DNA of 64,000 nucleotides from the NCBI RefSeq assembly GCF_000564855.1, contig NZ_AYXG01000004.1, forward strand, positions 62,001 to 126,000, read 5' to 3'. Numbering within the stretch: position 1 is the first letter of the stretch; each line of letters opens with the position of its first letter. This stretch comes from Actinokineospora spheciospongiae (lineage in GTDB: Bacteria; Actinomycetota; Actinomycetes; Mycobacteriales; Pseudonocardiaceae). This document shows, one piece after another, positions 1-64,000 of this stretch. Under the pieces are notes generated by a model, which saw nothing but the letters and a program-made list of their open reading frames with translations, was not told where the DNA came from and ran no database searches. The position numbers and the translations under genes were made by a program.

Positions 1-306
1 TCCCGGCCTGCGGTCTCGCTGATGACCAGCGACCAGCTCACCTCGGCGCAGAAGGCGGCGTCGCGCTGGTTTTGGCCGGTCGACCACCACGACGACTACG
101 GCTGGGGCTTCGGAATGGAGGTCCACACCCGGCGCGCGAACCTGGGCCCCTCGGCGGGCAGCTACGGCTGGTACGGCAAGTACGGAACGGCGTGGGCCAA
201 CGACCCTGCCGAGGACATGACGCTGATCCTCATGCTGCAGCGGCCATTCGACGTGGCGTTCCAGCAGGACTTCTGGACCGCCGCCTACCAGGCGATCGAC
301 GACTGA
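1..306 (+). CDS. Serine hydrolase (beta-lactamase family), C-terminal fragment
   Basis: The reading frame is open from base 1, so the gene starts upstream of the window; the ATG at 22 is probably an internal Met. The visible part reads SRPAVSLMTSDQLT, then a WGFGMEV stretch and a late Gly-Tyr/Trp-rich segment (SYGWYGKYGTAW). This pattern is typical of the C-terminal part of class C beta-lactamase-like serine hydrolases. The Ser-x-x-Lys and Tyr-x-Asn active-site motifs would lie upstream and are not visible. The gene ends 13 bases before an ABC exporter gene on the same strand, so cotranscription is plausible. Family assignment rests on a short tail only. Confidence 0.6.
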   Translation, partial: SRPAVSLMTSDQLTSAQKAASRWFWPVDHHDDYGWGFGMEVHTRRANLGPSAGSYGWYGKYGTAWANDPAEDMTLILMLQRPFDVAFQQDFWTAAYQAIDD

Positions 307-319
307 CCGCGAGTAGGCC

Positions 320-2116
320 ATGACCCCGACCCCCGCCCTGCGGCGCTCGGCCGCGCGCACTCTGCTGCGGCTGTGGCCGCTGATCCGACCCGTACGCGTG
401 CACATGATCACGGCGGTGTGCGCTGCCGTCTTTGCAACGGGGGCCAGCCTGACCATCCCGTTGGTGCTCAAGTGGATGGTCGATGGGCCGGTGTCCACCG
501 GCGACCTCGCCGGCGTGTGGGCGGGCGGCGCGGTGTTGCTGCTGATGGGCGGTGCGGAAGCGGTACTGGCCGGGCTGCGGCGCTGGGTGCTGGCCCGGCC
601 GCTCGCACGGGTCGAGGCCTCGTTCCGCGCCCTGCTGCACGCGCGCCTGCAACGGGTGCCCATGGCCTTCCACGACCGGTGGTCGTCGGGCCAGCTGCTG
701 TCCCGGGTCACCAGCGACCTCAACCAAATCCGAATGTTCCTGTCGTTCCCGCTGATGTACCTGGTGGTCAACGGCACAACCATCCTGGGCGGCTACGCGA
801 TCCTGCTGGCCCAGCGGTGGACTCTGGGCATGGTGCTGCTGGCCCCGGTGGTCCCGCTGCTGGTGCTCTGCGCCGTGTTCGAGTCCCGGTACCTGGTGGC
901 CTCGCTGCGGGCGCAGGACCAGAGCGGGGACTTGGCCACCGCCGTAGAGGAGTCGGTCCTGGGCATTCGGATCATCAAGGGCTTCGGCCGCCAGCGCCAT
1001 CAGATCGACACCCTGGTCGGATTGGCCGGTCGGATCCGCGACACCGAACTGGACAAGGCGCGGCAGCTGGCGGTGGTCCGCGCCGCCAGCGCCCTGCTCC
1101 CCGAACTCGCGCTCGGTGCGGCACTGGTGATCGGCGTGGCGCAGGTCGCGGGCGGCGACCTGTCAGCGGGCACGCTTGTCGCCTTCTTGACCACGGCCCT
1201 GGCACTGCGCTGGCCCGTCGAGTCGATCGGATCGCTGCTGGCGATGGGCAACGAGGCCGCCGCCGCGACCCAGCGCTGCTTCGAGGTGCTGGACGAGCCC
1301 GAGGAAGGGGAGCGGGAGCCGAAGCCGACTGCCGTCACCACCACCCGGACCGGACCCGGCGAGCTGGTGTTCGAGGGCGTTGAGTTCCGCTACCCGGATG
1401 CCCTCGCCGGTTCCCCGCCCGTCCTGCGCGGAGTGGACCTGCGCGTCCGGGCGGGTGAGACGGTGGCAGTCGTGGGCGCGACCGGCTGCGGCAAGACGAC
1501 CCTCACCGCGCTCGTCACCCGGATGCACGACCCGACCGGCGGGCGGATCCTGCTCGACGGCGTCGACATCACCGACATGCCGCGCGAGCGGCTGCGGACC
1601 GAGGTCGCCGTCGCCTTCGAGGAGGCCACCCTGTTCGCCACCACCGTCGCCGACAACGTCCTGCTCGGCGGCGACGGGCTCGGCGAGGCAGACATGTGGT
1701 CCGCGCTGGAGGTGGCGCAGGCCGCCGCGTTCGTCGCCGCCCTCCCGCAGGGCGCGCGGACCGAGGTCGGGGAGCGGGGGTCTCGCCTGTCGGGCGGCCA
1801 GCGGCAACGGCTGGCGCTCTCCCGCGCCATCATCGCCCGCCCGCGCTACCTGGTCCTCGACGACTTCCTCTCGGCGCTCGACATCCGCACCGAGGTACTG
1901 GTCGAGGCAGCCCTGCACGACGTGCTGGCCGACACCACGGCCCTGGTTATCGCCCACCGCCCCTCGACGGTGCTGTTGGCCGACCGCGTGGCACTGCTCT
2001 CGGGAGGCCGGATCGCTGCGGTCGGGACCCACCGGCAGCTGCTCCGCGAGAACACCGAGTACGCCGACCTGATGGGGAGCGGCCCGCAACTGCGGGGAGG
2101 AGGCGACGACCGATGA
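320..2116 (+). CDS. ABC exporter half-transporter, degenerate subunit (fused membrane and ATPase domains)
   Basis: This 598-residue protein has an N-terminal six-helix exporter domain (about residues 20-320) and a C-terminal nucleotide-binding domain. The Walker A is GATGCGKTT near residue 388, the signature is LSGGQRQRL, and the switch His is in IAHRPST. After Walker B the usual catalytic Glu is replaced by Asp (YLVLDDFLSALD). Known heterodimeric exporters combine one such degenerate site with one canonical site, which fits the next gene, whose ATG overlaps this stop (ATGA). The pair probably forms one heterodimeric efflux pump. The substrate cannot be told from sequence. It lies left of the integrase and is probably resident chromosome. 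Confidence 0.9.
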   Translation: MTPTPALRRSAARTLLRLWPLIRPVRVHMITAVCAAVFATGASLTIPLVLKWMVDGPVSTGDLAGVWAGGAVLLLMGGAEAVLAGLRRWVLARPLARVEASFRALLHARLQRVPMAFHDRWSSGQLLSRVTSDLNQIRMFLSFPLMYLVVNGTTILGGYAILLAQRWTLGMVLLAPVVPLLVLCAVFESRYLVASLRAQDQSGDLATAVEESVLGIRIIKGFGRQRHQIDTLVGLAGRIRDTELDKARQLAVVRAASALLPELALGAALVIGVAQVAGGDLSAGTLVAFLTTALALRWPVESIGSLLAMGNEAAAATQRCFEVLDEPEEGEREPKPTAVTTTRTGPGELVFEGVEFRYPDALAGSPPVLRGVDLRVRAGETVAVVGATGCGKTTLTALVTRMHDPTGGRILLDGVDITDMPRERLRTEVAVAFEEATLFATTVADNVLLGGDGLGEADMWSALEVAQAAAFVAALPQGARTEVGERGSRLSGGQRQRLALSRAIIARPRYLVLDDFLSALDIRTEVLVEAALHDVLADTTALVIAHRPSTVLLADRVALLSGGRIAAVGTHRQLLRENTEYADLMGSGPQLRGGGDDR

Positions 2117-3996
2117 CGTCCAGGACGACCACCGGGCAGGCCACGGACCGGCCCCGGCGCGCAGCCCCCGAGCAAGCCGCGGCCAGCACCCTGGCCGACG
2201 ACCAAGAGGCCCCCTTCGACCAGGACCGGCTACCGACGCCCCCGGGGTCCTCGCGCGCGCTGCTCGCGTCGCTGCTGCGTCCGCACTCCCGCAGGCTGTG
2301 GGCCTCGGCCCTGCTTGTCCTGCTCCAGCAGGGCGCGGTGCAGTCGGGCCCGCTGCTGGTGGTCGTCGCCATCGACACCGCGGTCCCGGCCCTGCGGGGC
2401 GGCGACCCGGTTCCACTGCTGTCTGTCGCGGTGGCCTACCTGCTGACCGCAGTGCTGGCGGGTGGGGCCCAGTACGCTTTCGTCCGGCAGTCCGGGCGGG
2501 TCAGCCAGGATGTGCTGTTGGGCCTGCGCACCCGGATTTTCCGGCAGTTGCAGGACCTCAGCGTCGACTTCCACGACCGCTACACCTCCGGCCGGGTCAT
2601 CTCCCGGTCCACCGCCGACGTGGAGAACCTGCGCGGGCTGGTGCACAACGGCCTTCAAGACCTGGTTGAGATCGCGCTGTCCACCCTCTACATCTCCGCG
2701 GTGCTGCTCTACCTCGACTGGCAGCTGGGTGTGGCGGCGCTGGCATCCACTCCGGTGCTGGTCCGCCTCGTCCGGTCGCTGCAGCGGCGCTCGATGCGCG
2801 CCTACCGCCGGAAGTCGACCGCCACCGCCTCGGTCGTGGTGAAGCTCGCCGAGACCCTCAACGGCATCCGCACTGTGCGCGCATTCCGCCGCGAACGGGC
2901 CAATGACGCGGCGTTCGACGTCGTGAACCGGCGCCATGAGCTGGCGAGCGGGGACGCCTCCCTGGAGATGACCCGCTACATCGTCTTCTCCCGCCTGGTC
3001 GCCGACACCGCCGTGGCCGTGCTCATGCTGTGGAGCGCCTACCGGGTGGCCACGGGGATGCTGGAGCTCGGCGTGCTCGCCGGGGCGGTGCTGTACCTGC
3101 GCAGGCTCTACGACCCGATCGACCGGTTGGGGATGCTGCTCAACTCCTACCAGGCTGCGGCGGCCTCCCTGGAGAAGATCGCCGGGTTGCTACTGCAACG
3201 CCCCGGTGTCCCCCCGCCCGCGACCCCGGTCGAGCTGCCCGTGCCGCGCGGACCGGGACCGGGGCGCGCCTTGGTCGTTGAGGCTGCCTCCTTCGCCTAC
3301 CGCACCGGCGGCGAGGTCCTCCCGCGCACTGACCTCGCACTCCGGCCGGGCAGCACGGTCGCCGTGGTCGGGGCCACCGGCGCGGGCAAGTCCACCCTGG
3401 CCAAGCTGCTCGCCCGCTTCCACGACCCGACCACCGGCAGGGTCCTGCTCGACGGCATCGACCTGCGCGACCTGACCGACGCGGACCTGCGCCGCGCCGT
3501 GGTCATCGTCGCCCAAGAACCCTTCCTGTTCTCCGGCACCGTCAGCGACAACATCGAGATCGGTCGCCCGGGGGCCACGAGGGAGCAGGTTGTGCGCGCC
3601 GCCGAAGCTGTCGGCGCGCACGCCTTCATCACTGCCCTGCCCGACGGCTACGACACCGACCTCCGCGCCCGCGGCGGTCGCATCTCCGCAGGCCAGCGTC
3701 AACTGGTCTCCTTCGCCCGCGTCCTGCTGGCCGACCCCGCCGTCCTCATCCTCGACGAGGCGACCGGCTCCCTTGACCTTCCCGGCGAACGCGCCGTCCA
3801 GTACGCCATGCGCACAGCGCTGCACGGCCGCACCGCCGTCGTCATCGCCCACCGCCTCTCCACCGCCGAGACTGCCGACCGCGTCTTGGTCATGGCCGAC
3901 GGCCGCATCGTCGAAGACGGCGCCCCTGCCGACCTCGTCGCTGCGGGCGGCCGCTTCGCCGACATGTACCGCGCCTGGAACGAAAGCCTCCGCTGA
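2113..3996 (+). CDS. ABC exporter half-transporter, canonical subunit
   Basis: This 627-residue protein is also a membrane domain fused to an ATPase domain. Start chosen at ATG 2113 because it overlaps the previous stop by four bases; the longer open frame upstream is only the shadow of the first gene. The N-terminal ~60 residues are hydrophilic and variable. Walker A is GATGAGKST, the signature is the slightly unusual ISAGQRQ, Walker B is AVLILDEATGSLD with the catalytic Glu present, and the switch is IAHRLST. It should supply the hydrolytically competent site in a heterodimer with its neighbour. Substrate unknown; multidrug or peptide export are the common roles of this family. Confidence 0.92.
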   Translation: MTSRTTTGQATDRPRRAAPEQAAASTLADDQEAPFDQDRLPTPPGSSRALLASLLRPHSRRLWASALLVLLQQGAVQSGPLLVVVAIDTAVPALRGGDPVPLLSVAVAYLLTAVLAGGAQYAFVRQSGRVSQDVLLGLRTRIFRQLQDLSVDFHDRYTSGRVISRSTADVENLRGLVHNGLQDLVEIALSTLYISAVLLYLDWQLGVAALASTPVLVRLVRSLQRRSMRAYRRKSTATASVVVKLAETLNGIRTVRAFRRERANDAAFDVVNRRHELASGDASLEMTRYIVFSRLVADTAVAVLMLWSAYRVATGMLELGVLAGAVLYLRRLYDPIDRLGMLLNSYQAAAASLEKIAGLLLQRPGVPPPATPVELPVPRGPGPGRALVVEAASFAYRTGGEVLPRTDLALRPGSTVAVVGATGAGKSTLAKLLARFHDPTTGRVLLDGIDLRDLTDADLRRAVVIVAQEPFLFSGTVSDNIEIGRPGATREQVVRAAEAVGAHAFITALPDGYDTDLRARGGRISAGQRQLVSFARVLLADPAVLILDEATGSLDLPGERAVQYAMRTALHGRTAVVIAHRLSTAETADRVLVMADGRIVEDGAPADLVAAGGRFADMYRAWNESLR

Positions 3997-4105
3997 GATG
4001 GTTTTCGCCGGCGCTGTGAGGTCGGGGCGCGTGTGGTCGCGCGCGGAGGGTCGTGGTGGGATCCGGTGTGTGAGCGTGGTCCCGAACCGGTGCCATAGTG
4101 GGGTG

Positions 4106-4332
4106 ATGGGCGCAAGCGGTGCGGAAACGGCGTGGGAGTTCGCGCTGTCCAACCTGGCAGGGATTGGGGCGGTGGCGGAGACGGGGGTGCCGGTGCGCAG
4201 CGACTGCTCGCCGCTCAGTCGCGCCTTTACACCGACGCCCAACGCATCCACGACGCGCGCCTGATTACCGTGCTGGCTCTGGCATCGATCCGCGGTCGCC
4301 TCGTTCAGCGAGTGCGGCGGGGGACATGCTGA
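4106..4332 (+). pseudogene. Possible N-terminal remnant of an S-4TM-like membrane protein
   Basis: The stretch has a GTG/ATG-rich start near 4106, and in the frame beginning near 4132 a segment AAQSRLYTDAQR followed by ARLITVLALASI. This resembles the start of S-4TM-type membrane effectors (a Leu-Ala-Ala-x-x-x-Leu-Tyr-x-x-Ala motif before a membrane helix). The frame runs into unrelated sequence at about 4330, where the alcohol dehydrogenase remnant begins on the other strand. If real it is a broken 5' end left by insertion or deletion. Resemblance is by eye only, over about 30 residues. Confidence 0.25.
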
Positions 4333-4563
4333 TCAGGCGAAGTCCAGGATGGCCTTGAGTCAGCCGTCCTTGCGGCGGTCGAAGGTCTCGTAGGCCCTGA
4401 CCGCGGATCGGTTTCTCGTGCTGGGTGATGAAGGCGGTGGGGTTGACCATGCCGCTGACCACGAGGTCGAGCAGTTCGGGCAGGTAGCGGCCGTGGTTGT
4501 AGTTGCCCATCTTCACGGTGAGGTTGCTGTTCATGGCCTCACCGGTGGGAAAGCTGTCGTTTG
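4333..4563 (-). pseudogene. 3' fragment of a zinc-dependent alcohol dehydrogenase, decayed
   Basis: Read leftward, the segment encodes the family's C-terminal end: GEAMNSNLTVKMGN, then YLPELLDLVVSG, then NPTAFITQHEKP. Just after that a frame change is needed to continue as AVRAYETFDRRKDG; the next codon, expected to be Trp, is TGA, and LKAILDFA with a normal stop follows in the same frame. So there are at least one frameshift and one nonsense change, and everything upstream of this C-terminal piece is missing. The break lies about 35 bases from the integrase stop codon, so this debris probably marks the left junction of the mobile element or an older rearrangement. Confidence 0.75.
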
Positions 4564-4596
4564 AAGCGAACCACGATCGAACTGCAGGCCACGGGA

Positions 4597-5835
4597 TCAA
4601 CTGGTCCGCCGTAGCTGCCGGAGGGAGCGAGGAACATCCGGCGCAGGCGGTGCTCCGATCAACGGGATGGGCAGGTTGTCCGGCTGGAGGCCGGTGACGG
4701 TGAAGAGGGCGTCGTTCCAGCGGCGTTGCAGGGAGTCGAGAAGGCGGGTTTCGACTTCGGGGGCGACGTGGCTGTAGAGGTGCTCGATCTTATCGGGGAT
4801 GCGGTGGCCGAGGCGTTTGGCTTGGGCGATTTCGGGGATAAGGTCGGCGATGAGCCAGGTTTTGTGGCTGTGGCGCAAGCCGTGGACGGTGAGGCCGGGT
4901 TGGACGGGTGGGAGGGTGGGCCAGTGGTCGGGGTGGTTGCGGGTGCCGTCGGCGGCGGGGCGCATGACGCGGCGGGAGAAGTTGGAGCGGCGGGGGTGAT
5001 CACCGTTGGGGGTGAGGAAGACGAAGTCGTGGTCGTGGGTGGCGAGGTGGTGTTGCAAGAGGACGACCAGGAACGGAGGCAGGCTGATGGTGCGGGCGGA
5101 CTCGTCGGTCTTCGGGGGTCCGAAGAAGAACCTGCCGTCGATTTCGAGGAGGTTGCCCTCGTCGAGGTCGATGACCATGTGCCCGGTGACGAGGTGAAGG
5201 TCGTGGCGTTGCAGGCCGAGTAGTTCGCCCCAGCGGGCGCCGGTCCAGGCGGCGGTGATGAGGAGGATGGCGGCCCAGGGGCCTGCGAGGGTGGCGGCGT
5301 GCAGGGCGATGCGCAGGGCGCGGTCGGGGGTGGTGTGGACGCGTTCGCGGGGTGTGGCGCGGCGGCGGCGTCCGCGCCGGTTGGGGCGGTAGGGGTTGGC
5401 GTGGATGAGGCGCTCGTCGGCGGCGTCGGAGAGCATCATGGACAGGAGTTTGACCATGGCGGCGACGGTGGTGGGGGCGTAGCCGTCGTGGTGTTTGGTC
5501 TTCATCCAAGCGCGGATGGACAGGTTGGTGATGGAGTCGAGGCTGTGCTGGCCCCAGTGGGGTGTGAGATGGTTGTTCCAGAAGCTGCGGTACTGCCGTT
5601 CGGTGTTCGGGCCGACGTCGAGGGCGTCGAACCACTCCGTGGCCCACGCGGTGAGGGTGGTCTTCCCGCCGTCGGGGTCGATGAACTGTGCGCGTCGTTG
5701 GTCGACGGTGATCTCTTGTGCTGTGTTCTCGGCTTCGGTTTTGGTGGTGAAGCCGGACAGGGAGCCGAGGCTGCCGTCGGGTTTGGGGTAGCGCACACGC
5801 CAGGAGTCGGGTCCGGCGGGTTCGACGTAGGCCAT
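4597..5835 (-). CDS. int: Tyrosine-type site-specific integrase
   Basis: This 412-residue protein has the actinobacterial integrase layout: an N-terminal arm-type domain, a SAM-like core-binding domain (about 60-145) and a C-terminal catalytic domain. Catalytic residues visible are Arg201 (TGARWGELLGL), Lys242, the His318-x-x-Arg321 box (VHGLRHSH), His344 (RLGHR) and the nucleophile Tyr354 (LYSHV). It should cut and join the element's attachment sites. The gene points out of the element, as is usual when the attachment site lies just beyond the integrase, here around 4560-4600. No tRNA gene or repeated core was found next to it. An HTH protein that may act as excisionase lies 100 bases upstream. 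Confidence 0.95.
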   Translation of the reverse strand: MAYVEPAGPDSWRVRYPKPDGSLGSLSGFTTKTEAENTAQEITVDQRRAQFIDPDGGKTTLTAWATEWFDALDVGPNTERQYRSFWNNHLTPHWGQHSLDSITNLSIRAWMKTKHHDGYAPTTVAAMVKLLSMMLSDAADERLIHANPYRPNRRGRRRRATPRERVHTTPDRALRIALHAATLAGPWAAILLITAAWTGARWGELLGLQRHDLHLVTGHMVIDLDEGNLLEIDGRFFFGPPKTDESARTISLPPFLVVLLQHHLATHDHDFVFLTPNGDHPRRSNFSRRVMRPAADGTRNHPDHWPTLPPVQPGLTVHGLRHSHKTWLIADLIPEIAQAKRLGHRIPDKIEHLYSHVAPEVETRLLDSLQRRWNDALFTVTGLQPDNLPIPLIGAPPAPDVPRSLRQLRRTS

Positions 5836-5935
5836 CGTCGTTCGTCGCCCTTCGGTTGGGTCGGTTCGGGGGTACGGGTGTATGGACCCGTGGTGGGGCC
5901 GAGGAGGGCAAGCGGTGTCACCGAAGGTTCCCTGA

Positions 5936-6316
5936 TCAGGGGACGCGGTGCCCGCGGGTGCGAGGGTCTCCGGTGGTGCCCGCGGCGCTCTGCTCGGCGA
6001 TCGCGGTGAGGTCGGCGTGGGTGAAGCGCAGGTGCTTGCCCAGGTACCGGCAGGGGATCGCGCGGGCGGCTGCTTTGCGTCGCAGCCAGGACGGGCGGAC
6101 TTGCAGCAGTGCGGCGGCCTGTTCCGGGGTCAGCAGCATTTGGGAGTCCACGGGCGCTGCGTTCGGTCGCGGTGGTGGTGTCGCCCGGTTGTGGGGGTGC
6201 GCTTCGGTGGTGGGCGGCGCTTCGCCGGTGAGAGGCCGCCGGGGCGCGACGGGGTCGCCGATGCCGGGCCGGCGGGTGCCGGCGATCCGCCTGGTGGGTG
6301 TTTTGCCGTGCTGCAT
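5936..6316 (-). CDS. Excisionase-like helix-turn-helix protein
   Basis: This 126-residue protein has a Pro-rich N-terminal half and, from about residue 60, a MerR/excisionase-type winged helix: LLTPEQAAALLQVRPSW, then RKAAARAIPCRYLGKHLRF, ending in THADLTAIAE. Start at ATG 6316 is supported by GGAG seven bases upstream; an internal Met at about residue 60 would give the bare DNA-binding domain. Position beside a tyrosine integrase suggests a recombination directionality factor. Its first 187 bases overlap the 3' end of the DpdA-like frame, which is unusual. Confidence 0.8.
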   Translation of the reverse strand: MQHGKTPTRRIAGTRRPGIGDPVAPRRPLTGEAPPTTEAHPHNRATPPPRPNAAPVDSQMLLTPEQAAALLQVRPSWLRRKAAARAIPCRYLGKHLRFTHADLTAIAEQSAAGTTGDPRTRGHRVP

Positions 6317-7110
6317 GGGTCACTCCGTTCAGCCTGCGGCACTGTGCTGGTGCTGCTCGTGTCGGTGTGTGGGCTGGAGTCCAGGCGTTGGGTGACGCGC
6401 CGGTACCAGGACAGGGCGAAGCCCAGACAGTTCGATTCGCTGCGGTGGGTGGGGGAGCAGCCGGGCACGTACCGTCCGCTGAAGCTCCAGGACATCGAGT
6501 CGCTGGAGGTGATGGTGTCGCCGTAGCGGTCGAGGCCGAGGATCTTGGCGCCGAAGGTATGCAGCCGGTACCCGCGGGCGGTGAGGGCGCGGACGATGGC
6601 TTCGACCTCGGCGGTGTGCTGGCGGCGACACACGCTCCCAACCCCCACCAAAGGAAGCGTCGCCAGGTCGACGCCGTGGCGTTCGTAGAGGTCGGCGCAG
6701 TGGTGGTAATCGGTGATCGACTGGCCTTGCAGGACCGGGATGAACGGCAGGTCCGGGGCGAGGTCGCGCAGCCGCAGGTAGTCGGTGACGGTGCGACGCT
6801 GGTGGCTGCTCAGGCTCAGCCCGGTGCGGGCCAGCACCGAGCCCTCGGTCATCCAGTCGCGGGGTGCGGCCCAGTCGAGGTTGCCGATCTCGGTGGCGTA
6901 GCGGCGCACCGCTGTGGCGTAGGCGACCGCGTCGGTGCGCCACCGGCCGTGCAGGGACAGTTCGGTGAAGCCGCCCGAGTCCAGTGCCCACGGGCCGCTC
7001 GCCCGCGGGAGGCTGCGGCGCCCGGCGAGGCGCCGATGGCTGACCAGCAAGGGGACGCCGAGGTCGCGGGCGAGCCAGGCGGGTTGATGGGTTCCCAGGT
7101 AGAACCTCAC
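6130..7110 (-). CDS. dpdA-like: DpdA-family TGT-like deazaguanine DNA-modification protein
   Basis: The 326-residue protein begins RFYLGTHQPAWL and carries a tRNA-guanine-transglycosylase-like signature: ALDSGGFTE with Asp44, AAPRDWMTE with Asp85, PVLQG, LVGVGSVCRR and SSDSMSWS. These match the DpdA relatives found in actinophages and actinobacteria. Known DpdA enzymes exchange guanine in DNA for a 7-deazaguanine such as preQ0. Start is GTG 7110, overlapping the transporter stop (GTGA). The next gene upstream encodes a queuosine-precursor transporter, consistent with use of an imported base. After about residue 245 the frame is low complexity and overlaps the HTH gene, so the true C-terminus is doubtful. 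DNA rather than tRNA as substrate is inferred from the methyltransferase neighbours. Confidence 0.8.
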   Translation of the reverse strand: MRFYLGTHQPAWLARDLGVPLLVSHRRLAGRRSLPRASGPWALDSGGFTELSLHGRWRTDAVAYATAVRRYATEIGNLDWAAPRDWMTEGSVLARTGLSLSSHQRRTVTDYLRLRDLAPDLPFIPVLQGQSITDYHHCADLYERHGVDLATLPLVGVGSVCRRQHTAEVEAIVRALTARGYRLHTFGAKILGLDRYGDTITSSDSMSWSFSGRYVPGCSPTHRSESNCLGFALSWYRRVTQRLDSSPHTDTSSTSTVPQAERSDPCSTAKHPPGGSPAPAGPASATPSRPGGLSPAKRRPPPKRTPTTGRHHHRDRTQRPWTPKCC

Positions 7111-7682
7111 GGCCGCACCATCCGACCCGCGGCGTGCAGGGCGAGCAGGGTGCACGCCGTGGCGGCTGTCTTGCCCAGGATCTGACCGGGCACGGCGGCC
7201 ACGTCACCGAAGGCCAACGGGACGAACACCGCGCTGTCGACCACGAGTCCGACCACGTTCGACACCGCGACAGCTCCCAAGCGCGTGCGGTGTCGAACCC
7301 GCGTGTAGATGACGGCGTCAAGGGCTTCGGAGAGGACGAAGGCCACGACGCTGGCCACCGCGATCTGCGACGAGGCCAGCACCGCGGACACCCCGGTCCC
7401 GGCCACAATGCCCGCGGCCACGCCACGCGGTCCGCACACCTCGTGCACCAGGTCCCGGGCGGTCAAGCTCACCCCGGCGAATAATGTTCCCGCCGGGATG
7501 AGCAACCCACCACCGGCCAACGGCGACCAGTGCACCGAGACGACGTTGGCGGCGACGACCGAAAGCAGGTATCCGATCATCGCCGCCACACCGAGCACCA
7601 CCGACGGCCTCGATGCCGCCGGACACAACACCGGCGTGGACGCTGCAATAGGGGCCTGCGTCGTCGTGGTCGCGGTGCTCAC
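7107..7682 (-). CDS. VUT/YhhQ-family queuosine-precursor transporter
   Basis: This 191-residue membrane protein has about six hydrophobic segments (for example MIGYLLSVVAANVVSV and SVVAFVLSEALDAVIY). It carries the family's AGVSLTARDLVHE loop and the conserved SEALDAVIYT region. YhhQ-type members take up preQ0 or preQ1; here import would supply the base for the DpdA-like enzyme. The start is GTG 7682, which overlaps the stop of the PP-loop gene (GTGA), and the stop overlaps the DpdA-like start, so the three are translationally coupled. No preQ0 synthesis genes (folE, queD, queE, queC) occur in the window. Confidence 0.85.
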   Translation of the reverse strand: MSTATTTTQAPIAASTPVLCPAASRPSVVLGVAAMIGYLLSVVAANVVSVHWSPLAGGGLLIPAGTLFAGVSLTARDLVHEVCGPRGVAAGIVAGTGVSAVLASSQIAVASVVAFVLSEALDAVIYTRVRHRTRLGAVAVSNVVGLVVDSAVFVPLAFGDVAAVPGQILGKTAATACTLLALHAAGRMVRP

Positions 7683-8626
7683 GCCGCACGCTTCCCGGAG
7701 CCGGGTACCGGTTCACCGGAGCGGCACGACCACGGCGAGCAGCCGTCCGGGTCGCCGTCCTCCTCGGTGTCCGCGCCAAGTGCCGCTTCGGCGGTGATCA
7801 GCCGCAGGTGCTTCTTGGTTCTCGTGGGCGCGTCGAGGTCGACCTGGTCGAGTGGGACGCAGGAGCGGTGCAGGAAGTACTGCCCGCGCAACTGCTGTCC
7901 CTGGGTGGTGGCGCGCGGGTAGCCGTGGCGGATGGCCCGGTCGAACTCGATCGCTTCGGCCCACCCGAGTGGGTCGTGGTCGCGGATCCACCGCCACCCG
8001 GCGTTGCCGTGGAACGGACACCCCACGCAAGCTGACTTCACCGTCGCGCCGAATCCGCGTTCAGTGAGGTAGTCCACGCACCGGGTGCGGTCGAAGCCGA
8101 GGTCGATCAGGGGGAAGGTGTTGCGCAGGAACCGCAGACCGGAGTCCTTGGCGCGGGTGAACTCGTCGGTGCTGATGCCGATGGCCTGCTCGGCGTACAC
8201 CCCGCGCGGCACCCGCCGCGGGTGCGGATACCCCAGCAGCTCCCGGGCGGCCTTCTTCAACGGGACGAGCTTGTACTCCTTGGTGCATTGGCGGCGGGCG
8301 AGCCCGCGTGACCCGTCGGGGTTGAGGGTGTGCAGCGGCATGGACACGAACCGGTGGCGGGGGTCGAGGGCGTCGGCGCGGATGTCCCCGGCGGAGACCT
8401 GCCGCACCGGGATGCCTCGCTTGCCAGCGTGGATGGCCAGGCGCCGGAGGTTGGCGTAGACCGCGCGGGGTTCCCAGCCGGTGTCGGCGAACAGGGCCAC
8501 GTCGAACGGGGGGATCTCGCCTTCACAGGCCAGCAGCAGGACCGTGGTGCTCTGCACTCCGGCACCCAGGGACAGCAGCCGCAGCGCGGGCCCGGTGTCG
8601 GGCGCGGTCGAAGTTGGTGTGCTCAT
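7679..8626 (-). CDS. PP-loop ATPase, phage-type PAPS-reductase-like protein
   Basis: The 315-residue protein starts at ATG 8626, overlapping the C5 methyltransferase stop (ATGA); longer frames upstream are shadows. The N-terminus LRLLSLGAGVQSTT is an S-x-G-x-x-S PP-loop that binds ATP, followed by FDVALFADTGWEP. Later come ARRQCTKEYK with a Cys, and SACVGCPFHGNAGW with a Cys pair. This is the phosphoadenosine-phosphosulfate-reductase-like family common in phages and islands, where its chemistry is unknown; related PP-loop enzymes adenylate bases or transfer sulfur. Its place between a deazaguanine transporter and a DNA methyltransferase suggests a step that decorates the base, but this is inference. 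Confidence 0.8.
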   Translation of the reverse strand: MSTPTSTAPDTGPALRLLSLGAGVQSTTVLLLACEGEIPPFDVALFADTGWEPRAVYANLRRLAIHAGKRGIPVRQVSAGDIRADALDPRHRFVSMPLHTLNPDGSRGLARRQCTKEYKLVPLKKAARELLGYPHPRRVPRGVYAEQAIGISTDEFTRAKDSGLRFLRNTFPLIDLGFDRTRCVDYLTERGFGATVKSACVGCPFHGNAGWRWIRDHDPLGWAEAIEFDRAIRHGYPRATTQGQQLRGQYFLHRSCVPLDQVDLDAPTRTKKHLRLITAEAALGADTEEDGDPDGCSPWSCRSGEPVPGSGKRAA

Positions 8627-9951
8627 GCCGCTGCCCTTTCCTGCCCGGTGCGGGGCTGGTGGTCGGTGTGGATGAGTGCGTCGAGGTCGGTCAGCAGCAG
8701 CGACACCGCGTGGGCCGCTTGCTGGGGGAGAACGCCGTTGCCCAACGCCCGCAGTTGCGCGGTGCGGGGCAGGGGGAGGTCGGTGACCCACCCGCTCGGT
8801 AGGCCCATGAGGTGCTCGACGAAGGCGGGGGCGAGCACGGGGCGACCGTGGTTACCGGGCTGGGTCGGGTACGGCGCCGGGCGCCCGAGCACCGCCTCCC
8901 AGCGGCGGACCGCGGCCTCATACGGGCCCCAGTTCACCGGCCCCGCGGGCGGCGGGCCGACCGGCTCGACGACCGGTCCGGGAACCGCTGCGAGGTGGCG
9001 CCGTCCGGCGCGTCCGGTGGTGGGGTGAACAGGCTGATGACCGCGGAGGGCAGCATCAGGTCGCCCTTGGACCCTCGCTGCGCCGGGCAGCCCTTCGTGC
9101 CGTCGGTGGCCCGCGGTGTCGGCAGCAGTCGCACCGTGTCCGGCAGTGACGACCCACCGGCCTGGGTTCGGTGCGTGCAGTTCTTCGCGTCGGAGGCTGT
9201 CGGCGTCGGCAGCAGCCGGAGCCGGTCGGGCAGCGGCGGGCCGCTGCTCGGCTCGGCGGCGCAGACACTGTTCGACGAGTCGTCGGGTGCGGTCCTCGAT
9301 GACGCTGTTCCCGTGTCCTCGACCTGTGTGGGGTGGGCGCGGCCAGGCGAGGAGGAACACGCGTTCGCGGCGGTGGGCGGCGCCGATGTCGGCGGCGCGG
9401 ACGCTACGCCATGCCGCGTCATACCCCGCTTCGGCCAGGTCGCCGAGTACACGGTGCAACCCGCCGTTGCGCCAGCGGAGGGCGGCGACGTTCTCCACGA
9501 CGACGAGTGCGGGTCGTAGAAGGCGAAGGCCCGCCACGATGTCGGACCACAACCCACTGCGGGCCCCTTTCTCGATGCCCGCCCGGGTGCCCGCGGCGGA
9601 GATGTCCTGACACGGGAACCCGGCGACGAGCACATCGACCGGGGTCAGGCTCGCCCAGTCGATGTGCCGCAGGTCCCCGAGGTTGGGGACGGCGGGCATC
9701 CGGGCGGTGAGGATGGTGGTGATGTGCGGGTCGGGGTCGGCGCACCAGGCGACGCGGCCCTCGCCGAGCGCGGCGAGCACACCGAGGTCGAGGCCACCGT
9801 GCCCGGTGCACAGCGACCCGACAATCGGCTCCCGGCTGTCGGTGAACGGCGACGCTGGTGCCGTGGCCGGCCCCGCCCCCGCCGCCGTGGCGGCGGCGGG
9901 GACGCGGGCGCACCCGGACCGGCGCGGTGCGGTGTGCGCTCGGGTGTTCAT
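8623..9951 (-). CDS. C5-cytosine DNA methyltransferase with a frame-shifted target-recognition region
   Basis: The open frame of 442 residues has the C5 methyltransferase motifs: SLCTGHGGLDLG (motif I), GFPCQDIS with catalytic Cys114 (IV), VVENV at 151-155 (VI), RRERVF (VIII), and LRALGNGVLPQQA (X). Between motif VIII and the C-terminus, about 9250 down to 8970, this frame reads low-complexity Arg/Ala/Pro, while the neighbouring frame reads typical actinobacterial methyltransferase sequence (LLPTPTASDAKN, LLPTPRATDGTKG, GDLMLPSAV). One extra base followed by one missing base explains this. All frames stay open, so a full-length protein with a scrambled recognition region is possible; so are two sequencing errors. 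ATG 9951 overlaps the upstream stop. Confidence 0.85.
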   Translation of the reverse strand: MNTRAHTAPRRSGCARVPAAATAAGAGPATAPASPFTDSREPIVGSLCTGHGGLDLGVLAALGEGRVAWCADPDPHITTILTARMPAVPNLGDLRHIDWASLTPVDVLVAGFPCQDISAAGTRAGIEKGARSGLWSDIVAGLRLLRPALVVVENVAALRWRNGGLHRVLGDLAEAGYDAAWRSVRAADIGAAHRRERVFLLAWPRPPHTGRGHGNSVIEDRTRRLVEQCLRRRAEQRPAAARPAPAAADADSLRREELHAPNPGRWVVTAGHGATAADTAGHRRHEGLPGAARVQGRPDAALRGHQPVHPTTGRAGRRHLAAVPGPVVEPVGPPPAGPVNWGPYEAAVRRWEAVLGRPAPYPTQPGNHGRPVLAPAFVEHLMGLPSGWVTDLPLPRTAQLRALGNGVLPQQAAHAVSLLLTDLDALIHTDHQPRTGQERAAA

Positions 9952-11132
9952 GCCGCCCGACTCTCCGGCGCACTCGGCCTGCCGCTGGGGTCTGCGGTGT
10001 GTCGCGCTCGGTCGCGGGGGCGGTGCGCCTGCCGGCGGTCGGTCGCGGTGTCCGAGGTGGCGGTGCGGCGCAGAGGGGTGCGGAAGATGAGCACGTCCTC
10101 GTGGGCGATCAGGTGCAGGGGCAGCCCGGCTTCGCGCTGTTTGCGGATGAAGTCGCGTTGGAAGAACGACCCGCGGGCGACGAGGTCGGTGTCCGCGGCG
10201 CGGGCGAGGAGCGCGACGTTGCGTTCGATGGGGATCAGACCGGCGTGCAGGCCGCAGGTGAGGATCTGCGAGGGCAGGTCGATCAGTTCGGCGTGTTCGC
10301 GCCAGGGGCGGATGGTGATGGCGATGTGCCCGCCCGGCCGCAGGTAGCCGGTGAGTCCGGCGAGGATGCGGGTGAACCCGGTCAGCAGTCGGTGGTGGCC
10401 GATGTTGGCGAGGTTGCCGCGGTCGAGGGTGTTGCCGTAGAGGTGGTGGTATTTCTGCACCCCCGCCCCGGGGGCGACCGACACCTGCCCGTGCGTGGAG
10501 GGCCCGTACGGGGGTGAGGTGACCACCAGCGCCGCCTGCCCGTAGTACTCCGCCGGCAGCAACGAGGAGAGCCTGCGGGCGTCCCCGTGGAACACCCGGC
10601 CCTCATGGGTTGCTCCGGTGTCGTGGGCGAGGGCGAGGTTGGCGCGGGCGACGTCGACCCAGTGCGGTTCGTACTCGACCCCGACCGCACGCCGCCCGGC
10701 GTGCAGGGCTTCGACGAGGGTGGTGCCGATCCCGCACATCGGGTCGAGCACCAGGTCCCCGGGGCGGGTGTAGTGGGCGATGGCATGAGCGGCGACGGCC
10801 GGGAGCATCTTGGCCGGGTGCGCGGTCGAGCCGGGCACGTAGCGGCCCTTGCGCTGGGACACCGGGGCACGTTGCGCGGTCGTCCACACCGACACCGCCA
10901 CGTCCCCCACCGAACCCCCCGTCGTGTCCTCGACCGTGCCCGCGGGCAGGACGGCGGTGGTGGTGTCGAGGTGGTCGATGACGGCGCGCGGGATGCGCCG
11001 GGTGGGCCCGTCGACGGGCCCCGGACCGGGGTCGGGCACGGGGGAGAGCGGGGTGCGGTCGTCGGCCACGGGGGTGCCTTCCTGGCGGTGGTGTCCGGGG
11101 TGGGTGGGGCCGGGAACCCGGGCGCGGCTCAT
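9948..11132 (-). CDS. Site-specific DNA methyltransferase, N4-cytosine/N6-adenine type
   Basis: The 394-residue protein has the amino-methyltransferase pair of motifs: the SAM-binding DPMCGIGTTLVEAL and the catalytic TSPPYG, with GVEYEPHW and GRVFHGDARRL between them. The order (SAM site first, SPPY later) and the TSPPY form suit either N4-cytosine or N6-adenine methylation. The C-terminal part includes YLRPGGHIAITIRPWR and a long Arg-rich tail. ATG 11132 overlaps the upstream stop (ATGA); a GTG about 20 codons later with an AGGAAGG ribosome site is an alternative start. No restriction endonuclease is adjacent, so this looks like a solitary modification enzyme. Confidence 0.88.
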   Translation of the reverse strand: MSRARVPGPTHPGHHRQEGTPVADDRTPLSPVPDPGPGPVDGPTRRIPRAVIDHLDTTTAVLPAGTVEDTTGGSVGDVAVSVWTTAQRAPVSQRKGRYVPGSTAHPAKMLPAVAAHAIAHYTRPGDLVLDPMCGIGTTLVEALHAGRRAVGVEYEPHWVDVARANLALAHDTGATHEGRVFHGDARRLSSLLPAEYYGQAALVVTSPPYGPSTHGQVSVAPGAGVQKYHHLYGNTLDRGNLANIGHHRLLTGFTRILAGLTGYLRPGGHIAITIRPWREHAELIDLPSQILTCGLHAGLIPIERNVALLARAADTDLVARGSFFQRDFIRKQREAGLPLHLIAHEDVLIFRTPLRRTATSDTATDRRQAHRPRDRARHTADPSGRPSAPESRAA

Positions 11133-12199
11133 CGGATGACTCCGCTCTCGTCCGCCTGCTCGGCCGGGGCGGGGCGAGGCGGCTCGTGCTCGTGCGGCTG
11201 GGCGAAGACGAGGACGTCGGAGTGGATGCGCTGGTGCGGGGCGGGCAGCCCGCGCACAACCGCCCGGTGCCGGGCCCGGTCCTCGGCCTCGGTGTCGTCG
11301 GGGGCGGTGGGCGGTTCGGTGGTGAACCGGCCGCCGTGGACGGGGGCGTGTAGGGCGACGATGTGCTGCAGGTAGAGCAGGTCGGCGTTCTGCGCCGAGG
11401 CCACCACCGCCCCGGTCGGGTCGATCAGCTCACCCGAGGTCCAGTCACAGTGGGTGAGTACGACGAGGATCCCGCCGACCCGCAGCAGCCGGGCCGCGAC
11501 TGCGGCCAGCAGGTCTGCGGACCGCTCGTCGCCGTCCTCGGAACGCAGACTGGTGATGACCAGGTCCGTGTCCGCCGGTGCGTCCTCACCCGGGTCGAGG
11601 ACACCGTCGTCGACACCCAGGTGCGCCTGCGGGAAGCCTGTGAATGGCGGGTGCTCGCCATCGTCGACGAGGTCGACCCGCGACGACCGCACGCGAGCGC
11701 CGAGGGCGGTCGGATCGACCGCGACGCGCACCACGCGCGCGGTCCGGTCGAGGCTGGCGACGGTGGCGAGCGCGGCGGCGAGTTCGTCGTCCGGACCGGT
11801 CACCGGGGAACGGTCGATCACCCCGCCCGAGTCGACCAGGGCGAGCCGCGGGCGGGCAGGGGAGACCGGCCAGGGCAGGAGCGCGACGCGTGCGCCGGGC
11901 TCGCTGAACGAGCCGACGACCGTGGTGATGATCGGTGTCGGCCACGGGGTGTGCAGGTCGATCGGAACCGGACCGGCGGTCCAGACCGTGGCCGGGGTGG
12001 GCGTCGTGGCCGACCCGCGCGACCGGGAGCCGGTGCCCGCCGGATCGGGCTTGGCCGGGCTGATGCGGGTGGTGGCCGCCGCGGTCGGATAGGGGCGGCG
12101 GTCCCCGCCGCGGCGGGCACCGGATCGGGTGCTCGCCGGGCGGGTGGCATCGCCGCGCCGCTTCGGTCCGCGGGAGGCGGAGTGCTCGGACTGGGGCAT
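11129..12199 (-). CDS. Methyltransferase-fold protein without a visible catalytic motif
   Basis: First gene of the leftward operon. Start is ATG 12199, with AGGA nine bases upstream; the longer open frame to 12394 runs through AT-rich promoter sequence. The 356-residue protein has about 95 disordered, Arg/Pro/Ser-rich residues, then a Rossmann-like stretch (IITTVVGSFSEPGARVALL, VIDRSPVT), and a late ARLLRVGGILVVLTHCDW, DPTGAVVASAQNADLLYLQ and HSDVLVFAQP. These match the C-terminal half of the SPPY methyltransferase family, but no SPPY/DPPY motif is visible. It may be a non-catalytic partner or specificity subunit of the downstream enzyme; this is inference. Confidence 0.65.
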   Translation of the reverse strand: MPQSEHSASRGPKRRGDATRPASTRSGARRGGDRRPYPTAAATTRISPAKPDPAGTGSRSRGSATTPTPATVWTAGPVPIDLHTPWPTPIITTVVGSFSEPGARVALLPWPVSPARPRLALVDSGGVIDRSPVTGPDDELAAALATVASLDRTARVVRVAVDPTALGARVRSSRVDLVDDGEHPPFTGFPQAHLGVDDGVLDPGEDAPADTDLVITSLRSEDGDERSADLLAAVAARLLRVGGILVVLTHCDWTSGELIDPTGAVVASAQNADLLYLQHIVALHAPVHGGRFTTEPPTAPDDTEAEDRARHRAVVRGLPAPHQRIHSDVLVFAQPHEHEPPRPAPAEQADESGVIR

Positions 12200-12757
12200 G
12201 GAATCCTCACAGGAACCCGGTGGGATGCGCCCCGTGACGGGGGCGCTCTCGGACACCCCCCGACTCCGAAAAACGACCCACTTTTCCAGTCCTGTTATCC
12301 AATCTTTATCAACGATTTTCGTGGGCCCGTGATGGGAAAACACCGGGACAAGGCTCGCGCGTCCACTCGCGCGGAACATGGCCCGCACCGACAAGGGGTG
12401 CCCTCACCGAACGGTTCCGACGATGTCCGGCAACAGGGCGGCGAGTGAGGTGCGCCCGGCACCGAACCGCGTCCCGCGGCCACTCGGCCGGCGCCACCAC
12501 ACCGCCACCGGGGCGCCATCGGCACACCGTCACAGCAGGTGAACCACTGTGGCCGTCGCTCAACAGGTGATCTCGGCCGGTCACCGTGGCGGGCATCGCA
12601 CCCGACCGCGAACGATCTCCGTGGCGCCCGGGTTGATCATCCACAGATGTCGGTGGCGCTGGGGAGGCGGCGCGGATGCGGTGTCGTGGCGTTGCGGTGG
12701 AGGTGATCGGTCTTCCTTGTCCAGTCGTTGTTTCCTCTGACCGGACAAGGAGCCGAC
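12200..12757 (+). other. Divergent control region between modification and conjugation operons
   Basis: No gene is supported here. Bases about 12265-12345 form a clear AT-rich island (CCAATCTTTATCAACGATTT at its centre) in otherwise GC-rich DNA, placed where promoters for the leftward modification operon would lie. The right part holds a hairpin at 12715-12750 just before the first conjugation gene. The region is also a candidate for the transfer origin, but no nick-site consensus was recognised. Confidence 0.5.
12715..12750 (+). promoter_or_regulatory. Hairpin overlapping the ribosome site of the conjugation operon
   Basis: CCTTGTCCAGTC (12715-12726) and GACCGGACAAGG (12739-12750) pair over 12 bases with one mismatch around a 12-base loop. 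The Shine-Dalgarno AAGGAG (12747-12752) has four of its bases in the right arm, eight bases before ATG 12758. In RNA this would hide the ribosome site; as DNA it could be an operator. Confidence 0.6.
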
Positions 12758-13813
12758 ATGGCCTCGGATTCCCTTTCCAGTAACACGTCTTTCGATGTCG
12801 ATTCGCTGCCGTTGGATTCCGTGCGGGCGGCGTTCGAGTGGTTGGTCACCGGACCGCGCCCGCTGTCGATCGAGGGCCGTCACTTCCCCGGCCTGCCCCG
12901 GCGGCGGGTGCCCCTCGACGAGCTGCGCGCCCTGCTGCTGAGCGCCGACCTTCCGATGCCGACGGTGGACTCGGTGTGGGTGCACCTGGTCACCCGCTCC
13001 CGCGACGAGGGCGACGCCTGGACCGTGGCCTGCGTCGGGCTCGCGCTGCCCGCCCTGTTCGCCATCGCCGCGGGCCTGTGCGCGCGCTTCGCCGACGACC
13101 ACCGCGACGTCCACGGCGCGATCCTCACCGAGTTCCTGGCCGAGTTGGCGGGCATGGACCTGGGCAAGCCGTGGGTGATGTGGCGGCTGCGCTGCGCGGC
13201 ACTGCGCGCGGGACACCTGTTCATCCGCGATGCACTGGCCCGCCCAGTGCCCTCCGACGAGGACTTCCACGGCCGCAAACCGGCACCGCCGTGGGGGCAC
13301 CCGGACTTCGTCCTCGCCCGCGCCGTCGCCGCCGGTGCGATCACCGGCGAAGAAGCCGAACTGATCGGCTCCACCCGACTCGAAGACCGCACCCTCACCG
13401 CCGCCGCGGCCCAGCGCGGCGTCGGTGTCACCACCCTGCACTGGGCCCGCAGCCACGCCGAGGCACGCCTGCTCGCCTGGCTCACCGAACAGGCACCGCA
13501 CGACGACCCCGCCGACCGCCGCGACCGCGACGTGGAGATCCGCGCGGTGCACTCCACAACCATCACCGCCGCCGCCGACACCCCACCTCGACCCGCCCGG
13601 CTGTCACCCACGGTGAGCAAGGGCGACGGGGAAACGTTGGTCACGGTTCGGCATCGCCACTGGAAAAAGACCCCCGAAAACGGAGTCGAGGATCGCGAGG
13701 CAACGGCACCGACCCCTACGCCGACCCCCGCGTCCACCACCTCGCCCGACCATCCCACCGGGACATCCCGGCGGCCGTCGAGCACGACCGCGGAGGTGCC
13801 CCGATGCGCCTGA
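12758..13813 (+). CDS. Sigma-factor-like helical protein, first gene of the conjugation operon
   Basis: The 351-residue protein starts at ATG 12758 behind AAGGAG. It begins with a hydrophilic stretch, then GRHFPGLPRRRVPLDEL. The middle helical part (EFLAELAGMDLGKP, then LRCAALRAGHLFI) recalls sigma region 2, and TAAAAQRGVGVTTLHWARS recalls a region 4 HTH. The C-terminal 90 residues are Pro/Thr-rich and probably disordered. I do not know a characterised member; DNA binding and control of the transfer genes are inferred from the HTH-like part and the position at the head of the operon. The last 10 bases overlap the pilin-like gene. Confidence 0.6.
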   Translation: MASDSLSSNTSFDVDSLPLDSVRAAFEWLVTGPRPLSIEGRHFPGLPRRRVPLDELRALLLSADLPMPTVDSVWVHLVTRSRDEGDAWTVACVGLALPALFAIAAGLCARFADDHRDVHGAILTEFLAELAGMDLGKPWVMWRLRCAALRAGHLFIRDALARPVPSDEDFHGRKPAPPWGHPDFVLARAVAAGAITGEEAELIGSTRLEDRTLTAAAAQRGVGVTTLHWARSHAEARLLAWLTEQAPHDDPADRRDRDVEIRAVHSTTITAAADTPPRPARLSPTVSKGDGETLVTVRHRHWKKTPENGVEDREATAPTPTPTPASTTSPDHPTGTSRRPSSTTAEVPRCA

Positions 13814-14310
13814 CCCACTCACCCACCCACCACCGGCCCGACCGCCGCGCCCACAGCCACCTGCTTCACCGCGGGCACGCCAACGCGTCGCGCACGGCAG
13901 CCCGCCGAACCGACCCCCGCACCGCAGAGCCGAACACCATCCCCGCGACCTCCACCGTCTCGGCGAGCCGCAGCGGCAGCGCCCTGCGCGCGATCGCGGT
14001 GCTCACGGGCGTGGCCGTCCTCGTGCCCGTGCTGTGCGCCTCCACCGCGCACGCCGACACCACGGTCCTCGCGCTCGCCGGCAGCGTGGAGGAAGTCCTC
14101 AACAACATCCGCAACTGGCTCATGGGCATCCTGGCCACCCTCGCCACGGTGTTCCTCACCATCGGCGGCGTGCGCCGGGTCTTCGGCGGCGGAGACCCCG
14201 GCGAACAGGAGAAGTCCAAGGAGGCGTTCAAAGCCGCCGGGATCGGCTACGCCCTGGCCGCCCTGGCGCCGCTGGTCGTCACCGTGCTCAAGGGCATCGT
14301 GGGGGCCTGA
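13804..14310 (+). CDS. VirB2/TrbC-like conjugative pilin
   Basis: The 168-residue protein starts at ATG 13804, with CGGAGG eight bases upstream, overlapping the previous gene. The long N-terminal region is Arg/His/Thr-rich, followed by a signal-like helix VLTGVAVLVPVLCAS ending in the cleavage-type site AHA. The mature part has two membrane helices (LMGILATLATVFLTIGG and IGYALAALAPLVVTVLKGI) separated by a short charged loop with FGGGDPGEQEKSKEA. That layout, and the place directly before a VirB6-like gene, fit a TrbC/VirB2-type pilin or membrane component. The ~70-residue pre-signal extension is unusually long and the start could be further in. Confidence 0.72.
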   Translation: MRLTHSPTHHRPDRRAHSHLLHRGHANASRTAARRTDPRTAEPNTIPATSTVSASRSGSALRAIAVLTGVAVLVPVLCASTAHADTTVLALAGSVEEVLNNIRNWLMGILATLATVFLTIGGVRRVFGGGDPGEQEKSKEAFKAAGIGYALAALAPLVVTVLKGIVGA

Positions 14311-14313
14311 ACG

Positions 14314-16611
14314 ATGACCCCCTCAATCAGCCCCATCACGTCCCGCCCACCGGCAGGCGCGGGCCTCGACGCGGTGTCCTCCGGGCCGACATCAACGCAG
14401 GGCGATGCGGCGTCGGCGGACCATCGGAAGATGCTCGCGCCCCCGACGGCGAGCCCCCACCGAGCCCGCCGGGTGGTGCGAGGTGTTGCCCGCGGTCGGG
14501 TGCTGGCGGCGTTGGCGGCGAGCGTGCTCGTCGTGCTGGGCGGGGCCCTCACCGCCGCGGCTCTAGGCTCCGGCGCGGGTTCGCCTGCCGTGTCCGCCGC
14601 CGCGGCGCAGCCACCGCTGCCGACCGTGGACCCTGGCCCGTGCGCCCCTGGGACGCCGCTGCCGGTCTGCACCCCGCCCACCCCGCCCACCACGCCCCCG
14701 GTGAACGGGGTGCCGCTGCCCACCGTGGTCCCGACGCTGCCGCCGTGCGACCCGAGCCTGCCGTTGCAGCCATGTGCGCCGACCGGCACCACGGCCCTGC
14801 CGGTGCCGTCGACACCGTGTTCCGGTGTGGGCTGTCTCCCGCAGCCCGGCGCCACCACCCCGCCGCCGACCGGCCCCGGAACCGGGGCACCCGACCAGGG
14901 CGAGGAGCCGCAGGACGAGTGCGGGATCACCGACATCGGGGCGTGCGTCACCGAGGCCATCGACACCTTCTTCCGGGGCTTCGTCATCGAGGCGCTCAAC
15001 CCGTTGCTGGACTTGCTGTCGGCGACGTTGTTGACCACCCCGGTACCGGGGGCGCTGCCGCGGCTGGGGGAGTTGTGGGACAACTCCTGGCAGATCCTGC
15101 TCGTCTGCTATGGGCTGCTCGTGCTCATCGCCGGGATCATCGCCATGGGGTATCAGAGTGTCCAGACCCGACACTCGGTCAAGGAACTCGCCCCGCGCCT
15201 GGTGTTCGGGTTCCTGGCCGGGGCATTGTCGTTGTGGGTGGCGGGTACGGGCATCGAGATCGCCAACGCCCTCGTCGCGGCCATCATGGGTGGTGGTGTC
15301 GATGTGAGCACCGCCGGGCGGGCCCTGCGCGAACTCGTGCTCGGGTCGGTCCACGGCGGCCTCTGGATCGTCTTCACGGGCCTCGTCCTGGCCGGGATGC
15401 TCATCGCCCTGCTGCTGACCTACATGGTGCGGGTGGCACTGACCATCGTCCTGATCGCCGGTGCCCCGGTGGCGTTGATGTTCCACGCCCTGCCGCAGAC
15501 CGAGGGCATCGCCTACTGGTGGTGGAAAGCCTACGGCGCCTGCCTGGGCATCCAACTCGGCCAATCGCTGACGCTGATCACCGCGATCAAGGTATTCCTG
15601 ACCCCCGGCGGGTTCGCCCTCTTCGGCCCGACCACATCCGGGTCGACCAACCTGCTCGTCGCCCTCGCACTGGTCTACATCCTGTTCAAGATCCCCTCCT
15701 GGATGCTGTCCTCGATCTGGGGCGGGGGCAGCCGAGGCGTGATCGGATCGATGGTGCGCGCCTTCGTCGCCTACAAAACTTTCGGGCTGCTCGGTGGCCG
15801 AGGCGGCGGTAAGGGCTCCAAGCCTCGTCCGCCTGGTGGTGGTCGAGGTGGAGGCGGGCGTCCCGGCGGGGGGTCGTCGGACCCGTACGCGAGCCCGCGC
15901 ACCGCCGCAGGCGGGCAGTACGTGTTGCCGCTGCCCGGGGTGCGCCGCGCCCGCCCCGCACCGAAGCCGAAGTCTGCTCCGTCCCCGAAGTCCTCGGCGC
16001 GGCAGGGCCGCCAGTTGGCGTTGCCGTTGAGGGAGGACTGGCCGGAGAACAAGCCGGTCCTCGGCCGCGACGGGCAGTATCAGCTGCCCCTGGACGTGCA
16101 GCGCACCACACCGCCACCGGCCTCGCCCGCCGCCGAGACCGGTGCCCGACGCCCGGCACGCAAGGGCAGGCAGCCGCAGTTGCCGTTCGACCCCTACCAA
16201 GGCAACCGGGCGACCCGGACCGGGCAATACCCGCTGCCGTTGGACGGCGTGCGCCGGATGCCGCCCCCGACCGCTCCGTCACCGCCCGCAGCACCGCGCC
16301 CGCGCGGACGCCGGGTGGTCCAGCCGGAGTTGCCATTCGACTCCTACCAAGGCAACCGTGCAACCCGCGACGGGCAATACCCGCTGCCGCTGGACGGGGT
16401 GCGACGAGTACCGCCACCCAAGCCCACCCCCGTCCCGCCGCCCGCGGCACCGCTGCCGTCCGTCCCGCGCACGGGACGGCAACTGCGGCTGCCACTGGAC
16501 CTGCCCACACCACCCAAGGCGCCGCCGACACCGGCCTCCGCTCCACCACCGCCACCACCGCCGCCGCGGCGGTCACCACGGAAACCCAAGCCTGGAGGTA
16601 AGTCCTCATGA
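14314..16611 (+). CDS. VirB6/TrbL-like channel protein with a repetitive cytoplasmic tail
   Basis: The 765-residue protein has a signal-anchor helix near residues 65-85, a Pro/Thr-rich external linker, and then a core with about six membrane helices (for example ILLVCYGLLVLIAGIIAMG and ALTIVLIAGAPVALMFHAL). The core includes the WWKAYGACLGIQLGQSLTL region seen in actinobacterial TrbL-like proteins. This is the inner-membrane channel of the type IV secretion system. The last ~260 residues are a Gly- then Pro/Arg-rich tail containing eight copies of a short Leu-Pro-Leu or Leu-Pro-Phe motif, such as GQYQLPLD and QPELPFD. Its stop overlaps the PrgI-family start (ATGA). Confidence 0.85.
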   Translation: MTPSISPITSRPPAGAGLDAVSSGPTSTQGDAASADHRKMLAPPTASPHRARRVVRGVARGRVLAALAASVLVVLGGALTAAALGSGAGSPAVSAAAAQPPLPTVDPGPCAPGTPLPVCTPPTPPTTPPVNGVPLPTVVPTLPPCDPSLPLQPCAPTGTTALPVPSTPCSGVGCLPQPGATTPPPTGPGTGAPDQGEEPQDECGITDIGACVTEAIDTFFRGFVIEALNPLLDLLSATLLTTPVPGALPRLGELWDNSWQILLVCYGLLVLIAGIIAMGYQSVQTRHSVKELAPRLVFGFLAGALSLWVAGTGIEIANALVAAIMGGGVDVSTAGRALRELVLGSVHGGLWIVFTGLVLAGMLIALLLTYMVRVALTIVLIAGAPVALMFHALPQTEGIAYWWWKAYGACLGIQLGQSLTLITAIKVFLTPGGFALFGPTTSGSTNLLVALALVYILFKIPSWMLSSIWGGGSRGVIGSMVRAFVAYKTFGLLGGRGGGKGSKPRPPGGGRGGGGRPGGGSSDPYASPRTAAGGQYVLPLPGVRRARPAPKPKSAPSPKSSARQGRQLALPLREDWPENKPVLGRDGQYQLPLDVQRTTPPPASPAAETGARRPARKGRQPQLPFDPYQGNRATRTGQYPLPLDGVRRMPPPTAPSPPAAPRPRGRRVVQPELPFDSYQGNRATRDGQYPLPLDGVRRVPPPKPTPVPPPAAPLPSVPRTGRQLRLPLDLPTPPKAPPTPASAPPPPPPPPRRSPRKPKPGGKSS
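16168..16422 (+). repeat. In-gene tandem repeat in the channel-protein tail
   Basis: Two copies of a roughly 85-base unit, starting near 16174 and 16324, encode LPFDxYQGNRATR, then GQYPLPLDGVRR. They differ at a few mostly silent or conservative positions. Shorter degenerate units lie before (15915-15940, 16008-16025, 16075-16092) and after (16478-16500). The copy number is a likely site of length variation. Confidence 0.8.
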
Positions 16612-17804
16612 CCGCGCCTGTGCGTATCCCGGCTGATGTGGACATGGCCGACCGGGTGCTCGGCCCGTTGACCGCACGTCAACTGGGCATCCTCACCGCC
16701 GCCGGGGCGATGCTCTACCTGGCCTGGCTCGCCACCCGCGCGTTCCTGCCGCTGCCGGTGTTCCTGGCCTTCGCAGCCCCCGTCGGTGCGGGTGCGGCGA
16801 TGCTCGCCCTGGGCCGCCGCGACGGCGTGCCGATGGACGCGCTGCTCGTCGCCGCGATTCGCCAGCGCCTCGCCCCACGTCACCGCGTCGCCGCACCCGA
16901 GGGGGTGCGCCCGGCCCCGGTGTGGCTGACCCCAGGCGGCGAACAGACCGCAGGCGCGGGCGGCAGGGGCCGGGTAGGGCAACCGGAGCAGGTCTCGCCC
17001 TCGGCGCTGCGGCTGCCCGCCGAGGCTGTCACCGAGACCGGGGTCATCGACCTGGGCGGCGACGGCCTGGCGGTTGTCGCGGTCGCCTCCACGGTGAACT
17101 TCGCGCTGCGGACCGCGAACGAGCAGGAGGCACTGGTCGCCTCGTTCGGCCGGTACCTGCATTCGTTGACCGCACCGGTGCAGGTGCTGGTGCGCACCGA
17201 GCGCCTCGACCTGTCGGGCCAGATCGCCGAGTTGCGTGAGCGCGCCGGTGGGTTGCCGCACCCGGCGCTGGAGGCCGCCGCGGTCGAGCACGCCGACTAT
17301 CTGGCCCACCTCGGCGCCCAGTCTGACCTGCTGCGCCGCCAGGTGCTGCTCGTGCTGCGCGAACCCCGCGCCGCGGCGGCACCGACCGACGGCCTCGGTG
17401 GGCCCGGCCCGTTGGCGGTGCTCGCCTGGATGGCGGGCAAGCGCCGCACCCAGACCGGACAGGTCGACGCCGGGATCCGGCGGGCCGCGGAGTCGCGCCT
17501 GGTGCGCCGCCTCGGCGAGGCGATCGAGCTGCTGGCTCCGGCCGGGATCGTGATCACCCCGCTTGATGCCGGGCAGGCCACGGGGGTGCTGGCCTCGGCG
17601 TGCAACCCCGACAGCCTGCTGCCCCCGTCCGCGGGGCTGGCCGGGGCGGAGGAGGTCATCACCACCACCGGCCCACACCCGTCCGAAGACGACTACCCCA
17701 CCGACACCACGTTCTCCACCACTCCGTCGCCTGGAGGGGATGAGGACTTCGACGACTGGGACTACGAGGACGACTACGACGACGAGGAGAGGGCGCGATC
17801 CTGA
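16608..17804 (+). CDS. PrgI-family/SCO6880-like type IV secretion protein
   Basis: The 398-residue protein begins with a short segment and two membrane helices (LGILTAAGAMLYLAWLA and PVFLAFAAPVGAGAAML), the PrgI/VirB3-like layout. A soluble part follows with GDGLAVVAVASTVNFALRT and FGRYLHSLTAPVQVLVRTER, which resembles the N-terminal domain normally fused to VirB4. The C-terminus is very acidic (EDFDDWDYEDDYDDEE). It should anchor the VirB4 ATPase of the next gene, with which it shares a TGATG overlap. In other actinobacterial conjugation loci the same PrgI then VirB4 order is usual. Confidence 0.85.
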   Translation: MTAPVRIPADVDMADRVLGPLTARQLGILTAAGAMLYLAWLATRAFLPLPVFLAFAAPVGAGAAMLALGRRDGVPMDALLVAAIRQRLAPRHRVAAPEGVRPAPVWLTPGGEQTAGAGGRGRVGQPEQVSPSALRLPAEAVTETGVIDLGGDGLAVVAVASTVNFALRTANEQEALVASFGRYLHSLTAPVQVLVRTERLDLSGQIAELRERAGGLPHPALEAAAVEHADYLAHLGAQSDLLRRQVLLVLREPRAAAAPTDGLGGPGPLAVLAWMAGKRRTQTGQVDAGIRRAAESRLVRRLGEAIELLAPAGIVITPLDAGQATGVLASACNPDSLLPPSAGLAGAEEVITTTGPHPSEDDYPTDTTFSTTPSPGGDEDFDDWDYEDDYDDEERARS

Positions 17805-19738
17805 TGGCCACCCGCACACGCAAAACCCGCGGCAACCACCGCCCAGCCGCCTCGGCGTCCTCAGCTGCCGCGGCGTTCACCCCCGATGCTCTGTCGGTGG
17901 CCGCCCGGCACTTGGAGGTGGGCGGCGAGTGGGTCGCCTCCTTCGCCGTGGTCGGCTTCCCGCGCGAGGTGCACCCCGGGTGGCTCGCGCCGCTGCTGAC
18001 CTACCCCGGCCGCTTGGACGTCTCGGTGCACATCGAGCCCATCGACCCGGCCACTGCCGCCTCCCGGCTCAAGAAGCAGCTGGCGAAGCTGGAGGCCGGG
18101 CGACGGCACACCGCCGAGCACGGCCGGTTGTTCGACCCGCACGTCGAGGCCGCCACCGAGGACGCCTACGATCTGTCCTCCCGGGTGGCCCGGGGGGAGG
18201 GCAAACTGTTCCGGGTCGGGCTGTACCTGACCATCCACGCCGCCACCGAGAAGACCCTCGCCGACGAAGTGGCCGCGCTGCGGGGGTTGTGCGCGTCGTT
18301 GTTGCTCGACGCCAAACACACCACCTACCGGTCACTGCAGGGTTGGGTGTCGACGCTGCCGATGGGCTTGGACCTCATCGGCATGAGGCGCACCTTCGAC
18401 ACCAGCGCCCTGGCGGCGGCGTTCCCCTTCACCAGCCCGGACCTGCCCGCTCCCGACCCGACCAGTGTGGCCGCCCCGTCGGGGGTCCTCTACGGCTACA
18501 ACATCGGCTCCCAGGGGCTGGTGCACTGGGACCGCTTCGGCAAGGGAATGCACAACCACAACTCGGTCATCCTGGGCCGCTCCGGTGCGGGCAAGTCGTA
18601 TCTGGTGAAGCTGGAGTTGCTGCGGTCGCTGTACCGGGGCATCGAGGTCGCCGTCATCGATCCCGAGGACGAATACGCCCGCCTGGCCGCCGCGGTGGGC
18701 GGGGTCTACGTCCACCTCGGCGCCGCGGGGGTGCGGCTCAACCCGTTCGACCTGCCGATCCACACCCGTCCCGATGGTCGTCGCACCGCCCCGAAGGACG
18801 CACTCGTGCGCCGCAGCCTGTTCCTGCACACCGTCATCGCCGTCCTCATCGGCGGCGAACCCGATGCCGCCGGGCGAGCGGCGTTGGACCGGGCCATCGC
18901 GGCGACGTACCAGTCCGTGGGCATCACCGCCGACGCCCGCACCTGGACGAGGCCATCGCCGACTCTGCGCGTTCTGCGCGACCGGCTCGCGGACGCCGGG
19001 CAGGCCGGCGACCGGGCCGCCGCCGAGTTGGCGGCGCGGCTGCACCCGTTCGTCGAGGGCGCCTTCAAGCAACTCTTCGACGGGCCCAGCAGCGTCAACC
19101 CCGAAGGGCACCTGGTCGTGTTCAGCCTCCGGGACCTGCCCGATGAACTGAAGGCGATTGGGACGCTGCTGACCTTGGACGCGGTGTGGCGGCGGGTGTC
19201 CAACCCGGCCATCCGCCGCCCGCGGCTGGTCGTGGTGGACGAGGCGTGGCTGCTGATGAAGGACAAGGCCGGCGCGGAGTTCCTGTTCCGCATGGCCAAG
19301 GCGTCCCGCAAGCACTGGGGTGGTTTGACCGTGGCCAGCCAGGACACCCCTGACTTCCTCAGTAGCGATCTGGGCAAGGCGGTCGTGGCGAACGCGGCCA
19401 CCCAGATCCTGTTGCGCCAGGCCTCGCAGGCCATCGACGAGATCACCCGCGTGTTCGACCTGTCCGCAGGCGAGCGGGCGTTCCTGCTCTCCGCCGACCG
19501 AGGGCAAGGGCTGCTGTCGGCGGGCACGCAGCGGGTGGCGTTCCAGAGCGTCGCCTCCCCGACTGAGCACCACCTGGTCACCAGCGACCCGGCTGAACTC
19601 GCCACCTACACCGACACCGCCGAGACCGGTGACGACGCCGCGTTCGTCGACCTGGGTTTCGACAGCGGCGACCTCACCGAGGGTGTCGATGGTGACGAGT
19701 TCGACTCCGATGACCAGATCCACCTCGACGCCGCCTGA
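17804..19738 (+). CDS. VirB4-like conjugation ATPase
   Basis: The 644-residue protein powers assembly and transport in the type IV secretion system. Walker A is GRSGAGKSY near residue 260, Walker B is RLVVVDEAWLLM near residue 476, and a TVASQDTPDFLSS motif follows, as in VirB4/TraC C-terminal domains. The N-terminal 240 residues include AAASRLKKQLAKLEAGRR and resemble the VirB4 N-terminal domain. No membrane helix is present, so it should sit on the inner face, held by the PrgI-family neighbour. The acidic C-terminal tail after residue 600 is variable. Confidence 0.9.
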   Translation: MATRTRKTRGNHRPAASASSAAAAFTPDALSVAARHLEVGGEWVASFAVVGFPREVHPGWLAPLLTYPGRLDVSVHIEPIDPATAASRLKKQLAKLEAGRRHTAEHGRLFDPHVEAATEDAYDLSSRVARGEGKLFRVGLYLTIHAATEKTLADEVAALRGLCASLLLDAKHTTYRSLQGWVSTLPMGLDLIGMRRTFDTSALAAAFPFTSPDLPAPDPTSVAAPSGVLYGYNIGSQGLVHWDRFGKGMHNHNSVILGRSGAGKSYLVKLELLRSLYRGIEVAVIDPEDEYARLAAAVGGVYVHLGAAGVRLNPFDLPIHTRPDGRRTAPKDALVRRSLFLHTVIAVLIGGEPDAAGRAALDRAIAATYQSVGITADARTWTRPSPTLRVLRDRLADAGQAGDRAAAELAARLHPFVEGAFKQLFDGPSSVNPEGHLVVFSLRDLPDELKAIGTLLTLDAVWRRVSNPAIRRPRLVVVDEAWLLMKDKAGAEFLFRMAKASRKHWGGLTVASQDTPDFLSSDLGKAVVANAATQILLRQASQAIDEITRVFDLSAGERAFLLSADRGQGLLSAGTQRVAFQSVASPTEHHLVTSDPAELATYTDTAETGDDAAFVDLGFDSGDLTEGVDGDEFDSDDQIHLDAA

Positions 19739-19780
19739 CCCATCGCGTCGCGCGCCCGCGCATCACTCGAAGGAACCGTC

Positions 19781-22420
19781 ATGCTGCCCGGAATAGGTGC
19801 CTGGGTACCGGCTGCCCTCGACCAGCAGCTCCCGCTCACCGACGCGTCCTTTCCCCACTCCGCTGCCCCGGCCACCGCCGGGTGGTTGGAGGACTACCTG
19901 CGTGACCCCGGCGGCGCCCTGCTGGGGCTGCTGGACCGGTTGCGCGACCTCGTGTTCGACTGGGGCCTGATCGCGGCCCCGGCCCTCGCCGTCCTCATCA
20001 CGGGGATCGTGGCCAGCAGGCGGTGGTGGGCGCGGCGCTGCCACGAGGCGCTGCTCGCCGACGCCCGGCAGGTCACCGTCCTCGCCCCACCACAGGTCGA
20101 CCCCGCGGGCGGGGCGGCGCTGTGGTCCAACCTCGTCGGCCTGCTGCGACCCGGGTGGCGGCGGGCGTTCACCGGCCAACCGCACGTGGTGTGCGAGTAC
20201 GTGTTCTCCGAGGCCGGGGTTGCCATCCGGTGGTGGGTTCCCGGCGTCATCCCACCCGGGCTCATCGAACGGGCGGTCGAGGCCGCGTGGCCCGGCGCGC
20301 ACACCCGCGTCAGTAAGGCCACCCCGCCCCTGCCCGCACCGGGGCAGGGGCAGCGGCGGCTCGTGGTCGGCGGGGAGTTGCGGCTGGCCCGCCCCGAGGC
20401 GCTGCCCATCCGGTCGGTGTTCGACGCCGACCCGATCCGGGCGTTGCTCGGCGCCCCGGTCGGGCTCGGGCGCGAGGAGTACGCGTGCGTGCAGGTGCTG
20501 GCCCGCCCGGTCACCGGCCGCCGCGTGCAGAAGGCGCGCCGCGCCGCCCGGCACGTGCACACCGGCGGCTCGACCCGCTTGGTCGGGCGCCTGCTGGACA
20601 TGGTCACGCCAGGTCCGTCACGGTCCCGGCGCTCAGCCGTGGCGCGGACGGCGACGGGGGCGTTGCACAGCGACCCGCGAACCTCCCTGGAGTACTCGGC
20701 GCAGAACCGGGCCATCGTCGGCAAGCAGCGCGCTGCCCAGTTCGAGACCGTCGTCCGTTACGCCGTGGCGACCCTGCTGCCCGCCGACGTCGGTGACGGC
20801 GAGGTCCGCCAGGCCCGCGATGTCGCCCGCGGCCGGGCCCACGCCCTGGCCGCCAGCTTCGCCTCCTACACCGAGCACAACCACTACACCCGCCACCGCC
20901 TGCGCCACCCCGGCCCCGTGCTCGACTCCCGCCGCCTCGCCGACGGGGACCTGCTGTCGGTGTCGGAGTTGGCGGCGATCGCGCACCTGCCCACCGACGA
21001 GGCCATCCCCGGCATCCAACGCGCCGGTGCCCGCGCCATCGCACCCCCACCCGGCATCGCCACCCCCGGCCCCGAGGCCAAACCACTCGGGGTCACCGAC
21101 ACCGGCCACCCACGCCCCGTCGCCCTGCGCGTCCCCGACGCCCGGCATCACCTGCACGTCATGGGCGCGACCGGCTCGGGCAAGTCCACCCTGCTGGGCA
21201 ACATCATCCTCGCCGACGCCGAAGCCGGACGCGGGATCGTGCTCATCGACCCCAAGGGCGACCTCGTCACCGACGTCCTGTCCCGGCTGCCCCGTAGCGC
21301 GGCGGACAGGGTGGTCCTCTTCGACGCCGACAGCAAAGCCCGCCCACCCTGCCTCAACCCCCTCGACGGCGGAGAGACCGACCTGACCGTCGACAACCTC
21401 GTCAGCGTGTTCCGCCGGGTCTACTCGGCGTTCTGGGGCCCACGCACCGACGACGTCATGCGCGCCGCCTGCCTCACCTTGCGCACCCAGGAAGGCGTCG
21501 CCACACTCGCCGACTTGCCCAAACTCCTCACCGACGCGGCGTTCCGCGACCGGGTCACCGCCGGGGTCACCGACCCGGTCCTGCGCGGATTCTGGACCTG
21601 GTACGACGAACTCACCGACTCCTCCCGCTCCCAGGTCATCAGCCCACTGATGAACAAACTCCGCGCGTTCCTGCTGCGCCCGTTCGTCCGCGACGCCATC
21701 GCCGCCGGGCACTCCACCGTCGACATGGGCCAAATCCTCGACGGCGGGATCTGCCTGGTCCGCATCCCCAAAGGCTCACTCGGGGAGGAGACCACCCGGC
21801 TGGTCGGGTCGCTGGTCGTCGCCCGCACCTGGCAGGCCACCACCGCCCGCGCCCGCACCCCACAACGACTGCGCCGCGACGCTTCGATAGAGATCGACGA
21901 GTGTCACAACTTCCTGAACCTGCCCTACCCCATCGAGGACATGCTCGCCGAATCCCGTGCCTTCCGCGTATCCATGATCCTCGCCCACCAACACCTCGGC
22001 CAACTCACCCGCGAACTCCGCGAGGGCCTGTCCACCAACGCCCGCAACAAAATGTTCTTCAACGCCAGCCCCGAAGACGCCCGCGAACTTTCACGCCACA
22101 CCGCGCCCAGGTTGTCCGAGCACGACCTCGCCCACCTCGGCGCCTACCACACCGCGGTCCGCTTGGTGCTCAACGGCGAAGAAGCCCAACCGTTCACCAT
22201 GCGCACCCAACCCCTCCCACCCGCCATCCCCGGCCGAGCCCGGGAAATCCGCCGCGCCGCCCGCCGCAACACACAAACGCGCGCCGCCGGGGCGGTCACC
22301 GGTGCTGGCACCCCGCAGCCCGGCGCACGGCCACCCCGTGCCCCGTCAACTCCATCGCGACCGGCAAACCGGACCGGGCCCGACATACGCCCGCGCAACC
22401 CGGACCCACGTCGACGGTGA
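19781..22420 (+). CDS. VirD4/TraG-type coupling protein
   Basis: The 879-residue protein has one clear N-terminal membrane helix (LIAAPALAVLITGIVASRR), about 350 residues of family-specific sequence, and a C-terminal FtsK/TraG-like ATPase. Walker A is GATGSGKST near residue 464 and DPKGDLVTDVL follows. Later SIEIDECHNFLNLPYP and ILAHQHLGQL give Walker B and the TraG C-terminal motifs. It should bind the relaxosome and feed DNA into the channel. Start is ATG 19781 with GAAGGA upstream. The C-terminal tail of about 60 residues is Arg/Pro-rich. The next gene encodes the relaxosome candidate. Confidence 0.9.
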   Translation: MLPGIGAWVPAALDQQLPLTDASFPHSAAPATAGWLEDYLRDPGGALLGLLDRLRDLVFDWGLIAAPALAVLITGIVASRRWWARRCHEALLADARQVTVLAPPQVDPAGGAALWSNLVGLLRPGWRRAFTGQPHVVCEYVFSEAGVAIRWWVPGVIPPGLIERAVEAAWPGAHTRVSKATPPLPAPGQGQRRLVVGGELRLARPEALPIRSVFDADPIRALLGAPVGLGREEYACVQVLARPVTGRRVQKARRAARHVHTGGSTRLVGRLLDMVTPGPSRSRRSAVARTATGALHSDPRTSLEYSAQNRAIVGKQRAAQFETVVRYAVATLLPADVGDGEVRQARDVARGRAHALAASFASYTEHNHYTRHRLRHPGPVLDSRRLADGDLLSVSELAAIAHLPTDEAIPGIQRAGARAIAPPPGIATPGPEAKPLGVTDTGHPRPVALRVPDARHHLHVMGATGSGKSTLLGNIILADAEAGRGIVLIDPKGDLVTDVLSRLPRSAADRVVLFDADSKARPPCLNPLDGGETDLTVDNLVSVFRRVYSAFWGPRTDDVMRAACLTLRTQEGVATLADLPKLLTDAAFRDRVTAGVTDPVLRGFWTWYDELTDSSRSQVISPLMNKLRAFLLRPFVRDAIAAGHSTVDMGQILDGGICLVRIPKGSLGEETTRLVGSLVVARTWQATTARARTPQRLRRDASIEIDECHNFLNLPYPIEDMLAESRAFRVSMILAHQHLGQLTRELREGLSTNARNKMFFNASPEDARELSRHTAPRLSEHDLAHLGAYHTAVRLVLNGEEAQPFTMRTQPLPPAIPGRAREIRRAARRNTQTRAAGAVTGAGTPQPGARPPRAPSTPSRPANRTGPDIRPRNPDPRRR

Positions 22421-22471
22421 CCCCGATGGCAGCACAAACCATTCGGCCCACTGACATTCGGAGGTTCCGGC

Positions 22472-23539
22472 ATGATCACCGATCCCACCCGGCAGCGCGC
22501 CCTGCGCGGCCACAAGCCCACCCGTCCGAACCCGCGCGCCGCGAACACCGCCGAGCACCAGGCCGTGCTGGCGTGGCGGCTGACCGCACGGGACAAGTGG
22601 ATCGCCCGGATGCTCTGGGAGCACCGGGTGCTCACCGCCCACCAGCTCACCGCGCTGGCGTTCCCGTCCTTCCGGTCCGGGCGGATGCGGCTGCGTGAGC
22701 TCTACACCTGGGGTGTGCTTGACCGGTTCCAGCCGTTCGTCACCGTCGGCACCGCCCCCATGCACTACGTCCTCGCCCCCGCCGGGGCCGCGGTGCTCGC
22801 CGCCGAGGACGGTGTGGACGTCAAGGAGATGGGCTACCGGCACGACCGGGTCTTCGGTGTCGCCCACAGCCTGCGCCTGGCCCACACCGTCGGGGTCAAC
22901 GAGTGGTTCACCGCCCTGGTCGACCGCGCCCGCCACCCCCAACCCGGTGAACAGGCGACGTTGGCGGTGTGGTGGTCGGAGACCCGCTGCGCCCGCCACT
23001 TCGGCGACCTGGTCAAACCTGATGGCTACGGCCGCTGGCAGCACCGCGACCAGCACGGGGACCGGCAGGTCGAGTGGTTCCTGGAGTACGACTTCGGCAC
23101 CGAGGTCCTGGGCAAGCTCGCCGGGAAACTCACCGGCTACGCCGCCCTCGCCCAGGCCACCGGCATCACCACCCCGCTGCTGGTGTGGCTGCCGACCGCA
23201 CGACGCGAGGCCACCGCGAGGCGGCTGCTGGTACGAGCCTGGCGTGAGCTGGACGACCCGCGCGTTGTTCCGGTCGCCACCGCCGCGGCCGACCTGCTCA
23301 ACCCCGACGCCGCCCATCCCAGCCCCGCCGACGAGGTCTGGCTGCCCCTGGACACCCATGCCGGTGGAGGACGGCGGGCGCTGCCGGGGCTACTCGACGC
23401 CTGGCCGCACCTGCCACCGCCGGTCACCCCCGATGACCCCACCGCGCTCGGCTTCGAAACCCACCCGCTCTCGCCCCCACCCCCGCCGATGCCGCCCACC
23501 GCCCCACCACACGCGCCCGGCCGACACGGGCGGAGGTGA
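22472..23539 (+). CDS. Replication-relaxation family protein, relaxase candidate
   Basis: The 355-residue protein starts at ATG 22472 after GGAGG. The N-terminal part is a winged helix (LTARDKWIARMLWEHRVLTAHQ, interrupted after 20 residues here, then FPSFRSGRMRLREL). The middle part holds VKPDGYGRW followed by VEWFLEYDFGTE, a possible PD-(D/E)xK-type set of acidic residues, and then TPLLVWLPTARRE. This is the replication-relaxation family, related to MobC-type relaxases. No classical HUH relaxase with a His triad is present in the window, so this is the best candidate for the nicking protein. The C-terminus is Pro-rich. Confidence 0.75.
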   Translation: MITDPTRQRALRGHKPTRPNPRAANTAEHQAVLAWRLTARDKWIARMLWEHRVLTAHQLTALAFPSFRSGRMRLRELYTWGVLDRFQPFVTVGTAPMHYVLAPAGAAVLAAEDGVDVKEMGYRHDRVFGVAHSLRLAHTVGVNEWFTALVDRARHPQPGEQATLAVWWSETRCARHFGDLVKPDGYGRWQHRDQHGDRQVEWFLEYDFGTEVLGKLAGKLTGYAALAQATGITTPLLVWLPTARREATARRLLVRAWRELDDPRVVPVATAAADLLNPDAAHPSPADEVWLPLDTHAGGGRRALPGLLDAWPHLPPPVTPDDPTALGFETHPLSPPPPPMPPTAPPHAPGRHGRR

Positions 23540-23543
23540 CCCG

Positions 23544-24539
23544 GTGCTCGACAAGGCCGGCATCGGCGCCGCCGCACTGCTGCTGCTCATCCCCGTCCTG
23601 TTCGGCATCGGGGTGGCGGCGGTGGTGGACTCGGTGCTCGGCGGTTCGCCGGGCACCGTCGACTGCACCACCCCCATCGCCGACATCCCACCCGAGTACT
23701 GCCTGCTCTACCGCACCGCCGCCCCGGACTGCCCCGGTCTGGACTGGACCGTGCTCGCCGCCATCGGCAAGATCGAAACCGACCACGGCCGACTTCAGGC
23801 CCCCGGTGTCACCGAGGGGGAGAACTTCGCCGGGGCCGCCGGGCCGATGCAGTTCCTCGCCCCCACCTTCGACAGCGTCACCGCCACCCACCCGTTGCCA
23901 CCCGGCGGGGCATCACCACCCTCGCGGTACAACCCGCACGACGCCATCCACGCCGCAGCCCACTACCTCTGCGACAGCGGAGCCCGGAACGGGGACCTGC
24001 GAGCGGCGATCTTCGCCTACAACCACGCCGACTGGTACGTCGACGACGTCCTCGACCACGCCGCCCGCTACGCCCACGCCGCCGCCGCCAGCGTGGGCAC
24101 CGGGGACTGCAACGCCATCCAGGCGCCCAACGCCGCCGCGTTCGCAGCGATCAACTACGCCTGCGGACAACGAGGACTGCCCTATGTCTGGGGCGGCAAC
24201 GGCCCCGACAATGGGCACACCGGCTTCGACTGCTCCGGGCTGACCACAGCCGCCTACGCCGCCGCCGGAATCACCCTGCCCCGCACCGCGCAAACACAGT
24301 TCAACGCGGGCCCCCGTGTCCCGGCCGGACAGTCGCTGCTGCCGGGCGACCTGGTCTTCTACGGCACTCCCGACCACATCCACCACGTTGGCCTCTACCT
24401 CGGCGGCGGACTCATGATCAACGCCCCGACCTTCGGACAACCAGTGCAGATCGACGCCTACCGGTACACCGGCGACGACTACGCCGGAGCGACCCGCCCG
24501 GCTGCCTCCACCATGGTTGCGGCCTCCGCACCAACCTGA
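23544..24539 (+). CDS. Bifunctional cell-wall hydrolase: lytic transglycosylase plus NlpC/P60 peptidase
   Basis: The 331-residue protein starts at GTG 23544, four bases after the previous stop and behind GGAGG. It has an N-terminal membrane anchor (AAALLLLIPVLFGIGVAAVV), a transglycosylase domain (LAAIGKIETDHGRL with Glu near 78, then GAAGPMQFLAPTF), and an NlpC/P60 domain with YVWGGNG, FDCSGL (Cys230), GDLVFY and HHVGLYLGGG (His near 280). It should open peptidoglycan so the transfer apparatus can assemble, as VirB1-like and VirB1/NlpC proteins do in Gram-positive conjugation systems. It is the last gene of the transfer operon. Confidence 0.92.
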   Translation: MLDKAGIGAAALLLLIPVLFGIGVAAVVDSVLGGSPGTVDCTTPIADIPPEYCLLYRTAAPDCPGLDWTVLAAIGKIETDHGRLQAPGVTEGENFAGAAGPMQFLAPTFDSVTATHPLPPGGASPPSRYNPHDAIHAAAHYLCDSGARNGDLRAAIFAYNHADWYVDDVLDHAARYAHAAAASVGTGDCNAIQAPNAAAFAAINYACGQRGLPYVWGGNGPDNGHTGFDCSGLTTAAYAAAGITLPRTAQTQFNAGPRVPAGQSLLPGDLVFYGTPDHIHHVGLYLGGGLMINAPTFGQPVQIDAYRYTGDDYAGATRPAASTMVAASAPT

Positions 24540-24599
24540 GCACCTTCCGGGACAGTGGTTCGGCTGGATCATGAGGGTGCTCCGCAGAATCACGATCAG

Positions 24600-24643
24600 C
24601 CCGTGGAGTGAGAGCGGACAACGGTCCGACCTCACCCCACGGG
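24600..24643 (+). terminator. Structured hairpin terminating the transfer operon
   Basis: CCCGTGGAGTGAG (24600-24612) pairs with CTCACCCCACGGG (24631-24643), one mismatch in 13. Inside it a second stem CGGAC/GTCCG closes a four-base loop. It sits 60 bases after the last transfer gene and 75 bases before the end of the convergent gene, so it may serve both strands. There is no U-tract, as is usual in actinobacteria. Confidence 0.65.
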
Positions 24644-24717
24644 CATCATGTGGTGATCATGTGACAGAAGCTTCGCGACCACGCGCGACATCAGCGACGA
24701 CAATCCACCACGGTCAG

Positions 24718-25134
24718 TCAGGGTGTGAGTCGTTCGGGTTCGCCCATGCCGGCGCCGATCTTCGCGGCGAACGGGTATCCGTGGGGGTCGACGAGGACGA
24801 TGTGTTGGGTGAACAGCGGCGGCGAGGTGGGGTCGAGGGTGATGATGTTGTGGTCGCTGGCCAGTTCGAACAGCGTGTTCATGACGTCGCGGATGGTGGT
24901 GCGGTCCGGGTCGGTCTCGACCGAGAGGCCCTCGACCTGGATGTGCAGGACGCGGTGTTGGGGCAGGACGGTGATGAGGGTGCGGACATGGTCGGGGAGG
25001 CCGCCGTCCTCGCGCAGTTCGGCGATGTCGTCGCACAAGTGCACGGCGACGGCCTCCAGCCGGTGACCGCGCTCGATGTCGACCCGGGCACCCCACATGA
25101 CCCGCAGGTCCGCTGGAACATCGGGTTCAGCCAT
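24718..25134 (-). CDS. Conserved hypothetical protein of the element
   Basis: I do not recognise this 138-residue acidic, soluble protein. It has no signal, membrane helix or Cys-rich motif. It starts MAEPDVPADLRVMWG, has a helical middle (EAVAVHLCDDIAELRED, then VRTLITVLPQHRVLHIQVEGL), and ends LVDPHGYPFAAKIGAG. ATG 25134 has GGGAG eight bases upstream. It lies downstream of two RAMA-domain genes on the same strand, 62 bases after the first, so the three may be coexpressed. Confidence 0.7.
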   Translation of the reverse strand: MAEPDVPADLRVMWGARVDIERGHRLEAVAVHLCDDIAELREDGGLPDHVRTLITVLPQHRVLHIQVEGLSVETDPDRTTIRDVMNTLFELASDHNIITLDPTSPPLFTQHIVLVDPHGYPFAAKIGAGMGEPERLTP

Positions 25135-25196
25135 GACGGATCTCCCTGAGGCGTGTCTTCAGGTTGAGCGGTCGGTGCGAACGAACAACGGCGGGG

Positions 25197-26051
25197 TCAC
25201 CGGTCCCGCTGGGTGCGCAGGTCGGCGCGCAGGTCGTGCAGGGTGCGGCCGTCGCTGGTGCGGCGCCACGCGGTCCAGCCGTGGTGGTGGATGCCGCTCA
25301 GCGCGGTCGCGGCGGCTGCGGGGGTGGCGTACACGCTTTCCCCGTCGGCGAGCATGAGGGTGCCGTCGATGCGCAGGCGCGCGGTGTGGCGAACCGCGCC
25401 CGCGCGGCGCTCCCACACCAGTTCCTCCCCGTACTCGACCAGCTTGGTGGCGAGCAGGTCGCTCAGGACGGTGCCCTCCCACCGCAGCGGGGAAGAACCG
25501 GGGCGTTCGGAGGCCAGCACGACGGTGCGGCTGAGGGTCTCGGCGGCGTCGACGTAGAGGCTCATCGTGGCGGCGGCGGTGGGGGCGAGGGTCCACGACC
25601 AGCGTTCGTCGAGCCCGTGCCAGCGGCCCAGGGGCATCCACCGGCCCCGGTGGGCCAGCAGCATCTCCACGTCGGCGACGTGGTCATCGACGAGCGCCCC
25701 GGGCGCTTGGGTGGGTGGGAGCGGTCGGATGACGAGGTCGCCGTCGTGCAGGTCGGCGGGCGGCTGATCAGCCAGCCACGTTCCGGCGAACAACGCCACC
25801 TTCCCGGCGGTGTCGGGATCGACGTCGCCGTGGACGTCCACGGCGAGCACGAGCATCGCCCAAGCGCCATCCGGGACGCGCATCGGTGTCGGCCCCAACG
25901 ACGGCACGAGGACCACCGCGTCATCGGGCAGCCCTTCCTGACACAGCAACGTTGTCTCATCGTCGCGTGGCGGCGTCGCGGTATGCGCACCGGGCAATGA
26001 TGCGGCAGCGGTCGCCTGGAGGGACGCAACGGCGTCGGCATGGGTATTCAT
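25197..26051 (-). CDS. RAMA-domain protein (putative modified-DNA reader) A
   Basis: The 284-residue protein starts at ATG 26051. Residues 30-200 form a domain shared with the next gene upstream (DDETTLLCQEGLPDDAVVL, VPDGAWAMLVLAVDV, ALFAGTWLADQP). The C-terminal ~85 residues match the RAMA/restriction-system modified-DNA reader fold: LVEYGEELVWER, GTLMLADGESVYATPAAAA, then GWTAWRRTSDGRTLHDLR. RAMA domains are predicted, from restriction-modification contexts, to recognise modified bases. No nuclease motif was seen here. The N-terminal domain is unknown to me and could be a partner-binding or sensing part. Confidence 0.75.
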   Translation of the reverse strand: MNTHADAVASLQATAAASLPGAHTATPPRDDETTLLCQEGLPDDAVVLVPSLGPTPMRVPDGAWAMLVLAVDVHGDVDPDTAGKVALFAGTWLADQPPADLHDGDLVIRPLPPTQAPGALVDDHVADVEMLLAHRGRWMPLGRWHGLDERWSWTLAPTAAATMSLYVDAAETLSRTVVLASERPGSSPLRWEGTVLSDLLATKLVEYGEELVWERRAGAVRHTARLRIDGTLMLADGESVYATPAAAATALSGIHHHGWTAWRRTSDGRTLHDLRADLRTQRDR

Positions 26052-26090
26052 GGTCGTGTCCTTGGTGATCGAGGTGTCGTGGTGGTGTTC

Positions 26091-26140
26091 GTCGCCGCAA
26101 GCCCGCGAAGCGCGGTCGGGCATCGCGGGCTTGCGGCGAC
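26091..26140 (-). terminator. Perfect 17-bp hairpin between the two RAMA genes
   Basis: GTCGCCGCAAGCCCGCG (26091-26107) and CGCGGGCTTGCGGCGAC (26124-26140) are exact complements around a 16-base loop. It lies between the stop of RAMA gene B and the start of gene A, both leftward, so it probably ends or attenuates transcription from gene B. It could also be a protein-binding site ahead of gene A. Confidence 0.7.
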
Positions 26141-26238
26141 GGTGACGGTGTGAGCCCGTTCGGGGCGGGCCTTGTCGGCGGGAAGGCACCCGTGTGCCCG
26201 CACACCCGGGGCGTGGGCGGTACTACGTCGGACCGAAG

Positions 26239-27138
26239 TCACTTTTTCCTGCTGACATCGGTCGGGAGACTGAGTCGTGTTCGGAGCGTGGCGCGCAGAT
26301 CACTCAGGCTGACTCCATCGGACGTCCTTTGCCAGGTGACCCACCCGTTCTGATGGTTGCCGCCGAGGGCGGTGGTGGCTCCGGAGGGGGTGCGGTAGAT
26401 CCGCCCGTCTTCCAGCCGCAGCCTGCCGTCGGGTTCGATGCGGGCGGTGTGGCAGATGTCCAGGGCGGGGCGGTTCCAGCGGAATTCGTCGCCGGGGTGG
26501 AGCAGACCGGCGGCGAGCAGGTCGACGAGGTCGCCGTTGCCCGCGTAGTCACGCAAACCTGACGGTGACGGTGATGTTGTCCCCGACGGGAACGTGTCGG
26601 CCTCGGCCGCGTCGGTGTGCAGCTCGATGATCGCCGCGACGGTCGAGGCTGTGGTCCACGGCCAACGGACATCCAGCGACGCCCAGAATCCGACGCGTCG
26701 CCAGCGGTGGTGATGGGCCAGCAACAGCTCCACGTCGACCACGTCACTGTCAGGTGATTCATCCTCGGGCGCGGTCAGGACGACGACCAGGTCACCTTCG
26801 CAGAGTTCGGCGGATGGCTGCTCGGCAACCCAGGCCCCGGCGAACAGGGCGATGTCGTCTTCCCGGTCCGGGTCGGTGTGGTTGACAACGTCCACCGCCA
26901 CAACGAGCATCGCCCACGTGCCCTCGGGCAACCGCATCGGCGTGCCCGTCAGGGACGGGGCGAGGATCACGGTGTCCGAAGGAAGTCCTTGGCGGCGAAG
27001 CAATCGACTTTCGTTATCGTCCCGTGTGGTGCTGGCAGCCGTTGGAGTCGGATCGGGTGGGGAATCGTTTTCGGAGGTGTTGGCGGGTGCGTCAGGGCTG
27101 GGGCTCGGTGATGCCGTCGGTGTGGTGTTCACGGTCAT
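26239..27138 (-). CDS. RAMA-domain protein (putative modified-DNA reader) B
   Basis: The 299-residue protein is a paralogue of the gene at 25197-26051. Both have a Ser/Thr/Pro-rich N-terminus, then the shared domain (here RLLRRQGLPSDTVILAPSL, LPEGTWAMLVVAVDV, ALFAGAWVAEQP) and a C-terminal RAMA domain (LLAAGLLHPGDEFRWN, GRLRLEDGRIYRTPSGA, then GWVTWQRTSDGVSLSDLR). Key hydrophobic and Gly-Trp positions are kept in both, while the linkers differ, so this looks like an old duplication rather than a recent one. No nuclease domain is attached. A sigma-70-type promoter at 27219-27189 reads into it. Confidence 0.75.
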   Translation of the reverse strand: MTVNTTPTASPSPSPDAPANTSENDSPPDPTPTAASTTRDDNESRLLRRQGLPSDTVILAPSLTGTPMRLPEGTWAMLVVAVDVVNHTDPDREDDIALFAGAWVAEQPSAELCEGDLVVVLTAPEDESPDSDVVDVELLLAHHHRWRRVGFWASLDVRWPWTTASTVAAIIELHTDAAEADTFPSGTTSPSPSGLRDYAGNGDLVDLLAAGLLHPGDEFRWNRPALDICHTARIEPDGRLRLEDGRIYRTPSGATTALGGNHQNGWVTWQRTSDGVSLSDLRATLRTRLSLPTDVSRKK

Positions 27139-27188
27139 GGTTGCTGTGTCCCTTCGGATTCAGTGGTCGGGGATGAACGTCTGACATG

Positions 27189-27219
27189 TATGGACGCTTC
27201 GTCTCGGGCACATTGTCAA
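27189..27219 (-). promoter_or_regulatory. Promoter with shared box, leftward (RAMA gene B)
   Basis: On the minus strand TTGACA (27219-27214) is followed after exactly 13 bases by GAAGCGTCCATA (27200-27189). The same layout occurs on the plus strand at 27323-27353. TTGACA suits a -35 element; the CATA end would be near the -10. The gene start lies about 50 bases downstream. Confidence 0.6.
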
Positions 27220-27322
27220 CCCCACGTGCGAACAGATTGATGAGAACAACCCTTGTGGTGTAATGTTTTCCGTTTCTCGGGGGGACCATAGAAGACAGTT
27301 GTTCATCTTCCGGTTCCCACTT

Positions 27323-27354
27323 GACTTCACGGGGCGAAGGAAGCGTCCATAGTC
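27323..27354 (+). promoter_or_regulatory. Promoter with shared box, rightward (winged-helix regulator)
   Basis: TTGACT (27323-27328), 13 bases, then GAAGCGTCCATA (27342-27353). The 12-base box and the spacing are identical to those of the divergent promoter at 27219-27189, while the sequence between differs. A common activator or repressor, perhaps the regulator encoded downstream, could bind both. About 100 bases separate the box from ATG 27450. The rest of 27139-27449 has no supported gene. Confidence 0.6.
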
Positions 27355-27449
27355 GTGTGACCCGACATCACCGGACACGCGGTGGAAGCCACACCCGCTC
27401 CGGCCGGGACACAACCACCCATCCGATACAGCACCCATGCGAGGCAATC

Positions 27450-28124
27450 ATGGTCATCGCCAGCATCCCCACCTTGAGCGCTGTCCCTGCCCCAGTGACC
27501 GAACCGGTGACACCGCGCACGGACACCGAGGAGAAACTGTGGCAGGCACTGCTGGACAACCCCGGCAGCGCGGCCGGTGTCCTGTCAACCGCCGCCGGGA
27601 TCGGCAAATCGACCGCGCCGAAGATCCTCAACCGCTGGGAGAAGGACGGCCTCGTCTCCCGCATCGCCGGAACCGCTGACGGAGGCCCACGCCCTGCCGA
27701 CCGCTGGTCCATCACCGCCGATGACGAGCCCGGCGGTGATGAGCCGAGCGGCGAGCAGTCGGCCGCTGTCCAACCCATCGGTGTCGAGCCCACCGGTGTC
27801 GAGCCCGATGGTGTGGAGACCGGCGTTGATGAGCCGGGCGGCAAGCAACCCATCAACGCGGAAACGGTGGTTTCGGAGGGGCGGGCTACGGGGGAACGGT
27901 TGGCGCCAGGGGCGTTGCGGGGAATGGTCGAGGATCACCTACGCGAGCACCCCGGCGAGGAATTCAGCCCGAGCACAATCGGCAAGGCATTGAACCGGTC
28001 CTCCGGTGCGGTGCACAACGCGCTGGAGAAGTTGGTCGACAACGGCTGTGCCGTGCGCACCAGCGACAAGCCGAAGAAGTACTCCCTTGCCGCCGCCCAA
28101 CGGGAAGACGCCACGACGAAGTAG
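27450..28124 (+). CDS. Double winged-helix regulator
   Basis: The 224-residue protein starts at ATG 27450 after GAGG. It has two winged-helix domains: residues 25-80 (AGVLSTAAGIGKSTAPKIL, then WEKDGLVSRI) and residues 150-215 (FSPSTIGKALNRSSGAVHNA, then LEKLVDNGCAVRT). The linker contains short repeats (GVEPTGVEPDGVE). It should be a DNA-binding regulator; repression or activation cannot be told. It is divergent from RAMA gene B, sharing a control region with twin promoter boxes, which suggests regulation of the RAMA genes and itself. Confidence 0.75.
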   Translation: MVIASIPTLSAVPAPVTEPVTPRTDTEEKLWQALLDNPGSAAGVLSTAAGIGKSTAPKILNRWEKDGLVSRIAGTADGGPRPADRWSITADDEPGGDEPSGEQSAAVQPIGVEPTGVEPDGVETGVDEPGGKQPINAETVVSEGRATGERLAPGALRGMVEDHLREHPGEEFSPSTIGKALNRSSGAVHNALEKLVDNGCAVRTSDKPKKYSLAAAQREDATTK

Positions 28125-28151
28125 GCATACCTCGCAGACAGGCGCTTGTGC

Positions 28152-28193
28152 GGCTGTGTCCCCACGGGTTCACCTCACCCTGGGGGCACAGCC
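28152..28193 (+). terminator. Hairpin terminator after the winged-helix gene
   Basis: GGCTGTGTCCCCA (28152-28164) pairs with TGGGGGCACAGCC (28181-28193) with one G-T pair, around a 16-base loop. It lies 28 bases after the stop codon. Confidence 0.7.
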
Positions 28194-28662
28194 ACATTCG
28201 GCGGTCTGACACGTGGAACGGGGTACTGGCTCGGGAGGGACACCACGGGGTTTCCAAGATCGACGTGGTCGAGGCGACACGAACTCCAAGGTGATCAGGT
28301 GTTGCGATCACCCGTAGAACCCAAGCTGCCCGCGTGGGGCCACAGCGAACCGCCAGAGCCAGGGGTCGACCACCGCAGGCCAAAGCCTCAGTCAACGGTG
28401 CTGTCCGCGTCGATCACCAGAGCGGTCGTGCGGCGAACACGAGGCGTTCACGGGGCGGCGCGCCGCCTGACCAGGGCTTTTCATTGTCCGAGCAGGTGAA
28501 GCAGTCCGGATGGGTGCCCGGCGGAGACGCCTCCGGTCGATCTGCGCGTTGACCGTGCGGGTACAGGGCGGTCATGAGGCAGTGATGGGGCGACACCGGG
28601 CATACGCTGCGGAAACAGGTGAGTACTGTGCGCAACGGAGGGGCCGGGAGGAGGGACGCGCG
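28194..28662 (+). other. Non-coding stretch before the XRE/TPR regulator
   Basis: No convincing gene. A perfect 14-base palindrome GGCGGCGCGCCGCC lies at 28454-28467. The start of the downstream gene was placed at 28663 rather than 28510 because the extra N-terminus is Arg-rich, has no homology-like pattern and lies before a GGGAGGAGGG ribosome site. Confidence 0.5.
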
Positions 28663-29946
28663 ATGGGAGTACGAGCGCTCACCCCGCTGGCCGCTGCTCG
28701 TGAAACCGCCGGGTACACCCAGGAAACCCTGGCAGTGGCGTTGAAGGTCGAGCGCACCACCATCGGACGGTGGGAGCGTGGCGTTCAGTCGCCACAGCCC
28801 TGGCAGCGGCGCGGCCTCGCCACTGTCCTGCGGGTCTCCCTCGACGAGCTGGACGACCTGCTGCGCCGCACCACCCGATGCCCCGACACAGCCATCGGTC
28901 CCACCGTGGCCGCGGGGCGAGCACCGGCCAACGTCGAACTCGTCCCGGCAACATCCACCTCGGAGGACGCCCGCGAACAGACACCAGCGGCGGAGGTCGA
29001 CGTTATCCACGCCGCCATCCCACGCCTGCGCCGCGCCCTGGACCGGCTGGATCTACCCGACGACGGGCCCACCAGAACCCCGGCCAACCTGCATGGTGAC
29101 ATCATCAGCGCCAGCGACGACCGGTTGCAGTCGCGCTACGAAAGCCTGGCTCGCCGCCTGCCCGATCTCATCGCTGAACTCGCCCGTGCTGGCCAGCTCG
29201 GCGACGCCACCGACCGTCGCCATGCTGCCGCGCTGCTGACCCTCGCGCTGCGCGCCGCGGACGGGATCGCGTTCAAGTTCGGCTACCTGGACCTGTCCGC
29301 GCGGCTGATCGACCTGATGCGCTCGGTCGCCCAGTTCGCCGAGGACCCGCTCCTGTTGGCCGCGGTGGCCTATGTGCGCACCGAGACGTTCTTCGCCACC
29401 GGCGATCTCGACACCGCCGCCCGCGCCCTTGAGCTCGCCACCGACGACCTGCCCGCGCTGGGCACCGCCTCGTCCTCGGCAGCGTTCGGCGCCCTGCACA
29501 TGCGGGCCGCGGTCGTCGCCGGGCGGGCGGGCAAGCCCGGCCGTGCCGCCGAGCACCTGCGCGAAGCCCGCCGTGCCGCAACCGTTGTGCCTGAAGGCAT
29601 CTACCAGGGCACCGCGTTCGGCCCGGCCTCCCTGCGCATTCACGAGCTTGCCGTCGCCGTCGAGCTACGGGATCCCCTGGGCATCGAACGTGCGGCGGCC
29701 TGGCAGCCGCCCGCCGAATTGCCGGCCGAACGCCGCTCCCACTACTTCATCGACCTCGCCCGCGCCCAGCTCACGCTCGGCAGGCACGAGGACGCCTACC
29801 TGTGCTTGCAAGCTGCGCGCCGGACCGCGCCCGAACACACCCGCACGCATCCGCAGGTACGCCAGTCCCTCTCGACATTGCTCCGTACCCACACCACCCC
29901 CAGCACCGGACTGCTCGACCTCGCCGCCTGGGCCTGCGCCCGCTGA
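28663..29946 (+). CDS. XRE-family regulator with a TPR-like sensor domain
   Basis: The 427-residue protein has an N-terminal HTH_3 domain (TAGYTQETLAVALKVERTT, then GRWERGVQSPQ) and, from about residue 130, helical TPR-like sequence (LTLALRAADGIAFKFGYLDL, AAVVAGRAGKPGRAAEHLRE, ARAQLTLGRHEDAYLCLQA). Such regulators often sense a small peptide or molecule through the helical domain. It lies upstream of the FxLD lanthipeptide cluster and is the same length as the regulator at 39114 on its far side, with a similar HTH. Control of that cluster is an inference from position. Confidence 0.8.
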   Translation: MGVRALTPLAAARETAGYTQETLAVALKVERTTIGRWERGVQSPQPWQRRGLATVLRVSLDELDDLLRRTTRCPDTAIGPTVAAGRAPANVELVPATSTSEDAREQTPAAEVDVIHAAIPRLRRALDRLDLPDDGPTRTPANLHGDIISASDDRLQSRYESLARRLPDLIAELARAGQLGDATDRRHAAALLTLALRAADGIAFKFGYLDLSARLIDLMRSVAQFAEDPLLLAAVAYVRTETFFATGDLDTAARALELATDDLPALGTASSSAAFGALHMRAAVVAGRAGKPGRAAEHLREARRAATVVPEGIYQGTAFGPASLRIHELAVAVELRDPLGIERAAAWQPPAELPAERRSHYFIDLARAQLTLGRHEDAYLCLQAARRTAPEHTRTHPQVRQSLSTLLRTHTTPSTGLLDLAAWACAR

Positions 29947-29963
29947 GCCATTCCACCGATCGG

Positions 29964-30611
29964 TCAGCATGAGCCCAGCAGCCCTGACAGGTCGCGCAAG
30001 GAGTCAATCACCCAGTCCGCGTCACGCCGGACCAGCGGGTCCTCAGCCCAGAGGTAGCCCCACGGACCGCGCCGGATCAACGCCGTACGAAACCCCGCCG
30101 CCTTCGCCGCCACGACGTCGTTGTCACGGTGATCGCCCACGTACACCGTCGCGTCCGGTCGCCCGCCGGGCACCATCGAAGCGACGCGAGCGAAGAACTC
30201 CGCTGAAGGCTTGGCGACACCCCATTCGCCCGAGGTGGCGATCTCGTCGACAGGCAGGCCCAACGCGCGCAACAACTCGGCCGCACGGGCGGTCTGATTC
30301 CCAGCCACCCCGACCCAGAGGCCCCGCTCGCGCAGGTCGGCCAGAGCAGGCCGGACATCCGGGTAGAGGTCGGACTCCTCGATCCGCTCGCCCAGACCGG
30401 CATCTTCGCGCAGTTGGCGTTCGTGCCCGAGGTCGAAGCCCGGTCGGAAGTACTGGAAGGTCTCGGCGTTGTCCCGGCCAGCGGCGGTGACCGCCCCCAG
30501 CACGGTGGAGAAGGTATGGCGGGGGACGCCGATCCAGTCCGCCCACGCACCCCACTCGCGCGAGTCGTCTAGCAACGTCTCGCCCACGTCGAACACCACT
30601 GCGGTCACCAT
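29964..30611 (-). CDS. HAD-superfamily hydrolase
   Basis: The 215-residue protein has the HAD motifs in order: VVFDVGETLLD (motif I, nucleophile Asp8 and Thr12), VAGNQT (II), VAKPSAEFF with Lys (III) and VYVGDHRDNDV (IV). The helical cap follows motif I (WADWIGVPRHTF). Members act on small phosphorylated molecules; the substrate cannot be told. It is convergent with the XRE/TPR gene, 17 bases apart, and divergent from the lanthipeptide cluster, so a role in that cluster is not indicated. Confidence 0.88.
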   Translation of the reverse strand: MVTAVVFDVGETLLDDSREWGAWADWIGVPRHTFSTVLGAVTAAGRDNAETFQYFRPGFDLGHERQLREDAGLGERIEESDLYPDVRPALADLRERGLWVGVAGNQTARAAELLRALGLPVDEIATSGEWGVAKPSAEFFARVASMVPGGRPDATVYVGDHRDNDVVAAKAAGFRTALIRRGPWGYLWAEDPLVRRDADWVIDSLRDLSGLLGSC

Positions 30612-31031
30612 GCCCTACTCCTACGTCACCAGTTGGCCCGGCGCGACACAGGGGCCTCGTCCGCCTTGTCGAGGTGTTTGATGACCTTGGTTCGTGAGTG
30701 ATCGCGAACTCGGGCGGCCTGCTACGGCCAGCGTGCAGGGGGCGGTTTCGACGATCAGGAGAAGCGGTCGAACTGGGCAGAGGCTCTACAGGCCCGCCGA
30801 TCGGGTGAAGGCGGTTCATACTCGCTGGCATTTGCCCAGATCACGGTATGCGCCGCCTCACGAACGCCTCATCCTCGCCTCGTCAGCGCACTGGACGATC
30901 TTGCTTGCGGGAAGTTGACTGACTCGGGTTGGCCGACGAAGCACCCTGCGCACTCGGCATAGCCCACCGCCACATTTCGTGACCGATCCGGTGGCATAGG
31001 ATCGGCTGGCCTTGTCTGGGAGAGTAACTGA
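30612..31031 (+). promoter_or_regulatory. Control region of the FxLD lanthipeptide cluster
   Basis: No gene is supported in this 420-base stretch, which separates the HAD gene from the divergent cluster. A TAGGAT sequence at 30997-31002 is a good actinobacterial -10 element, placed 30 bases before GTG 31032; no clear -35 partner was found. This would give a short leader with the GGAGAG ribosome site at 31019-31024. Confidence 0.4.
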
Positions 31032-32261
31032 GTGAGCACACTCCGACACCGCACATCCCGTCCGTACGACGAGTCGGAGGAGGCCGGGCCGCTGCGTGAG
31101 GCGATGGTCCGTGACCTCCGCGACTTGGGCGCACTCGACACCGACGAGGTGATCGCCGCCTTCCTCGCCGTGCCGCGACACCTGTTCGCGAAGGACGAGC
31201 CGCTGGAGACCGTCTACGCCGCCAACACACCGCTGGTCACGAAGAAGAACTCCGAGGGACAGGCCATCAGCTCGGTCTCGGCCGCGCACATCCAGGCCAC
31301 CATGCTGGAGCAGGCCGAGATCAAGCCGGGGATGCGCGTGCTGGAGATCGGCTCGGGCGGCTACAACGCCGCGCTGTTGGCCGAACTCGTCGGTGACTCT
31401 GGGCAGGTCACCTCGGTCGACATCGATCCCGACATCGTCGCTCGTGCGCAGCAGTGCCTCACGGCGGCAGGCTACGACGAGGTCAACGTGGTCCTGGCCG
31501 ACGCTGAGGGAGGTGTCGCCGAGCACGCACCCTACGACCGGGTGATCGTCACCGTCGGCGCGTGGGACATCCCGCCGGTGTGGATCGAGCAGTTGTCCAC
31601 CGACGGGCAGATCGTCGTGCCGTTCCGGTTCCGTGGTCTGACGCGGTCGGTGGCCTTCGGCCGCCAAGACGCTCGCCTGGTGAGCAGGGACTACCGGTTG
31701 TGCGGGTTCGTGCCGATGCAGGGCGCCGGGGAACACACCGAGCGCCTTATCCGGCTCGACGGTGACGACGTGGTCCTGCGCACCGACGAGAACGGCCCCT
31801 TCGACGAGGACCTGTTGCGGGCCGCCCTGCACGGACCCAAGGTCGAGCGCTGGTCCGGCGTGGTATTCGACCAGGTCGACCAGTTGGACTTGTGGCTCGG
31901 TACCTCGATCCCCGTATTTGGGCTGCTCAAGGCGACGAAGGCCGCGATCGAGAAGGGGCCTGTCGGCCGGTCGGCGTTGCTGCCGGTCCCGACCTCGGTC
32001 CGGGAAGGCAGCTTTGCGTACCGGATGAAGCGGCCGATCGAGGGCACGGACGAGTTCGAGACCGGCGTGTACGCCCACGGCCCGGACGCCGAGGCCCTCG
32101 TCGAGGAGTATGTCGAGCTGATCCGCACTTGGGACCGCGAGCACCGCGACGGTTCGCGCGCGCGGATCGAGGTGTTCTCCGCCGGGACGCCGGACGACAA
32201 GCTGCCGCACGGACGGCTCGTGGACAAGAAGCACACCCGCGTCGTCATCACCTGGCCCTGA
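31032..32261 (+). CDS. fxlM: FxLD-system methyltransferase, protein L-isoaspartyl methyltransferase homologue
   Basis: The 409-residue protein starts at GTG 31032. Residues 20-215 form a PIMT-like SAM domain: VPRHLFAKDEP, a TPLVTKKNSEGQAISSVSAA substrate loop, VLEIGSGGYNAALLAEL (motif I), TSVDIDPDIV, and YDRVIVTVGAWDIPP. The C-terminal half is specific to FxLD clusters. PIMT homologues in other lanthipeptide clusters methylate an Asp of the peptide, leading to aspartimide or isoaspartate. The precursor two steps downstream has an Asp-Asp-Gly site suited to this. First gene of the cluster; 65 bases before the precursor. Confidence 0.9.
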   Translation: MSTLRHRTSRPYDESEEAGPLREAMVRDLRDLGALDTDEVIAAFLAVPRHLFAKDEPLETVYAANTPLVTKKNSEGQAISSVSAAHIQATMLEQAEIKPGMRVLEIGSGGYNAALLAELVGDSGQVTSVDIDPDIVARAQQCLTAAGYDEVNVVLADAEGGVAEHAPYDRVIVTVGAWDIPPVWIEQLSTDGQIVVPFRFRGLTRSVAFGRQDARLVSRDYRLCGFVPMQGAGEHTERLIRLDGDDVVLRTDENGPFDEDLLRAALHGPKVERWSGVVFDQVDQLDLWLGTSIPVFGLLKATKAAIEKGPVGRSALLPVPTSVREGSFAYRMKRPIEGTDEFETGVYAHGPDAEALVEEYVELIRTWDREHRDGSRARIEVFSAGTPDDKLPHGRLVDKKHTRVVITWP

Positions 32262-32326
32262 CGCCGGGGCACGCCTGACCGACACGGCCGGGCATTCGCA
32301 AGAAGCACCACCACCGAGGAGGAACC

Positions 32327-32500
32327 TTGACCGTTCAGCTGGAAGACAAGCCGGAAACGACCGCCACGGCAGTCGTGGATTCCGAGTTCGATCTCGACGT
32401 CAGCATCGTGGAATCCGGACCGGTCGTCGACGAGCTGCTGCGCCTGACCGACGACGGCTGCGGCGCCACCTGTGAGAGCGCCTGCAACAGCTGCCCTTGA
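32327..32500 (+). CDS. fxlA: FxLD-family lanthipeptide precursor
   Basis: This 57-residue peptide starts at TTG 32327 behind a strong GAGGAGGAACC ribosome site; there is no ATG or GTG in a better place. The leader contains the family's Phe-x-Leu-Asp motif as FDLD at residues 21-24. The C-terminal core region reads LTDDGCGATCESACNSCP, with Cys at 45, 49, 53 and 56 and Ser/Thr at 41, 48, 51 and 55. Dehydration by the LanB and cyclisation by the LanC would give up to four (methyl)lanthionine rings. Asp43-Gly44 is a likely target for the methyltransferase. The exact leader cleavage point is not evident, and no dedicated protease gene was found nearby. Confidence 0.92.
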   Translation: MTVQLEDKPETTATAVVDSEFDLDVSIVESGPVVDELLRLTDDGCGATCESACNSCP

Positions 32501-32530
32501 GCGCAGCAGCTCCACGATCCACCATTCGAC

Positions 32531-32577
32531 GACCGCGGCCCGGTGGGCGGGGACACCCCGCCCACCGGGCCGCGGTC
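32531..32577 (+). terminator. Perfect 22-bp hairpin between precursor and LanB genes
   Basis: A 22-base arm at 32531-32552 (beginning GACCGCGGCCCGGTGG) is an exact complement of 32556-32577, leaving only a three-base ACA loop. It follows the precursor stop by 30 bases and precedes the LanB start by 21. It should stop most transcripts, or protect the precursor mRNA end, so that the peptide is made in excess over the enzymes. Confidence 0.8.
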
Positions 32578-32598
32578 GCTGGCAGAAAGGTATTGCCG

Positions 32599-35500
32599 TT
32601 GTACCGAGTGGTCGATGCCGCACTTCTGCGAGCAGTGGCGTATACCCCGAGCTGGATCGGCACCGCGTGGCCGGATGTGCCGGCGGACACCGACGAGCAC
32701 TTGGCCCGGTGGCGCGAGTGGCTGGACCAGGTGTGGGCGGACGATCACATCGTGGCTGCCATCGAGATGGCCAGCCCGGTCCTCGCCGAGCAAGTCCGCC
32801 GAGTGTTCGACGGGAACTCCATTACGCCACGCGACCTGCGGCGGCTGGTGTTGTCGCTGGCACGCTACCTGGTGCGCGGCACCGGTCGGGCAACCCCGTT
32901 CGGCCTGTTCGCAGGAGTGGCACCGATCCACTTCGGTCCCGCGACCACCGCACGCTCGGGCGGGCGGCATAAGACGATCGCGCGGGTCGACGCGGAGTGG
33001 CTGGCGCGCGTTGTCGAGCGCTTGGAGGCGTCGGTCGAACTCCGGCGGAGTCTTACGGTCGTGGTGAACGATCTGGCGTTTGTCCGTGACGGTCGCTTGG
33101 TGGTGGGTTGTGAGCGGCACGCGGGCGCCTCAAGCAAGACCTCGGCGGCCGAGGTGTCGGTCAAGCTGACCAAAGCTGTGGACATCGTGGTGCGGGCCGC
33201 GAGGACGCCCATCGCGGTCGTGGACTTGGCTGACGCTCTCGCGGCCGAGTTTCCGGCAACGAGGGCTTCCGTGATCGAGGGCATGGTCGCCGAGTTGGTG
33301 ACCCGGCGCATCCTCGTGACGAGTTTGCGTCCGCCCATGTCGGCCGCCGATCCGCTCGGTCAGGTGATCGAGCAAGCCACCGCCTGCGGTGGTGACGCCT
33401 TGCCGGATGTTGCCGATCTACTCGGTTTGCTTCGCGACGTCCGACGTGACCTGGCTGCCCACAACCAGAGCACCACCTCCCACACCCGGCAGCGCGTGCT
33501 GCGCGCCCAAGTGTCGGCGGCGATGAACAACATCGCGGCCACCGGCAAGCCGCTCGCCGTCGACTTGCGCGTTGACGACCGCGTGGTCTTGTCCGAGCAG
33601 GTTGCCCAGGAGGCGCAGGTTGCCGCTGACGCCTTGGCGCGCCTGGCCGTGCATCCTGCGGGCAGCCCGGCGTGGCGGGACTACCACTCGCGTTTCCTCG
33701 AACGGTACGGAATGGGCGCGATGGTCGCCGTGGCCGACCTCGTCAACGCTGATACGGGGTTGGGCTTCCCCGCTGGGTACCGCGACACCCGCCTGGCACC
33801 ACCTGCCGCGCCGTCCCTGTCCGAGCGGGACGTGATGCTGCTGGCCTTGGCCCAGAAGGCCGCGTTGGACCGCAGTACCGAGGTCGTGCTCGACGACAAT
33901 GCCATCGGGCGCCTGGCCGTCGACGACCTCACCGCCGTCCAACCACACACCGAGCTGCGGTTCCGCATTCAGGCACCGACCCGCGAGGCTCTCGACCGAG
34001 GCGAGTTCGAGCTGGTGGTCGCCAGCGTGTCCCGCGCGGCCGGAACCACCACCGGCCGGTTCCTGGACGTGCTGGACCTCGACGACCGCGAGCGTATGAC
34101 CACCGCCTACCAGAGCCTGCCCACACTGCACGACGACGCCTTCGCGGCCCAAGTCAGCGGTCCCACCCTCTACCCGCGGGCGGAGAACGTCGCCCGCAGC
34201 CCACAGGTCTTGGCGACCCTCGTGTCCTTCGCCGAACACCGGGCGCCCGACGAGCAGACGGTGGTGGTGGACGACCTCGCCGTGACCGCGGACGCCCACC
34301 ACCTGTACCTGGTCTCGCGGTCCCGCCACCGGCTCGTGGAGCCGACGGTCTTCAGCGCTGTGGAGTTCGCCCACGCCGCACATCCACTGCTGCGTTTCCT
34401 CTGCGAGATCACCACCGCGCGCGCCGCCGTGTGTGCCCCGTTTTCCTGGGGAGCGGCCAACCAGCTGCCCTACCTGCCGCGCATCCGCTACCGCCGCACG
34501 GTCCTGACCCCAGCCCGATGGACAGTGGACGCCTCCGACCTACCCGGCCCGACCTCCTCCTCGGCGGCCTGGATCGAGCAGCTGGCGGCCTGGCGACGTC
34601 GCTACGCGCTGCCCGAATCCGTCTATCTCGGCGAGGACGACCGACGGCTCCACCTGAACCTGAACCGTCCCGCGCACCTGCACCTGCTGCGGGTCGAGCT
34701 TGACCGCGCCGGCAAAGTCCAGCTCCGCGAAGCACCCGAGGGCGACGCCTTCGGGTGGTTCGACGGGCGCGCCCACGAGATCGTCGTTCCTCTCGCCGCC
34801 GACCAGCCCGCGCCTGCACGGAGACGGCGACGCCCCTGGTCGCTACCCACAGTCGAGCCTGCACTTGGCCACCTACCAGGCAGCGACGAATGGCTCTACC
34901 TGAAGCTCTACGGGCATCCGGACCGCCACGACGCCATCCTCACCGGTCACCTTCCACGCCTGGTCCGGACCGGCCACGAGCCGATGCAGTGGTGGTTCCT
35001 CCGTTACCAGGACCCCGAGCCACACCTTCGGCTGCGGTTCCGCCTGCCCGAAGGCGTCGACTACGTCGAGACCGCCCGCCAGGTGGCCACTTGGACGGCC
35101 GGCCTGCGCGAACGTGGCCTGATCGGACACGCGCAACTGGACACCTACTACCCCGAAGTCGGACGCTTCGGCCCCGGCCCGACGATGACGGCCGCCGAAG
35201 CGGTGTTCGCTGCCGACTCCGAGGCCGTGCTCGCGCAGCTCGCCTCACTGGCCGGCACCGGCGCCCCGCACAAGCAGGCGCTCATCGCCGCGAGCACGGT
35301 CGACCTCGCCATAGCCGCCACCGGAGACTCTGGCGCAGGACTGCGCTGGCTGCTCGACCATGTCGACCGGACCGCCATCGAGGCACCAGCCCGCCAAGTG
35401 CACGACCAGGCGATCACGCTGGCAGACCCGGACAACCAGCGCGCCGCCCTCCGCGCGATCCCCGGCGGCGACGCCATCGCCGACGCCTGGGAACACCGCC

Positions 35501-35691
35501 GTACCGTCCTGGCCGCTTATCGCGACAAGCTCGTTGCCACAGACATCACGGCACTGGACGTCCTGCCTGACCTCACCCACCTGCACTTCGTCCGCATGAC
35601 GGGCCTGGACCCGCACGGCGAGCGAGCCTGTGCCCGCTTGGCTCGTACCGCCGCGTTGAGCTGGACCAGCCGCACCCGAGGAGCCCGGTGA
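32599..35691 (+). CDS. lanB: Class I lanthipeptide dehydratase LanB (full length)
   Basis: The 1030-residue protein should glutamylate Ser/Thr of the precursor with Glu-tRNA and eliminate glutamate. TTG 32599 is preferred as start: AAAGG lies eight bases upstream and the protein then begins YRVVDAALLRAVAYTP, as in its relatives. A start at 32497 would translate through the hairpin. N-terminal glutamylation domain: RYLVRGTGRATPFGLFAGVA near residue 90, and DYHSRFLERYGMGAMVAVAD. From about residue 755 comes the SpaB_C/elimination domain (WLYLKLYGHPDRHDAI, QWWFLRYQDPEPHLRLRFR). Both halves are present, unlike in split systems. The stop overlaps LanC. Confidence 0.92.
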   Translation: MYRVVDAALLRAVAYTPSWIGTAWPDVPADTDEHLARWREWLDQVWADDHIVAAIEMASPVLAEQVRRVFDGNSITPRDLRRLVLSLARYLVRGTGRATPFGLFAGVAPIHFGPATTARSGGRHKTIARVDAEWLARVVERLEASVELRRSLTVVVNDLAFVRDGRLVVGCERHAGASSKTSAAEVSVKLTKAVDIVVRAARTPIAVVDLADALAAEFPATRASVIEGMVAELVTRRILVTSLRPPMSAADPLGQVIEQATACGGDALPDVADLLGLLRDVRRDLAAHNQSTTSHTRQRVLRAQVSAAMNNIAATGKPLAVDLRVDDRVVLSEQVAQEAQVAADALARLAVHPAGSPAWRDYHSRFLERYGMGAMVAVADLVNADTGLGFPAGYRDTRLAPPAAPSLSERDVMLLALAQKAALDRSTEVVLDDNAIGRLAVDDLTAVQPHTELRFRIQAPTREALDRGEFELVVASVSRAAGTTTGRFLDVLDLDDRERMTTAYQSLPTLHDDAFAAQVSGPTLYPRAENVARSPQVLATLVSFAEHRAPDEQTVVVDDLAVTADAHHLYLVSRSRHRLVEPTVFSAVEFAHAAHPLLRFLCEITTARAAVCAPFSWGAANQLPYLPRIRYRRTVLTPARWTVDASDLPGPTSSSAAWIEQLAAWRRRYALPESVYLGEDDRRLHLNLNRPAHLHLLRVELDRAGKVQLREAPEGDAFGWFDGRAHEIVVPLAADQPAPARRRRRPWSLPTVEPALGHLPGSDEWLYLKLYGHPDRHDAILTGHLPRLVRTGHEPMQWWFLRYQDPEPHLRLRFRLPEGVDYVETARQVATWTAGLRERGLIGHAQLDTYYPEVGRFGPGPTMTAAEAVFAADSEAVLAQLASLAGTGAPHKQALIAASTVDLAIAATGDSGAGLRWLLDHVDRTAIEAPARQVHDQAITLADPDNQRAALRAIPGGDAIADAWEHRRTVLAAYRDKLVATDITALDVLPDLTHLHFVRMTGLDPHGERACARLARTAALSWTSRTRGAR

Positions 35692-36923
35692 ACCGATATC
35701 CCCTGAACGCGATGGCCGCCTCGACCGAGCTGGCCGCCCGGCTCAACGATCCGCGCCTCGTCCGCTTCGTCAAGAACTCGACGACCGGCGGCCGTCCCCG
35801 TCCGCAGTCTCTTGGCGGTGGAGCTGCTGGCGTCGCCCTGCTGCACATCGAACGTGCCCGCGGCGGTGCAGGCCCTTGGGTCACCGCACACACCTGGCTC
35901 GCAGCCGCGACTGATGACGAACTCAGCGCCGGAGCCAACGCGGGGCTGTTCTTCGGCGCTCCGACCCTGGCCTTCCTGACGCACGCCGCCGCCGACCAGC
36001 CCGGCAAACTCGCCCGCGCGCTCGCCACCCTCGACACCGCTACCAGCAACCTCACCCGGACCCGCCTTGCCACCGCGCACACCCGCATCGACCGTGGCGG
36101 GCGACCGGCACTGGCCGAGTTCGACCTCATTCGCGGCCTCACCGGACTGGGCGCCTACCACCTGCGCCACGACCCGGCAGGCGAGCTCACGAAGGCGGTC
36201 TTGTCCTACCTCGTACGGCTCACCCAACCCTTACCCGATGCCAACGACGGCCTGCCCGGCTGGTGGACAGACCTGGCTCCCAACGGAGCACGGTCACCCG
36301 ACTTCCCCGACGGGCACGGCAACCTCGGCATGTCCCACGGCATCGCCGCCTCACTCGCCTTGTTGTCACTGGCGATGCTGCGCGGCATCGTTGTGGACGA
36401 CCACGCCGCCGCCATCGGCCGCATCTGCACGTGGATGGACACCTGGCAACAGGACACGCCCTCCGGCCCGTGGTGGCCGGGGTTCATCACCTGGGAGCAG
36501 GCCAACGCAGGCCGAGTCCCGTTTTCCAGCCGTCAACGTCCGTCCTGGTGCTACGGCACTCCTGGGATCGCCCGAGCACAGCAACTCGCGGCCCTGGCAA
36601 CCGGAGACACGGACAGGCAACACATCGCCGAAGCCGCGATGCTGGGCTGCCTGCGCGACCTCGCCCAGCTCGACCGGCTCACCGACAGCGGGCTGTGCCA
36701 CGGCCTGGCCGGCGTGCTGCAAGCCACCTGGCGCATGGCCGCCGCTTCACCAGAACCCGATCTCGCAGCCGAACTGCCGAACCTGGTCGACCGGCTACTC
36801 ACCCGATCACCGCAGGACCCCGAGTTCCTCGACGGCCACGCCGGGATCGCCCTCGCCCTGCGCACCGTCGGCGCCGACACCGCCCCGCTCAGCCACTGGG
36901 ACACCTGCCTCCTCCTCGGCTGA
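35688..36923 (+). CDS. lanC: Lanthipeptide cyclase LanC
   Basis: The 411-residue protein starts at GTG 35688, overlapping the LanB stop by four bases (GTGA). It has the LanC toroid repeats (LGGGAAGVALLHIE, NLGMSHGIAASLALLSLA) and the zinc site: Cys288 in SWCYGTPG, and Cys337-His338 in GLCHGLAG. The zinc activates Cys thiols of the peptide for addition to dehydrated residues. The 30 N-terminal residues are a family-specific extension. Translational coupling to LanB suggests roughly equal amounts of both enzymes. Confidence 0.93.
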   Translation: MNRYPLNAMAASTELAARLNDPRLVRFVKNSTTGGRPRPQSLGGGAAGVALLHIERARGGAGPWVTAHTWLAAATDDELSAGANAGLFFGAPTLAFLTHAAADQPGKLARALATLDTATSNLTRTRLATAHTRIDRGGRPALAEFDLIRGLTGLGAYHLRHDPAGELTKAVLSYLVRLTQPLPDANDGLPGWWTDLAPNGARSPDFPDGHGNLGMSHGIAASLALLSLAMLRGIVVDDHAAAIGRICTWMDTWQQDTPSGPWWPGFITWEQANAGRVPFSSRQRPSWCYGTPGIARAQQLAALATGDTDRQHIAEAAMLGCLRDLAQLDRLTDSGLCHGLAGVLQATWRMAAASPEPDLAAELPNLVDRLLTRSPQDPEFLDGHAGIALALRTVGADTAPLSHWDTCLLLG

Positions 36924-36949
36924 CACCACCCACCACGGAACTGAAGGAC

Positions 36950-37816
36950 ATGGACCACGACGATCCGAACGCGCCCGAGCAGGCATGGCAGCAGGTGTTC
37001 GTCCACTTCGACGACTACACCACCGCCGAACGGATCGGCGCTGGCCACCTCGGGCCCGCGATGACCGACCTTGAGCGCTCCGGCGTGATCACGTCGTGGT
37101 TCTTCATCAGGAAGAACCCCTGCTGGCGACTGCGGTTCCTGCCTGCCCGTGCCGTCACCGGCTCCAACACGACGTCCGGAGTTCATCGTCGGCTCGAGGC
37201 CCTCACCGCAGGAGGACACATCAAGGGCTGGACCGGCACGATCTACGAGCCCGAGGTGCACGCCTTCGGCGGCCCCGAGGGGATGGCCACGGCCCACGAC
37301 CTGTTCCACCTCGACAGCGTGCATGTCCTCGGCCATCTCGCCGAGTTGGCTGCGGCCTCACCGAAGAATCGCCGAGATCGACGTCGCGAGCTGTCGGTCC
37401 TGCTGTGCCGAAACCTCCTGCACGGCGCGCACCAGGACTGGTACGAACAGGGAGATATCTGGGCGCGCGTCGCCGACATGCGACCAGCACCACCCGCCAC
37501 AGCAGGCGAGCGGGCGAACAACCTCCACGCTCAACTACGACGGCTCATGACCGTGGACGCCGACCCCGCCGGACCCCTTCTCGGCCCCACCGGCTCCCTC
37601 GCGAACCTCGGAGACTGGGCAGCCGGCTTCGCCGCCTGCGGCCAAGTCCTGGGCGATCTCGCCCATACCGGGGCCCTCCGCCGCGGCACCCGGGCTGTCC
37701 TCGCTCACCACGTGATCTTCCATTGGAACCGGCTCGGGCTCTCCCACACCACCCAAAGCGTGCTCGCCCACACCGCCAAGGCCGTCGTCTTCGACCCACA
37801 GGAGCCCGCCGAGTGA
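36950..37816 (+). CDS. Thiopeptide-type bacteriocin biosynthesis protein (stand-alone elimination domain)
   Basis: The 288-residue protein starts at ATG 36950 after AAGGAC. It shows the pattern of the split LanB C-terminal domain: QVFVHFDDYTTAERIGAGHL, SWFFIRKNPCWRLRFLP, IYEPEVHAFGGPEGMA, then HDLFHLDSVHVL. Since the LanB of this cluster already has its own elimination domain, there are two. FxLD clusters commonly carry this extra gene; its exact role is not known to me. It might help on a second substrate class or guide the peptide. The stop overlaps the next start (GTGA). Confidence 0.85.
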   Translation: MDHDDPNAPEQAWQQVFVHFDDYTTAERIGAGHLGPAMTDLERSGVITSWFFIRKNPCWRLRFLPARAVTGSNTTSGVHRRLEALTAGGHIKGWTGTIYEPEVHAFGGPEGMATAHDLFHLDSVHVLGHLAELAAASPKNRRDRRRELSVLLCRNLLHGAHQDWYEQGDIWARVADMRPAPPATAGERANNLHAQLRRLMTVDADPAGPLLGPTGSLANLGDWAAGFAACGQVLGDLAHTGALRRGTRAVLAHHVIFHWNRLGLSHTTQSVLAHTAKAVVFDPQEPAE

Positions 37817-38997
37817 ATGCAGCCACCGACCAGGCGCCTACCCCGGCGATCCCGGCGCGGCCCGCCGTTCCGGCGACGAGGTTCCCGCTCCTCCCACGCC
37901 CGAAGCCACCGGGACGTGCACTCATCCTCCGCGTTGCCGAAGTACACGACCTGGCACTCGCAGCCGTCGAAGAAAATCAAGACGACGAACGGTTGGCCAA
38001 CGCCGCCGAAGCATTCAACAAAGCCGCACTGATCGCCAGCGACTGCGGCCTGCCCGACCTCGCCCGCCAGTTGTGCTGGCAACAGTTCGACCGGTTCGCC
38101 GCAGCGGCCCCGCTGACCGCCAAGGCCGCCAAGCTGGCGCTCCAGCCGATCGTCAACCTCGGACGCCTCGCCAGCCGCAACGGTGACGGTGACGGCGCCT
38201 ACGGGATCTACGAAACCGCCTACCATGCTCTGAACAGTCAAGAATCGGTGATGATCAACGGCCGACAGGTCGACCTAGGACATCTCGCCACGACTACCCA
38301 AGACCGTCAAGTCCTGCGCAAATTCCTCTGGACGGTGCTGCTCGCCGACGGCACCCGCGCACTCACTCAAGCCGGTCGATGGCAGGACGCGCTCCAGCAC
38401 ATCAAGCACCACAAGGGCTTGGGACGGCGAATGCTGGACGGCCGTCAGGTCGTCATCCTGGCCCGATCCAACCTCGGGCAGACCGACACCGCCCTCGCCA
38501 TGCTCGATGACAGCACGCCGGTCGAACCCTGGGAAGAAGCGGTCCTCACCTGCTTGCGCACCCTCTGCCTGCGCTCGGCGAACCGAACAGCGGATACCTC
38601 GTCGGCCATGATGGTCACGGCTTACCTGCGCCTTCCCGCGCAACCGGAGCACGCCGCGTTCCGGTCCCAGCTTGGCCTGGCGGTCGTTGACCTCGCGGTC
38701 ACCCCCGCCCAGCGGGCACAGGTCGCTGGTGAAGTCATCCGCGAGGCGCTCAGCATCGCCGATGCCAATGTCGCTTCCGAGGTGCTCGGCTTCGCGCCAT
38801 GCCGTTCGGCGATGACCACCGCCGACGCACGCGTCCTGACCTCTGTGATGCAGGAGTCCGGATTCAGGCAGGGAATGCCGGACGAATTGCTGCACAAGCT
38901 ACAGGCATCAATAGCCACGAGCAGCGAACAACTCGACCTACTCCTCGCCGCGCAGTACAGGAGTCGATGTTCAATGGACGACTCGCACCGTGTTTGA
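37813..38997 (+). CDS. Helical (TPR-like) protein of the lanthipeptide cluster
   Basis: The 394-residue protein starts at GTG 37813 (GTGA overlap). The N-terminal 35 residues are Pro-rich; the rest is predominantly helical with degenerate repeats (LANAAEAFNKAALIASDCGL, LARSNLGQTDTALAMLDD, EVIREALSIADANVASEVL). It has no HTH, signal or membrane helix. I do not recognise a catalytic family. Coupling to the biosynthesis genes suggests a scaffold, immunity or regulatory partner. A downstream XRE/TPR regulator has a DNA-binding domain that this protein lacks. Confidence 0.7.
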   Translation: MNAATDQAPTPAIPARPAVPATRFPLLPRPKPPGRALILRVAEVHDLALAAVEENQDDERLANAAEAFNKAALIASDCGLPDLARQLCWQQFDRFAAAAPLTAKAAKLALQPIVNLGRLASRNGDGDGAYGIYETAYHALNSQESVMINGRQVDLGHLATTTQDRQVLRKFLWTVLLADGTRALTQAGRWQDALQHIKHHKGLGRRMLDGRQVVILARSNLGQTDTALAMLDDSTPVEPWEEAVLTCLRTLCLRSANRTADTSSAMMVTAYLRLPAQPEHAAFRSQLGLAVVDLAVTPAQRAQVAGEVIREALSIADANVASEVLGFAPCRSAMTTADARVLTSVMQESGFRQGMPDELLHKLQASIATSSEQLDLLLAAQYRSRCSMDDSHRV

Positions 38998-39113
38998 CCA
39001 GCAACGATAGCTCTATCGAGGTGGTAGTCCGAACGGGTGTAGCTCGTCAAGCGGGTGATCGGCCTTGACCGATGGCTGGTTATCGTGGCAGGCGACCGAC
39101 GGGGGTGATGTTC

Positions 39114-40397
39114 ATGGGTGATCGGCGAGACGCCTTCGCTGCGCGGCGTGAGCAGATGGGCTACACCCAGGAAAGCTTCGGGTCAACGGTGGGGGTGGAG
39201 TTCTCCACGGTTGGCCGCTGGGAGCGAGGCGACCTCACCCCACAGCCGTACCGCAGACCGCGCATCGCGAAGGCGCTCGGTGTGAGCTTGGACGAGCTGG
39301 GTGCGTTGCTCACGCCGACCCGGCAAGCTTCCACCGTTGCCGTTGCACGACCCGACCTTGCGGAGGCCGACGATATGAACCGTCGCGATCTGCTGCGCTT
39401 GTTCAGCGTGACGGGCGCGTTGCTCGCGCTGCCTGCTGGCGAGGCAGCTCTCGGTGATGCTGACCGGTTCGTCGCGGCAGCGCACACCGGTGTGGTGGAC
39501 GCGGCGGGAGTGGCCGAGTTCGCCCAACTCAACTCCCACCTGTGGCGTGTGTTCGCGTTGTCGCCGAGCAAAGGCCACGTGCTGCCGCTGGTGCGGGCCC
39601 AGCTCGACGTGCTCACCGATTCCCTGCGACGGTCGCAGACACCGACCACTCGGCAGCGGCTCTGCGAGCTGACGGCCGACCTCTTCCAGTTATCGGGCGA
39701 GATCTTCTTCGACGGCGACCGGTACACCGACGCCGCCCACTGCTACGCGCTGGCAGGGACAGCAAGCAAAGAGGCCACGGCCTCGGATCTGTGGGCGTGC
39801 GCGTTGACAAGGCACGCCTTCATCGCCGTCTACGAACGCAGGTTCGCCGAGGCCGCGCCCATGCTCGATATGGCCGCCACCCTCGCCCGCCGCGGCGACC
39901 CCAGCCTGTCGACTCGGCACTGGATCGCGGTCGTGCAGGCCGAGACCTTCGCCGGCCTCGGCGACCTCGACTCCTGCCAACGCGCACTTGACACCGCCGC
40001 TGAGGTCCAGCACTTGCGGGGGCCGGTGCACAACGGCGGCTGGCTCCGGTTCGACGGCTCCCGCCTGGACGAGGAACGCGGCACCTGCTACATCACGCTG
40101 GGTCGCCCCGACCTCGCCGAAGTCGCTTTGATCGAAGCCTTGAGCGGCACGTTGACCGCCCGGCGAAAGGCGAGTGTCTTGACCGACCTGGCGATGATCG
40201 GTGTGCACCGGCGCGATCCGGACCAGGTCGTCGCCTACACCGATGCTGTCCTGGCCACCGCGCGCCAGACTGATTCCGGGGTTGTCGCCCGCAAGCTGCG
40301 CGGACTTCAACCGCACCTCGCCCCCCTACTCGCCGACCGGCAGATCCGGCGACTCGACGCCGAACTCACCGACCTCGTCGGTACCCGCGCCACGTGA
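39114..40397 (+). CDS. XRE-family regulator with TPR-like sensor domain, second copy
   Basis: The 427-residue protein has an HTH (QMGYTQESFGSTVGVEFST, then GRWERGDLTPQPY and LGVSLDELGALL) close to that of the regulator at 28663. A possible membrane-like or buried stretch MNRRDLLRLFSVTGALLALP resembles a Tat-like or lipoprotein-type signal but lies after the DNA-binding domain, as in other actinobacterial XRE/TPR proteins. The C-terminal half is TPR-like. ATG 39114 was chosen because GGGG lies eight bases upstream; ATG 39108 is two codons earlier. It follows the lanthipeptide cluster and overlaps a small gene. Confidence 0.8.
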   Translation: MGDRRDAFAARREQMGYTQESFGSTVGVEFSTVGRWERGDLTPQPYRRPRIAKALGVSLDELGALLTPTRQASTVAVARPDLAEADDMNRRDLLRLFSVTGALLALPAGEAALGDADRFVAAAHTGVVDAAGVAEFAQLNSHLWRVFALSPSKGHVLPLVRAQLDVLTDSLRRSQTPTTRQRLCELTADLFQLSGEIFFDGDRYTDAAHCYALAGTASKEATASDLWACALTRHAFIAVYERRFAEAAPMLDMAATLARRGDPSLSTRHWIAVVQAETFAGLGDLDSCQRALDTAAEVQHLRGPVHNGGWLRFDGSRLDEERGTCYITLGRPDLAEVALIEALSGTLTARRKASVLTDLAMIGVHRRDPDQVVAYTDAVLATARQTDSGVVARKLRGLQPHLAPLLADRQIRRLDAELTDLVGTRAT

Positions 40398-40411
40398 TGG
40401 AGGAGAACAAG

Positions 40412-40810
40412 ATGCAGGACGACCGGGGCCGTGTGTTCCGTGAAGCGTGGATCGCCGGAGTCGGCAAGTACTACCCCGGTGAGCCCAAGCCCGGCTACGT
40501 CTCGCCGTGGGAGGACACGCCCGATTGGGAGCGCAGCGCCGCCGCCGCCGTCTACGGTCAGGTCCTCGATTTCGTCAAGGCCACCGACGGTGCCACCGCC
40601 AAGCTCACCCGCGACCAGAAGAGCCGGTTCGTGGCACTGTGCTGGACCGGTCAGATCTTCACGCACTTTCCCGAGCCGAAACCATCCTATGTGGCGGATT
40701 GGGACCAACTTCCCGACTGGCAGAAGGCCACCGACGCTGACATCTTCGAGCGCATCGAACACGACTTCCATGCGGCACGGCTGAACGACAGGAAAAGGCC
40801 TGGGGATTAG
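40412..40810 (+). CDS. Small hypothetical protein, Trp/Pro-rich repeats
   Basis: The 132-residue protein starts at ATG 40412 with GGAGGAG seven bases upstream; GTG 40394 and ATG 40397 are alternatives in the overlap with the regulator. Two similar segments are visible: YPGEPKPGYVSPWEDTPDWE and FPEPKPSYVADWDQLPDW, each followed by a helix. This internal duplication suggests two copies of a small fold. No known family was recognised. Its place beside an XRE/TPR regulator and the lanthipeptide cluster is the only functional hint. Confidence 0.65.
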   Translation: MQDDRGRVFREAWIAGVGKYYPGEPKPGYVSPWEDTPDWERSAAAAVYGQVLDFVKATDGATAKLTRDQKSRFVALCWTGQIFTHFPEPKPSYVADWDQLPDWQKATDADIFERIEHDFHAARLNDRKRPGD

Positions 40811-40826
40811 CGGCGCTGTGTATCCG

Positions 40827-41147
40827 TCAGTCGGAGGGCGGTTGCGGGGTGGGGCGGTGATGCCCCAATTCGTAGGCGACCATCGCGTCGATCATTGCGC
40901 CGATTCTGGTCATGGTGGCCGATGGGATGTTCCGCTCGCGGCTGATGTGGTCGATCGCTTTACGGACGTGCTTGCCGAGGTCTGTGCTGGCGTCATCGGT
41001 GGAGGTGAACATGGTGTCGGGCGGTACGCCGATGCTTTGACACATGATGTACATGGATGCGCGGAGGGCGGCCGAATGTGCGATGGCGGCGGTCAGGTCC
41101 AGGTCATTGGCGAGTGTACGGGGAGACATGTTTTCAGTGTTGTCCAC
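40827..41147 (-). CDS. Small hypothetical helical protein
   Basis: The 106-residue protein starts at GTG 41147 with AAGGA six bases upstream (ATG 41129 is also possible). It is mainly helical with several Met residues (RASMYIMCQSIGVPPDTMF, SATMTRIGAMIDAMVAYEL) and no motif I recognise. It is the last gene of a leftward series of regulators and small proteins. Convergent with the gene ending at 40810. Confidence 0.6.
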   Translation of the reverse strand: MDNTENMSPRTLANDLDLTAAIAHSAALRASMYIMCQSIGVPPDTMFTSTDDASTDLGKHVRKAIDHISRERNIPSATMTRIGAMIDAMVAYELGHHRPTPQPPSD

Positions 41148-41207
41148 TGTGGTCCTTTCCGCTAGTTTTGCATGATTTGGGGGATGGTCTGGAAATTTTT
41201 TCCTTGA

Positions 41208-42044
41208 TCAGGTTCGGTCGCGGTGTCGACCGCTGGATCGTTCGATGGCGTGGCGCAGAGCGTCGTAAGTGGCTTTAGTCGTCAGTGAGAAAGTTTCGGC
41301 GTGCTGGAGGAACGCTGTGTGGGCTGTTGTTGTTGCCGTTTTCTCCAACAGAATGTCGATGTTGTGGTTTCTGATGTGGATAATCGGGTGGAAGTTTTCG
41401 ACCTCCAGGCAGCGGAACCCTGGGTGAGGTGAGGTGGTGGCGGGCAGGAGTCGGATCTTGTTCAGATAGCCGCGCAGGTGTAGCAGTTGCTCGTGGATCA
41501 CTTCCCTGGGAAGGCCGGGGTGTTGCAGTGCTTGGGGATGGATGAGGAACCGGCTGATGGGCAGGGAGAGTCGAGCGGCTTTCGATTCGGTGTCCGGGCT
41601 CTCCTCGGTGAAGTCGGTGATCGCTTGGTGATAGTTGTCGGTGCGGAGCGGGAGCGGGATCAGGGCAGGTTCGTAGTGAGTGATCTCAGCAGCGATCTTT
41701 TCGACGTCGCCGATCGGGTTGTCGGCGTCGTCGGGGTAGAGGACCCAGTCGGTGAGGTCGGCGTTCATGACGAGCCGGTAGAGGGTGTGACGGTGGTCGG
41801 TCGGAATGTCAAGCAAGGCGCAGAGTCCGCCGATCTCAAGGCGGTCGGGGACGCGGCGGCCGGTCATTGTGCGGTTGAGCATCGCCGGACTCATCGCCAT
41901 GGCGGTGGCCAGGGCGCGGGTGGTGAATCCCCGGCGAATCCTGGCGGCATCGAGTGTTCGGGCGAGGATGAGTCCCCGGAGGGTCTTGGCGCGGACGGTG
42001 TCGGTGACGTCGGCGGTGTCGGGTTTTGTTGTGGGCGCGGACAT
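41208..42044 (-). CDS. XRE-type HTH regulator of the DUF5753 kind
   Basis: The 278-residue protein starts at ATG 42044 after AGGAAA. The HTH is at residues 35-75 (RRGFTTRALATAMAMSPAML, then TGRRVPDRLEIGGLCALLD). A helical ligand domain follows (YEPALIPLPLRTDNYHQAI, FLIHPQALQHPGLPREVIHE), as in actinobacterial regulators that control small partner proteins. Base composition is slightly lower in GC than the neighbours, with AT-rich stretches around 41150-41300. Possible partner: the small gene at 42075, 31 bases upstream. Confidence 0.7.
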   Translation of the reverse strand: MSAPTTKPDTADVTDTVRAKTLRGLILARTLDAARIRRGFTTRALATAMAMSPAMLNRTMTGRRVPDRLEIGGLCALLDIPTDHRHTLYRLVMNADLTDWVLYPDDADNPIGDVEKIAAEITHYEPALIPLPLRTDNYHQAITDFTEESPDTESKAARLSLPISRFLIHPQALQHPGLPREVIHEQLLHLRGYLNKIRLLPATTSPHPGFRCLEVENFHPIIHIRNHNIDILLEKTATTTAHTAFLQHAETFSLTTKATYDALRHAIERSSGRHRDRT

Positions 42045-42074
42045 GATCGTTTCCTCAGTGGTGTCGGATCGGGG

Positions 42075-42503
42075 TCAACCGGGGAAGGACCGACGGGCTG
42101 CTCCGACCACAGCGGTCCAAGGCGGTAGCGAGGACAACGGCAGGGGTGGTGTCACCCAGTGCGCCCCGTCCACGGGTGAAATCTGTTCAGGAAGGTCGAG
42201 AGGGCCGGGGGGCAGTGTGGTGATGTTCATGTTCGTGAGGGCGTTCATGGTTCGTGGGCTGGCGGTCTCCCGGCGACGGGTGAGGAAGATCCACTTGGTG
42301 GGAGCATCGGGAATGGTGAGGATCGAGGCGGTCAGCAGACAGAGCGTGAGGTGATGGTTGACCTGGGCGCCGAACCAAGCGGGCATGGACAGGGCATCCA
42401 CGTTGTCACCGACCAGCAGTCGCGGACGGGCGCTGTTCGACGTGAACGTCACCGGCCACAGCAAGTCCTCGTACAGGGTGGGGGGTTTCTGGACGGTGGT
42501 CAT
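42075..42503 (-). CDS. Hypothetical protein
   Basis: The 142-residue protein starts at ATG 42503 with GGGAGA upstream; ATG 42551 would add 16 residues. Features visible: TLYEDLLWPVTFTSNSARP, a MPAWFGAQVNHHLTLCLLTA segment that could be a buried helix, and WIFLTRRRETASPRTM. Not recognised. It lies in a leftward string of regulator genes. Confidence 0.5.
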   Translation of the reverse strand: MTTVQKPPTLYEDLLWPVTFTSNSARPRLLVGDNVDALSMPAWFGAQVNHHLTLCLLTASILTIPDAPTKWIFLTRRRETASPRTMNALTNMNITTLPPGPLDLPEQISPVDGAHWVTPPLPLSSLPPWTAVVGAARRSFPG

Positions 42504-42750
42504 GGGTGTCTCCCGGATCAAGATGCCCGTGGCGACGAGGGAATTCGTCATCGGGGTGCGGATGTCGGGTGCGTGGGGTGAGTCCGAGGCCTTGGCGACC
42601 GGCTCCGGCCAGGGCGCGAGCGAGCACGGCGCTGGGAGGGTGTGCGGTGTCGCGTATGTGTCTGCCATGCCCGGTGGGATGGTGGGCAAGGCGGACCAGC
42701 AGCACGACGGTGGCCACTCTCGCGATCGCGGTAAGCCACAGTCCGTTCAT
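42406..42750 (-). CDS. Small protein with an N-terminal membrane helix, doubtful
   Basis: ATG 42750 overlaps the upstream regulator stop by four bases (ATGA), the usual coupling in this region, which is the main support. The N-terminus MNGLWLTAIARVATVVLLV could be a signal anchor. The remaining 90 residues are His/Arg/Pro-rich and overlap the next gene by 98 bases, so the true end may differ or the product may be non-functional. Confidence 0.35.
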   Translation of the reverse strand: MNGLWLTAIARVATVVLLVRLAHHPTGHGRHIRDTAHPPSAVLARALAGAGRQGLGLTPRTRHPHPDDEFPRRHGHLDPGDTHDHRPETPHPVRGLAVAGDVHVEQRPSATAGR

Positions 42751-43616
42751 GGTCCCCGCCTTCGGGTTGTGGTGCCCGCAGAACCGTGGTGGTGATGAGT
42801 CGCGGCCCGTTCGTGTTCGCGAGCGACCAGCGTGAGGAGATCGATGCTCTCGGCCCTGCTGAGTGCGAGCGCGAGCAGTTCAGCGGTGGTCGTCTCGAAC
42901 TCTTCTACGACCGTGGGATTGCTGAGCAGTCCGCAGATGTGGTGGTCGAGTGTGTGGACGACCTTGACCGTCGAGTCGACCATGTACAGGGTGAATGCCG
43001 TGACCGAGGGGTGGGCGCCCCGATGGAACGGGATCACACGCAGGCGAACCATTCCCCCGTGTACGAGGGTGAGCAGATGTCGCAACTGCTGAACCATCGT
43101 CAGCGCCCCACCCACCGCGCGTCGCACCACAGCTTCGTCCAGCACCACGGTGTACATCGGCCCCTGGCCGGTGATCAACCGCATCCGCCTATCCATCGTC
43201 GCGGGGCCCAGGGCGGTCCGTCTCCGCACGGCTGCGCTGTATGCGGGTGTTTGCAATAGATCCGGCAGCACCGTCGCGGTGTACTCCATGATCGACATCG
43301 CCATGTTCCGCAACGTCGACACTGCCTGTTCGCTGCCGCTGTCGGACTCGCTGGACAACTCGAACCAACCCGGGGGCTCGACCTCGCCCATCAGTCGTCG
43401 CAACCGTCCCCAGTCCTCCAGGGAAGCATTGCAGGTGGCCAGCAGCGCGCCGACCTCCTCTTGGTCGGGAATTCGCTTCGCGTTCTCCGCTCGATTCAAC
43501 GACGCGGATGAGGTCGCCATTCGAAGCGCGGCCTGCCGAGTGGACAAGCCGCTGCGGTGACGCAGACGGGCCAACTCCATCCCGATGATCCGGTGCCGGG
43601 GCGCATCCGAGTTCAT
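42747..43616 (-). CDS. DUF5753-type XRE regulator
   Basis: The 289-residue protein starts at ATG 43616, overlapping the upstream stop (ATGA). Residues 10-65 are an HTH (LRHRSGLSTRQAALRMATSS, AENAKRIPDQEEVGALL). The rest is the DUF5753 domain: MSIMEYTATVLPDLLQTPAY, VVLDEAVVRRAVGG, LRVIPFHRGAHPSVTAF. These actinobacterial regulators typically pair with a DUF397-like small protein and control differentiation or metabolism; none of the adjacent small genes is a clear DUF397, although a fragment near 44939 is reminiscent. Confidence 0.88.
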   Translation of the reverse strand: MNSDAPRHRIIGMELARLRHRSGLSTRQAALRMATSSASLNRAENAKRIPDQEEVGALLATCNASLEDWGRLRRLMGEVEPPGWFELSSESDSGSEQAVSTLRNMAMSIMEYTATVLPDLLQTPAYSAAVRRRTALGPATMDRRMRLITGQGPMYTVVLDEAVVRRAVGGALTMVQQLRHLLTLVHGGMVRLRVIPFHRGAHPSVTAFTLYMVDSTVKVVHTLDHHICGLLSNPTVVEEFETTTAELLALALSRAESIDLLTLVAREHERAATHHHHGSAGTTTRRRGP

Positions 43617-43912
43617 CGTCGACACGCCCCCACCTGCGAAACCCACCGCCAGGCGACCGCTGTCAGCATCTCCCCGTCAGCCCAGTCCAATTTGTCCGGC
43701 TTCGGTATCGTCACTCCGATCGCCAACGGCCCCTCCCGTACCGGTCCGGGAAACGGCACATCCGCCCGGATGAAGACCCGGTGTTGTTCGATGCACACAC
43801 CCGGCCAGATGGCGATCCGGGTGTCTCCCTTGGCCAAGCGGAAGGTGAAACCGCCGACGAAGACCCGCGTGCAAGCGCGCATCGCGATCTGCGAGCTGGG
43901 TGTGACGCCCAT
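43613..43912 (-). CDS. Small hypothetical protein coupled to the DUF5753 regulator
   Basis: Its stop overlaps the regulator start by four bases. The product of about 99 residues looks beta-rich (RVFVGGFTFRLAKGDTRIAI, FIRADVPFPGPVREGPLAIG). The start is uncertain: ATG 43912 is used here, GTG 43936 is possible, and neither has a strong ribosome site. The family is unknown to me. Confidence 0.55.
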   Translation of the reverse strand: MGVTPSSQIAMRACTRVFVGGFTFRLAKGDTRIAIWPGVCIEQHRVFIRADVPFPGPVREGPLAIGVTIPKPDKLDWADGEMLTAVAWRWVSQVGACRR

Positions 43913-44003
43913 CGTTATCACCGTTTTGTTCCACACTTGGCGGTGCTTTGAAAACCAGCTGTGAGAACAGCAGACTGACTCCGGTCACCGCCGCACTCGA
44001 AAG

Positions 44004-44231
44004 TCATGCCGTGGCGGGCACGGTGGGGTAGGTGGCGGCCACCAGTGCGATCGCGCATTCGGGACACACTGCGGCTCCTGCCGGGCGTGCGGGAGAACAA
44101 GCCTGCACCGGTGTGCCGCACATGGCGAACACCTGGAACCCTTCTCCTGATCGGTGAACGTCCAAGACGACGTGGGCGCGAAATCGCCAGTACTTGCTGA
44201 TTCCCCAATGGACCTGCGGAAGCGCGTACAT
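44004..44231 (-). CDS. Small zinc-ribbon-like protein
   Basis: This 75-residue protein starts at ATG 44231. It begins MYALPQVHWGISKYWRFRAH and contains MCGTPVQACSP then AVCPECAIAL. The two Cys pairs (one CxxC) suggest a small metal-binding fold of the kind that actinobacterial regulators are often paired with. The four Cys spacing is not a perfect zinc ribbon. Function unknown. Confidence 0.55.
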   Translation of the reverse strand: MYALPQVHWGISKYWRFRAHVVLDVHRSGEGFQVFAMCGTPVQACSPARPAGAAVCPECAIALVAATYPTVPATA

Positions 44232-44282
44232 CGCTGTCACCTCGCGTCTTGGGCTCCGAACCAAAGATCACTGCCCCGGCAT

Positions 44283-44603
44283 TCACCGGTCATCACCGCA
44301 CGCGCACCACGCCGCCAGCAGTCGGGCACCGGCCGATGTCAAACGCGCCACCCGGCTCCCGTCCTTCGCCGCGGGCAACCCCATCGCCACACAGCGATCG
44401 CGACACAGAATCCCGAAAGCGGAAGCCAAACCGGCGGACAAGCGTTCAGATCGGTGCCGTACGGTGCCCCCGAAACCATCAGTGCAAATCTCGCCTCGCT
44501 CGACCTTCCGCAGCGCTGACAGCAACAAACCCTCCCGGAGAGGGAACTGTGGCTCTGACGGTTCCGGTGGCGCCCAACGGGATGCGAACTCGCGACTGCT
44601 CAT
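44283..44603 (-). CDS. Small hypothetical protein, possibly winged-helix-like
   Basis: The 106-residue protein starts at ATG 44603 with AAGGGA eight bases upstream. It has FPLREGLLLSALRKVERGEI near the start and GSRVARLTSAGARLLAAW near the end; the latter resembles the wing and last helix of small regulators. The frame stays open upstream to ATG 44939, but that extension crosses two long inverted repeats, so the short form is preferred. Confidence 0.5.
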   Translation of the reverse strand: MSSREFASRWAPPEPSEPQFPLREGLLLSALRKVERGEICTDGFGGTVRHRSERLSAGLASAFGILCRDRCVAMGLPAAKDGSRVARLTSAGARLLAAWCACGDDR

Positions 44604-44631
44604 CGGTGATCCCTTGAAGTGTGCAGTGAGG

Positions 44632-44686
44632 GGCCGGTCCGCGCCCGGGCGCAGGCGCGGGCGATTCGCACGGGCGCGGACCGGCC
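44632..44686. repeat. Perfect 16-bp inverted repeat
   Basis: GGCCGGTCCGCGCCCG (44632-44647) and CGGGCGCGGACCGGCC (44671-44686) are exact complements with a 23-base GC-rich spacer. It lies 29 bases upstream of ATG 44603. Possible terminator for the transcript starting near 44939, or an operator. Confidence 0.75.
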
Positions 44687-44781
44687 TTGGGAGGTGACCA
44701 TCAATTGCCGGGTGCGCGACCGCCGGGAGGCGGGCGGTGCGCGACGTCCGGCTGACAGCCACCGAGCTGGTGAAAATGGAG

Positions 44782-44823
44782 CCCGGCAGGCGGGCGGTCT
44801 GTCCGTCGCACCCGCCTGCCGGG
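44782..44823. repeat. Perfect 13-bp inverted repeat
   Basis: CCCGGCAGGCGGG (44782-44794) and CCCGCCTGCCGGG (44811-44823) pair exactly around a 16-base loop. It starts about 115 bases downstream of ATG 44939, so it may end a short transcript or mRNA leader. Confidence 0.75.
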
Positions 44824-45257
44824 AGTTTGGAGTCGCCACGTTGAGAACCAGCGACGACGGGAAACCCGGCGAACGCAACCAGCGACTTCCAGGCTGACGG
44901 TGAGAAATTCGGTCGGCAGCCCAACAGCTCGATTTCCATGACAGTCCTCCTTGCCTGGTGGTATCGGCTGGTGGCTCGGATTTTGGGAATTCGTTGTTTC
45001 ACCCGCAGATACATGGTTCAGTCTTGATATCAGATCCGGCTCCGTCACGAAGCGTGGGCGGAGCCCCCCGGCCGTCATGGTGATCGTTTTATCTGCGGTG
45101 ATCGGGTGCTGCTGAGTTTGGGACGTGGCCTGCGGTTCTGTACACGACACGCACCCGACAGGCGACAGGCCACACGACTACCGTCCACAGAATCGCTCAT
45201 TGCTGGCGACAACGCGGTTCCTATGGGTTACGGTGGATGTCTGATTGACAGCGAGAG

Positions 45258-46529
45258 GTGGTGGACCGCGTGGTCGGACTTGGAGATCTGCGCAATTCAG
45301 TCGGGATGCAGCAGCGCGACATCGCTGCCCTTCTCAAGGTCTCGGTCCGCACTGTGCAGCGATGGGAATCGGGAAAGTCCAGGCCAGCGGATTCAGCACG
45401 GGCGATGCTGGCGAAGATATTGAAGGTCACCGTGGGGCAACTCGCCGACGCGGTGGAAGGTCGGCTCGCTCTGCCTGCGGAATCCGCCGTCATGGCACCG
45501 GTCGACGTCCACGCCTTGGTCTCGGCAGCCGCCCGGCGTGCTGCGGACTTCGGGTCCACCCTGGTCAACGCCATAGTCGACGAACCCGAACTGGACTGGC
45601 TGGGTGTGTCGCTGATGAAGTTGGCCACCGCCTACGTCCATACACCAGTGATCAACTTGCTGCCTGACATGGTCTCGCTGTGCGACACCGCGTTCGCGTT
45701 GATCCGGCGAGGCGTACGTCCACGCCAAGTTCGCGACGCTTACCTCATCGCCGGTATCGGATCCCTGCTGCTGGCCGCGGCCTCGCAGAACCTGGGACAC
45801 CCTGCGGACGCCCATATTCAACTGCTCAACGCGCAGCGGTGCGCCGAGGCCGCCGACAGCGAGGCGTTGCGCGTATGGGCGCGCGGCAGCGCCGCCCTCA
45901 CCCTGGAGTGGAGTGCCACGCCCTCCGCCGCGGTGCGGTTCCTGGGTTCAGTTGCTCCGCACGCTGTCGGTCCTGAGACGGTGCGTCGTAACACGGCTCT
46001 GGAAGCCCGGATCTGTGCTCGGGTGGGCAACCCGGTTCGTGCCCGCGACGCCTTGCAGCGCCTCGACGGACTCAACTCCCTACCTGATCGGCCTGATGAG
46101 GTCAGCACGTTCGGGGGCATCTTCAGCTTCCCAGCAACCAAGCAGACCTATTACCAGGCGGGGGCACATGACCTACTCGGTGACCACGCCTCCGCCCGAC
46201 ACCATGCCCAGAACGCACTTGCCGCCTACGCCGCCGCACCCAAACAGGAACACTCCTACGGCGACATCTCACTGGCCAGGACAATTCTCGCGTACAACCA
46301 CCTGCGCCTCGGTGACCTCGACGCCGCCGACGCTACCCTCGCGCACGTGCGGGCACTGCCCCCTGGGCAGCGCATCGCCCAACTCGCCCCCGCGGTCCAC
46401 CGCATCCACCGCCTCCTGCTCGCCACTGGCACCGGCGCCCACCGCGCGACCACGCTTCTCGGTGATCTGGTCACCACCGCCGCCCCGACTCGATCACTAG
46501 AATCGCCTGGTGACCGTTCCACCCAGTGA
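45258..46529 (+). CDS. XRE-family regulator with TPR-like domain, third copy
   Basis: This protein of about 423 residues has an HTH near the N-terminus (GMQQRDIAALLKVSVRTVQR, then WESGKSRPADSARAML and KVTVGQLADA). A helical TPR-like C-terminal domain follows (AYLIAGIGSLLLAAASQNLG, NLGHPADAHIQLLNAQRCAE). The start is one of several GTG codons at 45258, 45261 or 45270; GAGAGG lies just upstream of the first. It overlaps the phosphotransferase gene by 20 bases, so the two are cotranscribed. Confidence 0.78.
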   Translation: MVDRVVGLGDLRNSVGMQQRDIAALLKVSVRTVQRWESGKSRPADSARAMLAKILKVTVGQLADAVEGRLALPAESAVMAPVDVHALVSAAARRAADFGSTLVNAIVDEPELDWLGVSLMKLATAYVHTPVINLLPDMVSLCDTAFALIRRGVRPRQVRDAYLIAGIGSLLLAAASQNLGHPADAHIQLLNAQRCAEAADSEALRVWARGSAALTLEWSATPSAAVRFLGSVAPHAVGPETVRRNTALEARICARVGNPVRARDALQRLDGLNSLPDRPDEVSTFGGIFSFPATKQTYYQAGAHDLLGDHASARHHAQNALAAYAAAPKQEHSYGDISLARTILAYNHLRLGDLDAADATLAHVRALPPGQRIAQLAPAVHRIHRLLLATGTGAHRATTLLGDLVTTAAPTRSLESPGDRSTQ

Positions 46530-47406
46530 TTTCGCCTCCCACCACGCTGCTGTCGTCGTCCGCGCCGCGCATAAGCGCGGTCTCGACACCGGCAACTTGC
46601 GGTTGCTGCACCAGCACGCCACCGCGGTGTACTTGCTTCCCCATTGCGACGTCGTTGCTCGCCTGCACACCGGCGACCCCGCACCCGCACTGCGCGCGGT
46701 GGCCATCACTCGCTGGCTAAACGACCAGGACTTCCCCGCTGTTGCACCTCTGCCCGGCGTAGACCCAGTCATCGACGAGGAGCACGTCACGACCTTCTGG
46801 CACCACTACCCCGCATCCCACCCACCAGCACACGCGGACCCCGCCGACCTCGGGCGACTGTTGCGCCGACTACACGGCCTTCCACCAGCACCCCTGGAAC
46901 TTCCTGCCTATCACCCGCTGGTTTCGCTGCGTGCGGCCCTCGCCAACTGCACTTGCCTGACGGACACGGACCGGACCTGGCTCACTGACACCGCCGCCAC
47001 CCTTCTCGCCGACTTCGAGCGCCTCGACTTCCCTCTCGGTCGCGGCCAACTGCATGGCGACGCCTACCCCGGCAACATGCTTCACGACCCAAGCACCGGT
47101 ACCTGGTTACTCAGCGATTGGGATGAAACAGCCACCGGCCCCCGCGAACTCGACCTCGCCAACACCTACCAGGGCGTTCGCGTCGGCCGCACCACCGCCG
47201 ACCTCGACCGTTTCGCCACCGCCTACGGCCACGACCTGCGCACCTGGCCTGGACTGGCCACCCTGATACGCATTCGCGACCTCCATACCCTCGGCAGCTT
47301 CATTCACCGAGCCGACCAGGGCGACCAGGATGCGGCTACTGAACTGCGACACCGCCTGCACGTGCTGCGCCATGCGGGCTTTCTCATTCCATGGCATCAC
47401 ATCTGA
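46510..47406 (+). CDS. APH-family phosphotransferase
   Basis: The 298-residue protein starts at GTG 46510. It has the aminoglycoside-phosphotransferase fold motifs: QLHGDAYPGNML (catalytic His-x-Asp and Asn, near residue 180) and LLSDWDETATGPRELDLA (metal-binding Asp). N-terminal lobe signals are weak. Members phosphorylate antibiotics, sugars, choline or other small molecules; nothing indicates which. It is coupled to an XRE/TPR regulator by a 20-base overlap, a pair often seen in actinobacterial genomes. Confidence 0.85.
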   Translation: MTVPPSDFASHHAAVVVRAAHKRGLDTGNLRLLHQHATAVYLLPHCDVVARLHTGDPAPALRAVAITRWLNDQDFPAVAPLPGVDPVIDEEHVTTFWHHYPASHPPAHADPADLGRLLRRLHGLPPAPLELPAYHPLVSLRAALANCTCLTDTDRTWLTDTAATLLADFERLDFPLGRGQLHGDAYPGNMLHDPSTGTWLLSDWDETATGPRELDLANTYQGVRVGRTTADLDRFATAYGHDLRTWPGLATLIRIRDLHTLGSFIHRADQGDQDAATELRHRLHVLRHAGFLIPWHHI

Positions 47407-47599
47407 CCTGAGATACGACCACATCATCACCATGCCGGTGTTCGCTGCCGCCGACGACCTGGTTTCATTAGTTTGCCGAGCACGAATTGGCAAGATACGT
47501 CGAACGCAGTCGGATCTGGAGACTGCCCAAAAGGCGGAAGAACACCACCGGCAGCCGGGTACGTGGCAGCGCATACTGAGGGCTGGTTGGCGGAACCAG

Positions 47600-48333
47600 G
47601 GCTTCGCGTCCATCAGCCCGGCTGTTCGAGACCACGGTCACCAGGGCGCCGAGCTGCGGCTGGTCGAGTTGGCCACGGCACTCGATGACGCCCTGGAAAC
47701 CCATCCCCTCAGCCCCGACCTGCTCCCCGGCCCGCAGCGCAGCCATCGGCTGCTGGGAGTGCGGCGCGCGTTGGTCGCCGACCGCGGATTCGGTGATCAG
47801 CCGCCGCTGTGGCAGCTGCTGGCCCAGTTCGTGTGCGGCTACCGGGACTTGGACCTGCGCGACGCCACCGGCCTGGGCCACGGCGGGCTCATCGCCCGCC
47901 ACGGCGCCGACCGGACCCGCACTCGGTGGCTGCCGCGGCTGGCCGCCGGTGAGCTGGCCGGTGTCGCGATCACCGAACCGCACGGCGGCACCCGCGTCGG
48001 GCAGACCCGTACCCACGCCATCGTCTCCACGGATGGGACGTTGCTGCTCAGCGGCCGCAAGTGCTGGATCAGTCGCCTGAGCGAGGCCATGGTGTTCGTG
48101 GTGTTCTTCCGCAACCCGCACGGATGCCTCGCCGCGGCAACCGTCGATGCCGCCGCGACACGCCGATCGCGAAAACCCGCCGCGACCTGGCCGAGCTGCT
48201 GTTCGCCGACGGCATCCACGACAGCCTCTACCGCAGCGCGGGCCGCGCCCACACCTCGACACCGATCGCCATGCCCGTGCAGCGTGAGAACGCGCAGGTG
48301 GCCTCGGCCGCACGCGTCGAGGCCGCCGGGTAG
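47600..48333 (+). pseudogene. Broken acyl-CoA dehydrogenase gene
   Basis: From about 47640 to 48150 one frame reads like the N-terminal and middle parts of an acyl-CoA dehydrogenase: DLDLRDATGLGHGGLIARHG, LAAGELAGVAITEPHGGTRV and SGRKCWISRLSEAMVFVVFF. After about 48155 this frame turns to low complexity, while another frame continues as TPIAKTRRDLAELLFADGIH, ending at 48333. The C-terminal catalytic part of the family is absent. No convincing start codon was found. I read it as a truncated, frameshifted remnant; what protein the final ~60 residues came from is unclear. Confidence 0.65.
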
Positions 48334-48334
48334 G

Positions 48335-48840
48335 TCAGGCGACGCGGACCCCGTGCTCGCACAGGACGGTGACGCCTTGACGGGCCGCGTCCACCGCCAC
48401 GGCGAGCCGGTCGGCCAGCAGCGGTTTGACCTTCTCCCGCGCCTGCTCGATCGTGTGGAACCCGGCGGAGAGGACCTCGCCGTCGGAGAAGGTCAATCCG
48501 GTCAGGTCGGCCTCGTCCAGGACACCGCCGTCGAAGACGAACACCACCCCTCGGGCCTGCTGTCCTGCGGGCGCACGTAGTCGACCACCAGCAGCCCACC
48601 CGACGACCGGTGCAGCCCCAACTCCTCGACCAGTTCCCGCGACGCCGTCGCCCACGGCGACTCATCCGCCTCCACCGCACCACCCGGGATCTCCCAGTTC
48701 GGCTTGTACGACGGCTCGACCAGCAACACCCGGTCATCCTGGTCACGCACCAGCACCCCGGCGGCCATCCGCTTGCGGGCCAGCCCGGCAACGTAGTCTT
48801 GGACCGGTAGAACCCCAGCAGGTCGCGGCGATACATCCAT
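48335..48840 (-). pseudogene. NUDIX hydrolase gene with a one-base frameshift
   Basis: The N-terminal half from ATG 48840 has a NUDIX box: GGAVEADESPWATASREL then VEELG, preceded by RVLLVEPSYKPNWEIP. Near 48546 the frame DSRPEG should continue as VVFVFDGGVLDEADLTGLTF, but that lies in the next frame, which runs on to GVTVLCEHGVRVA and the stop at 48335. Adding one G in the GGGG run at the junction restores a single gene of about 168 residues. This could be a true inactivation or a homopolymer sequencing error. It would hydrolyse a nucleoside diphosphate derivative. Confidence 0.8.
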
Positions 48841-48913
48841 CCGCAGCACCCTAACCACCCGGCCCCACCCCGACTCATCGGGTGCGACCACGTCGGACCG
48901 GTGGAGCCCACAC

Positions 48914-49540
48914 CTAACCGCCTGATCCGAGGACCGCGATCAGCGTCCCGGCCAGTAGGCTAGGTCCGGCTGGTACTTCTTCTCCGCGTTCCACTGCTCC
49001 CAGCCGGAACACCAGCAACAGCATCACCCATCCGAGCACCGTGCCCACCGCCAGCACTGGCCAGCCCACCCACGCCGAGGTCATCCCGAGCAACCCGCCG
49101 AGCTTGACATCTCCGCTCCCGAGCCCACCGGTGCACACTGCCAAACCGAGATACATCGCGGTCATCACCGCGCACCCGACGGCAGCCCGTCCCAACCCGG
49201 TGCATTCGTTACGTGCCACTGCGGCGGCGACCGCACAGGCCCCCACGCCCAGGTAACCGGCAGCCAGAAGGGGGTTTGGGAGTCTCATCTCGACCATGTC
49301 GATGACGGCCAGCGGGATTGCAACCACCACCAAGCAGCTCACGAGGACGAGGTTCTCGGTCGACGATGTCTGCCAGCCGAGCGCGCCGAAGAGGATCGCG
49401 GTCATCAGTGCGCCGATCCACGTCGAGAACAGCTCGGCGTCGTCGCTGCTCGCCGCCAGCATGCGGGTGCCGCGGCTGCCGACGGCCCCGGCCATGGCGC
49501 CCAGCAGGCCCCAGATCAGCGGGTGAGTCCAGTGGTCCAT
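48914..49540 (-). CDS. Prepilin peptidase (A24 aspartic protease)
   Basis: The 208-residue membrane protein has about six hydrophobic segments and both catalytic aspartates: Asp81 in AVIDMVEMRLPN and Asp144 in GSGDVKLGGLLG (the GxGDVKL motif). It lacks the N-terminal Cys-rich methylase domain of the long PilD form, as is usual for Tad systems. It should cut the leader of Flp-like pilins. The Tad operon that needs it begins 4 kb away on the other strand; three unrelated genes lie between them. Confidence 0.9.
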   Translation of the reverse strand: MDHWTHPLIWGLLGAMAGAVGSRGTRMLAASSDDAELFSTWIGALMTAILFGALGWQTSSTENLVLVSCLVVVAIPLAVIDMVEMRLPNPLLAAGYLGVGACAVAAAVARNECTGLGRAAVGCAVMTAMYLGLAVCTGGLGSGDVKLGGLLGMTSAWVGWPVLAVGTVLGWVMLLLVFRLGAVERGEEVPAGPSLLAGTLIAVLGSGG

Positions 49541-49628
49541 GCTCTTGCCACTAACGCGAACGCAGCCGATTGGTCGTATCCAAGAGCTTGTGCATGGCTT
49601 GGTGGTAGTGGGAACCGCCCTTTGTCTC

Positions 49629-49659
49629 GACCACCGCGCCGGGCGCAGGCGCGGTGGTC
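49629..49659 (-). terminator. Hairpin at the end of the FAD oxidoreductase gene
   Basis: GACCACCGCGCC (49629-49640) and GGCGCGGTGGTC (49648-49659) pair perfectly around a seven-base loop; the stem begins inside the stop codon of the leftward gene. Confidence 0.75.
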
Positions 49660-50857
49660 AGGAGCGGGGGAGTGGACCGAGGTAGATCGTGCCGTCGTTG
49701 TCGGTGACGACCCGGTCCAGGGTGTGGTTAATCTCGATCATGTCGGTTCCGGACACGGGTGCGGCGGGCACGGCGGTGCGCAGCAGGGCGAAGAGGTGGA
49801 AGACGGCACTCGTCGGCAGCTGCATCGCGGGGGTGCGCATGCGGTGGCGGGTGAAGGGGTAGGTGAGGACGGTGCCGCGTTCGCCGATCTGGTCGAGGGT
49901 GGTGGTGTCGAGGATCCGGTGAATGATGGTGTCTGTTGTGGATTCAGGGAGGAAGTAGTTCACCCAGGGGTGTGGGCACAGCCAGTCCCCGATTTCGCGC
50001 ATCCGCCGCTCACCGTCGCGCAGGCGGGTGGCGAAGGCGTTGTAGTCGAGCTCTTCGTACTCCCGGTCGTCGAAGCTCAACGAGGTGAGATCCGCCGGAG
50101 CATCGGTTGCCTTCCCGGGGTACTGCACGAACTCCAGTTCGTAGCGCCAACCGTTGCCGGTCCACTTCGCCTGGCCTTCGAGGTAGTCGGCGTCCGGGAG
50201 GGTCATCGCGCGGCGCTGGTCGGCCAGGAACGCCGTCAGCGAGGTGTAGTGCAGGACGTGCCGCCGGATGGTGTCCGGGGTGGGTGTGAGGGGCAGGACG
50301 GCGGTGGTGATCACACCGTGGCGGCCACGGCCCGCGCGGATCGAGTCAAAGACCGCGCTGTTCCGTTGAGGTGAACACGTCACCAGGTCGGCGTCCGGCG
50401 TGACGGCGTCGAGCGCGGTCACGTTGTCGGTCTGGGCACCGTACTTGTGGCTTGCGCCGCCGATGCCGCCGACGGAGAGCGTGCCACCCACCGACAGGCC
50501 GAGGTAGTCGGTCAGGACGGGCGGTGTCATGCCGACGCTGAGCGCGGTGTCGAGCACGGTGTACCAGGTTGCCCCTGCCTCGACGACCATGCTGTTGCCG
50601 TCGACGTCGCGCACCTGCGACATCTTCTCCATGTCGAGGATGAAACCGCCCTCGACCTGTGCTTGTCCTGCGGTCGAGTGCCCCTGCCCTCGTGCCAGCA
50701 GCGGCAATCCGAGCTGGTGTGCCTCGCGTACCGCTTCGGTCACCTCGTGCTCATCGGTCGGGGTGAACACCGCCTCGGGGATGTCGTGGATCCTGTGCCC
50801 GAAGTCGTCTGCCGCCCGTGCGAACACCGGGCCGTCGGTGATCGGTTCCAGTGCCAT
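49658..50857 (-). CDS. FAD-binding oxidoreductase (cytokinin-dehydrogenase/BBE-like)
   Basis: The 399-residue protein has the PCMH FAD domain: VFTPTDEHEVTEAVREAHQL, RGQGHSTAGQA with His60 (the position that carries covalent FAD in cytokinin dehydrogenases), then ATWYTVLDTALSVGM and LSVGGTLSVGGIGGASHKYG. A substrate domain follows (LEGQAKWTGNGWRYELEF) and a late PHPWVNYFLPES. It should oxidise a small molecule with O2; similarity to the cytokinin dehydrogenase type is by motif only. ATG 50857 directly follows the stop of the STAND regulator gene, so the two are one transcript. Confidence 0.85.
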   Translation of the reverse strand: MALEPITDGPVFARAADDFGHRIHDIPEAVFTPTDEHEVTEAVREAHQLGLPLLARGQGHSTAGQAQVEGGFILDMEKMSQVRDVDGNSMVVEAGATWYTVLDTALSVGMTPPVLTDYLGLSVGGTLSVGGIGGASHKYGAQTDNVTALDAVTPDADLVTCSPQRNSAVFDSIRAGRGRHGVITTAVLPLTPTPDTIRRHVLHYTSLTAFLADQRRAMTLPDADYLEGQAKWTGNGWRYELEFVQYPGKATDAPADLTSLSFDDREYEELDYNAFATRLRDGERRMREIGDWLCPHPWVNYFLPESTTDTIIHRILDTTTLDQIGERGTVLTYPFTRHRMRTPAMQLPTSAVFHLFALLRTAVPAAPVSGTDMIEINHTLDRVVTDNDGTIYLGPLPRS

Positions 50858-53161
50858 TCAGCCACCCCCTGGGATCGACACCTGCTCCTCCCGCAGCCGT
50901 TCCAGCTTGCCACGGACAGTGCTCGCGCGGGGGTCCTGCAACTCCTCGAAAGCGTTTGCCGCGTCCTGCCACGCCGCACTCGCCAGGTCTGGGCTCCCTT
51001 TGCGCTGTTGGAGGTCGCCCAGCGTGGTCATCGTTTGGGCGTAGCCCCAGCGGTCGCCTATCTCGCCGAGGATGGTTCCCGCGTGGTGCAGGGATTCGAT
51101 GGCGCTGGGCCAGTCCTCCAGGTCGGAGTACACCGCGCCCAGCTTCTCCAGCGAACATCCCTCGGCCTGTCGATCCCCGAGTTCGCGAAGCACCTCGACC
51201 GCTTGGTGGTGGTAGTCGATCGCCGTGCGGTGCTGACCGAGAAGGCGGCAGGTGTCGCCGAGGTAGGACAGGGCGATGGCCCACCCCCACCGGTCGCCGA
51301 GGTCGGCGAACCCGTGCATGGCGCGGGCGAAGTGGTGGGCTGCGTGCCGGGGCTCGGTCAAGGCGGCGTAGCACCGGCCCAGTCCTACCCTGCTCCACGC
51401 CTGTCCGCTCCGGTCGTCGATGGAGCGGCGGACCCGCAGCGCCTCGTCGTAGAACCGGATGGCGGTGCGGGGCTGTCCGAGGTCGATGTGGGCGTTGCCC
51501 AGGTTATTGAGGATCCACCCCTGCCTGGCCGCGTGGCCTTGGCGGCGGGCGACATCGAGGCTCAGCATGTGGGCCCGGGTCCACAGCGACCAGGGCTTGC
51601 GGCGGTAGAAGTAGTCGCACAGCACCGCGGGCATCGCCGTCGCGACCTGGACGAAACCCTGCTCGGCGGCGACCCGGGTGACCACGGCCAGGTTCTTGAG
51701 CTCGTCCTCGCACCACGTCGACGCGGCGTCGATGTCGTCGAAGGTGATCGGCGTGACCCCGGTGACCGGGTCGTCGAGAATAATCGGCTCACGCTGGGGG
51801 GACAGGCTGTGCATGGCGGCTGCTGCCGTGTGCAGGTACCAGTCCAGGACGCGACCGAGCGCGGCGCGTCGATCGCCCTCGGACTCCTCGATCTCGGCCC
51901 GTTCACTCGCGTAGAGGCGGATGAGGTCGTGGAAGCTGTACCGGCCGAGGTCGGGTTGCTCCAGCAGGTGGGCGTCGACAAGGCGGTCGAGCCACCGCTG
52001 GGTTTGCTGTGTCGTCGCCCCGGCGAGCGCCGCCGCGGCGTCGAGGCCGAAGGTCGGGCCCGGGTGCAGGCTGAGCATGCGGAACAGGCACGCCGCCTCG
52101 GCAGGCTGGGCCACGTAGGACCAGGAGAAGACGGCGCGGATGGTCGTGCTCTCGTCCCCACCGGCGGACAGCGCGTCGAGGCGCCGGGAGCGCGAGGACA
52201 TGATGCCGGTCAGGCGGGGCAGGGCGAGGTGCTCGTGGTTGGTCACCCGTTCGGCGGCGATCCGCAGCGCCAGGGGCAGACCGCCGCACTGCCTGGCCAG
52301 CTCGTGGGCCGCCTCTTGGTCGTCTGTCACCCGGCGCCCCACCACCAGGGTCAGGAGCGCCACGCCCTCGGCGTCGGAAAGGGGGGCCAGGGTCAGCCTG
52401 ACGGCGCCGTCCCGAGCGCAGAGCCCGCCGAGCCTTGTCCGGCTCGTCACCACCACCAGGCACCCGGACGACGACGGCAGGAGGGGGCGGACCTGGTCGG
52501 AATCCACCGCGTTGTCCAGCACGAGCAGCACCCGCTGGTTGCGCAGCATGGTCCGCAGGCTCGCCGCCCTCGCTTCCAGGTGCCCAGGGACTGCTTCGGG
52601 CGGCATTCCCAGGGCGAAGAGGAAGTCCTGCAGCACGTCTGCGGGGTCCGCGGGCTTGTTCGACGGGTCGTGACCGCGCAGGTTCGCGAACAGGGTGCCA
52701 TCCGGGTAGCGATCCGCGATGTCGTGCGCCCAAGCGACCGCGAGGGCTGTCTTACCGATACCCGCCGGGCCGTCGATGCCGATCAGCGGCATCCACTTCC
52801 CGACCGTGGCTCTGCCCACCTCGTCGGTCATCTGCCGCATGCTGGTGTCCCGGCCCACGAGGAATCGGCTCCGCACCGGCAGTTGGGCCGGCCTGAGCCG
52901 GCTTCGGCGATCCCGCTTCCGTGCCGTCGACAGCATGCGGGTGAACAGCCCATCGGTTTGCAGCGCGTCGTCGCACGCCACCGCGAGAGCCTCATTCGGC
53001 TGGCGGACACCGTTCTCGACGTTGCCGAGATGGCTCCGGCTGAAGTTCGTCAGCCTCTGCAGGTCTGTCAACGACAGACCCTGCTCGGTCCGCACACGGC
53101 GGAGTGTCGAGCTGAATGACTCGCCCACTTCAACCCCCGATCGTCTTCTGCTGTCTTCCAT
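50858..53161 (-). CDS. STAND ATPase regulator: XRE HTH, NB-ARC, TPR
   Basis: The 767-residue protein has an N-terminal XRE domain (RTEQGLSLTDLQRLTNFSRS, then VENGVRQPNEAL), an NB-ARC ATPase (IGIDGPAGIGKTALAVAWA; VLLVLDNAVD; VVVTSRTRLGGL; CGGLPLALRIAAER), a winged-helix part (GRYSFHDLIRLYASERAE) and C-terminal TPR repeats (NNLGNAHIDLGQPRTAIRFY, LSYLGDTCRLLGQHRTAIDY). This is the layout of actinobacterial AfsR-like STAND regulators, with XRE instead of SARP. It probably controls the FAD oxidoreductase gene directly downstream. Its ATG lies in the centre of an inverted repeat. Confidence 0.9.
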   Translation of the reverse strand: MEDSRRRSGVEVGESFSSTLRRVRTEQGLSLTDLQRLTNFSRSHLGNVENGVRQPNEALAVACDDALQTDGLFTRMLSTARKRDRRSRLRPAQLPVRSRFLVGRDTSMRQMTDEVGRATVGKWMPLIGIDGPAGIGKTALAVAWAHDIADRYPDGTLFANLRGHDPSNKPADPADVLQDFLFALGMPPEAVPGHLEARAASLRTMLRNQRVLLVLDNAVDSDQVRPLLPSSSGCLVVVTSRTRLGGLCARDGAVRLTLAPLSDAEGVALLTLVVGRRVTDDQEAAHELARQCGGLPLALRIAAERVTNHEHLALPRLTGIMSSRSRRLDALSAGGDESTTIRAVFSWSYVAQPAEAACLFRMLSLHPGPTFGLDAAAALAGATTQQTQRWLDRLVDAHLLEQPDLGRYSFHDLIRLYASERAEIEESEGDRRAALGRVLDWYLHTAAAAMHSLSPQREPIILDDPVTGVTPITFDDIDAASTWCEDELKNLAVVTRVAAEQGFVQVATAMPAVLCDYFYRRKPWSLWTRAHMLSLDVARRQGHAARQGWILNNLGNAHIDLGQPRTAIRFYDEALRVRRSIDDRSGQAWSRVGLGRCYAALTEPRHAAHHFARAMHGFADLGDRWGWAIALSYLGDTCRLLGQHRTAIDYHHQAVEVLRELGDRQAEGCSLEKLGAVYSDLEDWPSAIESLHHAGTILGEIGDRWGYAQTMTTLGDLQQRKGSPDLASAAWQDAANAFEELQDPRASTVRGKLERLREEQVSIPGGG

Positions 53162-53178
53162 TCACGTGAAGACAGCAG
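53148..53178 (-). promoter_or_regulatory. Inverted repeat centred on the start codon of the STAND regulator
   Basis: CTGCTGTCTTC (53148-53158) and GAAGACAGCAG (53168-53178) are exact complements around nine bases that include the CAT/ATG start (53159-53161). No ribosome site is visible upstream, so a leaderless transcript is possible. As an operator it would permit autorepression by the regulator's XRE domain. Confidence 0.6.
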
Positions 53179-53648
53179 GCCTCTTCTGCTTCACCGCTCG
53201 GCCGTCGAAACTCGGATATGTGAAACGACGTTGCGGCGCTCCGCCCCAGGTCACAGTAGGTCGGCCAGCTGGCTTGAGGTCGGAATCAGGTCACATCCCA
53301 AAACACTTCACCTGTTCGGGTGACGGGGTGATCGGAGACGATCAACGGCATTCACAACGAGTTACAAGCGCCTTGATCGCATTTCGTCCAACTTTCAAAA
53401 AGATCACCATGGTGCTATGCGTCGAAATTGAGGCAAATCGGGCAATCGGCTGGACTCGCCTGCCGTTGCCCTTCGTGAGCCCACGGCCGCTGCCGCGCTG
53501 ACCGACACCACCACATCGCACCATTTATTCCCCTCCGCTCATGTTCCTCACCAGGGACAGGCGGCTACCAGCCATGTCGGAAAACGGGCCTACATAGCCA
53601 TCCGCGAGGACCTCACATCCCGAGGTCCGCTCAGCAGAGGAAACGACC
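53179..53648. other. Divergent intergenic region before the Tad operon
   Basis: About 470 bases without a supported gene between the leftward STAND regulator and the rightward sigma-like gene. Bases 53380-53440 are locally AT-rich. AGAGGAAACGACC before ATG 53649 is the ribosome site of the Tad operon's first gene. No clear -35/-10 pair could be fixed. Confidence 0.4.
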
Positions 53649-54641
53649 ATGACACTCTCCGTCCACGACGTCACCGTCGAGTGCGAGCGCCACCAGCGCC
53701 TCGACCGTGCTGCGCTCACCGCCTTGGCGCCCACCGCCGCCGATGGGCACCGCGCCCACCTGGCATTGCACCTGAACCCGGAGGACGGAACACCGGTGTT
53801 GCGGGCTCGACGGTGGGCGGGCCAGATCGCCACCGCGCGCTTGGTGGTCTTGGCCGAGCCGCTGACCCGGGCCACGGTTGCTGCGCTGCGCGCCTCCTGG
53901 TGGTCCCGAACCGCGGTGGCGGGGGCCGAAGACGTGGTCGCGGTCGCCCGTGCCGCGGTGGTCCAGGGAGTGTGGATGTACGACCCTGGCCGCAGTTCGG
54001 GGCCGGATTACCTGCGGACGTGGATTGTCGAGCACGTCAAACGGCACCTCGCCACGGTGGCGTACCCGGTCACGGTGCCCGCGCGGGTGCACCGCAGGTT
54101 TTTGCGGATCGCGGCGATCCGCGCCCGCTTGGCGGTCGAGTTGGGGCGCCCGCCCGAGGACGTCGAGATCCTCCAGTGTGCGGGGGAAGCGGTGACTCAA
54201 GCTGATCTCGATGACGAACGCCGTACTCGCGCGGTTCGCGCACGGGTGGTGACCGCCGAGCCCGAGGCTGCGGACCCCCGTGCTGTCGCTGCGCTGGAGG
54301 TCGCTGAGAACGCCGCGGGGGAGGCGGGATGGGTGATGGCGGTGCGGTCGTTGGGCCTGACGGCCTCCGAGATCGAGATCATCGCCCGCCACGTCGGTCT
54401 GCCGCCGTACGAGGATCTCGACGACCGTGACCGGTCTGAACGGGCGGTGGCCGCCCACATCGGCGTGCCGCGTTCCGCGGTACGCCGCGTGCTGGCCTCG
54501 ATGCGCGCGGACCTGGGGACGCCGGGCGGCCCGTTCCACCACCTGATCAGCCGGATGCCCCCTGGTGATCAGGAAGGGCTCGGGCTGACCCGGTTTCTCC
54601 ACCTCCTCGATACCGCCCCGTACGAACCGGCCCGTTCGTGA
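53649..54641 (+). CDS. Sigma-70-family-like protein heading the Tad operon
   Basis: Of 330 residues, the part after 100 follows a sigma factor: region 2-like DPGRSSGPDYLRTWIVEHVK, region 3-like PVTVPARVHRRFLRIAAIRA with ELGRPPEDVEIL, and region 4-like AVAAHIGVPRSAVRRVLASM. The first 100 residues (HLNPEDGTPVLRARRWAGQI and on) are not sigma-like. It may direct RNA polymerase to the pilus genes, or be a domesticated DNA-binding protein. Start ATG 53649 with AGAGGA upstream. The next gene starts 21 bases after its stop. Confidence 0.7.
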   Translation: MTLSVHDVTVECERHQRLDRAALTALAPTAADGHRAHLALHLNPEDGTPVLRARRWAGQIATARLVVLAEPLTRATVAALRASWWSRTAVAGAEDVVAVARAAVVQGVWMYDPGRSSGPDYLRTWIVEHVKRHLATVAYPVTVPARVHRRFLRIAAIRARLAVELGRPPEDVEILQCAGEAVTQADLDDERRTRAVRARVVTAEPEAADPRAVAALEVAENAAGEAGWVMAVRSLGLTASEIEIIARHVGLPPYEDLDDRDRSERAVAAHIGVPRSAVRRVLASMRADLGTPGGPFHHLISRMPPGDQEGLGLTRFLHLLDTAPYEPARS

Positions 54642-54662
54642 TCGAGGCCGGGAGGCGTGCTG

Positions 54663-55085
54663 ATGTTGGTCGCGTTGTTCTCGGTCAAGGGCTCGCCCGG
54701 AGTGAGCACACTGGCCCTCGGCTTGGCGGTCGGTTGGCCCGCGACGCAGCGGGTGCTGCTGGTCGAGGCCCGACTGCCGGTGTCGCGCCCACTGGTGCTG
54801 CCGATCGGTGACGGGCACCCCGCCGAGCGGATCGCCCGAGAGGTGGACATCCATCCGCTGGGGCGCGTTCCTGATGATTCGCGAGGCGCGGCTGTGCTGG
54901 GCGGGCGCCATGCACCGTTCGATCGGCGTTTCGGGGGAACCGCCGCCACCGCGCTGGGGCGGGCCGCGCACGGGATCGCCACCGTGCTGGCTGCACACCC
55001 GTGGCCGCCGACCTCGGCCACCACACCGGCACCCGCGGGCTGTGCCGAAGCCGACCTCGAGCCGCGGCCGATCCGCGCTTGCTGA
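54663..55085 (+). CDS. Truncated CpaE/TadZ-like protein with internal deletion
   Basis: The 140-residue protein has the start of the CpaE-like protein at 59573 (LFSVKGSPGVSTLALGLAV against its SLKGSPGATTFAVALAARWP) and a matching later part (IDGHP-type region, then HPLGRVPDDSRGAAVLGGR against CPLGRVPEDPSGAAVLCGR). About 150 residues of the middle, including the nucleotide-binding and dimer parts, are missing, while the frame is kept. ATG 54663 has GGGAGG upstream, so it is probably translated. It could be a dominant partner of full-length CpaE, or a remnant. Confidence 0.7.
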   Translation: MLVALFSVKGSPGVSTLALGLAVGWPATQRVLLVEARLPVSRPLVLPIGDGHPAERIAREVDIHPLGRVPDDSRGAAVLGGRHAPFDRRFGGTAATALGRAAHGIATVLAAHPWPPTSATTPAPAGCAEADLEPRPIRAC

Positions 55086-55124
55086 CCTCGCTCGATTTCG
55101 TTAGTGCTGTGAAAGGGGAGTTTC

Positions 55125-56264
55125 GTGCCGGAATTCTGGATTGTCCTGTGGTGGCGTCTGCTCGCGTTCGTCGCCGCGGTGGTGCTCAGCCTGTCCGGGT
55201 GCACCGCCACCGTCGTGGGCACGCCTGTCGCGCAGGGCGAAGCGAACGGCGAAGCCGAGGTCGTCGCCTCGACGGAGGACCTCTCCGCCGAGGCGACGAC
55301 CGCGGCGGGCCAGGCGGGTGCGTCGGTGCCGCCGCGGGAGGGCACCGAGCAGGTCGCCGCGTTGTTCTCGGTGATCCGTCAGGTCGACGTGTGCGCGCTG
55401 CACGACCCCGCCGCGGCGGCGGTGGTCGTCGGGATGCAGCCGGATGACCTCATGCCCGGTGACAGCCTGAGCAGTTGCGTGCTGCAACTCGTCCCGGGCC
55501 CTCGGGATTTGCCCGCGTGGAGGCTGAAGGTGACCGCCGGGGTGGAGCTGTCGGACAAGACCCGCCGCGAGTCCACACCGGAAACCCTCGACGGGGTGGA
55601 CTTCCTGCACCTGCCCGACCTGGATGGTGACGGCAAAGCCTGTGTCTATGACCGGCCGATGGGGGAGCGGGCGGCGTTGCATCTGATCGTGCGCCAGGAG
55701 GGCACCGAGGCCCAACCCAAGACCGCCTGCCAGGTCGCCAAGGAATATCTGACCGCGGTCGCGAAGTACTGGCGTGAACCGGCGACGTGGGCCGACGCGG
55801 TGAGCACCCCCGCTCTGCCGGTGGCGACCATCGACCCCTGTGCCGGACTCGACGCCGCCACCGCCGTGTACGGCAAACCGGTGCGCTCTCGTATGGAAGA
55901 CCCCCACCGCTGCACGGTCTACCCGCAGACCGCCGCCCATGGTGACCCGATCGGCGGGGTGGTGTCGGTGACGGTCGGCGTCGACACCGACCCACGCGCC
56001 ACCCTCACCGGCACCGCCTCGGCCGACTACACCGCGGTGAGCATCGCCGGACGCCCCGGCGTGTCCAACATCCTCAACCCCGGCGGCGGACCGAGCGCCT
56101 CGGGCACCTGCTACGTCACCGTCGTCGCCGACGACAAGATCGAGATCCGCCAGGACATCACCAACCCCGACCGGCCGACCTCGTACCCGGTGATCGAGGC
56201 CCGCTCAGCCGACTGCCAGATCGCCACCAAGGCCATCGAGGGCCTGCTCTCCCAACTCCACTGA
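55125..56264 (+). CDS. Secreted lipoprotein
   Basis: The 379-residue protein starts at GTG 55125 behind AAGGGGAG. A signal helix (LLAFVAAVVLSL) leads to a lipobox LSGC, so it should be anchored outside the membrane. The mature part has two related halves, each with a Cys pair and a conserved opening (VDVCALHDPAAAAVV and IDPCAGLDAATAVYG). This resembles the DUF3558-type duplicated fold. Function unknown; it is first of three lipoproteins in a Tad-type operon. Confidence 0.75.
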   Translation: MPEFWIVLWWRLLAFVAAVVLSLSGCTATVVGTPVAQGEANGEAEVVASTEDLSAEATTAAGQAGASVPPREGTEQVAALFSVIRQVDVCALHDPAAAAVVVGMQPDDLMPGDSLSSCVLQLVPGPRDLPAWRLKVTAGVELSDKTRRESTPETLDGVDFLHLPDLDGDGKACVYDRPMGERAALHLIVRQEGTEAQPKTACQVAKEYLTAVAKYWREPATWADAVSTPALPVATIDPCAGLDAATAVYGKPVRSRMEDPHRCTVYPQTAAHGDPIGGVVSVTVGVDTDPRATLTGTASADYTAVSIAGRPGVSNILNPGGGPSASGTCYVTVVADDKIEIRQDITNPDRPTSYPVIEARSADCQIATKAIEGLLSQLH

Positions 56265-56284
56265 ACCACCCCGAGGAGACCACA

Positions 56285-56989
56285 ATGGACATCCGCGTGT
56301 TCGTCGGTGCAACCACAGCCGTGCTGATCGCCGGCGCCGTGGTGGCCTGCACCAGCGACCCGGGCACCGATGCGGCCGGGCGTGCCGGATCCGGCGTCGC
56401 CGGGGCGCCGAGCGCCACTGCTGAGACCGGCGGCGACGACGCCGTGCGCAGGCGCGCCGGCCGTGCCGAAGGGTCGATCGTCTACGGCGACCTCAACGGC
56501 CCCGAGAAGGCCAGTGAGGTCGGCGCCCCGTTCGACCCGTGCACCACCCCCACCTGGGCGGACCTGCCCGCCGAGGTGCGGCCCACCGACGGCAAACCAC
56601 ACTCCCCGACCATGCAGACACCCGGGGACAAGGACCTGTTCGCGGTGGGCTGCCTCTTCGACAACAGCGGCAAAATCATCATCTCCGCGGGAGACGCCCC
56701 CGCCCGCCAAGACGGCGGCAGGTTCCAGGTCCAGGTCGTCTGGGGCACCGAACTCGACGCCGACCCAGCCCACCACCAAGGCTCCACCGGCACATCGTGG
56801 AACGGCAAACCGGGCCTCATCGAAGCCCTGCCCGAAGATCCCACGTTCGGCAAGCAGTGCATCGGCCTGGTGGCTCTGAGCACCGGTGTCGCCGGGGCAC
56901 TGGTCAGCAACAGCCAGTTCCCCGCCGTGGACCCCTGCACGGTCATCAACGCCGCCCTCACCGCCATCACCGCGAAGACACCCCGATGA
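56285..56989 (+). CDS. DUF3558-like lipoprotein
   Basis: The 234-residue protein has a signal (VFVGATTAVLIAGAVVAC) with the lipobox VVAC. After a Gly/Ala-rich linker the mature domain shows the DUF3558 pattern: FDPCTTPTWADLPAEV near the start, VGCLFDNSGKIIISAG in the middle and VDPCTVINAALTAITA at the end. It is outside the membrane. It lies 20 bases after the preceding lipoprotein gene. Families of DUF3558 proteins are common beside actinobacterial secretion and conjugation loci; function unknown. Confidence 0.8.
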   Translation: MDIRVFVGATTAVLIAGAVVACTSDPGTDAAGRAGSGVAGAPSATAETGGDDAVRRRAGRAEGSIVYGDLNGPEKASEVGAPFDPCTTPTWADLPAEVRPTDGKPHSPTMQTPGDKDLFAVGCLFDNSGKIIISAGDAPARQDGGRFQVQVVWGTELDADPAHHQGSTGTSWNGKPGLIEALPEDPTFGKQCIGLVALSTGVAGALVSNSQFPAVDPCTVINAALTAITAKTPR

Positions 56990-57138
56990 CCACGACTTGC
57001 CCGACAGAGGCTGCCGTGGTGATGTCGGTGACAAGGTCGTCGGGGCGGATCCGAACCTTGGTCGATGGGCTCGGTGATGCGGCCAAGACCGGTGGCACGA
57101 CAGGCGAGACGATCATCACGGAAATCGGGGGTTCGCAC

Positions 57139-57720
57139 ATGCCGATGGGACATCTTCACTCGTGGGCCGGTCGCGCGTTCGTCGGCGCAATGAGCATCGC
57201 GGTTCTCGCCGCGTGCAGCTCGGGCAACCCGCCGAGCCCGGCCTCCGAAACGCCGAGTCCGACGCCGACGACCTCGTCGAGCCCGAGCACCTCGCTGTCC
57301 CCAGACGAGCAGGCCAGGCAGAACGCCCTGACTGCCTACCGAGGCATGTGGGACGACTTCGCGGAGGCAGGCACGACTTCGGATTGGCAGTCGCCCAAAC
57401 TCGGGCAGCACGCCACCGGTCTCGCGTTGACGAACCTGTCCCGCGGCCTGTACGCCGACCACTACAACGGCCTGGTCACCAAGGGGCAACCGGTCCTCAA
57501 CCCGGCCGTGTCGTCGGTCGAACCCGCAGACGACCCCAAGAAAATCGTTGTTTCCGACTGCGGTGACTCGACGAACTGGTTGAAGTACCGCGCCGACAAC
57601 GGGCAACTCTCCGACAACGAACCCGGAGGCCGCCAGGCGATCAACGCCATCGTCGAAAAGCAGACCGACGGTTCATGGAAGGTCTCAGACTTCGGAGTGC
57701 ACGACGTGGGGACGTGTTGA
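57139..57720 (+). CDS. Small secreted lipoprotein
   Basis: The 193-residue protein has signal WAGRAFVGAMSIAVLAAC with the lipobox LAAC followed by a Ser/Pro/Thr linker (SPASETPSPTPTTSSS). The mature domain (LTAYRGMWDDFAEAGTTSDW, then IVVSDCGDSTNWLKYRADNG) recalls the SnoaL/NTF2-like secreted domains of actinobacteria. ATG 57139 was chosen to put the signal peptide at the N-terminus; the open frame upstream overlaps the previous gene. Role unknown, probably at the cell surface. Confidence 0.72.
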   Translation: MPMGHLHSWAGRAFVGAMSIAVLAACSSGNPPSPASETPSPTPTTSSSPSTSLSPDEQARQNALTAYRGMWDDFAEAGTTSDWQSPKLGQHATGLALTNLSRGLYADHYNGLVTKGQPVLNPAVSSVEPADDPKKIVVSDCGDSTNWLKYRADNGQLSDNEPGGRQAINAIVEKQTDGSWKVSDFGVHDVGTC

Positions 57721-57722
57721 CC

Positions 57723-58745
57723 ATGCGACGCTTCGCAACCACCACCGGTGTCATCGCCGCGAGCCTGCTCGGCCTCACCACTCCCGCCTTGGCGGACGGC
57801 GGTTGGGGAAACACCATGTGCAGTCAGGTCCCCACCCCCTCGTGCGAGCTGGGAGTCGGCGGCAACGGCAACAACGGGCGACCCGACGGCCCCCCAGGCC
57901 AGGGTGGCAACACCCCGCACCGACCCGACACCGGCAACAACCCAGGCACCGACACGTCCGACAAGCCCGGTGACTCCGTCATCGGTGGCGACTCGACCCT
58001 GGCGAGTTGCTCGTATGTGAAGAGCGACTACCAGCCACCTGCCGGTGGCGTGGTGACCGCCGCGCACAGGCCACCGGCGAGCAGCGGCGGGGTTGTCCAC
58101 GCCGCGGTGTCCCGGCCGGTGGCCGTCCGGGCGCAGGCGGCGCAGCCGGGTCAAGGCCCGGGTGCGTGGTACGTGTGGAAGTGCACCACCGAAGGCGTCA
58201 CCGACGGGCTTTACCGGCCGCCTGTGTGGATCGCCGACGGCCAGCAGCCGGGTCCGGCTCTGTTGCCCTCGCCCGCGGAGTTGGCGCAGGTGGCGCGCAA
58301 GCAGTTGCGGCTTCCCTCGCCGAGGATCGCGGCGAACCCGGTGGGGGAGCAGTTGGTGAACCTGCCGACCTGGATGTGGCTCGCCGGCGGCTGGGGTCCG
58401 GTCTCGGCCACGGCTGCGGTGCCCGGGGTGTCGGTGACGGCGGTCGCGATGCCTACGTCGGTGACCTGGTCGATGGGTGATGGTTCCACCGTCACTTGCA
58501 CCGGTGCCGGAACACCCTACGTGGCCGGTGCGGACCCGACGGCGCCCTCACCGGATTGCGGGCACGTCTACCGCCGCTCCTCGGCGAGTAGGCCGGGGCA
58601 GGCGTACCCGGTCACCGCGACCGTGCACTGGACGGTGACCTGGTCCGGCGCGGGTCAGGGCGGGACGTTCCCGGACATGACCACCACGGGTGAGACGACC
58701 TTCCGCGTGGCGGAGTCGCAGGCGCTGAACAACAGCGGCGGCTGA
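57723..58745 (+). CDS. Secreted PKD-like protein of the Tad operon
   Basis: The 340-residue protein starts at ATG 57723, three bases after the previous stop. It has a signal peptide (TTGVIAASLLGLTTPALA, cut after ALA), a Gly/Asn/Pro-rich low-complexity segment, then a folded part with WSMGDGSTVTCTGAGTPY and a late TATVHWTVTWSG, as in PKD-type beta domains. It has no membrane anchor beyond the signal. Proteins of this kind accompany actinobacterial Tad loci; it may be a surface or pilus-associated adhesin. Confidence 0.7.
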   Translation: MRRFATTTGVIAASLLGLTTPALADGGWGNTMCSQVPTPSCELGVGGNGNNGRPDGPPGQGGNTPHRPDTGNNPGTDTSDKPGDSVIGGDSTLASCSYVKSDYQPPAGGVVTAAHRPPASSGGVVHAAVSRPVAVRAQAAQPGQGPGAWYVWKCTTEGVTDGLYRPPVWIADGQQPGPALLPSPAELAQVARKQLRLPSPRIAANPVGEQLVNLPTWMWLAGGWGPVSATAAVPGVSVTAVAMPTSVTWSMGDGSTVTCTGAGTPYVAGADPTAPSPDCGHVYRRSSASRPGQAYPVTATVHWTVTWSGAGQGGTFPDMTTTGETTFRVAESQALNNSGG

Positions 58746-58859
58746 GCACCACCCCTGCCTCCCCGTGAGGCCCAATCCACAGCGATGACCACCTGTTCCG
58801 CGCGCTGATCGGCATCCGGCGACGCGGCGCACTACCCCCATGCCTGTTGGAGGTACCGC

Positions 58860-59573
58860 GTGAGCACCAACACCACCATCCGCCCCGGCACCGACCGGCC
58901 CGCGAGCACGGCGGCGGGCCCCTGGGTCGGTGACAACAAGAAGACGCCCTCCTCGCGGTTGCGCGCCACGGGCCGCCGCCGCAGCGTGCCGTACCTGCTG
59001 CTCGGCGTGCTGCTCGTGCTGGCCTGCGTGGGCGGGTTCGTGCTGATCTCGCTGCACTCCGACGACCGGGAGCCCGTGCTCGCCCTGGCCCGCGGCGTGC
59101 CCGTGGGGCACGTGCTGGCCGCACAGGATCTGCGGCAGGTCAACGTCGCGGTCGATCCCGGTGTCGCGGTCGTCGGTGCCGACCAGGCCGCCGTGGTGAT
59201 CGGTCGACCGATGGCCACCAGCCTGTCGGCCGGGGCGCTGCTCACCCCGGACGCCGTCGGTGCCGCCGCTGCTCCGGCCGGCGGGCAGGCCATCGCCGCC
59301 CTCGCACTCAAGCCCGGCCAAGTCCCGACTGAAGTCGGACCGGGAGCGCGGGTGTCGGTGGTGGCCGTCTCTGGGCAGCCCGGCACCGCGAGCAGCCCAC
59401 CCGACGAGAACGCCACGGTGTGGCCCGCGGTGGTGACCAGCGTGACCTTCCCGGCGAACGAGCAGACCGCGGTGGTGTCGGTGCAGCTCACCGAGGCCGC
59501 CGCCCGCCAGATCGCCGCGGTCCCGGCCGGGCAGGTGTCGATCGTGATGCTCTCCGCCGGAGGTGGTCGCTGA
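58860..59573 (+). CDS. cpaB: CpaB/RcpC-like SAF-domain protein
   Basis: The 237-residue protein starts at GTG 58860 behind GGAGG. One membrane helix (VPYLLLGVLLVLACVGGFVL) leads to an SAF domain (ALARGVPVGHVLAAQDLRQV, IGRPMATSLSAGALLT), then the RcpC-like part (VGPGARVSVVAVSG; VVTSVTFPANEQTAVVSVQL). In Tad systems CpaB/RcpC works at the periplasmic side of pilus assembly. The stop overlaps the next start as TGATG. Confidence 0.85.
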   Translation: MSTNTTIRPGTDRPASTAAGPWVGDNKKTPSSRLRATGRRRSVPYLLLGVLLVLACVGGFVLISLHSDDREPVLALARGVPVGHVLAAQDLRQVNVAVDPGVAVVGADQAAVVIGRPMATSLSAGALLTPDAVGAAAAPAGGQAIAALALKPGQVPTEVGPGARVSVVAVSGQPGTASSPPDENATVWPAVVTSVTFPANEQTAVVSVQLTEAAARQIAAVPAGQVSIVMLSAGGGR

Positions 59574-60478
59574 TGTTGATCTCGGTCCTGTCGTTGAAAG
59601 GTTCGCCGGGCGCGACCACGTTCGCGGTCGCGTTGGCCGCCCGGTGGCCTGCCCCGGCGCGGACGCTGCTGGTCGAGGCCGACCCGTCCGGTGGTGACCT
59701 GGCCCTGCGGTTCTCCCTGACCTCGACACCCGGTCTGGGGAGCCTGGCCGCCGCCGCACGGCGCGGCGGTGAGGCCGACCTGCTGTGGCGGCACACCCAA
59801 CAGCTTCCCGGCGGCCTGCCGGTGATCACCGCCCCATCCGACGCTGAGCAGGCCCGCGCGGCGCTGTCGGCGTTGGCGTCGGACCCCCGCGGTGGGCTCG
59901 GTGTCCTGCGGACGGCGGCGAACCAGCCGGACACGGTGGTCATCGCCGACTGCGGGCGGGCCGACCCTGATTCCCCGGCGCTGCCGATCGTGCGCTCCTC
60001 CGACGTGGTGGTGCTGCTGTCGCGGGCTCACGCCGATGACCTCGCCCACCTGCCGCGCCGGCTGCCCGTAGTCGGCCGGTGGAGTCCGAACCCCGTGCTC
60101 CTGTTGGTCGGGGAGGGGTATTCCACCGCTGAGGTCGCTCGCGAACTGGGCGTCTGCCCGCTGGGCCGGGTTCCCGAGGACCCGAGCGGCGCGGCCGTGC
60201 TGTGCGGACGACCGAACAGGCTGCGGTGGGAGCGCAGCGGGCCCACGCGATCGGCGTTGGGGCGCTTCGCCCACCGCGTCGCCACCGAACTGGCCACTCG
60301 TGAGGGCACACCGACCCTTCACCGAACCCAGCCCCAACCACGTCCCCCGGCGACCCCGATTCCTCCCTCGTGGTCGGTCCCGGGCGTCTCGCGTGAGGTC
60401 GCGTCAACCAGCGACACCCACCTCATGCCCGCCCTCGACACCGACCACCGTGACCAGGCGGAAGGACAGGCGTCATGA
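59573..60478 (+). CDS. CpaE/TadZ-like MinD-family protein
   Basis: The 301-residue protein begins LISVLSLKGSPGATTFAVAL. The deviant Walker A has Lys-Gly-Ser-Pro-Gly-Ala-Thr-Thr, so the usual P-loop Lys before Thr is Ala. Later VEADPSGGDLALRF and VVIADCGRADPDSPALP match the switch positions of MinD-like proteins. CpaE/TadZ proteins place the pilus machine in the cell. A shortened paralogue lies at 54663. The stop overlaps the ATPase gene (ATGA). Confidence 0.83.
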   Translation: MLISVLSLKGSPGATTFAVALAARWPAPARTLLVEADPSGGDLALRFSLTSTPGLGSLAAAARRGGEADLLWRHTQQLPGGLPVITAPSDAEQARAALSALASDPRGGLGVLRTAANQPDTVVIADCGRADPDSPALPIVRSSDVVVLLSRAHADDLAHLPRRLPVVGRWSPNPVLLLVGEGYSTAEVARELGVCPLGRVPEDPSGAAVLCGRPNRLRWERSGPTRSALGRFAHRVATELATREGTPTLHRTQPQPRPPATPIPPSWSVPGVSREVASTSDTHLMPALDTDHRDQAEGQAS

Positions 60479-61932
60479 CCCACCCGACCGACCAGTACCC
60501 GACGCCACGGCACTTCGACCGGCAGCCGTACGTCCCAGCCATCCCTGACCTCGACGTGGGTGTGCCGCCGCTGGGTGGGGTCCTCGACGAGGTGGTGGAT
60601 CTTTCCGCCGCCACGACCCGCCTGCGCCGGTACCTGCGGGAACGGTTGAACGCCGAACTCCCGGTGCGGGTGGCCGATCAGCAGGACCGCACCGGCACCA
60701 CTTCCACCCGGGAGACCCGCCGCGAGCTGGCCCGGGGCCTTCTCGATGAGGCGCTGCGCGAGCACACCGAGAACGAACTGGCCGCGGGCAGGCACCTGCT
60801 GTCCCGCGAGGTCGAGCAGCGGGTCGTGGGCGAGGTCGTCAACGAGTTGTTTGGCATGGCCGGGTTGCAGCCGCTGCTGGACGACCCGATGGTGGAGACG
60901 ATCAACGCCAACCGCCACGACAGGGTGTTCGTCCAGTACACCGACGGCCGCCGCGCCCAGGTCGGCCCGATCGCGGGGTCGAACGAGGAGCTGACCGACC
61001 TGGTCCGACTCCTCGCAGCCAGGGCATCGAGCCAGGAGCGCCGGTTCGACCAGGGCTCCCCGGCGGTCAACCTCCAACTCCCCGGCGGGGAGCGCCTGTT
61101 CGCCGTCATGGGGTTGACCGCCGACGGTGTGACCGCGCTGTCGATCCGCCGCCACGGCTACCTCACCGTCACCCTCCCGGAACTGCGTCGCCGCGGCACC
61201 CTCGACCTCGGCCTGGAGGCGTTCCTGCAAGCCTTGGTCAAGGCCCGCCGCAACGTGCTGATCACCGGCGGCACCGGGGCGGGCAAGACCACCCTGTTGC
61301 GGGCGCTGGCCTCGGAGATGGACCCGCTGGAGCGGATCGTGACCATCGAGGACGCCTTCGAACTCGGCCTGGACCACGACCCGGACGTCCACGCCGACGT
61401 GACCGCTTTCCAGGCCCGCGAACCCAACGTCGAAGGCGAAGGCGCGATCTCCCAAGCCGACCTCGTGCGCTGGGGGCTGCGGATGAGCCCGGACCGGGTG
61501 ATCGTCGGGGAGATCCGCGGGCCCGAGGTCATCCCGATGTGCAATGCGATGTCGCAGGGCAACGACGGCTCGATGGCCACCCTGCACGCCAGCAGCTCAC
61601 GGGTTGCCTTCACCCGGTTGGCCTCCTACGCCGCCCAAGGCGCCGAACGTCTCCCGCTGGAGGCCACCAACCTGCTCGTGGCCAGCGCGGTGCACTTCGT
61701 GGTGCACCTGGCCCGCGCCGCCGACCGCCGCACCCGGGTGGTGTCCTCGATCCGCGAGGTCGTCGGCGCCGACGGCCCGCAGGTGATCTCCAACGAGGTC
61801 CACCGCCCCGGCCCCGACCGCCGTGCCCGCCCCGTCGCCGGGGCGTTGCGCACCGACACCCTGGACGACTTGGTCGACGTCGGTTTCGACCCCGGTGTGC
61901 TGGAGAACCCCGAGGGCTGGTGGACACCGTGA
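60475..61932 (+). CDS. tadA: CpaF/TadA pilus-assembly ATPase
   Basis: The 485-residue protein has the secretion-ATPase layout: an N-terminal helical part (LLDEALREHTENELAAGRHL), a middle domain (LFGMAGLQPLLDDPMVETIN), and the ATPase core with Walker A GGTGAGKTT near residue 268, an Asp box (ERIVTIEDAFELGL), Walker B (RMSPDRVIVGEIRGPE) and a His box (GSMATLHASS). It should power assembly of the Flp-like pilus. Translationally coupled on both sides. Confidence 0.93.
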   Translation: MTHPTDQYPTPRHFDRQPYVPAIPDLDVGVPPLGGVLDEVVDLSAATTRLRRYLRERLNAELPVRVADQQDRTGTTSTRETRRELARGLLDEALREHTENELAAGRHLLSREVEQRVVGEVVNELFGMAGLQPLLDDPMVETINANRHDRVFVQYTDGRRAQVGPIAGSNEELTDLVRLLAARASSQERRFDQGSPAVNLQLPGGERLFAVMGLTADGVTALSIRRHGYLTVTLPELRRRGTLDLGLEAFLQALVKARRNVLITGGTGAGKTTLLRALASEMDPLERIVTIEDAFELGLDHDPDVHADVTAFQAREPNVEGEGAISQADLVRWGLRMSPDRVIVGEIRGPEVIPMCNAMSQGNDGSMATLHASSSRVAFTRLASYAAQGAERLPLEATNLLVASAVHFVVHLARAADRRTRVVSSIREVVGADGPQVISNEVHRPGPDRRARPVAGALRTDTLDDLVDVGFDPGVLENPEGWWTP

Positions 61933-62843
61933 CCACCACGCTGACCCCCGCCACCGCCATGGCCGCGGTGCTCGGTGTCGGCACCGGGTTGGGCTTGTTG
62001 CTGGTGGTCCTCGGCTGGCGCGGGACCGTCCCCCGCCGTCCTCGCCGCACCCGGACCGCCACCGCCGGCCCACATGACCGCCACCGCGCCCTGCGCATCG
62101 CGGTCGCTGTGGCTGCCGGGGTGGGAACCGGTGTGCTCACCGGGTGGGTCGTCGGTGCCGTCCTGGCGGGGTGTGCGGTGTGGGCGTTGCCGCGGGTGCT
62201 CGGCCGCGACCCCGAGCACACCTGCCGGGTGGCGCGGATCGAGGCCGTCGCCACCTGGACGGAAATGCTCAGGGACACCCTGACGGCCGCCGCCGGGCTG
62301 GAGCAGGCCATCCTCGCCACCGCCCCGCTCGCGCCACCGGCGATCCGCGGCGAGGTCGCCGAACTCGCCGCGGGCATCGAGAACGGGGACCGCCTGGCCC
62401 CGGCGCTGCGTCGCCTCGGTGAGCGCCTGGACGACCCGGTCGGTGACCTGGTCATCGCCGCCCTGGTGCTGGCCGCCGAGCAGCAGACCCGCCGCCTCGC
62501 CGAGTTGCTCGGGTCGCTGGCCGATGCCGCCCGCGGGCAAGCCTCGATGCGGATGCGGGTGGAAGCCGGACGTGCCCGCACCCGCACCTCGGTGCGCGTC
62601 ATCGTCGGCACCACCGTGGTGTTCGCCGTCGCCGTGGTCGTGCTCAACGGCGACTACATGGAGGCCTACGACAGCGCGGGCGGCCAAGTCGTGCTGGCGG
62701 GCATCGGGGCGTTGTTCGCCGCCGGGTTCGCCTGGCTGGGCCGCATCGCCCGCGTCACCCAGCCCGACCGGCTCCTCGCCACCGCCGACCTCGACCCGAC
62801 AACCGGCCCGGCGCGGGTGCCCGCCGCGGCACGGCAGGAGTGA
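61929..62843 (+). CDS. tadB: TadB-like pilus membrane protein
   Basis: The 304-residue protein starts at GTG 61929 (GTGA overlap). It has an N-terminal helix (AAVLGVGTGLGLLLVVLGW), a second hydrophobic region (VLTGWVVGAVLAGCAVWAL), then a cytoplasmic GspF-type helical domain (WTEMLRDTLTAAAGLEQAIL, LAAEQQTRRLAELLGSLADA) and two C-terminal helices (IVGTTVVFAVAVVVL and LAGIGALFAAGFAWLG). With TadC it should form the inner-membrane platform on which the ATPase acts. Confidence 0.88.
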   Translation: MTTTLTPATAMAAVLGVGTGLGLLLVVLGWRGTVPRRPRRTRTATAGPHDRHRALRIAVAVAAGVGTGVLTGWVVGAVLAGCAVWALPRVLGRDPEHTCRVARIEAVATWTEMLRDTLTAAAGLEQAILATAPLAPPAIRGEVAELAAGIENGDRLAPALRRLGERLDDPVGDLVIAALVLAAEQQTRRLAELLGSLADAARGQASMRMRVEAGRARTRTSVRVIVGTTVVFAVAVVVLNGDYMEAYDSAGGQVVLAGIGALFAAGFAWLGRIARVTQPDRLLATADLDPTTGPARVPAAARQE

Positions 62844-62848
62844 ACACC

Positions 62849-63742
62849 ATGATCACCTCCATCGTCCTGGGAACCGGTTCCGGGATCGGCCTGTGGGCCT
62901 TGGCCGTGTACCTGTTCCCACCGCGCCCTGCCCTCGGCGCGGTGCTGGCCCGCGCCACCGCCGCGCCGGCGGCGGAACCGATCCTGGGCACCGACGACAC
63001 CGGCTGGGCCACCCGGCTCGGTCGACCCGCCGTCGCCGGTCTGCGCGCGCTGGGGCTCCCTGGCCCGCGCCTGGCCCGAGACCTCGCGGTCCTCGGCCGG
63101 TCGACCTCCACCCACTTGGCGGAGAAGGCCGTCCTCACCGTCGCCGGACTGTTGCTGCCCGCCCTGTTGAGCGTGGTCCTCACCGTGGCCGGACTCAACC
63201 CCGGGGTGGAGTTCCCGATCATCGCCGGACTCGCCTTGGCCGCGGTCGGGTTCCTCGTGCCGGACCTGCGTGTCCGCTCCGAGGCCGCGAAACTGCGCAC
63301 CGGGTTCCGCCACGCCCTCTCGGCCTACCTGGACCTGGTGTGGATCACCCTGGCCGGGGGAGCCGGAGTCGACAGCGCCCTGGGCGACTCGGTCACCATC
63401 GGCCGCGGGTGGGCGTTCACCCAACTCCGCCGCGCCCTCGCCACCGCCCGCCTGACCCGCACCACCCCCTGGGCCACCCTGCGCCAACTCGGAGAAGAAC
63501 TCGAGGTCAGCGAGCTGGCCGAACTCGCCGCATCGGTCAGCCTGGCGGGCACCGAGGGCGCCAAGGTCCGCGCCTCACTGGCAGCCAAAGCCCAGGCGCT
63601 GCGCACTCACCAGATCACCGAAGCCGAAGGCGCCGCCCAGGCCGCCACCGAACGCATGAGCCTGCCGGTGATGGCCCTGTTCCTGGGGTTCCTGGTCTTC
63701 ATCGCCTACCCCGCCCTCACCCAGGTCCTCACCGGACTTTGA
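62849..63742 (+). CDS. tadC: TadC-like pilus membrane protein
   Basis: The 297-residue protein starts at ATG 62849 with GGAG nine bases upstream; GTG 62840 is possible. It has the GspF fold: helices at the start (SIVLGTGSGIGLWALAVYLF), a pair near residue 95-135 (VAGLLLPALLSVVLTVAGL), a cytoplasmic domain (FRHALSAYLDLVWITLAGGA; LRQLGEELEVSELAELAASV) and a final helix (VMALFLGFLVFIAYPALTQV). Partner of TadB. Confidence 0.88.
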   Translation: MITSIVLGTGSGIGLWALAVYLFPPRPALGAVLARATAAPAAEPILGTDDTGWATRLGRPAVAGLRALGLPGPRLARDLAVLGRSTSTHLAEKAVLTVAGLLLPALLSVVLTVAGLNPGVEFPIIAGLALAAVGFLVPDLRVRSEAAKLRTGFRHALSAYLDLVWITLAGGAGVDSALGDSVTIGRGWAFTQLRRALATARLTRTTPWATLRQLGEELEVSELAELAASVSLAGTEGAKVRASLAAKAQALRTHQITEAEGAAQAATERMSLPVMALFLGFLVFIAYPALTQVLTGL

Positions 63743-63784
63743 CCCCCGCGGAAACGTGGAACACGAACGACAAGGGAGAACACG

Positions 63785-63973
63785 ATGGGAACACAGCTGC
63801 AGGCAGTGTGGACCGTGTTGCGGGCACGGTGGGAGGAGTTGCGCCGCCGACCGGAGGCCGGGTACTCCACCGAGACCGTCCTGGTGACCGCGCTGCTGGT
63901 GGTCGCCGCGCTGGCGGTGATCGCGATCGTCATCGCCAAGGTCACCGACAAAGCCAACGGCATCACCCTGTGA
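63785..63973 (+). CDS. Small single-helix protein, Flp-like pilin candidate
   Basis: The 62-residue protein starts at ATG 63785 after AAGGGAG. A charged N-terminus (LRARWEELRRRPEA) leads to AGYSTETVLVTALLVV and a membrane helix. Cleavage after Ala would leave Glu at mature position 5, as in type IV prepilins; cleavage after Gly would put it at 4. It follows tadC, the usual place of the pilin or TadE genes. The leader is longer than in classical Flp proteins. Confidence 0.65.
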   Translation: MGTQLQAVWTVLRARWEELRRRPEAGYSTETVLVTALLVVAALAVIAIVIAKVTDKANGITL

Positions 63974-64000
63974 ACGCGGTGAACCCCGCGAACCACCAGG
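63970..64000 (+). CDS. Start of a further Tad-operon gene, cut by the window end
   Basis: GTG 63970 overlaps the pilin-like stop (GTGA), the coupling seen throughout this operon. Only ten codons are visible (VNAVNPANHQ). By position a TadE-like pseudopilin is likely, but the sequence alone does not show it. Confidence 0.35.
   Translation, partial: MNAVNPANHQ

Follow-up and report, generated by a model that had tools for sequence, protein, structure and literature searches.

A predicted DNA-modification operon with a candidate 7-deazaguanine importer on an integrative conjugative element of Actinokineospora spheciospongiae

What could a conjugative element do with a run of genes for a DpdA-like transglycosylase, a transporter of the VUT family and DNA methyltransferases? 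The question was raised by a locus of A. spheciospongiae in a 64,000-nucleotide stretch of contig NZ_AYXG01000004.1, referred to below as the window. The initial annotation had described six leftward genes joined by 4-base overlaps, and this was confirmed: from the gene of a methyltransferase-like protein, MTlike (11129-12199), to dpdA (6130-7110, GTG start), six frames were open on the minus strand and were linked by five consecutive, exact 4-base overlaps (ATGA or GTGA). The start of xis (5936-6139, minus strand) lay inside the end of dpdA with an overlap of 10 bases, and int (4597-5835, minus strand) followed 100 bases beyond xis. The former encodes an excisionase-type HTH protein (PF12728; PHROG 1840, excisionase) and the latter a tyrosine integrase (PF00589; PHROG 1). 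Because xis and int continue the leftward run past dpdA, the run comprises eight genes. The overlaps by themselves suggest that these may be transcribed together.

Divergently from this operon, a transfer module was located on the plus strand (14314-23539), with genes for PrgI, a VirB4/TraG-like protein, a VirD4-like protein, Replic_Relax and a membrane protein without a Pfam match, which we take to be TrbL-like. The element also held an NlpC/P60 gene. Thus, the gene set of a T4SS-type integrative conjugative element (ICE) was present, namely integrase, VirB4, VirD4 and a relaxase, the last being Replic_Relax by family name with a putative nickase role, and the setting on a conjugative element first proposed was borne out. 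When the sequence left of int (~3801-4640) was compared with the rest of the window, only repeats of 14-16 bases appeared, so that the attachment site of the element was not demonstrated. The gene order of the cassette recurred in related loci. Values of dN/dS (NG86) between the window and its relatives, calculated for the five genes other than that of the C5 methyltransferase and for five relatives, were 0.10-0.68 in 25 of 25 comparisons, with 0.23-0.33 for DpdA and 0.25-0.68 for VUT. As judged from the recurring order and these values, the arrangement of the cassette is more than chance.

The assignment of the 6130-7110 protein to DpdA was upheld by family searches. It matched PF23859 (DeoxyPurine in DNA protein A) with 299.2 bits (3.3e-89; gathering score 27) and PHROG 1279 (4.1e-87), which is annotated as queuine tRNA-ribosyltransferase, and is predicted to be a DNA guanine transglycosylase. 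It was not detected by the tRNA TGT model PF01702, and no NCBIfam match to the classical DpdA model NF041059 was obtained up to E 0.1. Searches of PDB sequences with DpdA profiles gave no match, so that a fold search was required. The structure model, with a pLDDT of at least 90 at 218 residues, contained a TGT-type barrel, for which the best PDB fold match was TGT 2pot (E 1.4e-5, TM-score 0.45). The conserved domain spanned ~6376-7110, and the remaining tail was modeled with low confidence. Asp59 and Asp219 (numbering of the 341-residue frame) were invariant across 49 DpdAs; presumably, they correspond to the TGT aspartates. Structural comparison pointed to a tRNA enzyme as the nearest fold; family placement pointed to PF23859 and not to PF01702.

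The adjoining gene (7107-7682, minus strand) encodes a VUT/COG1738 transporter, a probable 7-deazaguanine importer as read from its family. As the initial annotation had supposed, the protein is of the VUT/YhhQ type: it scored 44.9 bits against PF02592, above the cut-off of 27.2. Against the queuosine precursor transporter equivalog TIGR00697, it reached 36.5 bits, below the cut-off of 50.95. A search with the single VUT sequence gave no match among named phages and one among plasmids. VUT genes are annotated next to DpdA on three plasmids, and profile searches on fetched loci also recovered VUT; the single-sequence search, having missed annotated plasmid VUTs, was thus too weak for this family.

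The PP-loop protein (7679-8626, minus strand), a putative ATP-pyrophosphatase-like enzyme of the PAPS reductase/sulfurtransferase or SspD type, matched PHROG 424 (3.7e-43) and PADLOC SspD (1.1e-7) and had no match in Pfam; its best PDB match by sequence was PptA (1.3e-5). For its model (pLDDT 85), YcfA and CysH were the best Foldseek matches, with LarE and MnmA also found, at TM-scores of ~0.3-0.5. Both methyltransferase classes proposed at the outset, C5 and amino (N4/N6-type), were recovered. The C5 cytosine methyltransferase (8623-9951, minus strand; PF00145, 4.7e-29) contains GFPCQ and ENV, which we take to be motifs of that enzyme class. The amino-type DNA methyltransferase (9948-11132, minus strand; PF01555, 4e-15) contains DPMCGIGTT and TSPPYGPSTHG, and its best PDB profile match was 2zie, a putative modification methylase.

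MTlike, with an R/K-rich N terminus, matched nothing in Pfam, PHROGs, NCBIfam or PADLOC up to E 0.1. Its column aligned to the TSPPY of the amino methyltransferase reads TSLRS. Earlier cross-matches between the two families came from iterated profiles, and direct tests were mixed. Comparison with hhalign gave 98.5% over 258 columns when all 25 pairs were used, 7.5% with smaller sets of 11 and 7 rows, and 61.4% and 92.2% per clade. A profile of 11 intact amino methyltransferases matched none of the 25 MTlike proteins, and one of 14 degenerate amino methyltransferases matched three, the best being that of the window (4.5e-12); MTlike profiles matched 1/25 and 6/25 amino methyltransferases. The label "methyltransferase-like" is better replaced: MTlike probably arose as a paralogue of the adjoining amino methyltransferase and degenerated. 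SPPY was lost from the amino methyltransferase in 14 of the 25 methyltransferase pairs; of these 14 loci, one had the C5 methyltransferase and 13 had VUT, and all had DpdA by selection, the loci having been found through DpdA.

The host genome was then considered with respect to the use and supply of the base. No tRNA TGT was found in it by a search that recovered 14/14 controls. In 50 further hosts of DpdA loci, three TGT matches were obtained, two of which lay inside bacterial-type DpdA (genomes G007 and G046), so that a full-length TGT was present in one of 51 hosts (G036). The window VUT was the sole VUT found in its host. With TGT so scarce, the base is unlikely to serve ordinary tRNA queuosine, and DNA appears the likelier target. 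No preQ0 genes lie near the operon, as noted initially, and this holds for the window; the host, in contrast, possesses a classical Dpd system, with queD-queE-queC within a dpd island together with dpdC-B-A-B. Salvage is thus not the sole source of preQ0 in this host. Its chromosomal DpdA matches NF041059, and dpdE/F/H/J lie on another contig.

Hosts were surveyed for 50 of the 80 genome loci and for A. spheciospongiae itself; the 30 loci outside this survey include L022 and L059, which bear VUT. That a lack of QueC in hosts accounts for the carriage of VUT was not supported: QueC was found in 12/28 hosts with VUT and 7/23 without (p 0.40). Only one VUT was found in 22 of the 28 genomes with a VUT cassette. 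Among hosts of VUT-less loci, 14 of 23 had neither VUT nor a QueC above the cut-off, one of them (G045) with a QueC match just under it; DpdA thus persists without an evident base supply.

Relatives of DpdA occurred in 399 phage records, out of 50,697, and in 66 plasmid records, out of 72,556. VUT was present in 29 of the 80 genome loci and adjoined DpdA on the same strand in 26/76 dereplicated genome loci and 24/71 dereplicated viral loci; such pairs occurred also on plasmids and in viral contigs. Homologues of the ICE transfer genes, counted when at least two members of the transfer module or their neighbours stood beside DpdA, were found in 24 of the 80 loci, and in 22 of the 24 VUT adjoined DpdA. 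Some of the 80 loci are near-copies (the DpdA domains of L026, L027, L029 and L030 are identical, and these loci count as four); copies of the window region (L001, L009) were dropped beforehand, as were sequences below 200 residues and identical sequences in the tree, of which 153 were retained. The clustering of VUT-less neighbourhoods was based on 26 chosen loci. In one relative, DpdA and RepSA, a pSAM2-type replication initiator, shared a single open frame, and RepSA was a separate ORF within ~4 kb of DpdA in seven more; a second fusion was not found among plasmids (0/97 matching records covered 80%). In 390 genomes of the family, mobile-type DpdA occurred in 13/16 genomes with bacterial-type DpdA versus 85/374 without (p 2e-6, ignoring kinship), or 13/16 versus 69/374 when 16 of the 98 genomes, whose matches were all weak or short, were set negative. 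At most six candidate places per genome were scored, so that some matches were possibly missed. Because both types are concentrated in few genera, the true association is probably weaker.

Known systems share parts of this arrangement. The phages Rosebush and Orion, which stand for DpdA phages with and without preQ0 genes, are, like the element, mobile DNA encoding a DpdA, and YhhQ homologues are reported in some DpdA phages (PMC6884629); the window element, in contrast, is an ICE in which an importer gene adjoins dpdA and methyltransferase and PP-loop genes form one run with xis-int. Rosebush DNA is reported to carry dPreQ0 (Hutinet 2019, PMC6884629), and its DpdA may be outside the family of the window protein. 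The classical dpd island of the S. Montevideo type, about 9% of which are reported to include YhhQ (PMC11888242), has in common the idea of a TGT-fold enzyme inserting 7-deazaguanine into DNA, predicted from the genes in the window. The cassette differs in lacking queDEC and in its PF23859-type DpdA; DpdB, DpdC and restriction genes were not among the PADLOC matches listed for its proteins (for the methyltransferases, the best 25 of 55 and best 25 of 60). Its VUT belongs to the YhhQ/COG1738 family but is small, divergent and below curated equivalog cut-offs, in a host without a known tRNA use for the base. With pSAM2-type AICEs, the element shares integrase and xis, and AICE-like loci among the relatives had DpdA 2-5 kb upstream of int; AICEs, however, use a single FtsK-like transfer protein instead of VirB4/VirD4-type genes. 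Plasmid NZ_CP108778 of Embleya sp. NBC_00896 carries C5 methyltransferases, PP-loop, VUT and DpdA ordered as in the window, with an HTH gene after the methyltransferases. It is a 325-kb linear plasmid, however, with no integrase in the 24.7 kb fetched and no amino methyltransferase pair detected. COG1738 transporters were linked to DNA deazapurines in TGT-less bacteria by Zallot 2017 (PMC5372724). The earlier view of the locus as the strongest candidate for something undescribed was thus too strong; the ICE module is new as a variant, and the link between importer and DNA deazapurine had been published.

We favour, with moderate confidence, the reading that the eight genes act as one operon of a T4SS-type ICE and link DNA modification to transfer. 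VUT would take up 7-deazaguanine as a free base, most probably preQ0, or supplement the host-made supply; DpdA would put this base in the place of guanines in DNA. Ordinary methyl marks would come from the C5 and amino methyltransferases, and the PP-loop enzyme might contribute another step, with sulfur or nitrogen. As the operon runs into xis and int, the marks may be laid down upon activation of the element, and the copy passed to the next cell would arrive camouflaged, putatively against restriction. The base identity, the DNA target and the protective purpose are what we infer. In favour of this reading are the family matches of DpdA and VUT, the TGT-type barrel with its invariant aspartates, the lack of tRNA TGT, the que and dpd genes of the host, and the recurrence of VUT, transfer genes and RepSA at DpdA loci. 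Counting against it are the VUT-less hosts with no evident base supply, VUT carriage that is no commoner where QueC is absent, the VUT scores under the equivalog cut-offs and the lack of an attachment repeat. A rather doubtful extension is that mobile DpdA modules act as counter-defence against resident Dpd restriction, copying the 7-deazaguanine self-mark of the recipient, with import of the base if the donor is unable to produce it, and with the degenerate methyltransferase pair as a DNA-handling DpdA partner in place of DpdB.

The same genes could be read otherwise. The methyltransferases and PP-loop enzyme might be the working part, for orphan modification or anti-restriction methylation, with VUT-DpdA an idle passenger without preQ0. 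Orion, a phage with DpdA only whose host lacks preQ0 genes, is reported to be unmodified (Hutinet 2019, PMC6884629; its DpdA, too, may be outside the window family), and the VUT-less hosts without evident base supply fit this reading. VUT is retained, however, in 13 of the 14 pairs that lost SPPY, and the dN/dS values of DpdA and VUT also speak against passengers, making this improbable. It is quite unlikely that the module serves minimal tRNA salvage, with queuine or preQ1 taken up by VUT and then inserted into host tRNA by the DpdA-like enzyme in place of TGT. Such a role would suit the missing TGT, the 2pot fold match and the function of E. coli YhhQ in tRNA salvage (Zallot 2017, PMC5372724). 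It is at odds with membership in PF23859 and PHROG 1279 (notwithstanding the tRNA label of the latter), the miss by PF01702, the run shared with DNA methyltransferases next to xis/int, and the relative whose DpdA shares an open frame with the DNA replication initiator RepSA. Methyltransferases and Dpd genes are defence-associated, and the operon might instead provide the modification activity for a restriction-modification or addiction system defending the host of the element. This is very unlikely, as the genes are joined to xis/int and neither a restriction nuclease nor dpdD-K was among the PADLOC matches listed for the cassette, with the same best-25 scope for the methyltransferases.

Phages are known to use 7-deazaguanine in DNA as a disguise, and bacteria use it as a self-mark. 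If the transfer-linked modification operon operates as proposed, importer-bearing conjugative elements would let transferred DNA wear the same disguise in hosts for which no tRNA use of the base is known. This raises the question of whether conjugative elements get past Dpd restriction by copying the self-mark of Dpd systems, and it could help explain gene-transfer barriers in antibiotic-producing actinomycetes.

The cassette at 6130-12199 is a real, conserved variant of mobile 7-deazaguanine DNA modification that has its own importer and is wired to excision genes. The initial annotation had described six joined leftward genes, and this description held: the frames are open and connected by five successive 4-base overlaps on the minus strand, from the methyltransferase-like gene MTlike (11129-12199, start taken at 12199) through genes for an amino methyltransferase (9948-11132), a C5 methyltransferase (8623-9951), a PP-loop enzyme (7679-8626, start taken at 8626), and VUT, a COG1738/YhhQ-type putative 7-deazaguanine importer (7107-7682), to DpdA (6130-7110, GTG start taken at 7110). 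The xis gene (5936-6139) overlaps the 3' end of DpdA by 10 bases, and the gap to int (4597-5835) is 100 bases. Divergent from the operon, the transfer genes (14314-23539, plus strand) encode PrgI, VirB4/TraG-like, VirD4-like, NlpC/P60, and Replic_Relax proteins. Comparison with Pfam, PHROGs, NCBIfam, and PADLOC confirmed the identities claimed for DpdA, VUT, and the C5 and amino methyltransferases. For the PP-loop protein there was a match to PHROG 424 and a weaker one to PADLOC SspD; for MTlike, these four collections gave no match up to E 0.1. The window also carries a tandem pair of RAMA-domain (restriction-enzyme adenine-methylase associated) proteins (25197-27138), LanB and LanC genes for a class I lanthipeptide dehydratase and cyclase (32497-36923), which are possible element cargo, and an NB-ARC/TPR/HTH protein adjoining a cytokinin-dehydrogenase-like FAD protein (49658-53161).

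Genome loci were collected through DpdA, and the best 80 of 185, some of them near-copies of each other, were compared. VUT was present in 29 of these 80 loci and the methyltransferase pair (amino methyltransferase plus MTlike) in 24, 23 of which also had VUT. Recurrence beside genes of integrative and conjugative elements (ICEs) was likewise observed, as homologues of the window's transfer genes occurred in 24 of the 80, with VUT in 22 of the 24. A tree was built from 153 DpdA sequences. The smallest group in it that is well supported (SH-aLRT 97) and includes the window comprised 15 rows, all with VUT; across the whole tree VUT presence requires at least 19 changes, implying frequent gain or loss. 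Among 71 dereplicated viral loci, 24 likewise have VUT adjoining DpdA, as do three of five plasmid loci examined, three of these plasmids having been selected for an annotated VUT. The order on the Embleya plasmid NZ_CP108778 is C5 methyltransferases, HTH gene, PP-loop, VUT, DpdA.

Counting the window, 25 methyltransferase pairs were available. The TSPPY motif of the amino methyltransferase was intact in 11 and gone in 14, the gene itself being retained, and MTlike lacked it in all 25. Paralogy of the two proteins is deduced from comparing profiles of all pairs, which gave 98.5% over 258 columns; with smaller sets the value ranged from 7.5 to 92.2%, and a profile of the 11 intact amino methyltransferases matched none of the 25 MTlike proteins. 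The pair would consist of one catalytic and one degenerate member, with a conserved duty beyond methylation alone. The PP-loop enzyme is accessory. A PP-loop domain of at least 290 residues lay within 2 kb of DpdA in seven of the best 80 of 185 loci (L011, L013, L014, L016, L018, L025 from A. pegani, and L031), with shorter pieces in some of the other loci. Its model (pLDDT 85) gave weak matches to YcfA, PAPS reductase, LarE, and MnmA (TM-scores ~0.3-0.5), and the top PDB match by sequence profile was a protein named PptA (1.3e-5). Cys114, Cys183, Cys200, and Cys203 were invariant in 49 sequences. From the fold, one might guess at sulfur transfer as its activity. Plasmid matches to this protein (H130-H141; Agrobacterium and Rhizobium plasmids) run into a gene annotated as ArdC family.

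DpdA matched the mobile-type family PF23859 with 299 bits. Its AlphaFold2 model, built with 48 relatives, showed a confident barrel (218 residues with pLDDT of at least 90) and a tail of low confidence. Asp59 and Asp219, which we take, from the family, to be the aspartates of tRNA-guanine transglycosylase (TGT), were invariant in 49 of 49 sequences. The sole Foldseek match in the PDB at E ≤0.001 was a TGT (2pot). The target of DpdA is probably not tRNA. A TGT (PF01702) was not found in the host genome, with 14 of 14 controls positive; when 50 other genomes carrying DpdA loci of this kind were searched, three had a match. Two of these (G007 and G046) lay inside bacterial-type DpdA by coordinates, and the only full-length match was in Nocardia puris (G036). 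Thus, the known route to queuosine tRNA would be open to one host among the 51. Zallot 2017 (PMC5372724) had already pointed out that COG1738 proteins occur in bacteria that have DNA deazapurine genes and lack TGT.

A group of 26 VUT-less loci, chosen from within L036-L089, had an integrase 2-5 kb downstream of DpdA. An upstream gene family was common to 24 of them (its representative weakly resembled FtsK/SpoIIIE, with 22.7 bits, just below the Pfam cut-off of 24), and single members of neighbouring clusters matched RepSA, DUF3631, DUF3987, SSB, HTH_17, and Phage_integrase. These loci look like AICEs of the pSAM2 type. There, DpdA without VUT repeatedly has the weakly FtsK-like gene on one side and replication, xis, and int genes on the other, in the manner of an AICE backbone gene. 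In one locus (L067, 9698-12352), a single 885-codon open frame encodes both DpdA and RepSA, the replication initiator of pSAM2 type; an internal TTG start, read by eye, is possible in this frame. In seven further loci, RepSA had its own ORF, located within ~4 kb and in the same orientation.

No VUT other than that of the window was found in the host genome. Contig C126 (L090, 11115-17296) carries queD, queE, and queC adjoining dpdC, dpdB, dpdA, and a second dpdB, and contig C24 (L261, 331-15278) carries dpdE, dpdF, dpdH, and dpdJ, so the core genes of a classical Dpd restriction-modification system are present in the host, split over two draft contigs. Among the 51 hosts, QueC exceeded the cut-off in 12 of the 28 whose DpdA locus includes VUT and in seven of the 23 whose locus lacks it (p 0.40). 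The 16 VUT-bearing hosts without QueC over that cut-off would need import. Against a simple supply reading, 14 of the 23 hosts of VUT-less loci had neither QueC over the cut-off nor VUT, although one of these (G045) had a QueC match just under it. According to PMC6884629, DNA of phage Orion (DpdA only) is unmodified, and phage Rosebush (preQ0 genes) has dPreQ0 at ~28% of G. By coordinates, a VUT match lies ~2-3 kb from queC in the chromosomal dpd islands of three genomes (G003, G007, and G021, the last below cut-off).

We surveyed 390 genomes of the host's family for PF23859 and the bacterial-type DpdA NF041059 over cut-off, scoring at most six candidates per genome for PF23859. The mobile type was found in 98 and the bacterial type in 16; 13 had both, at different places in every case by coordinates. 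With kinship ignored throughout, the Fisher odds ratio was 14.7 (p 2.3e-6; p 7.6e-6 without the own genome), and strong PF23859 matches only (82 genomes) gave 13 of 16 versus 69 of 374 (p 2.3e-7). A shared preQ0 supply accounts for this link as well as counter-restriction does. As bacterial-type DpdA was equally frequent with VUT (6 of 28) and without it (6 of 23) among the 51 hosts, the importer itself is not what the link is tied to.

No description of a comparable ICE cassette was found in the searched open-licence literature, in part among top-ranked results only. In the portions of two actinobacterial ICE papers covered by a word search, 'queuine' was absent from PMC3218068, and 'queuine', 'queuosine', and 'DpdA' were absent from PMC9513070. 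The cassette is probably functional. What is new lies above all in the lack of TGT among the hosts, in the module's repeated occurrence next to transfer genes of ICEs, and in its association with bacterial Dpd systems, which is unadjusted.
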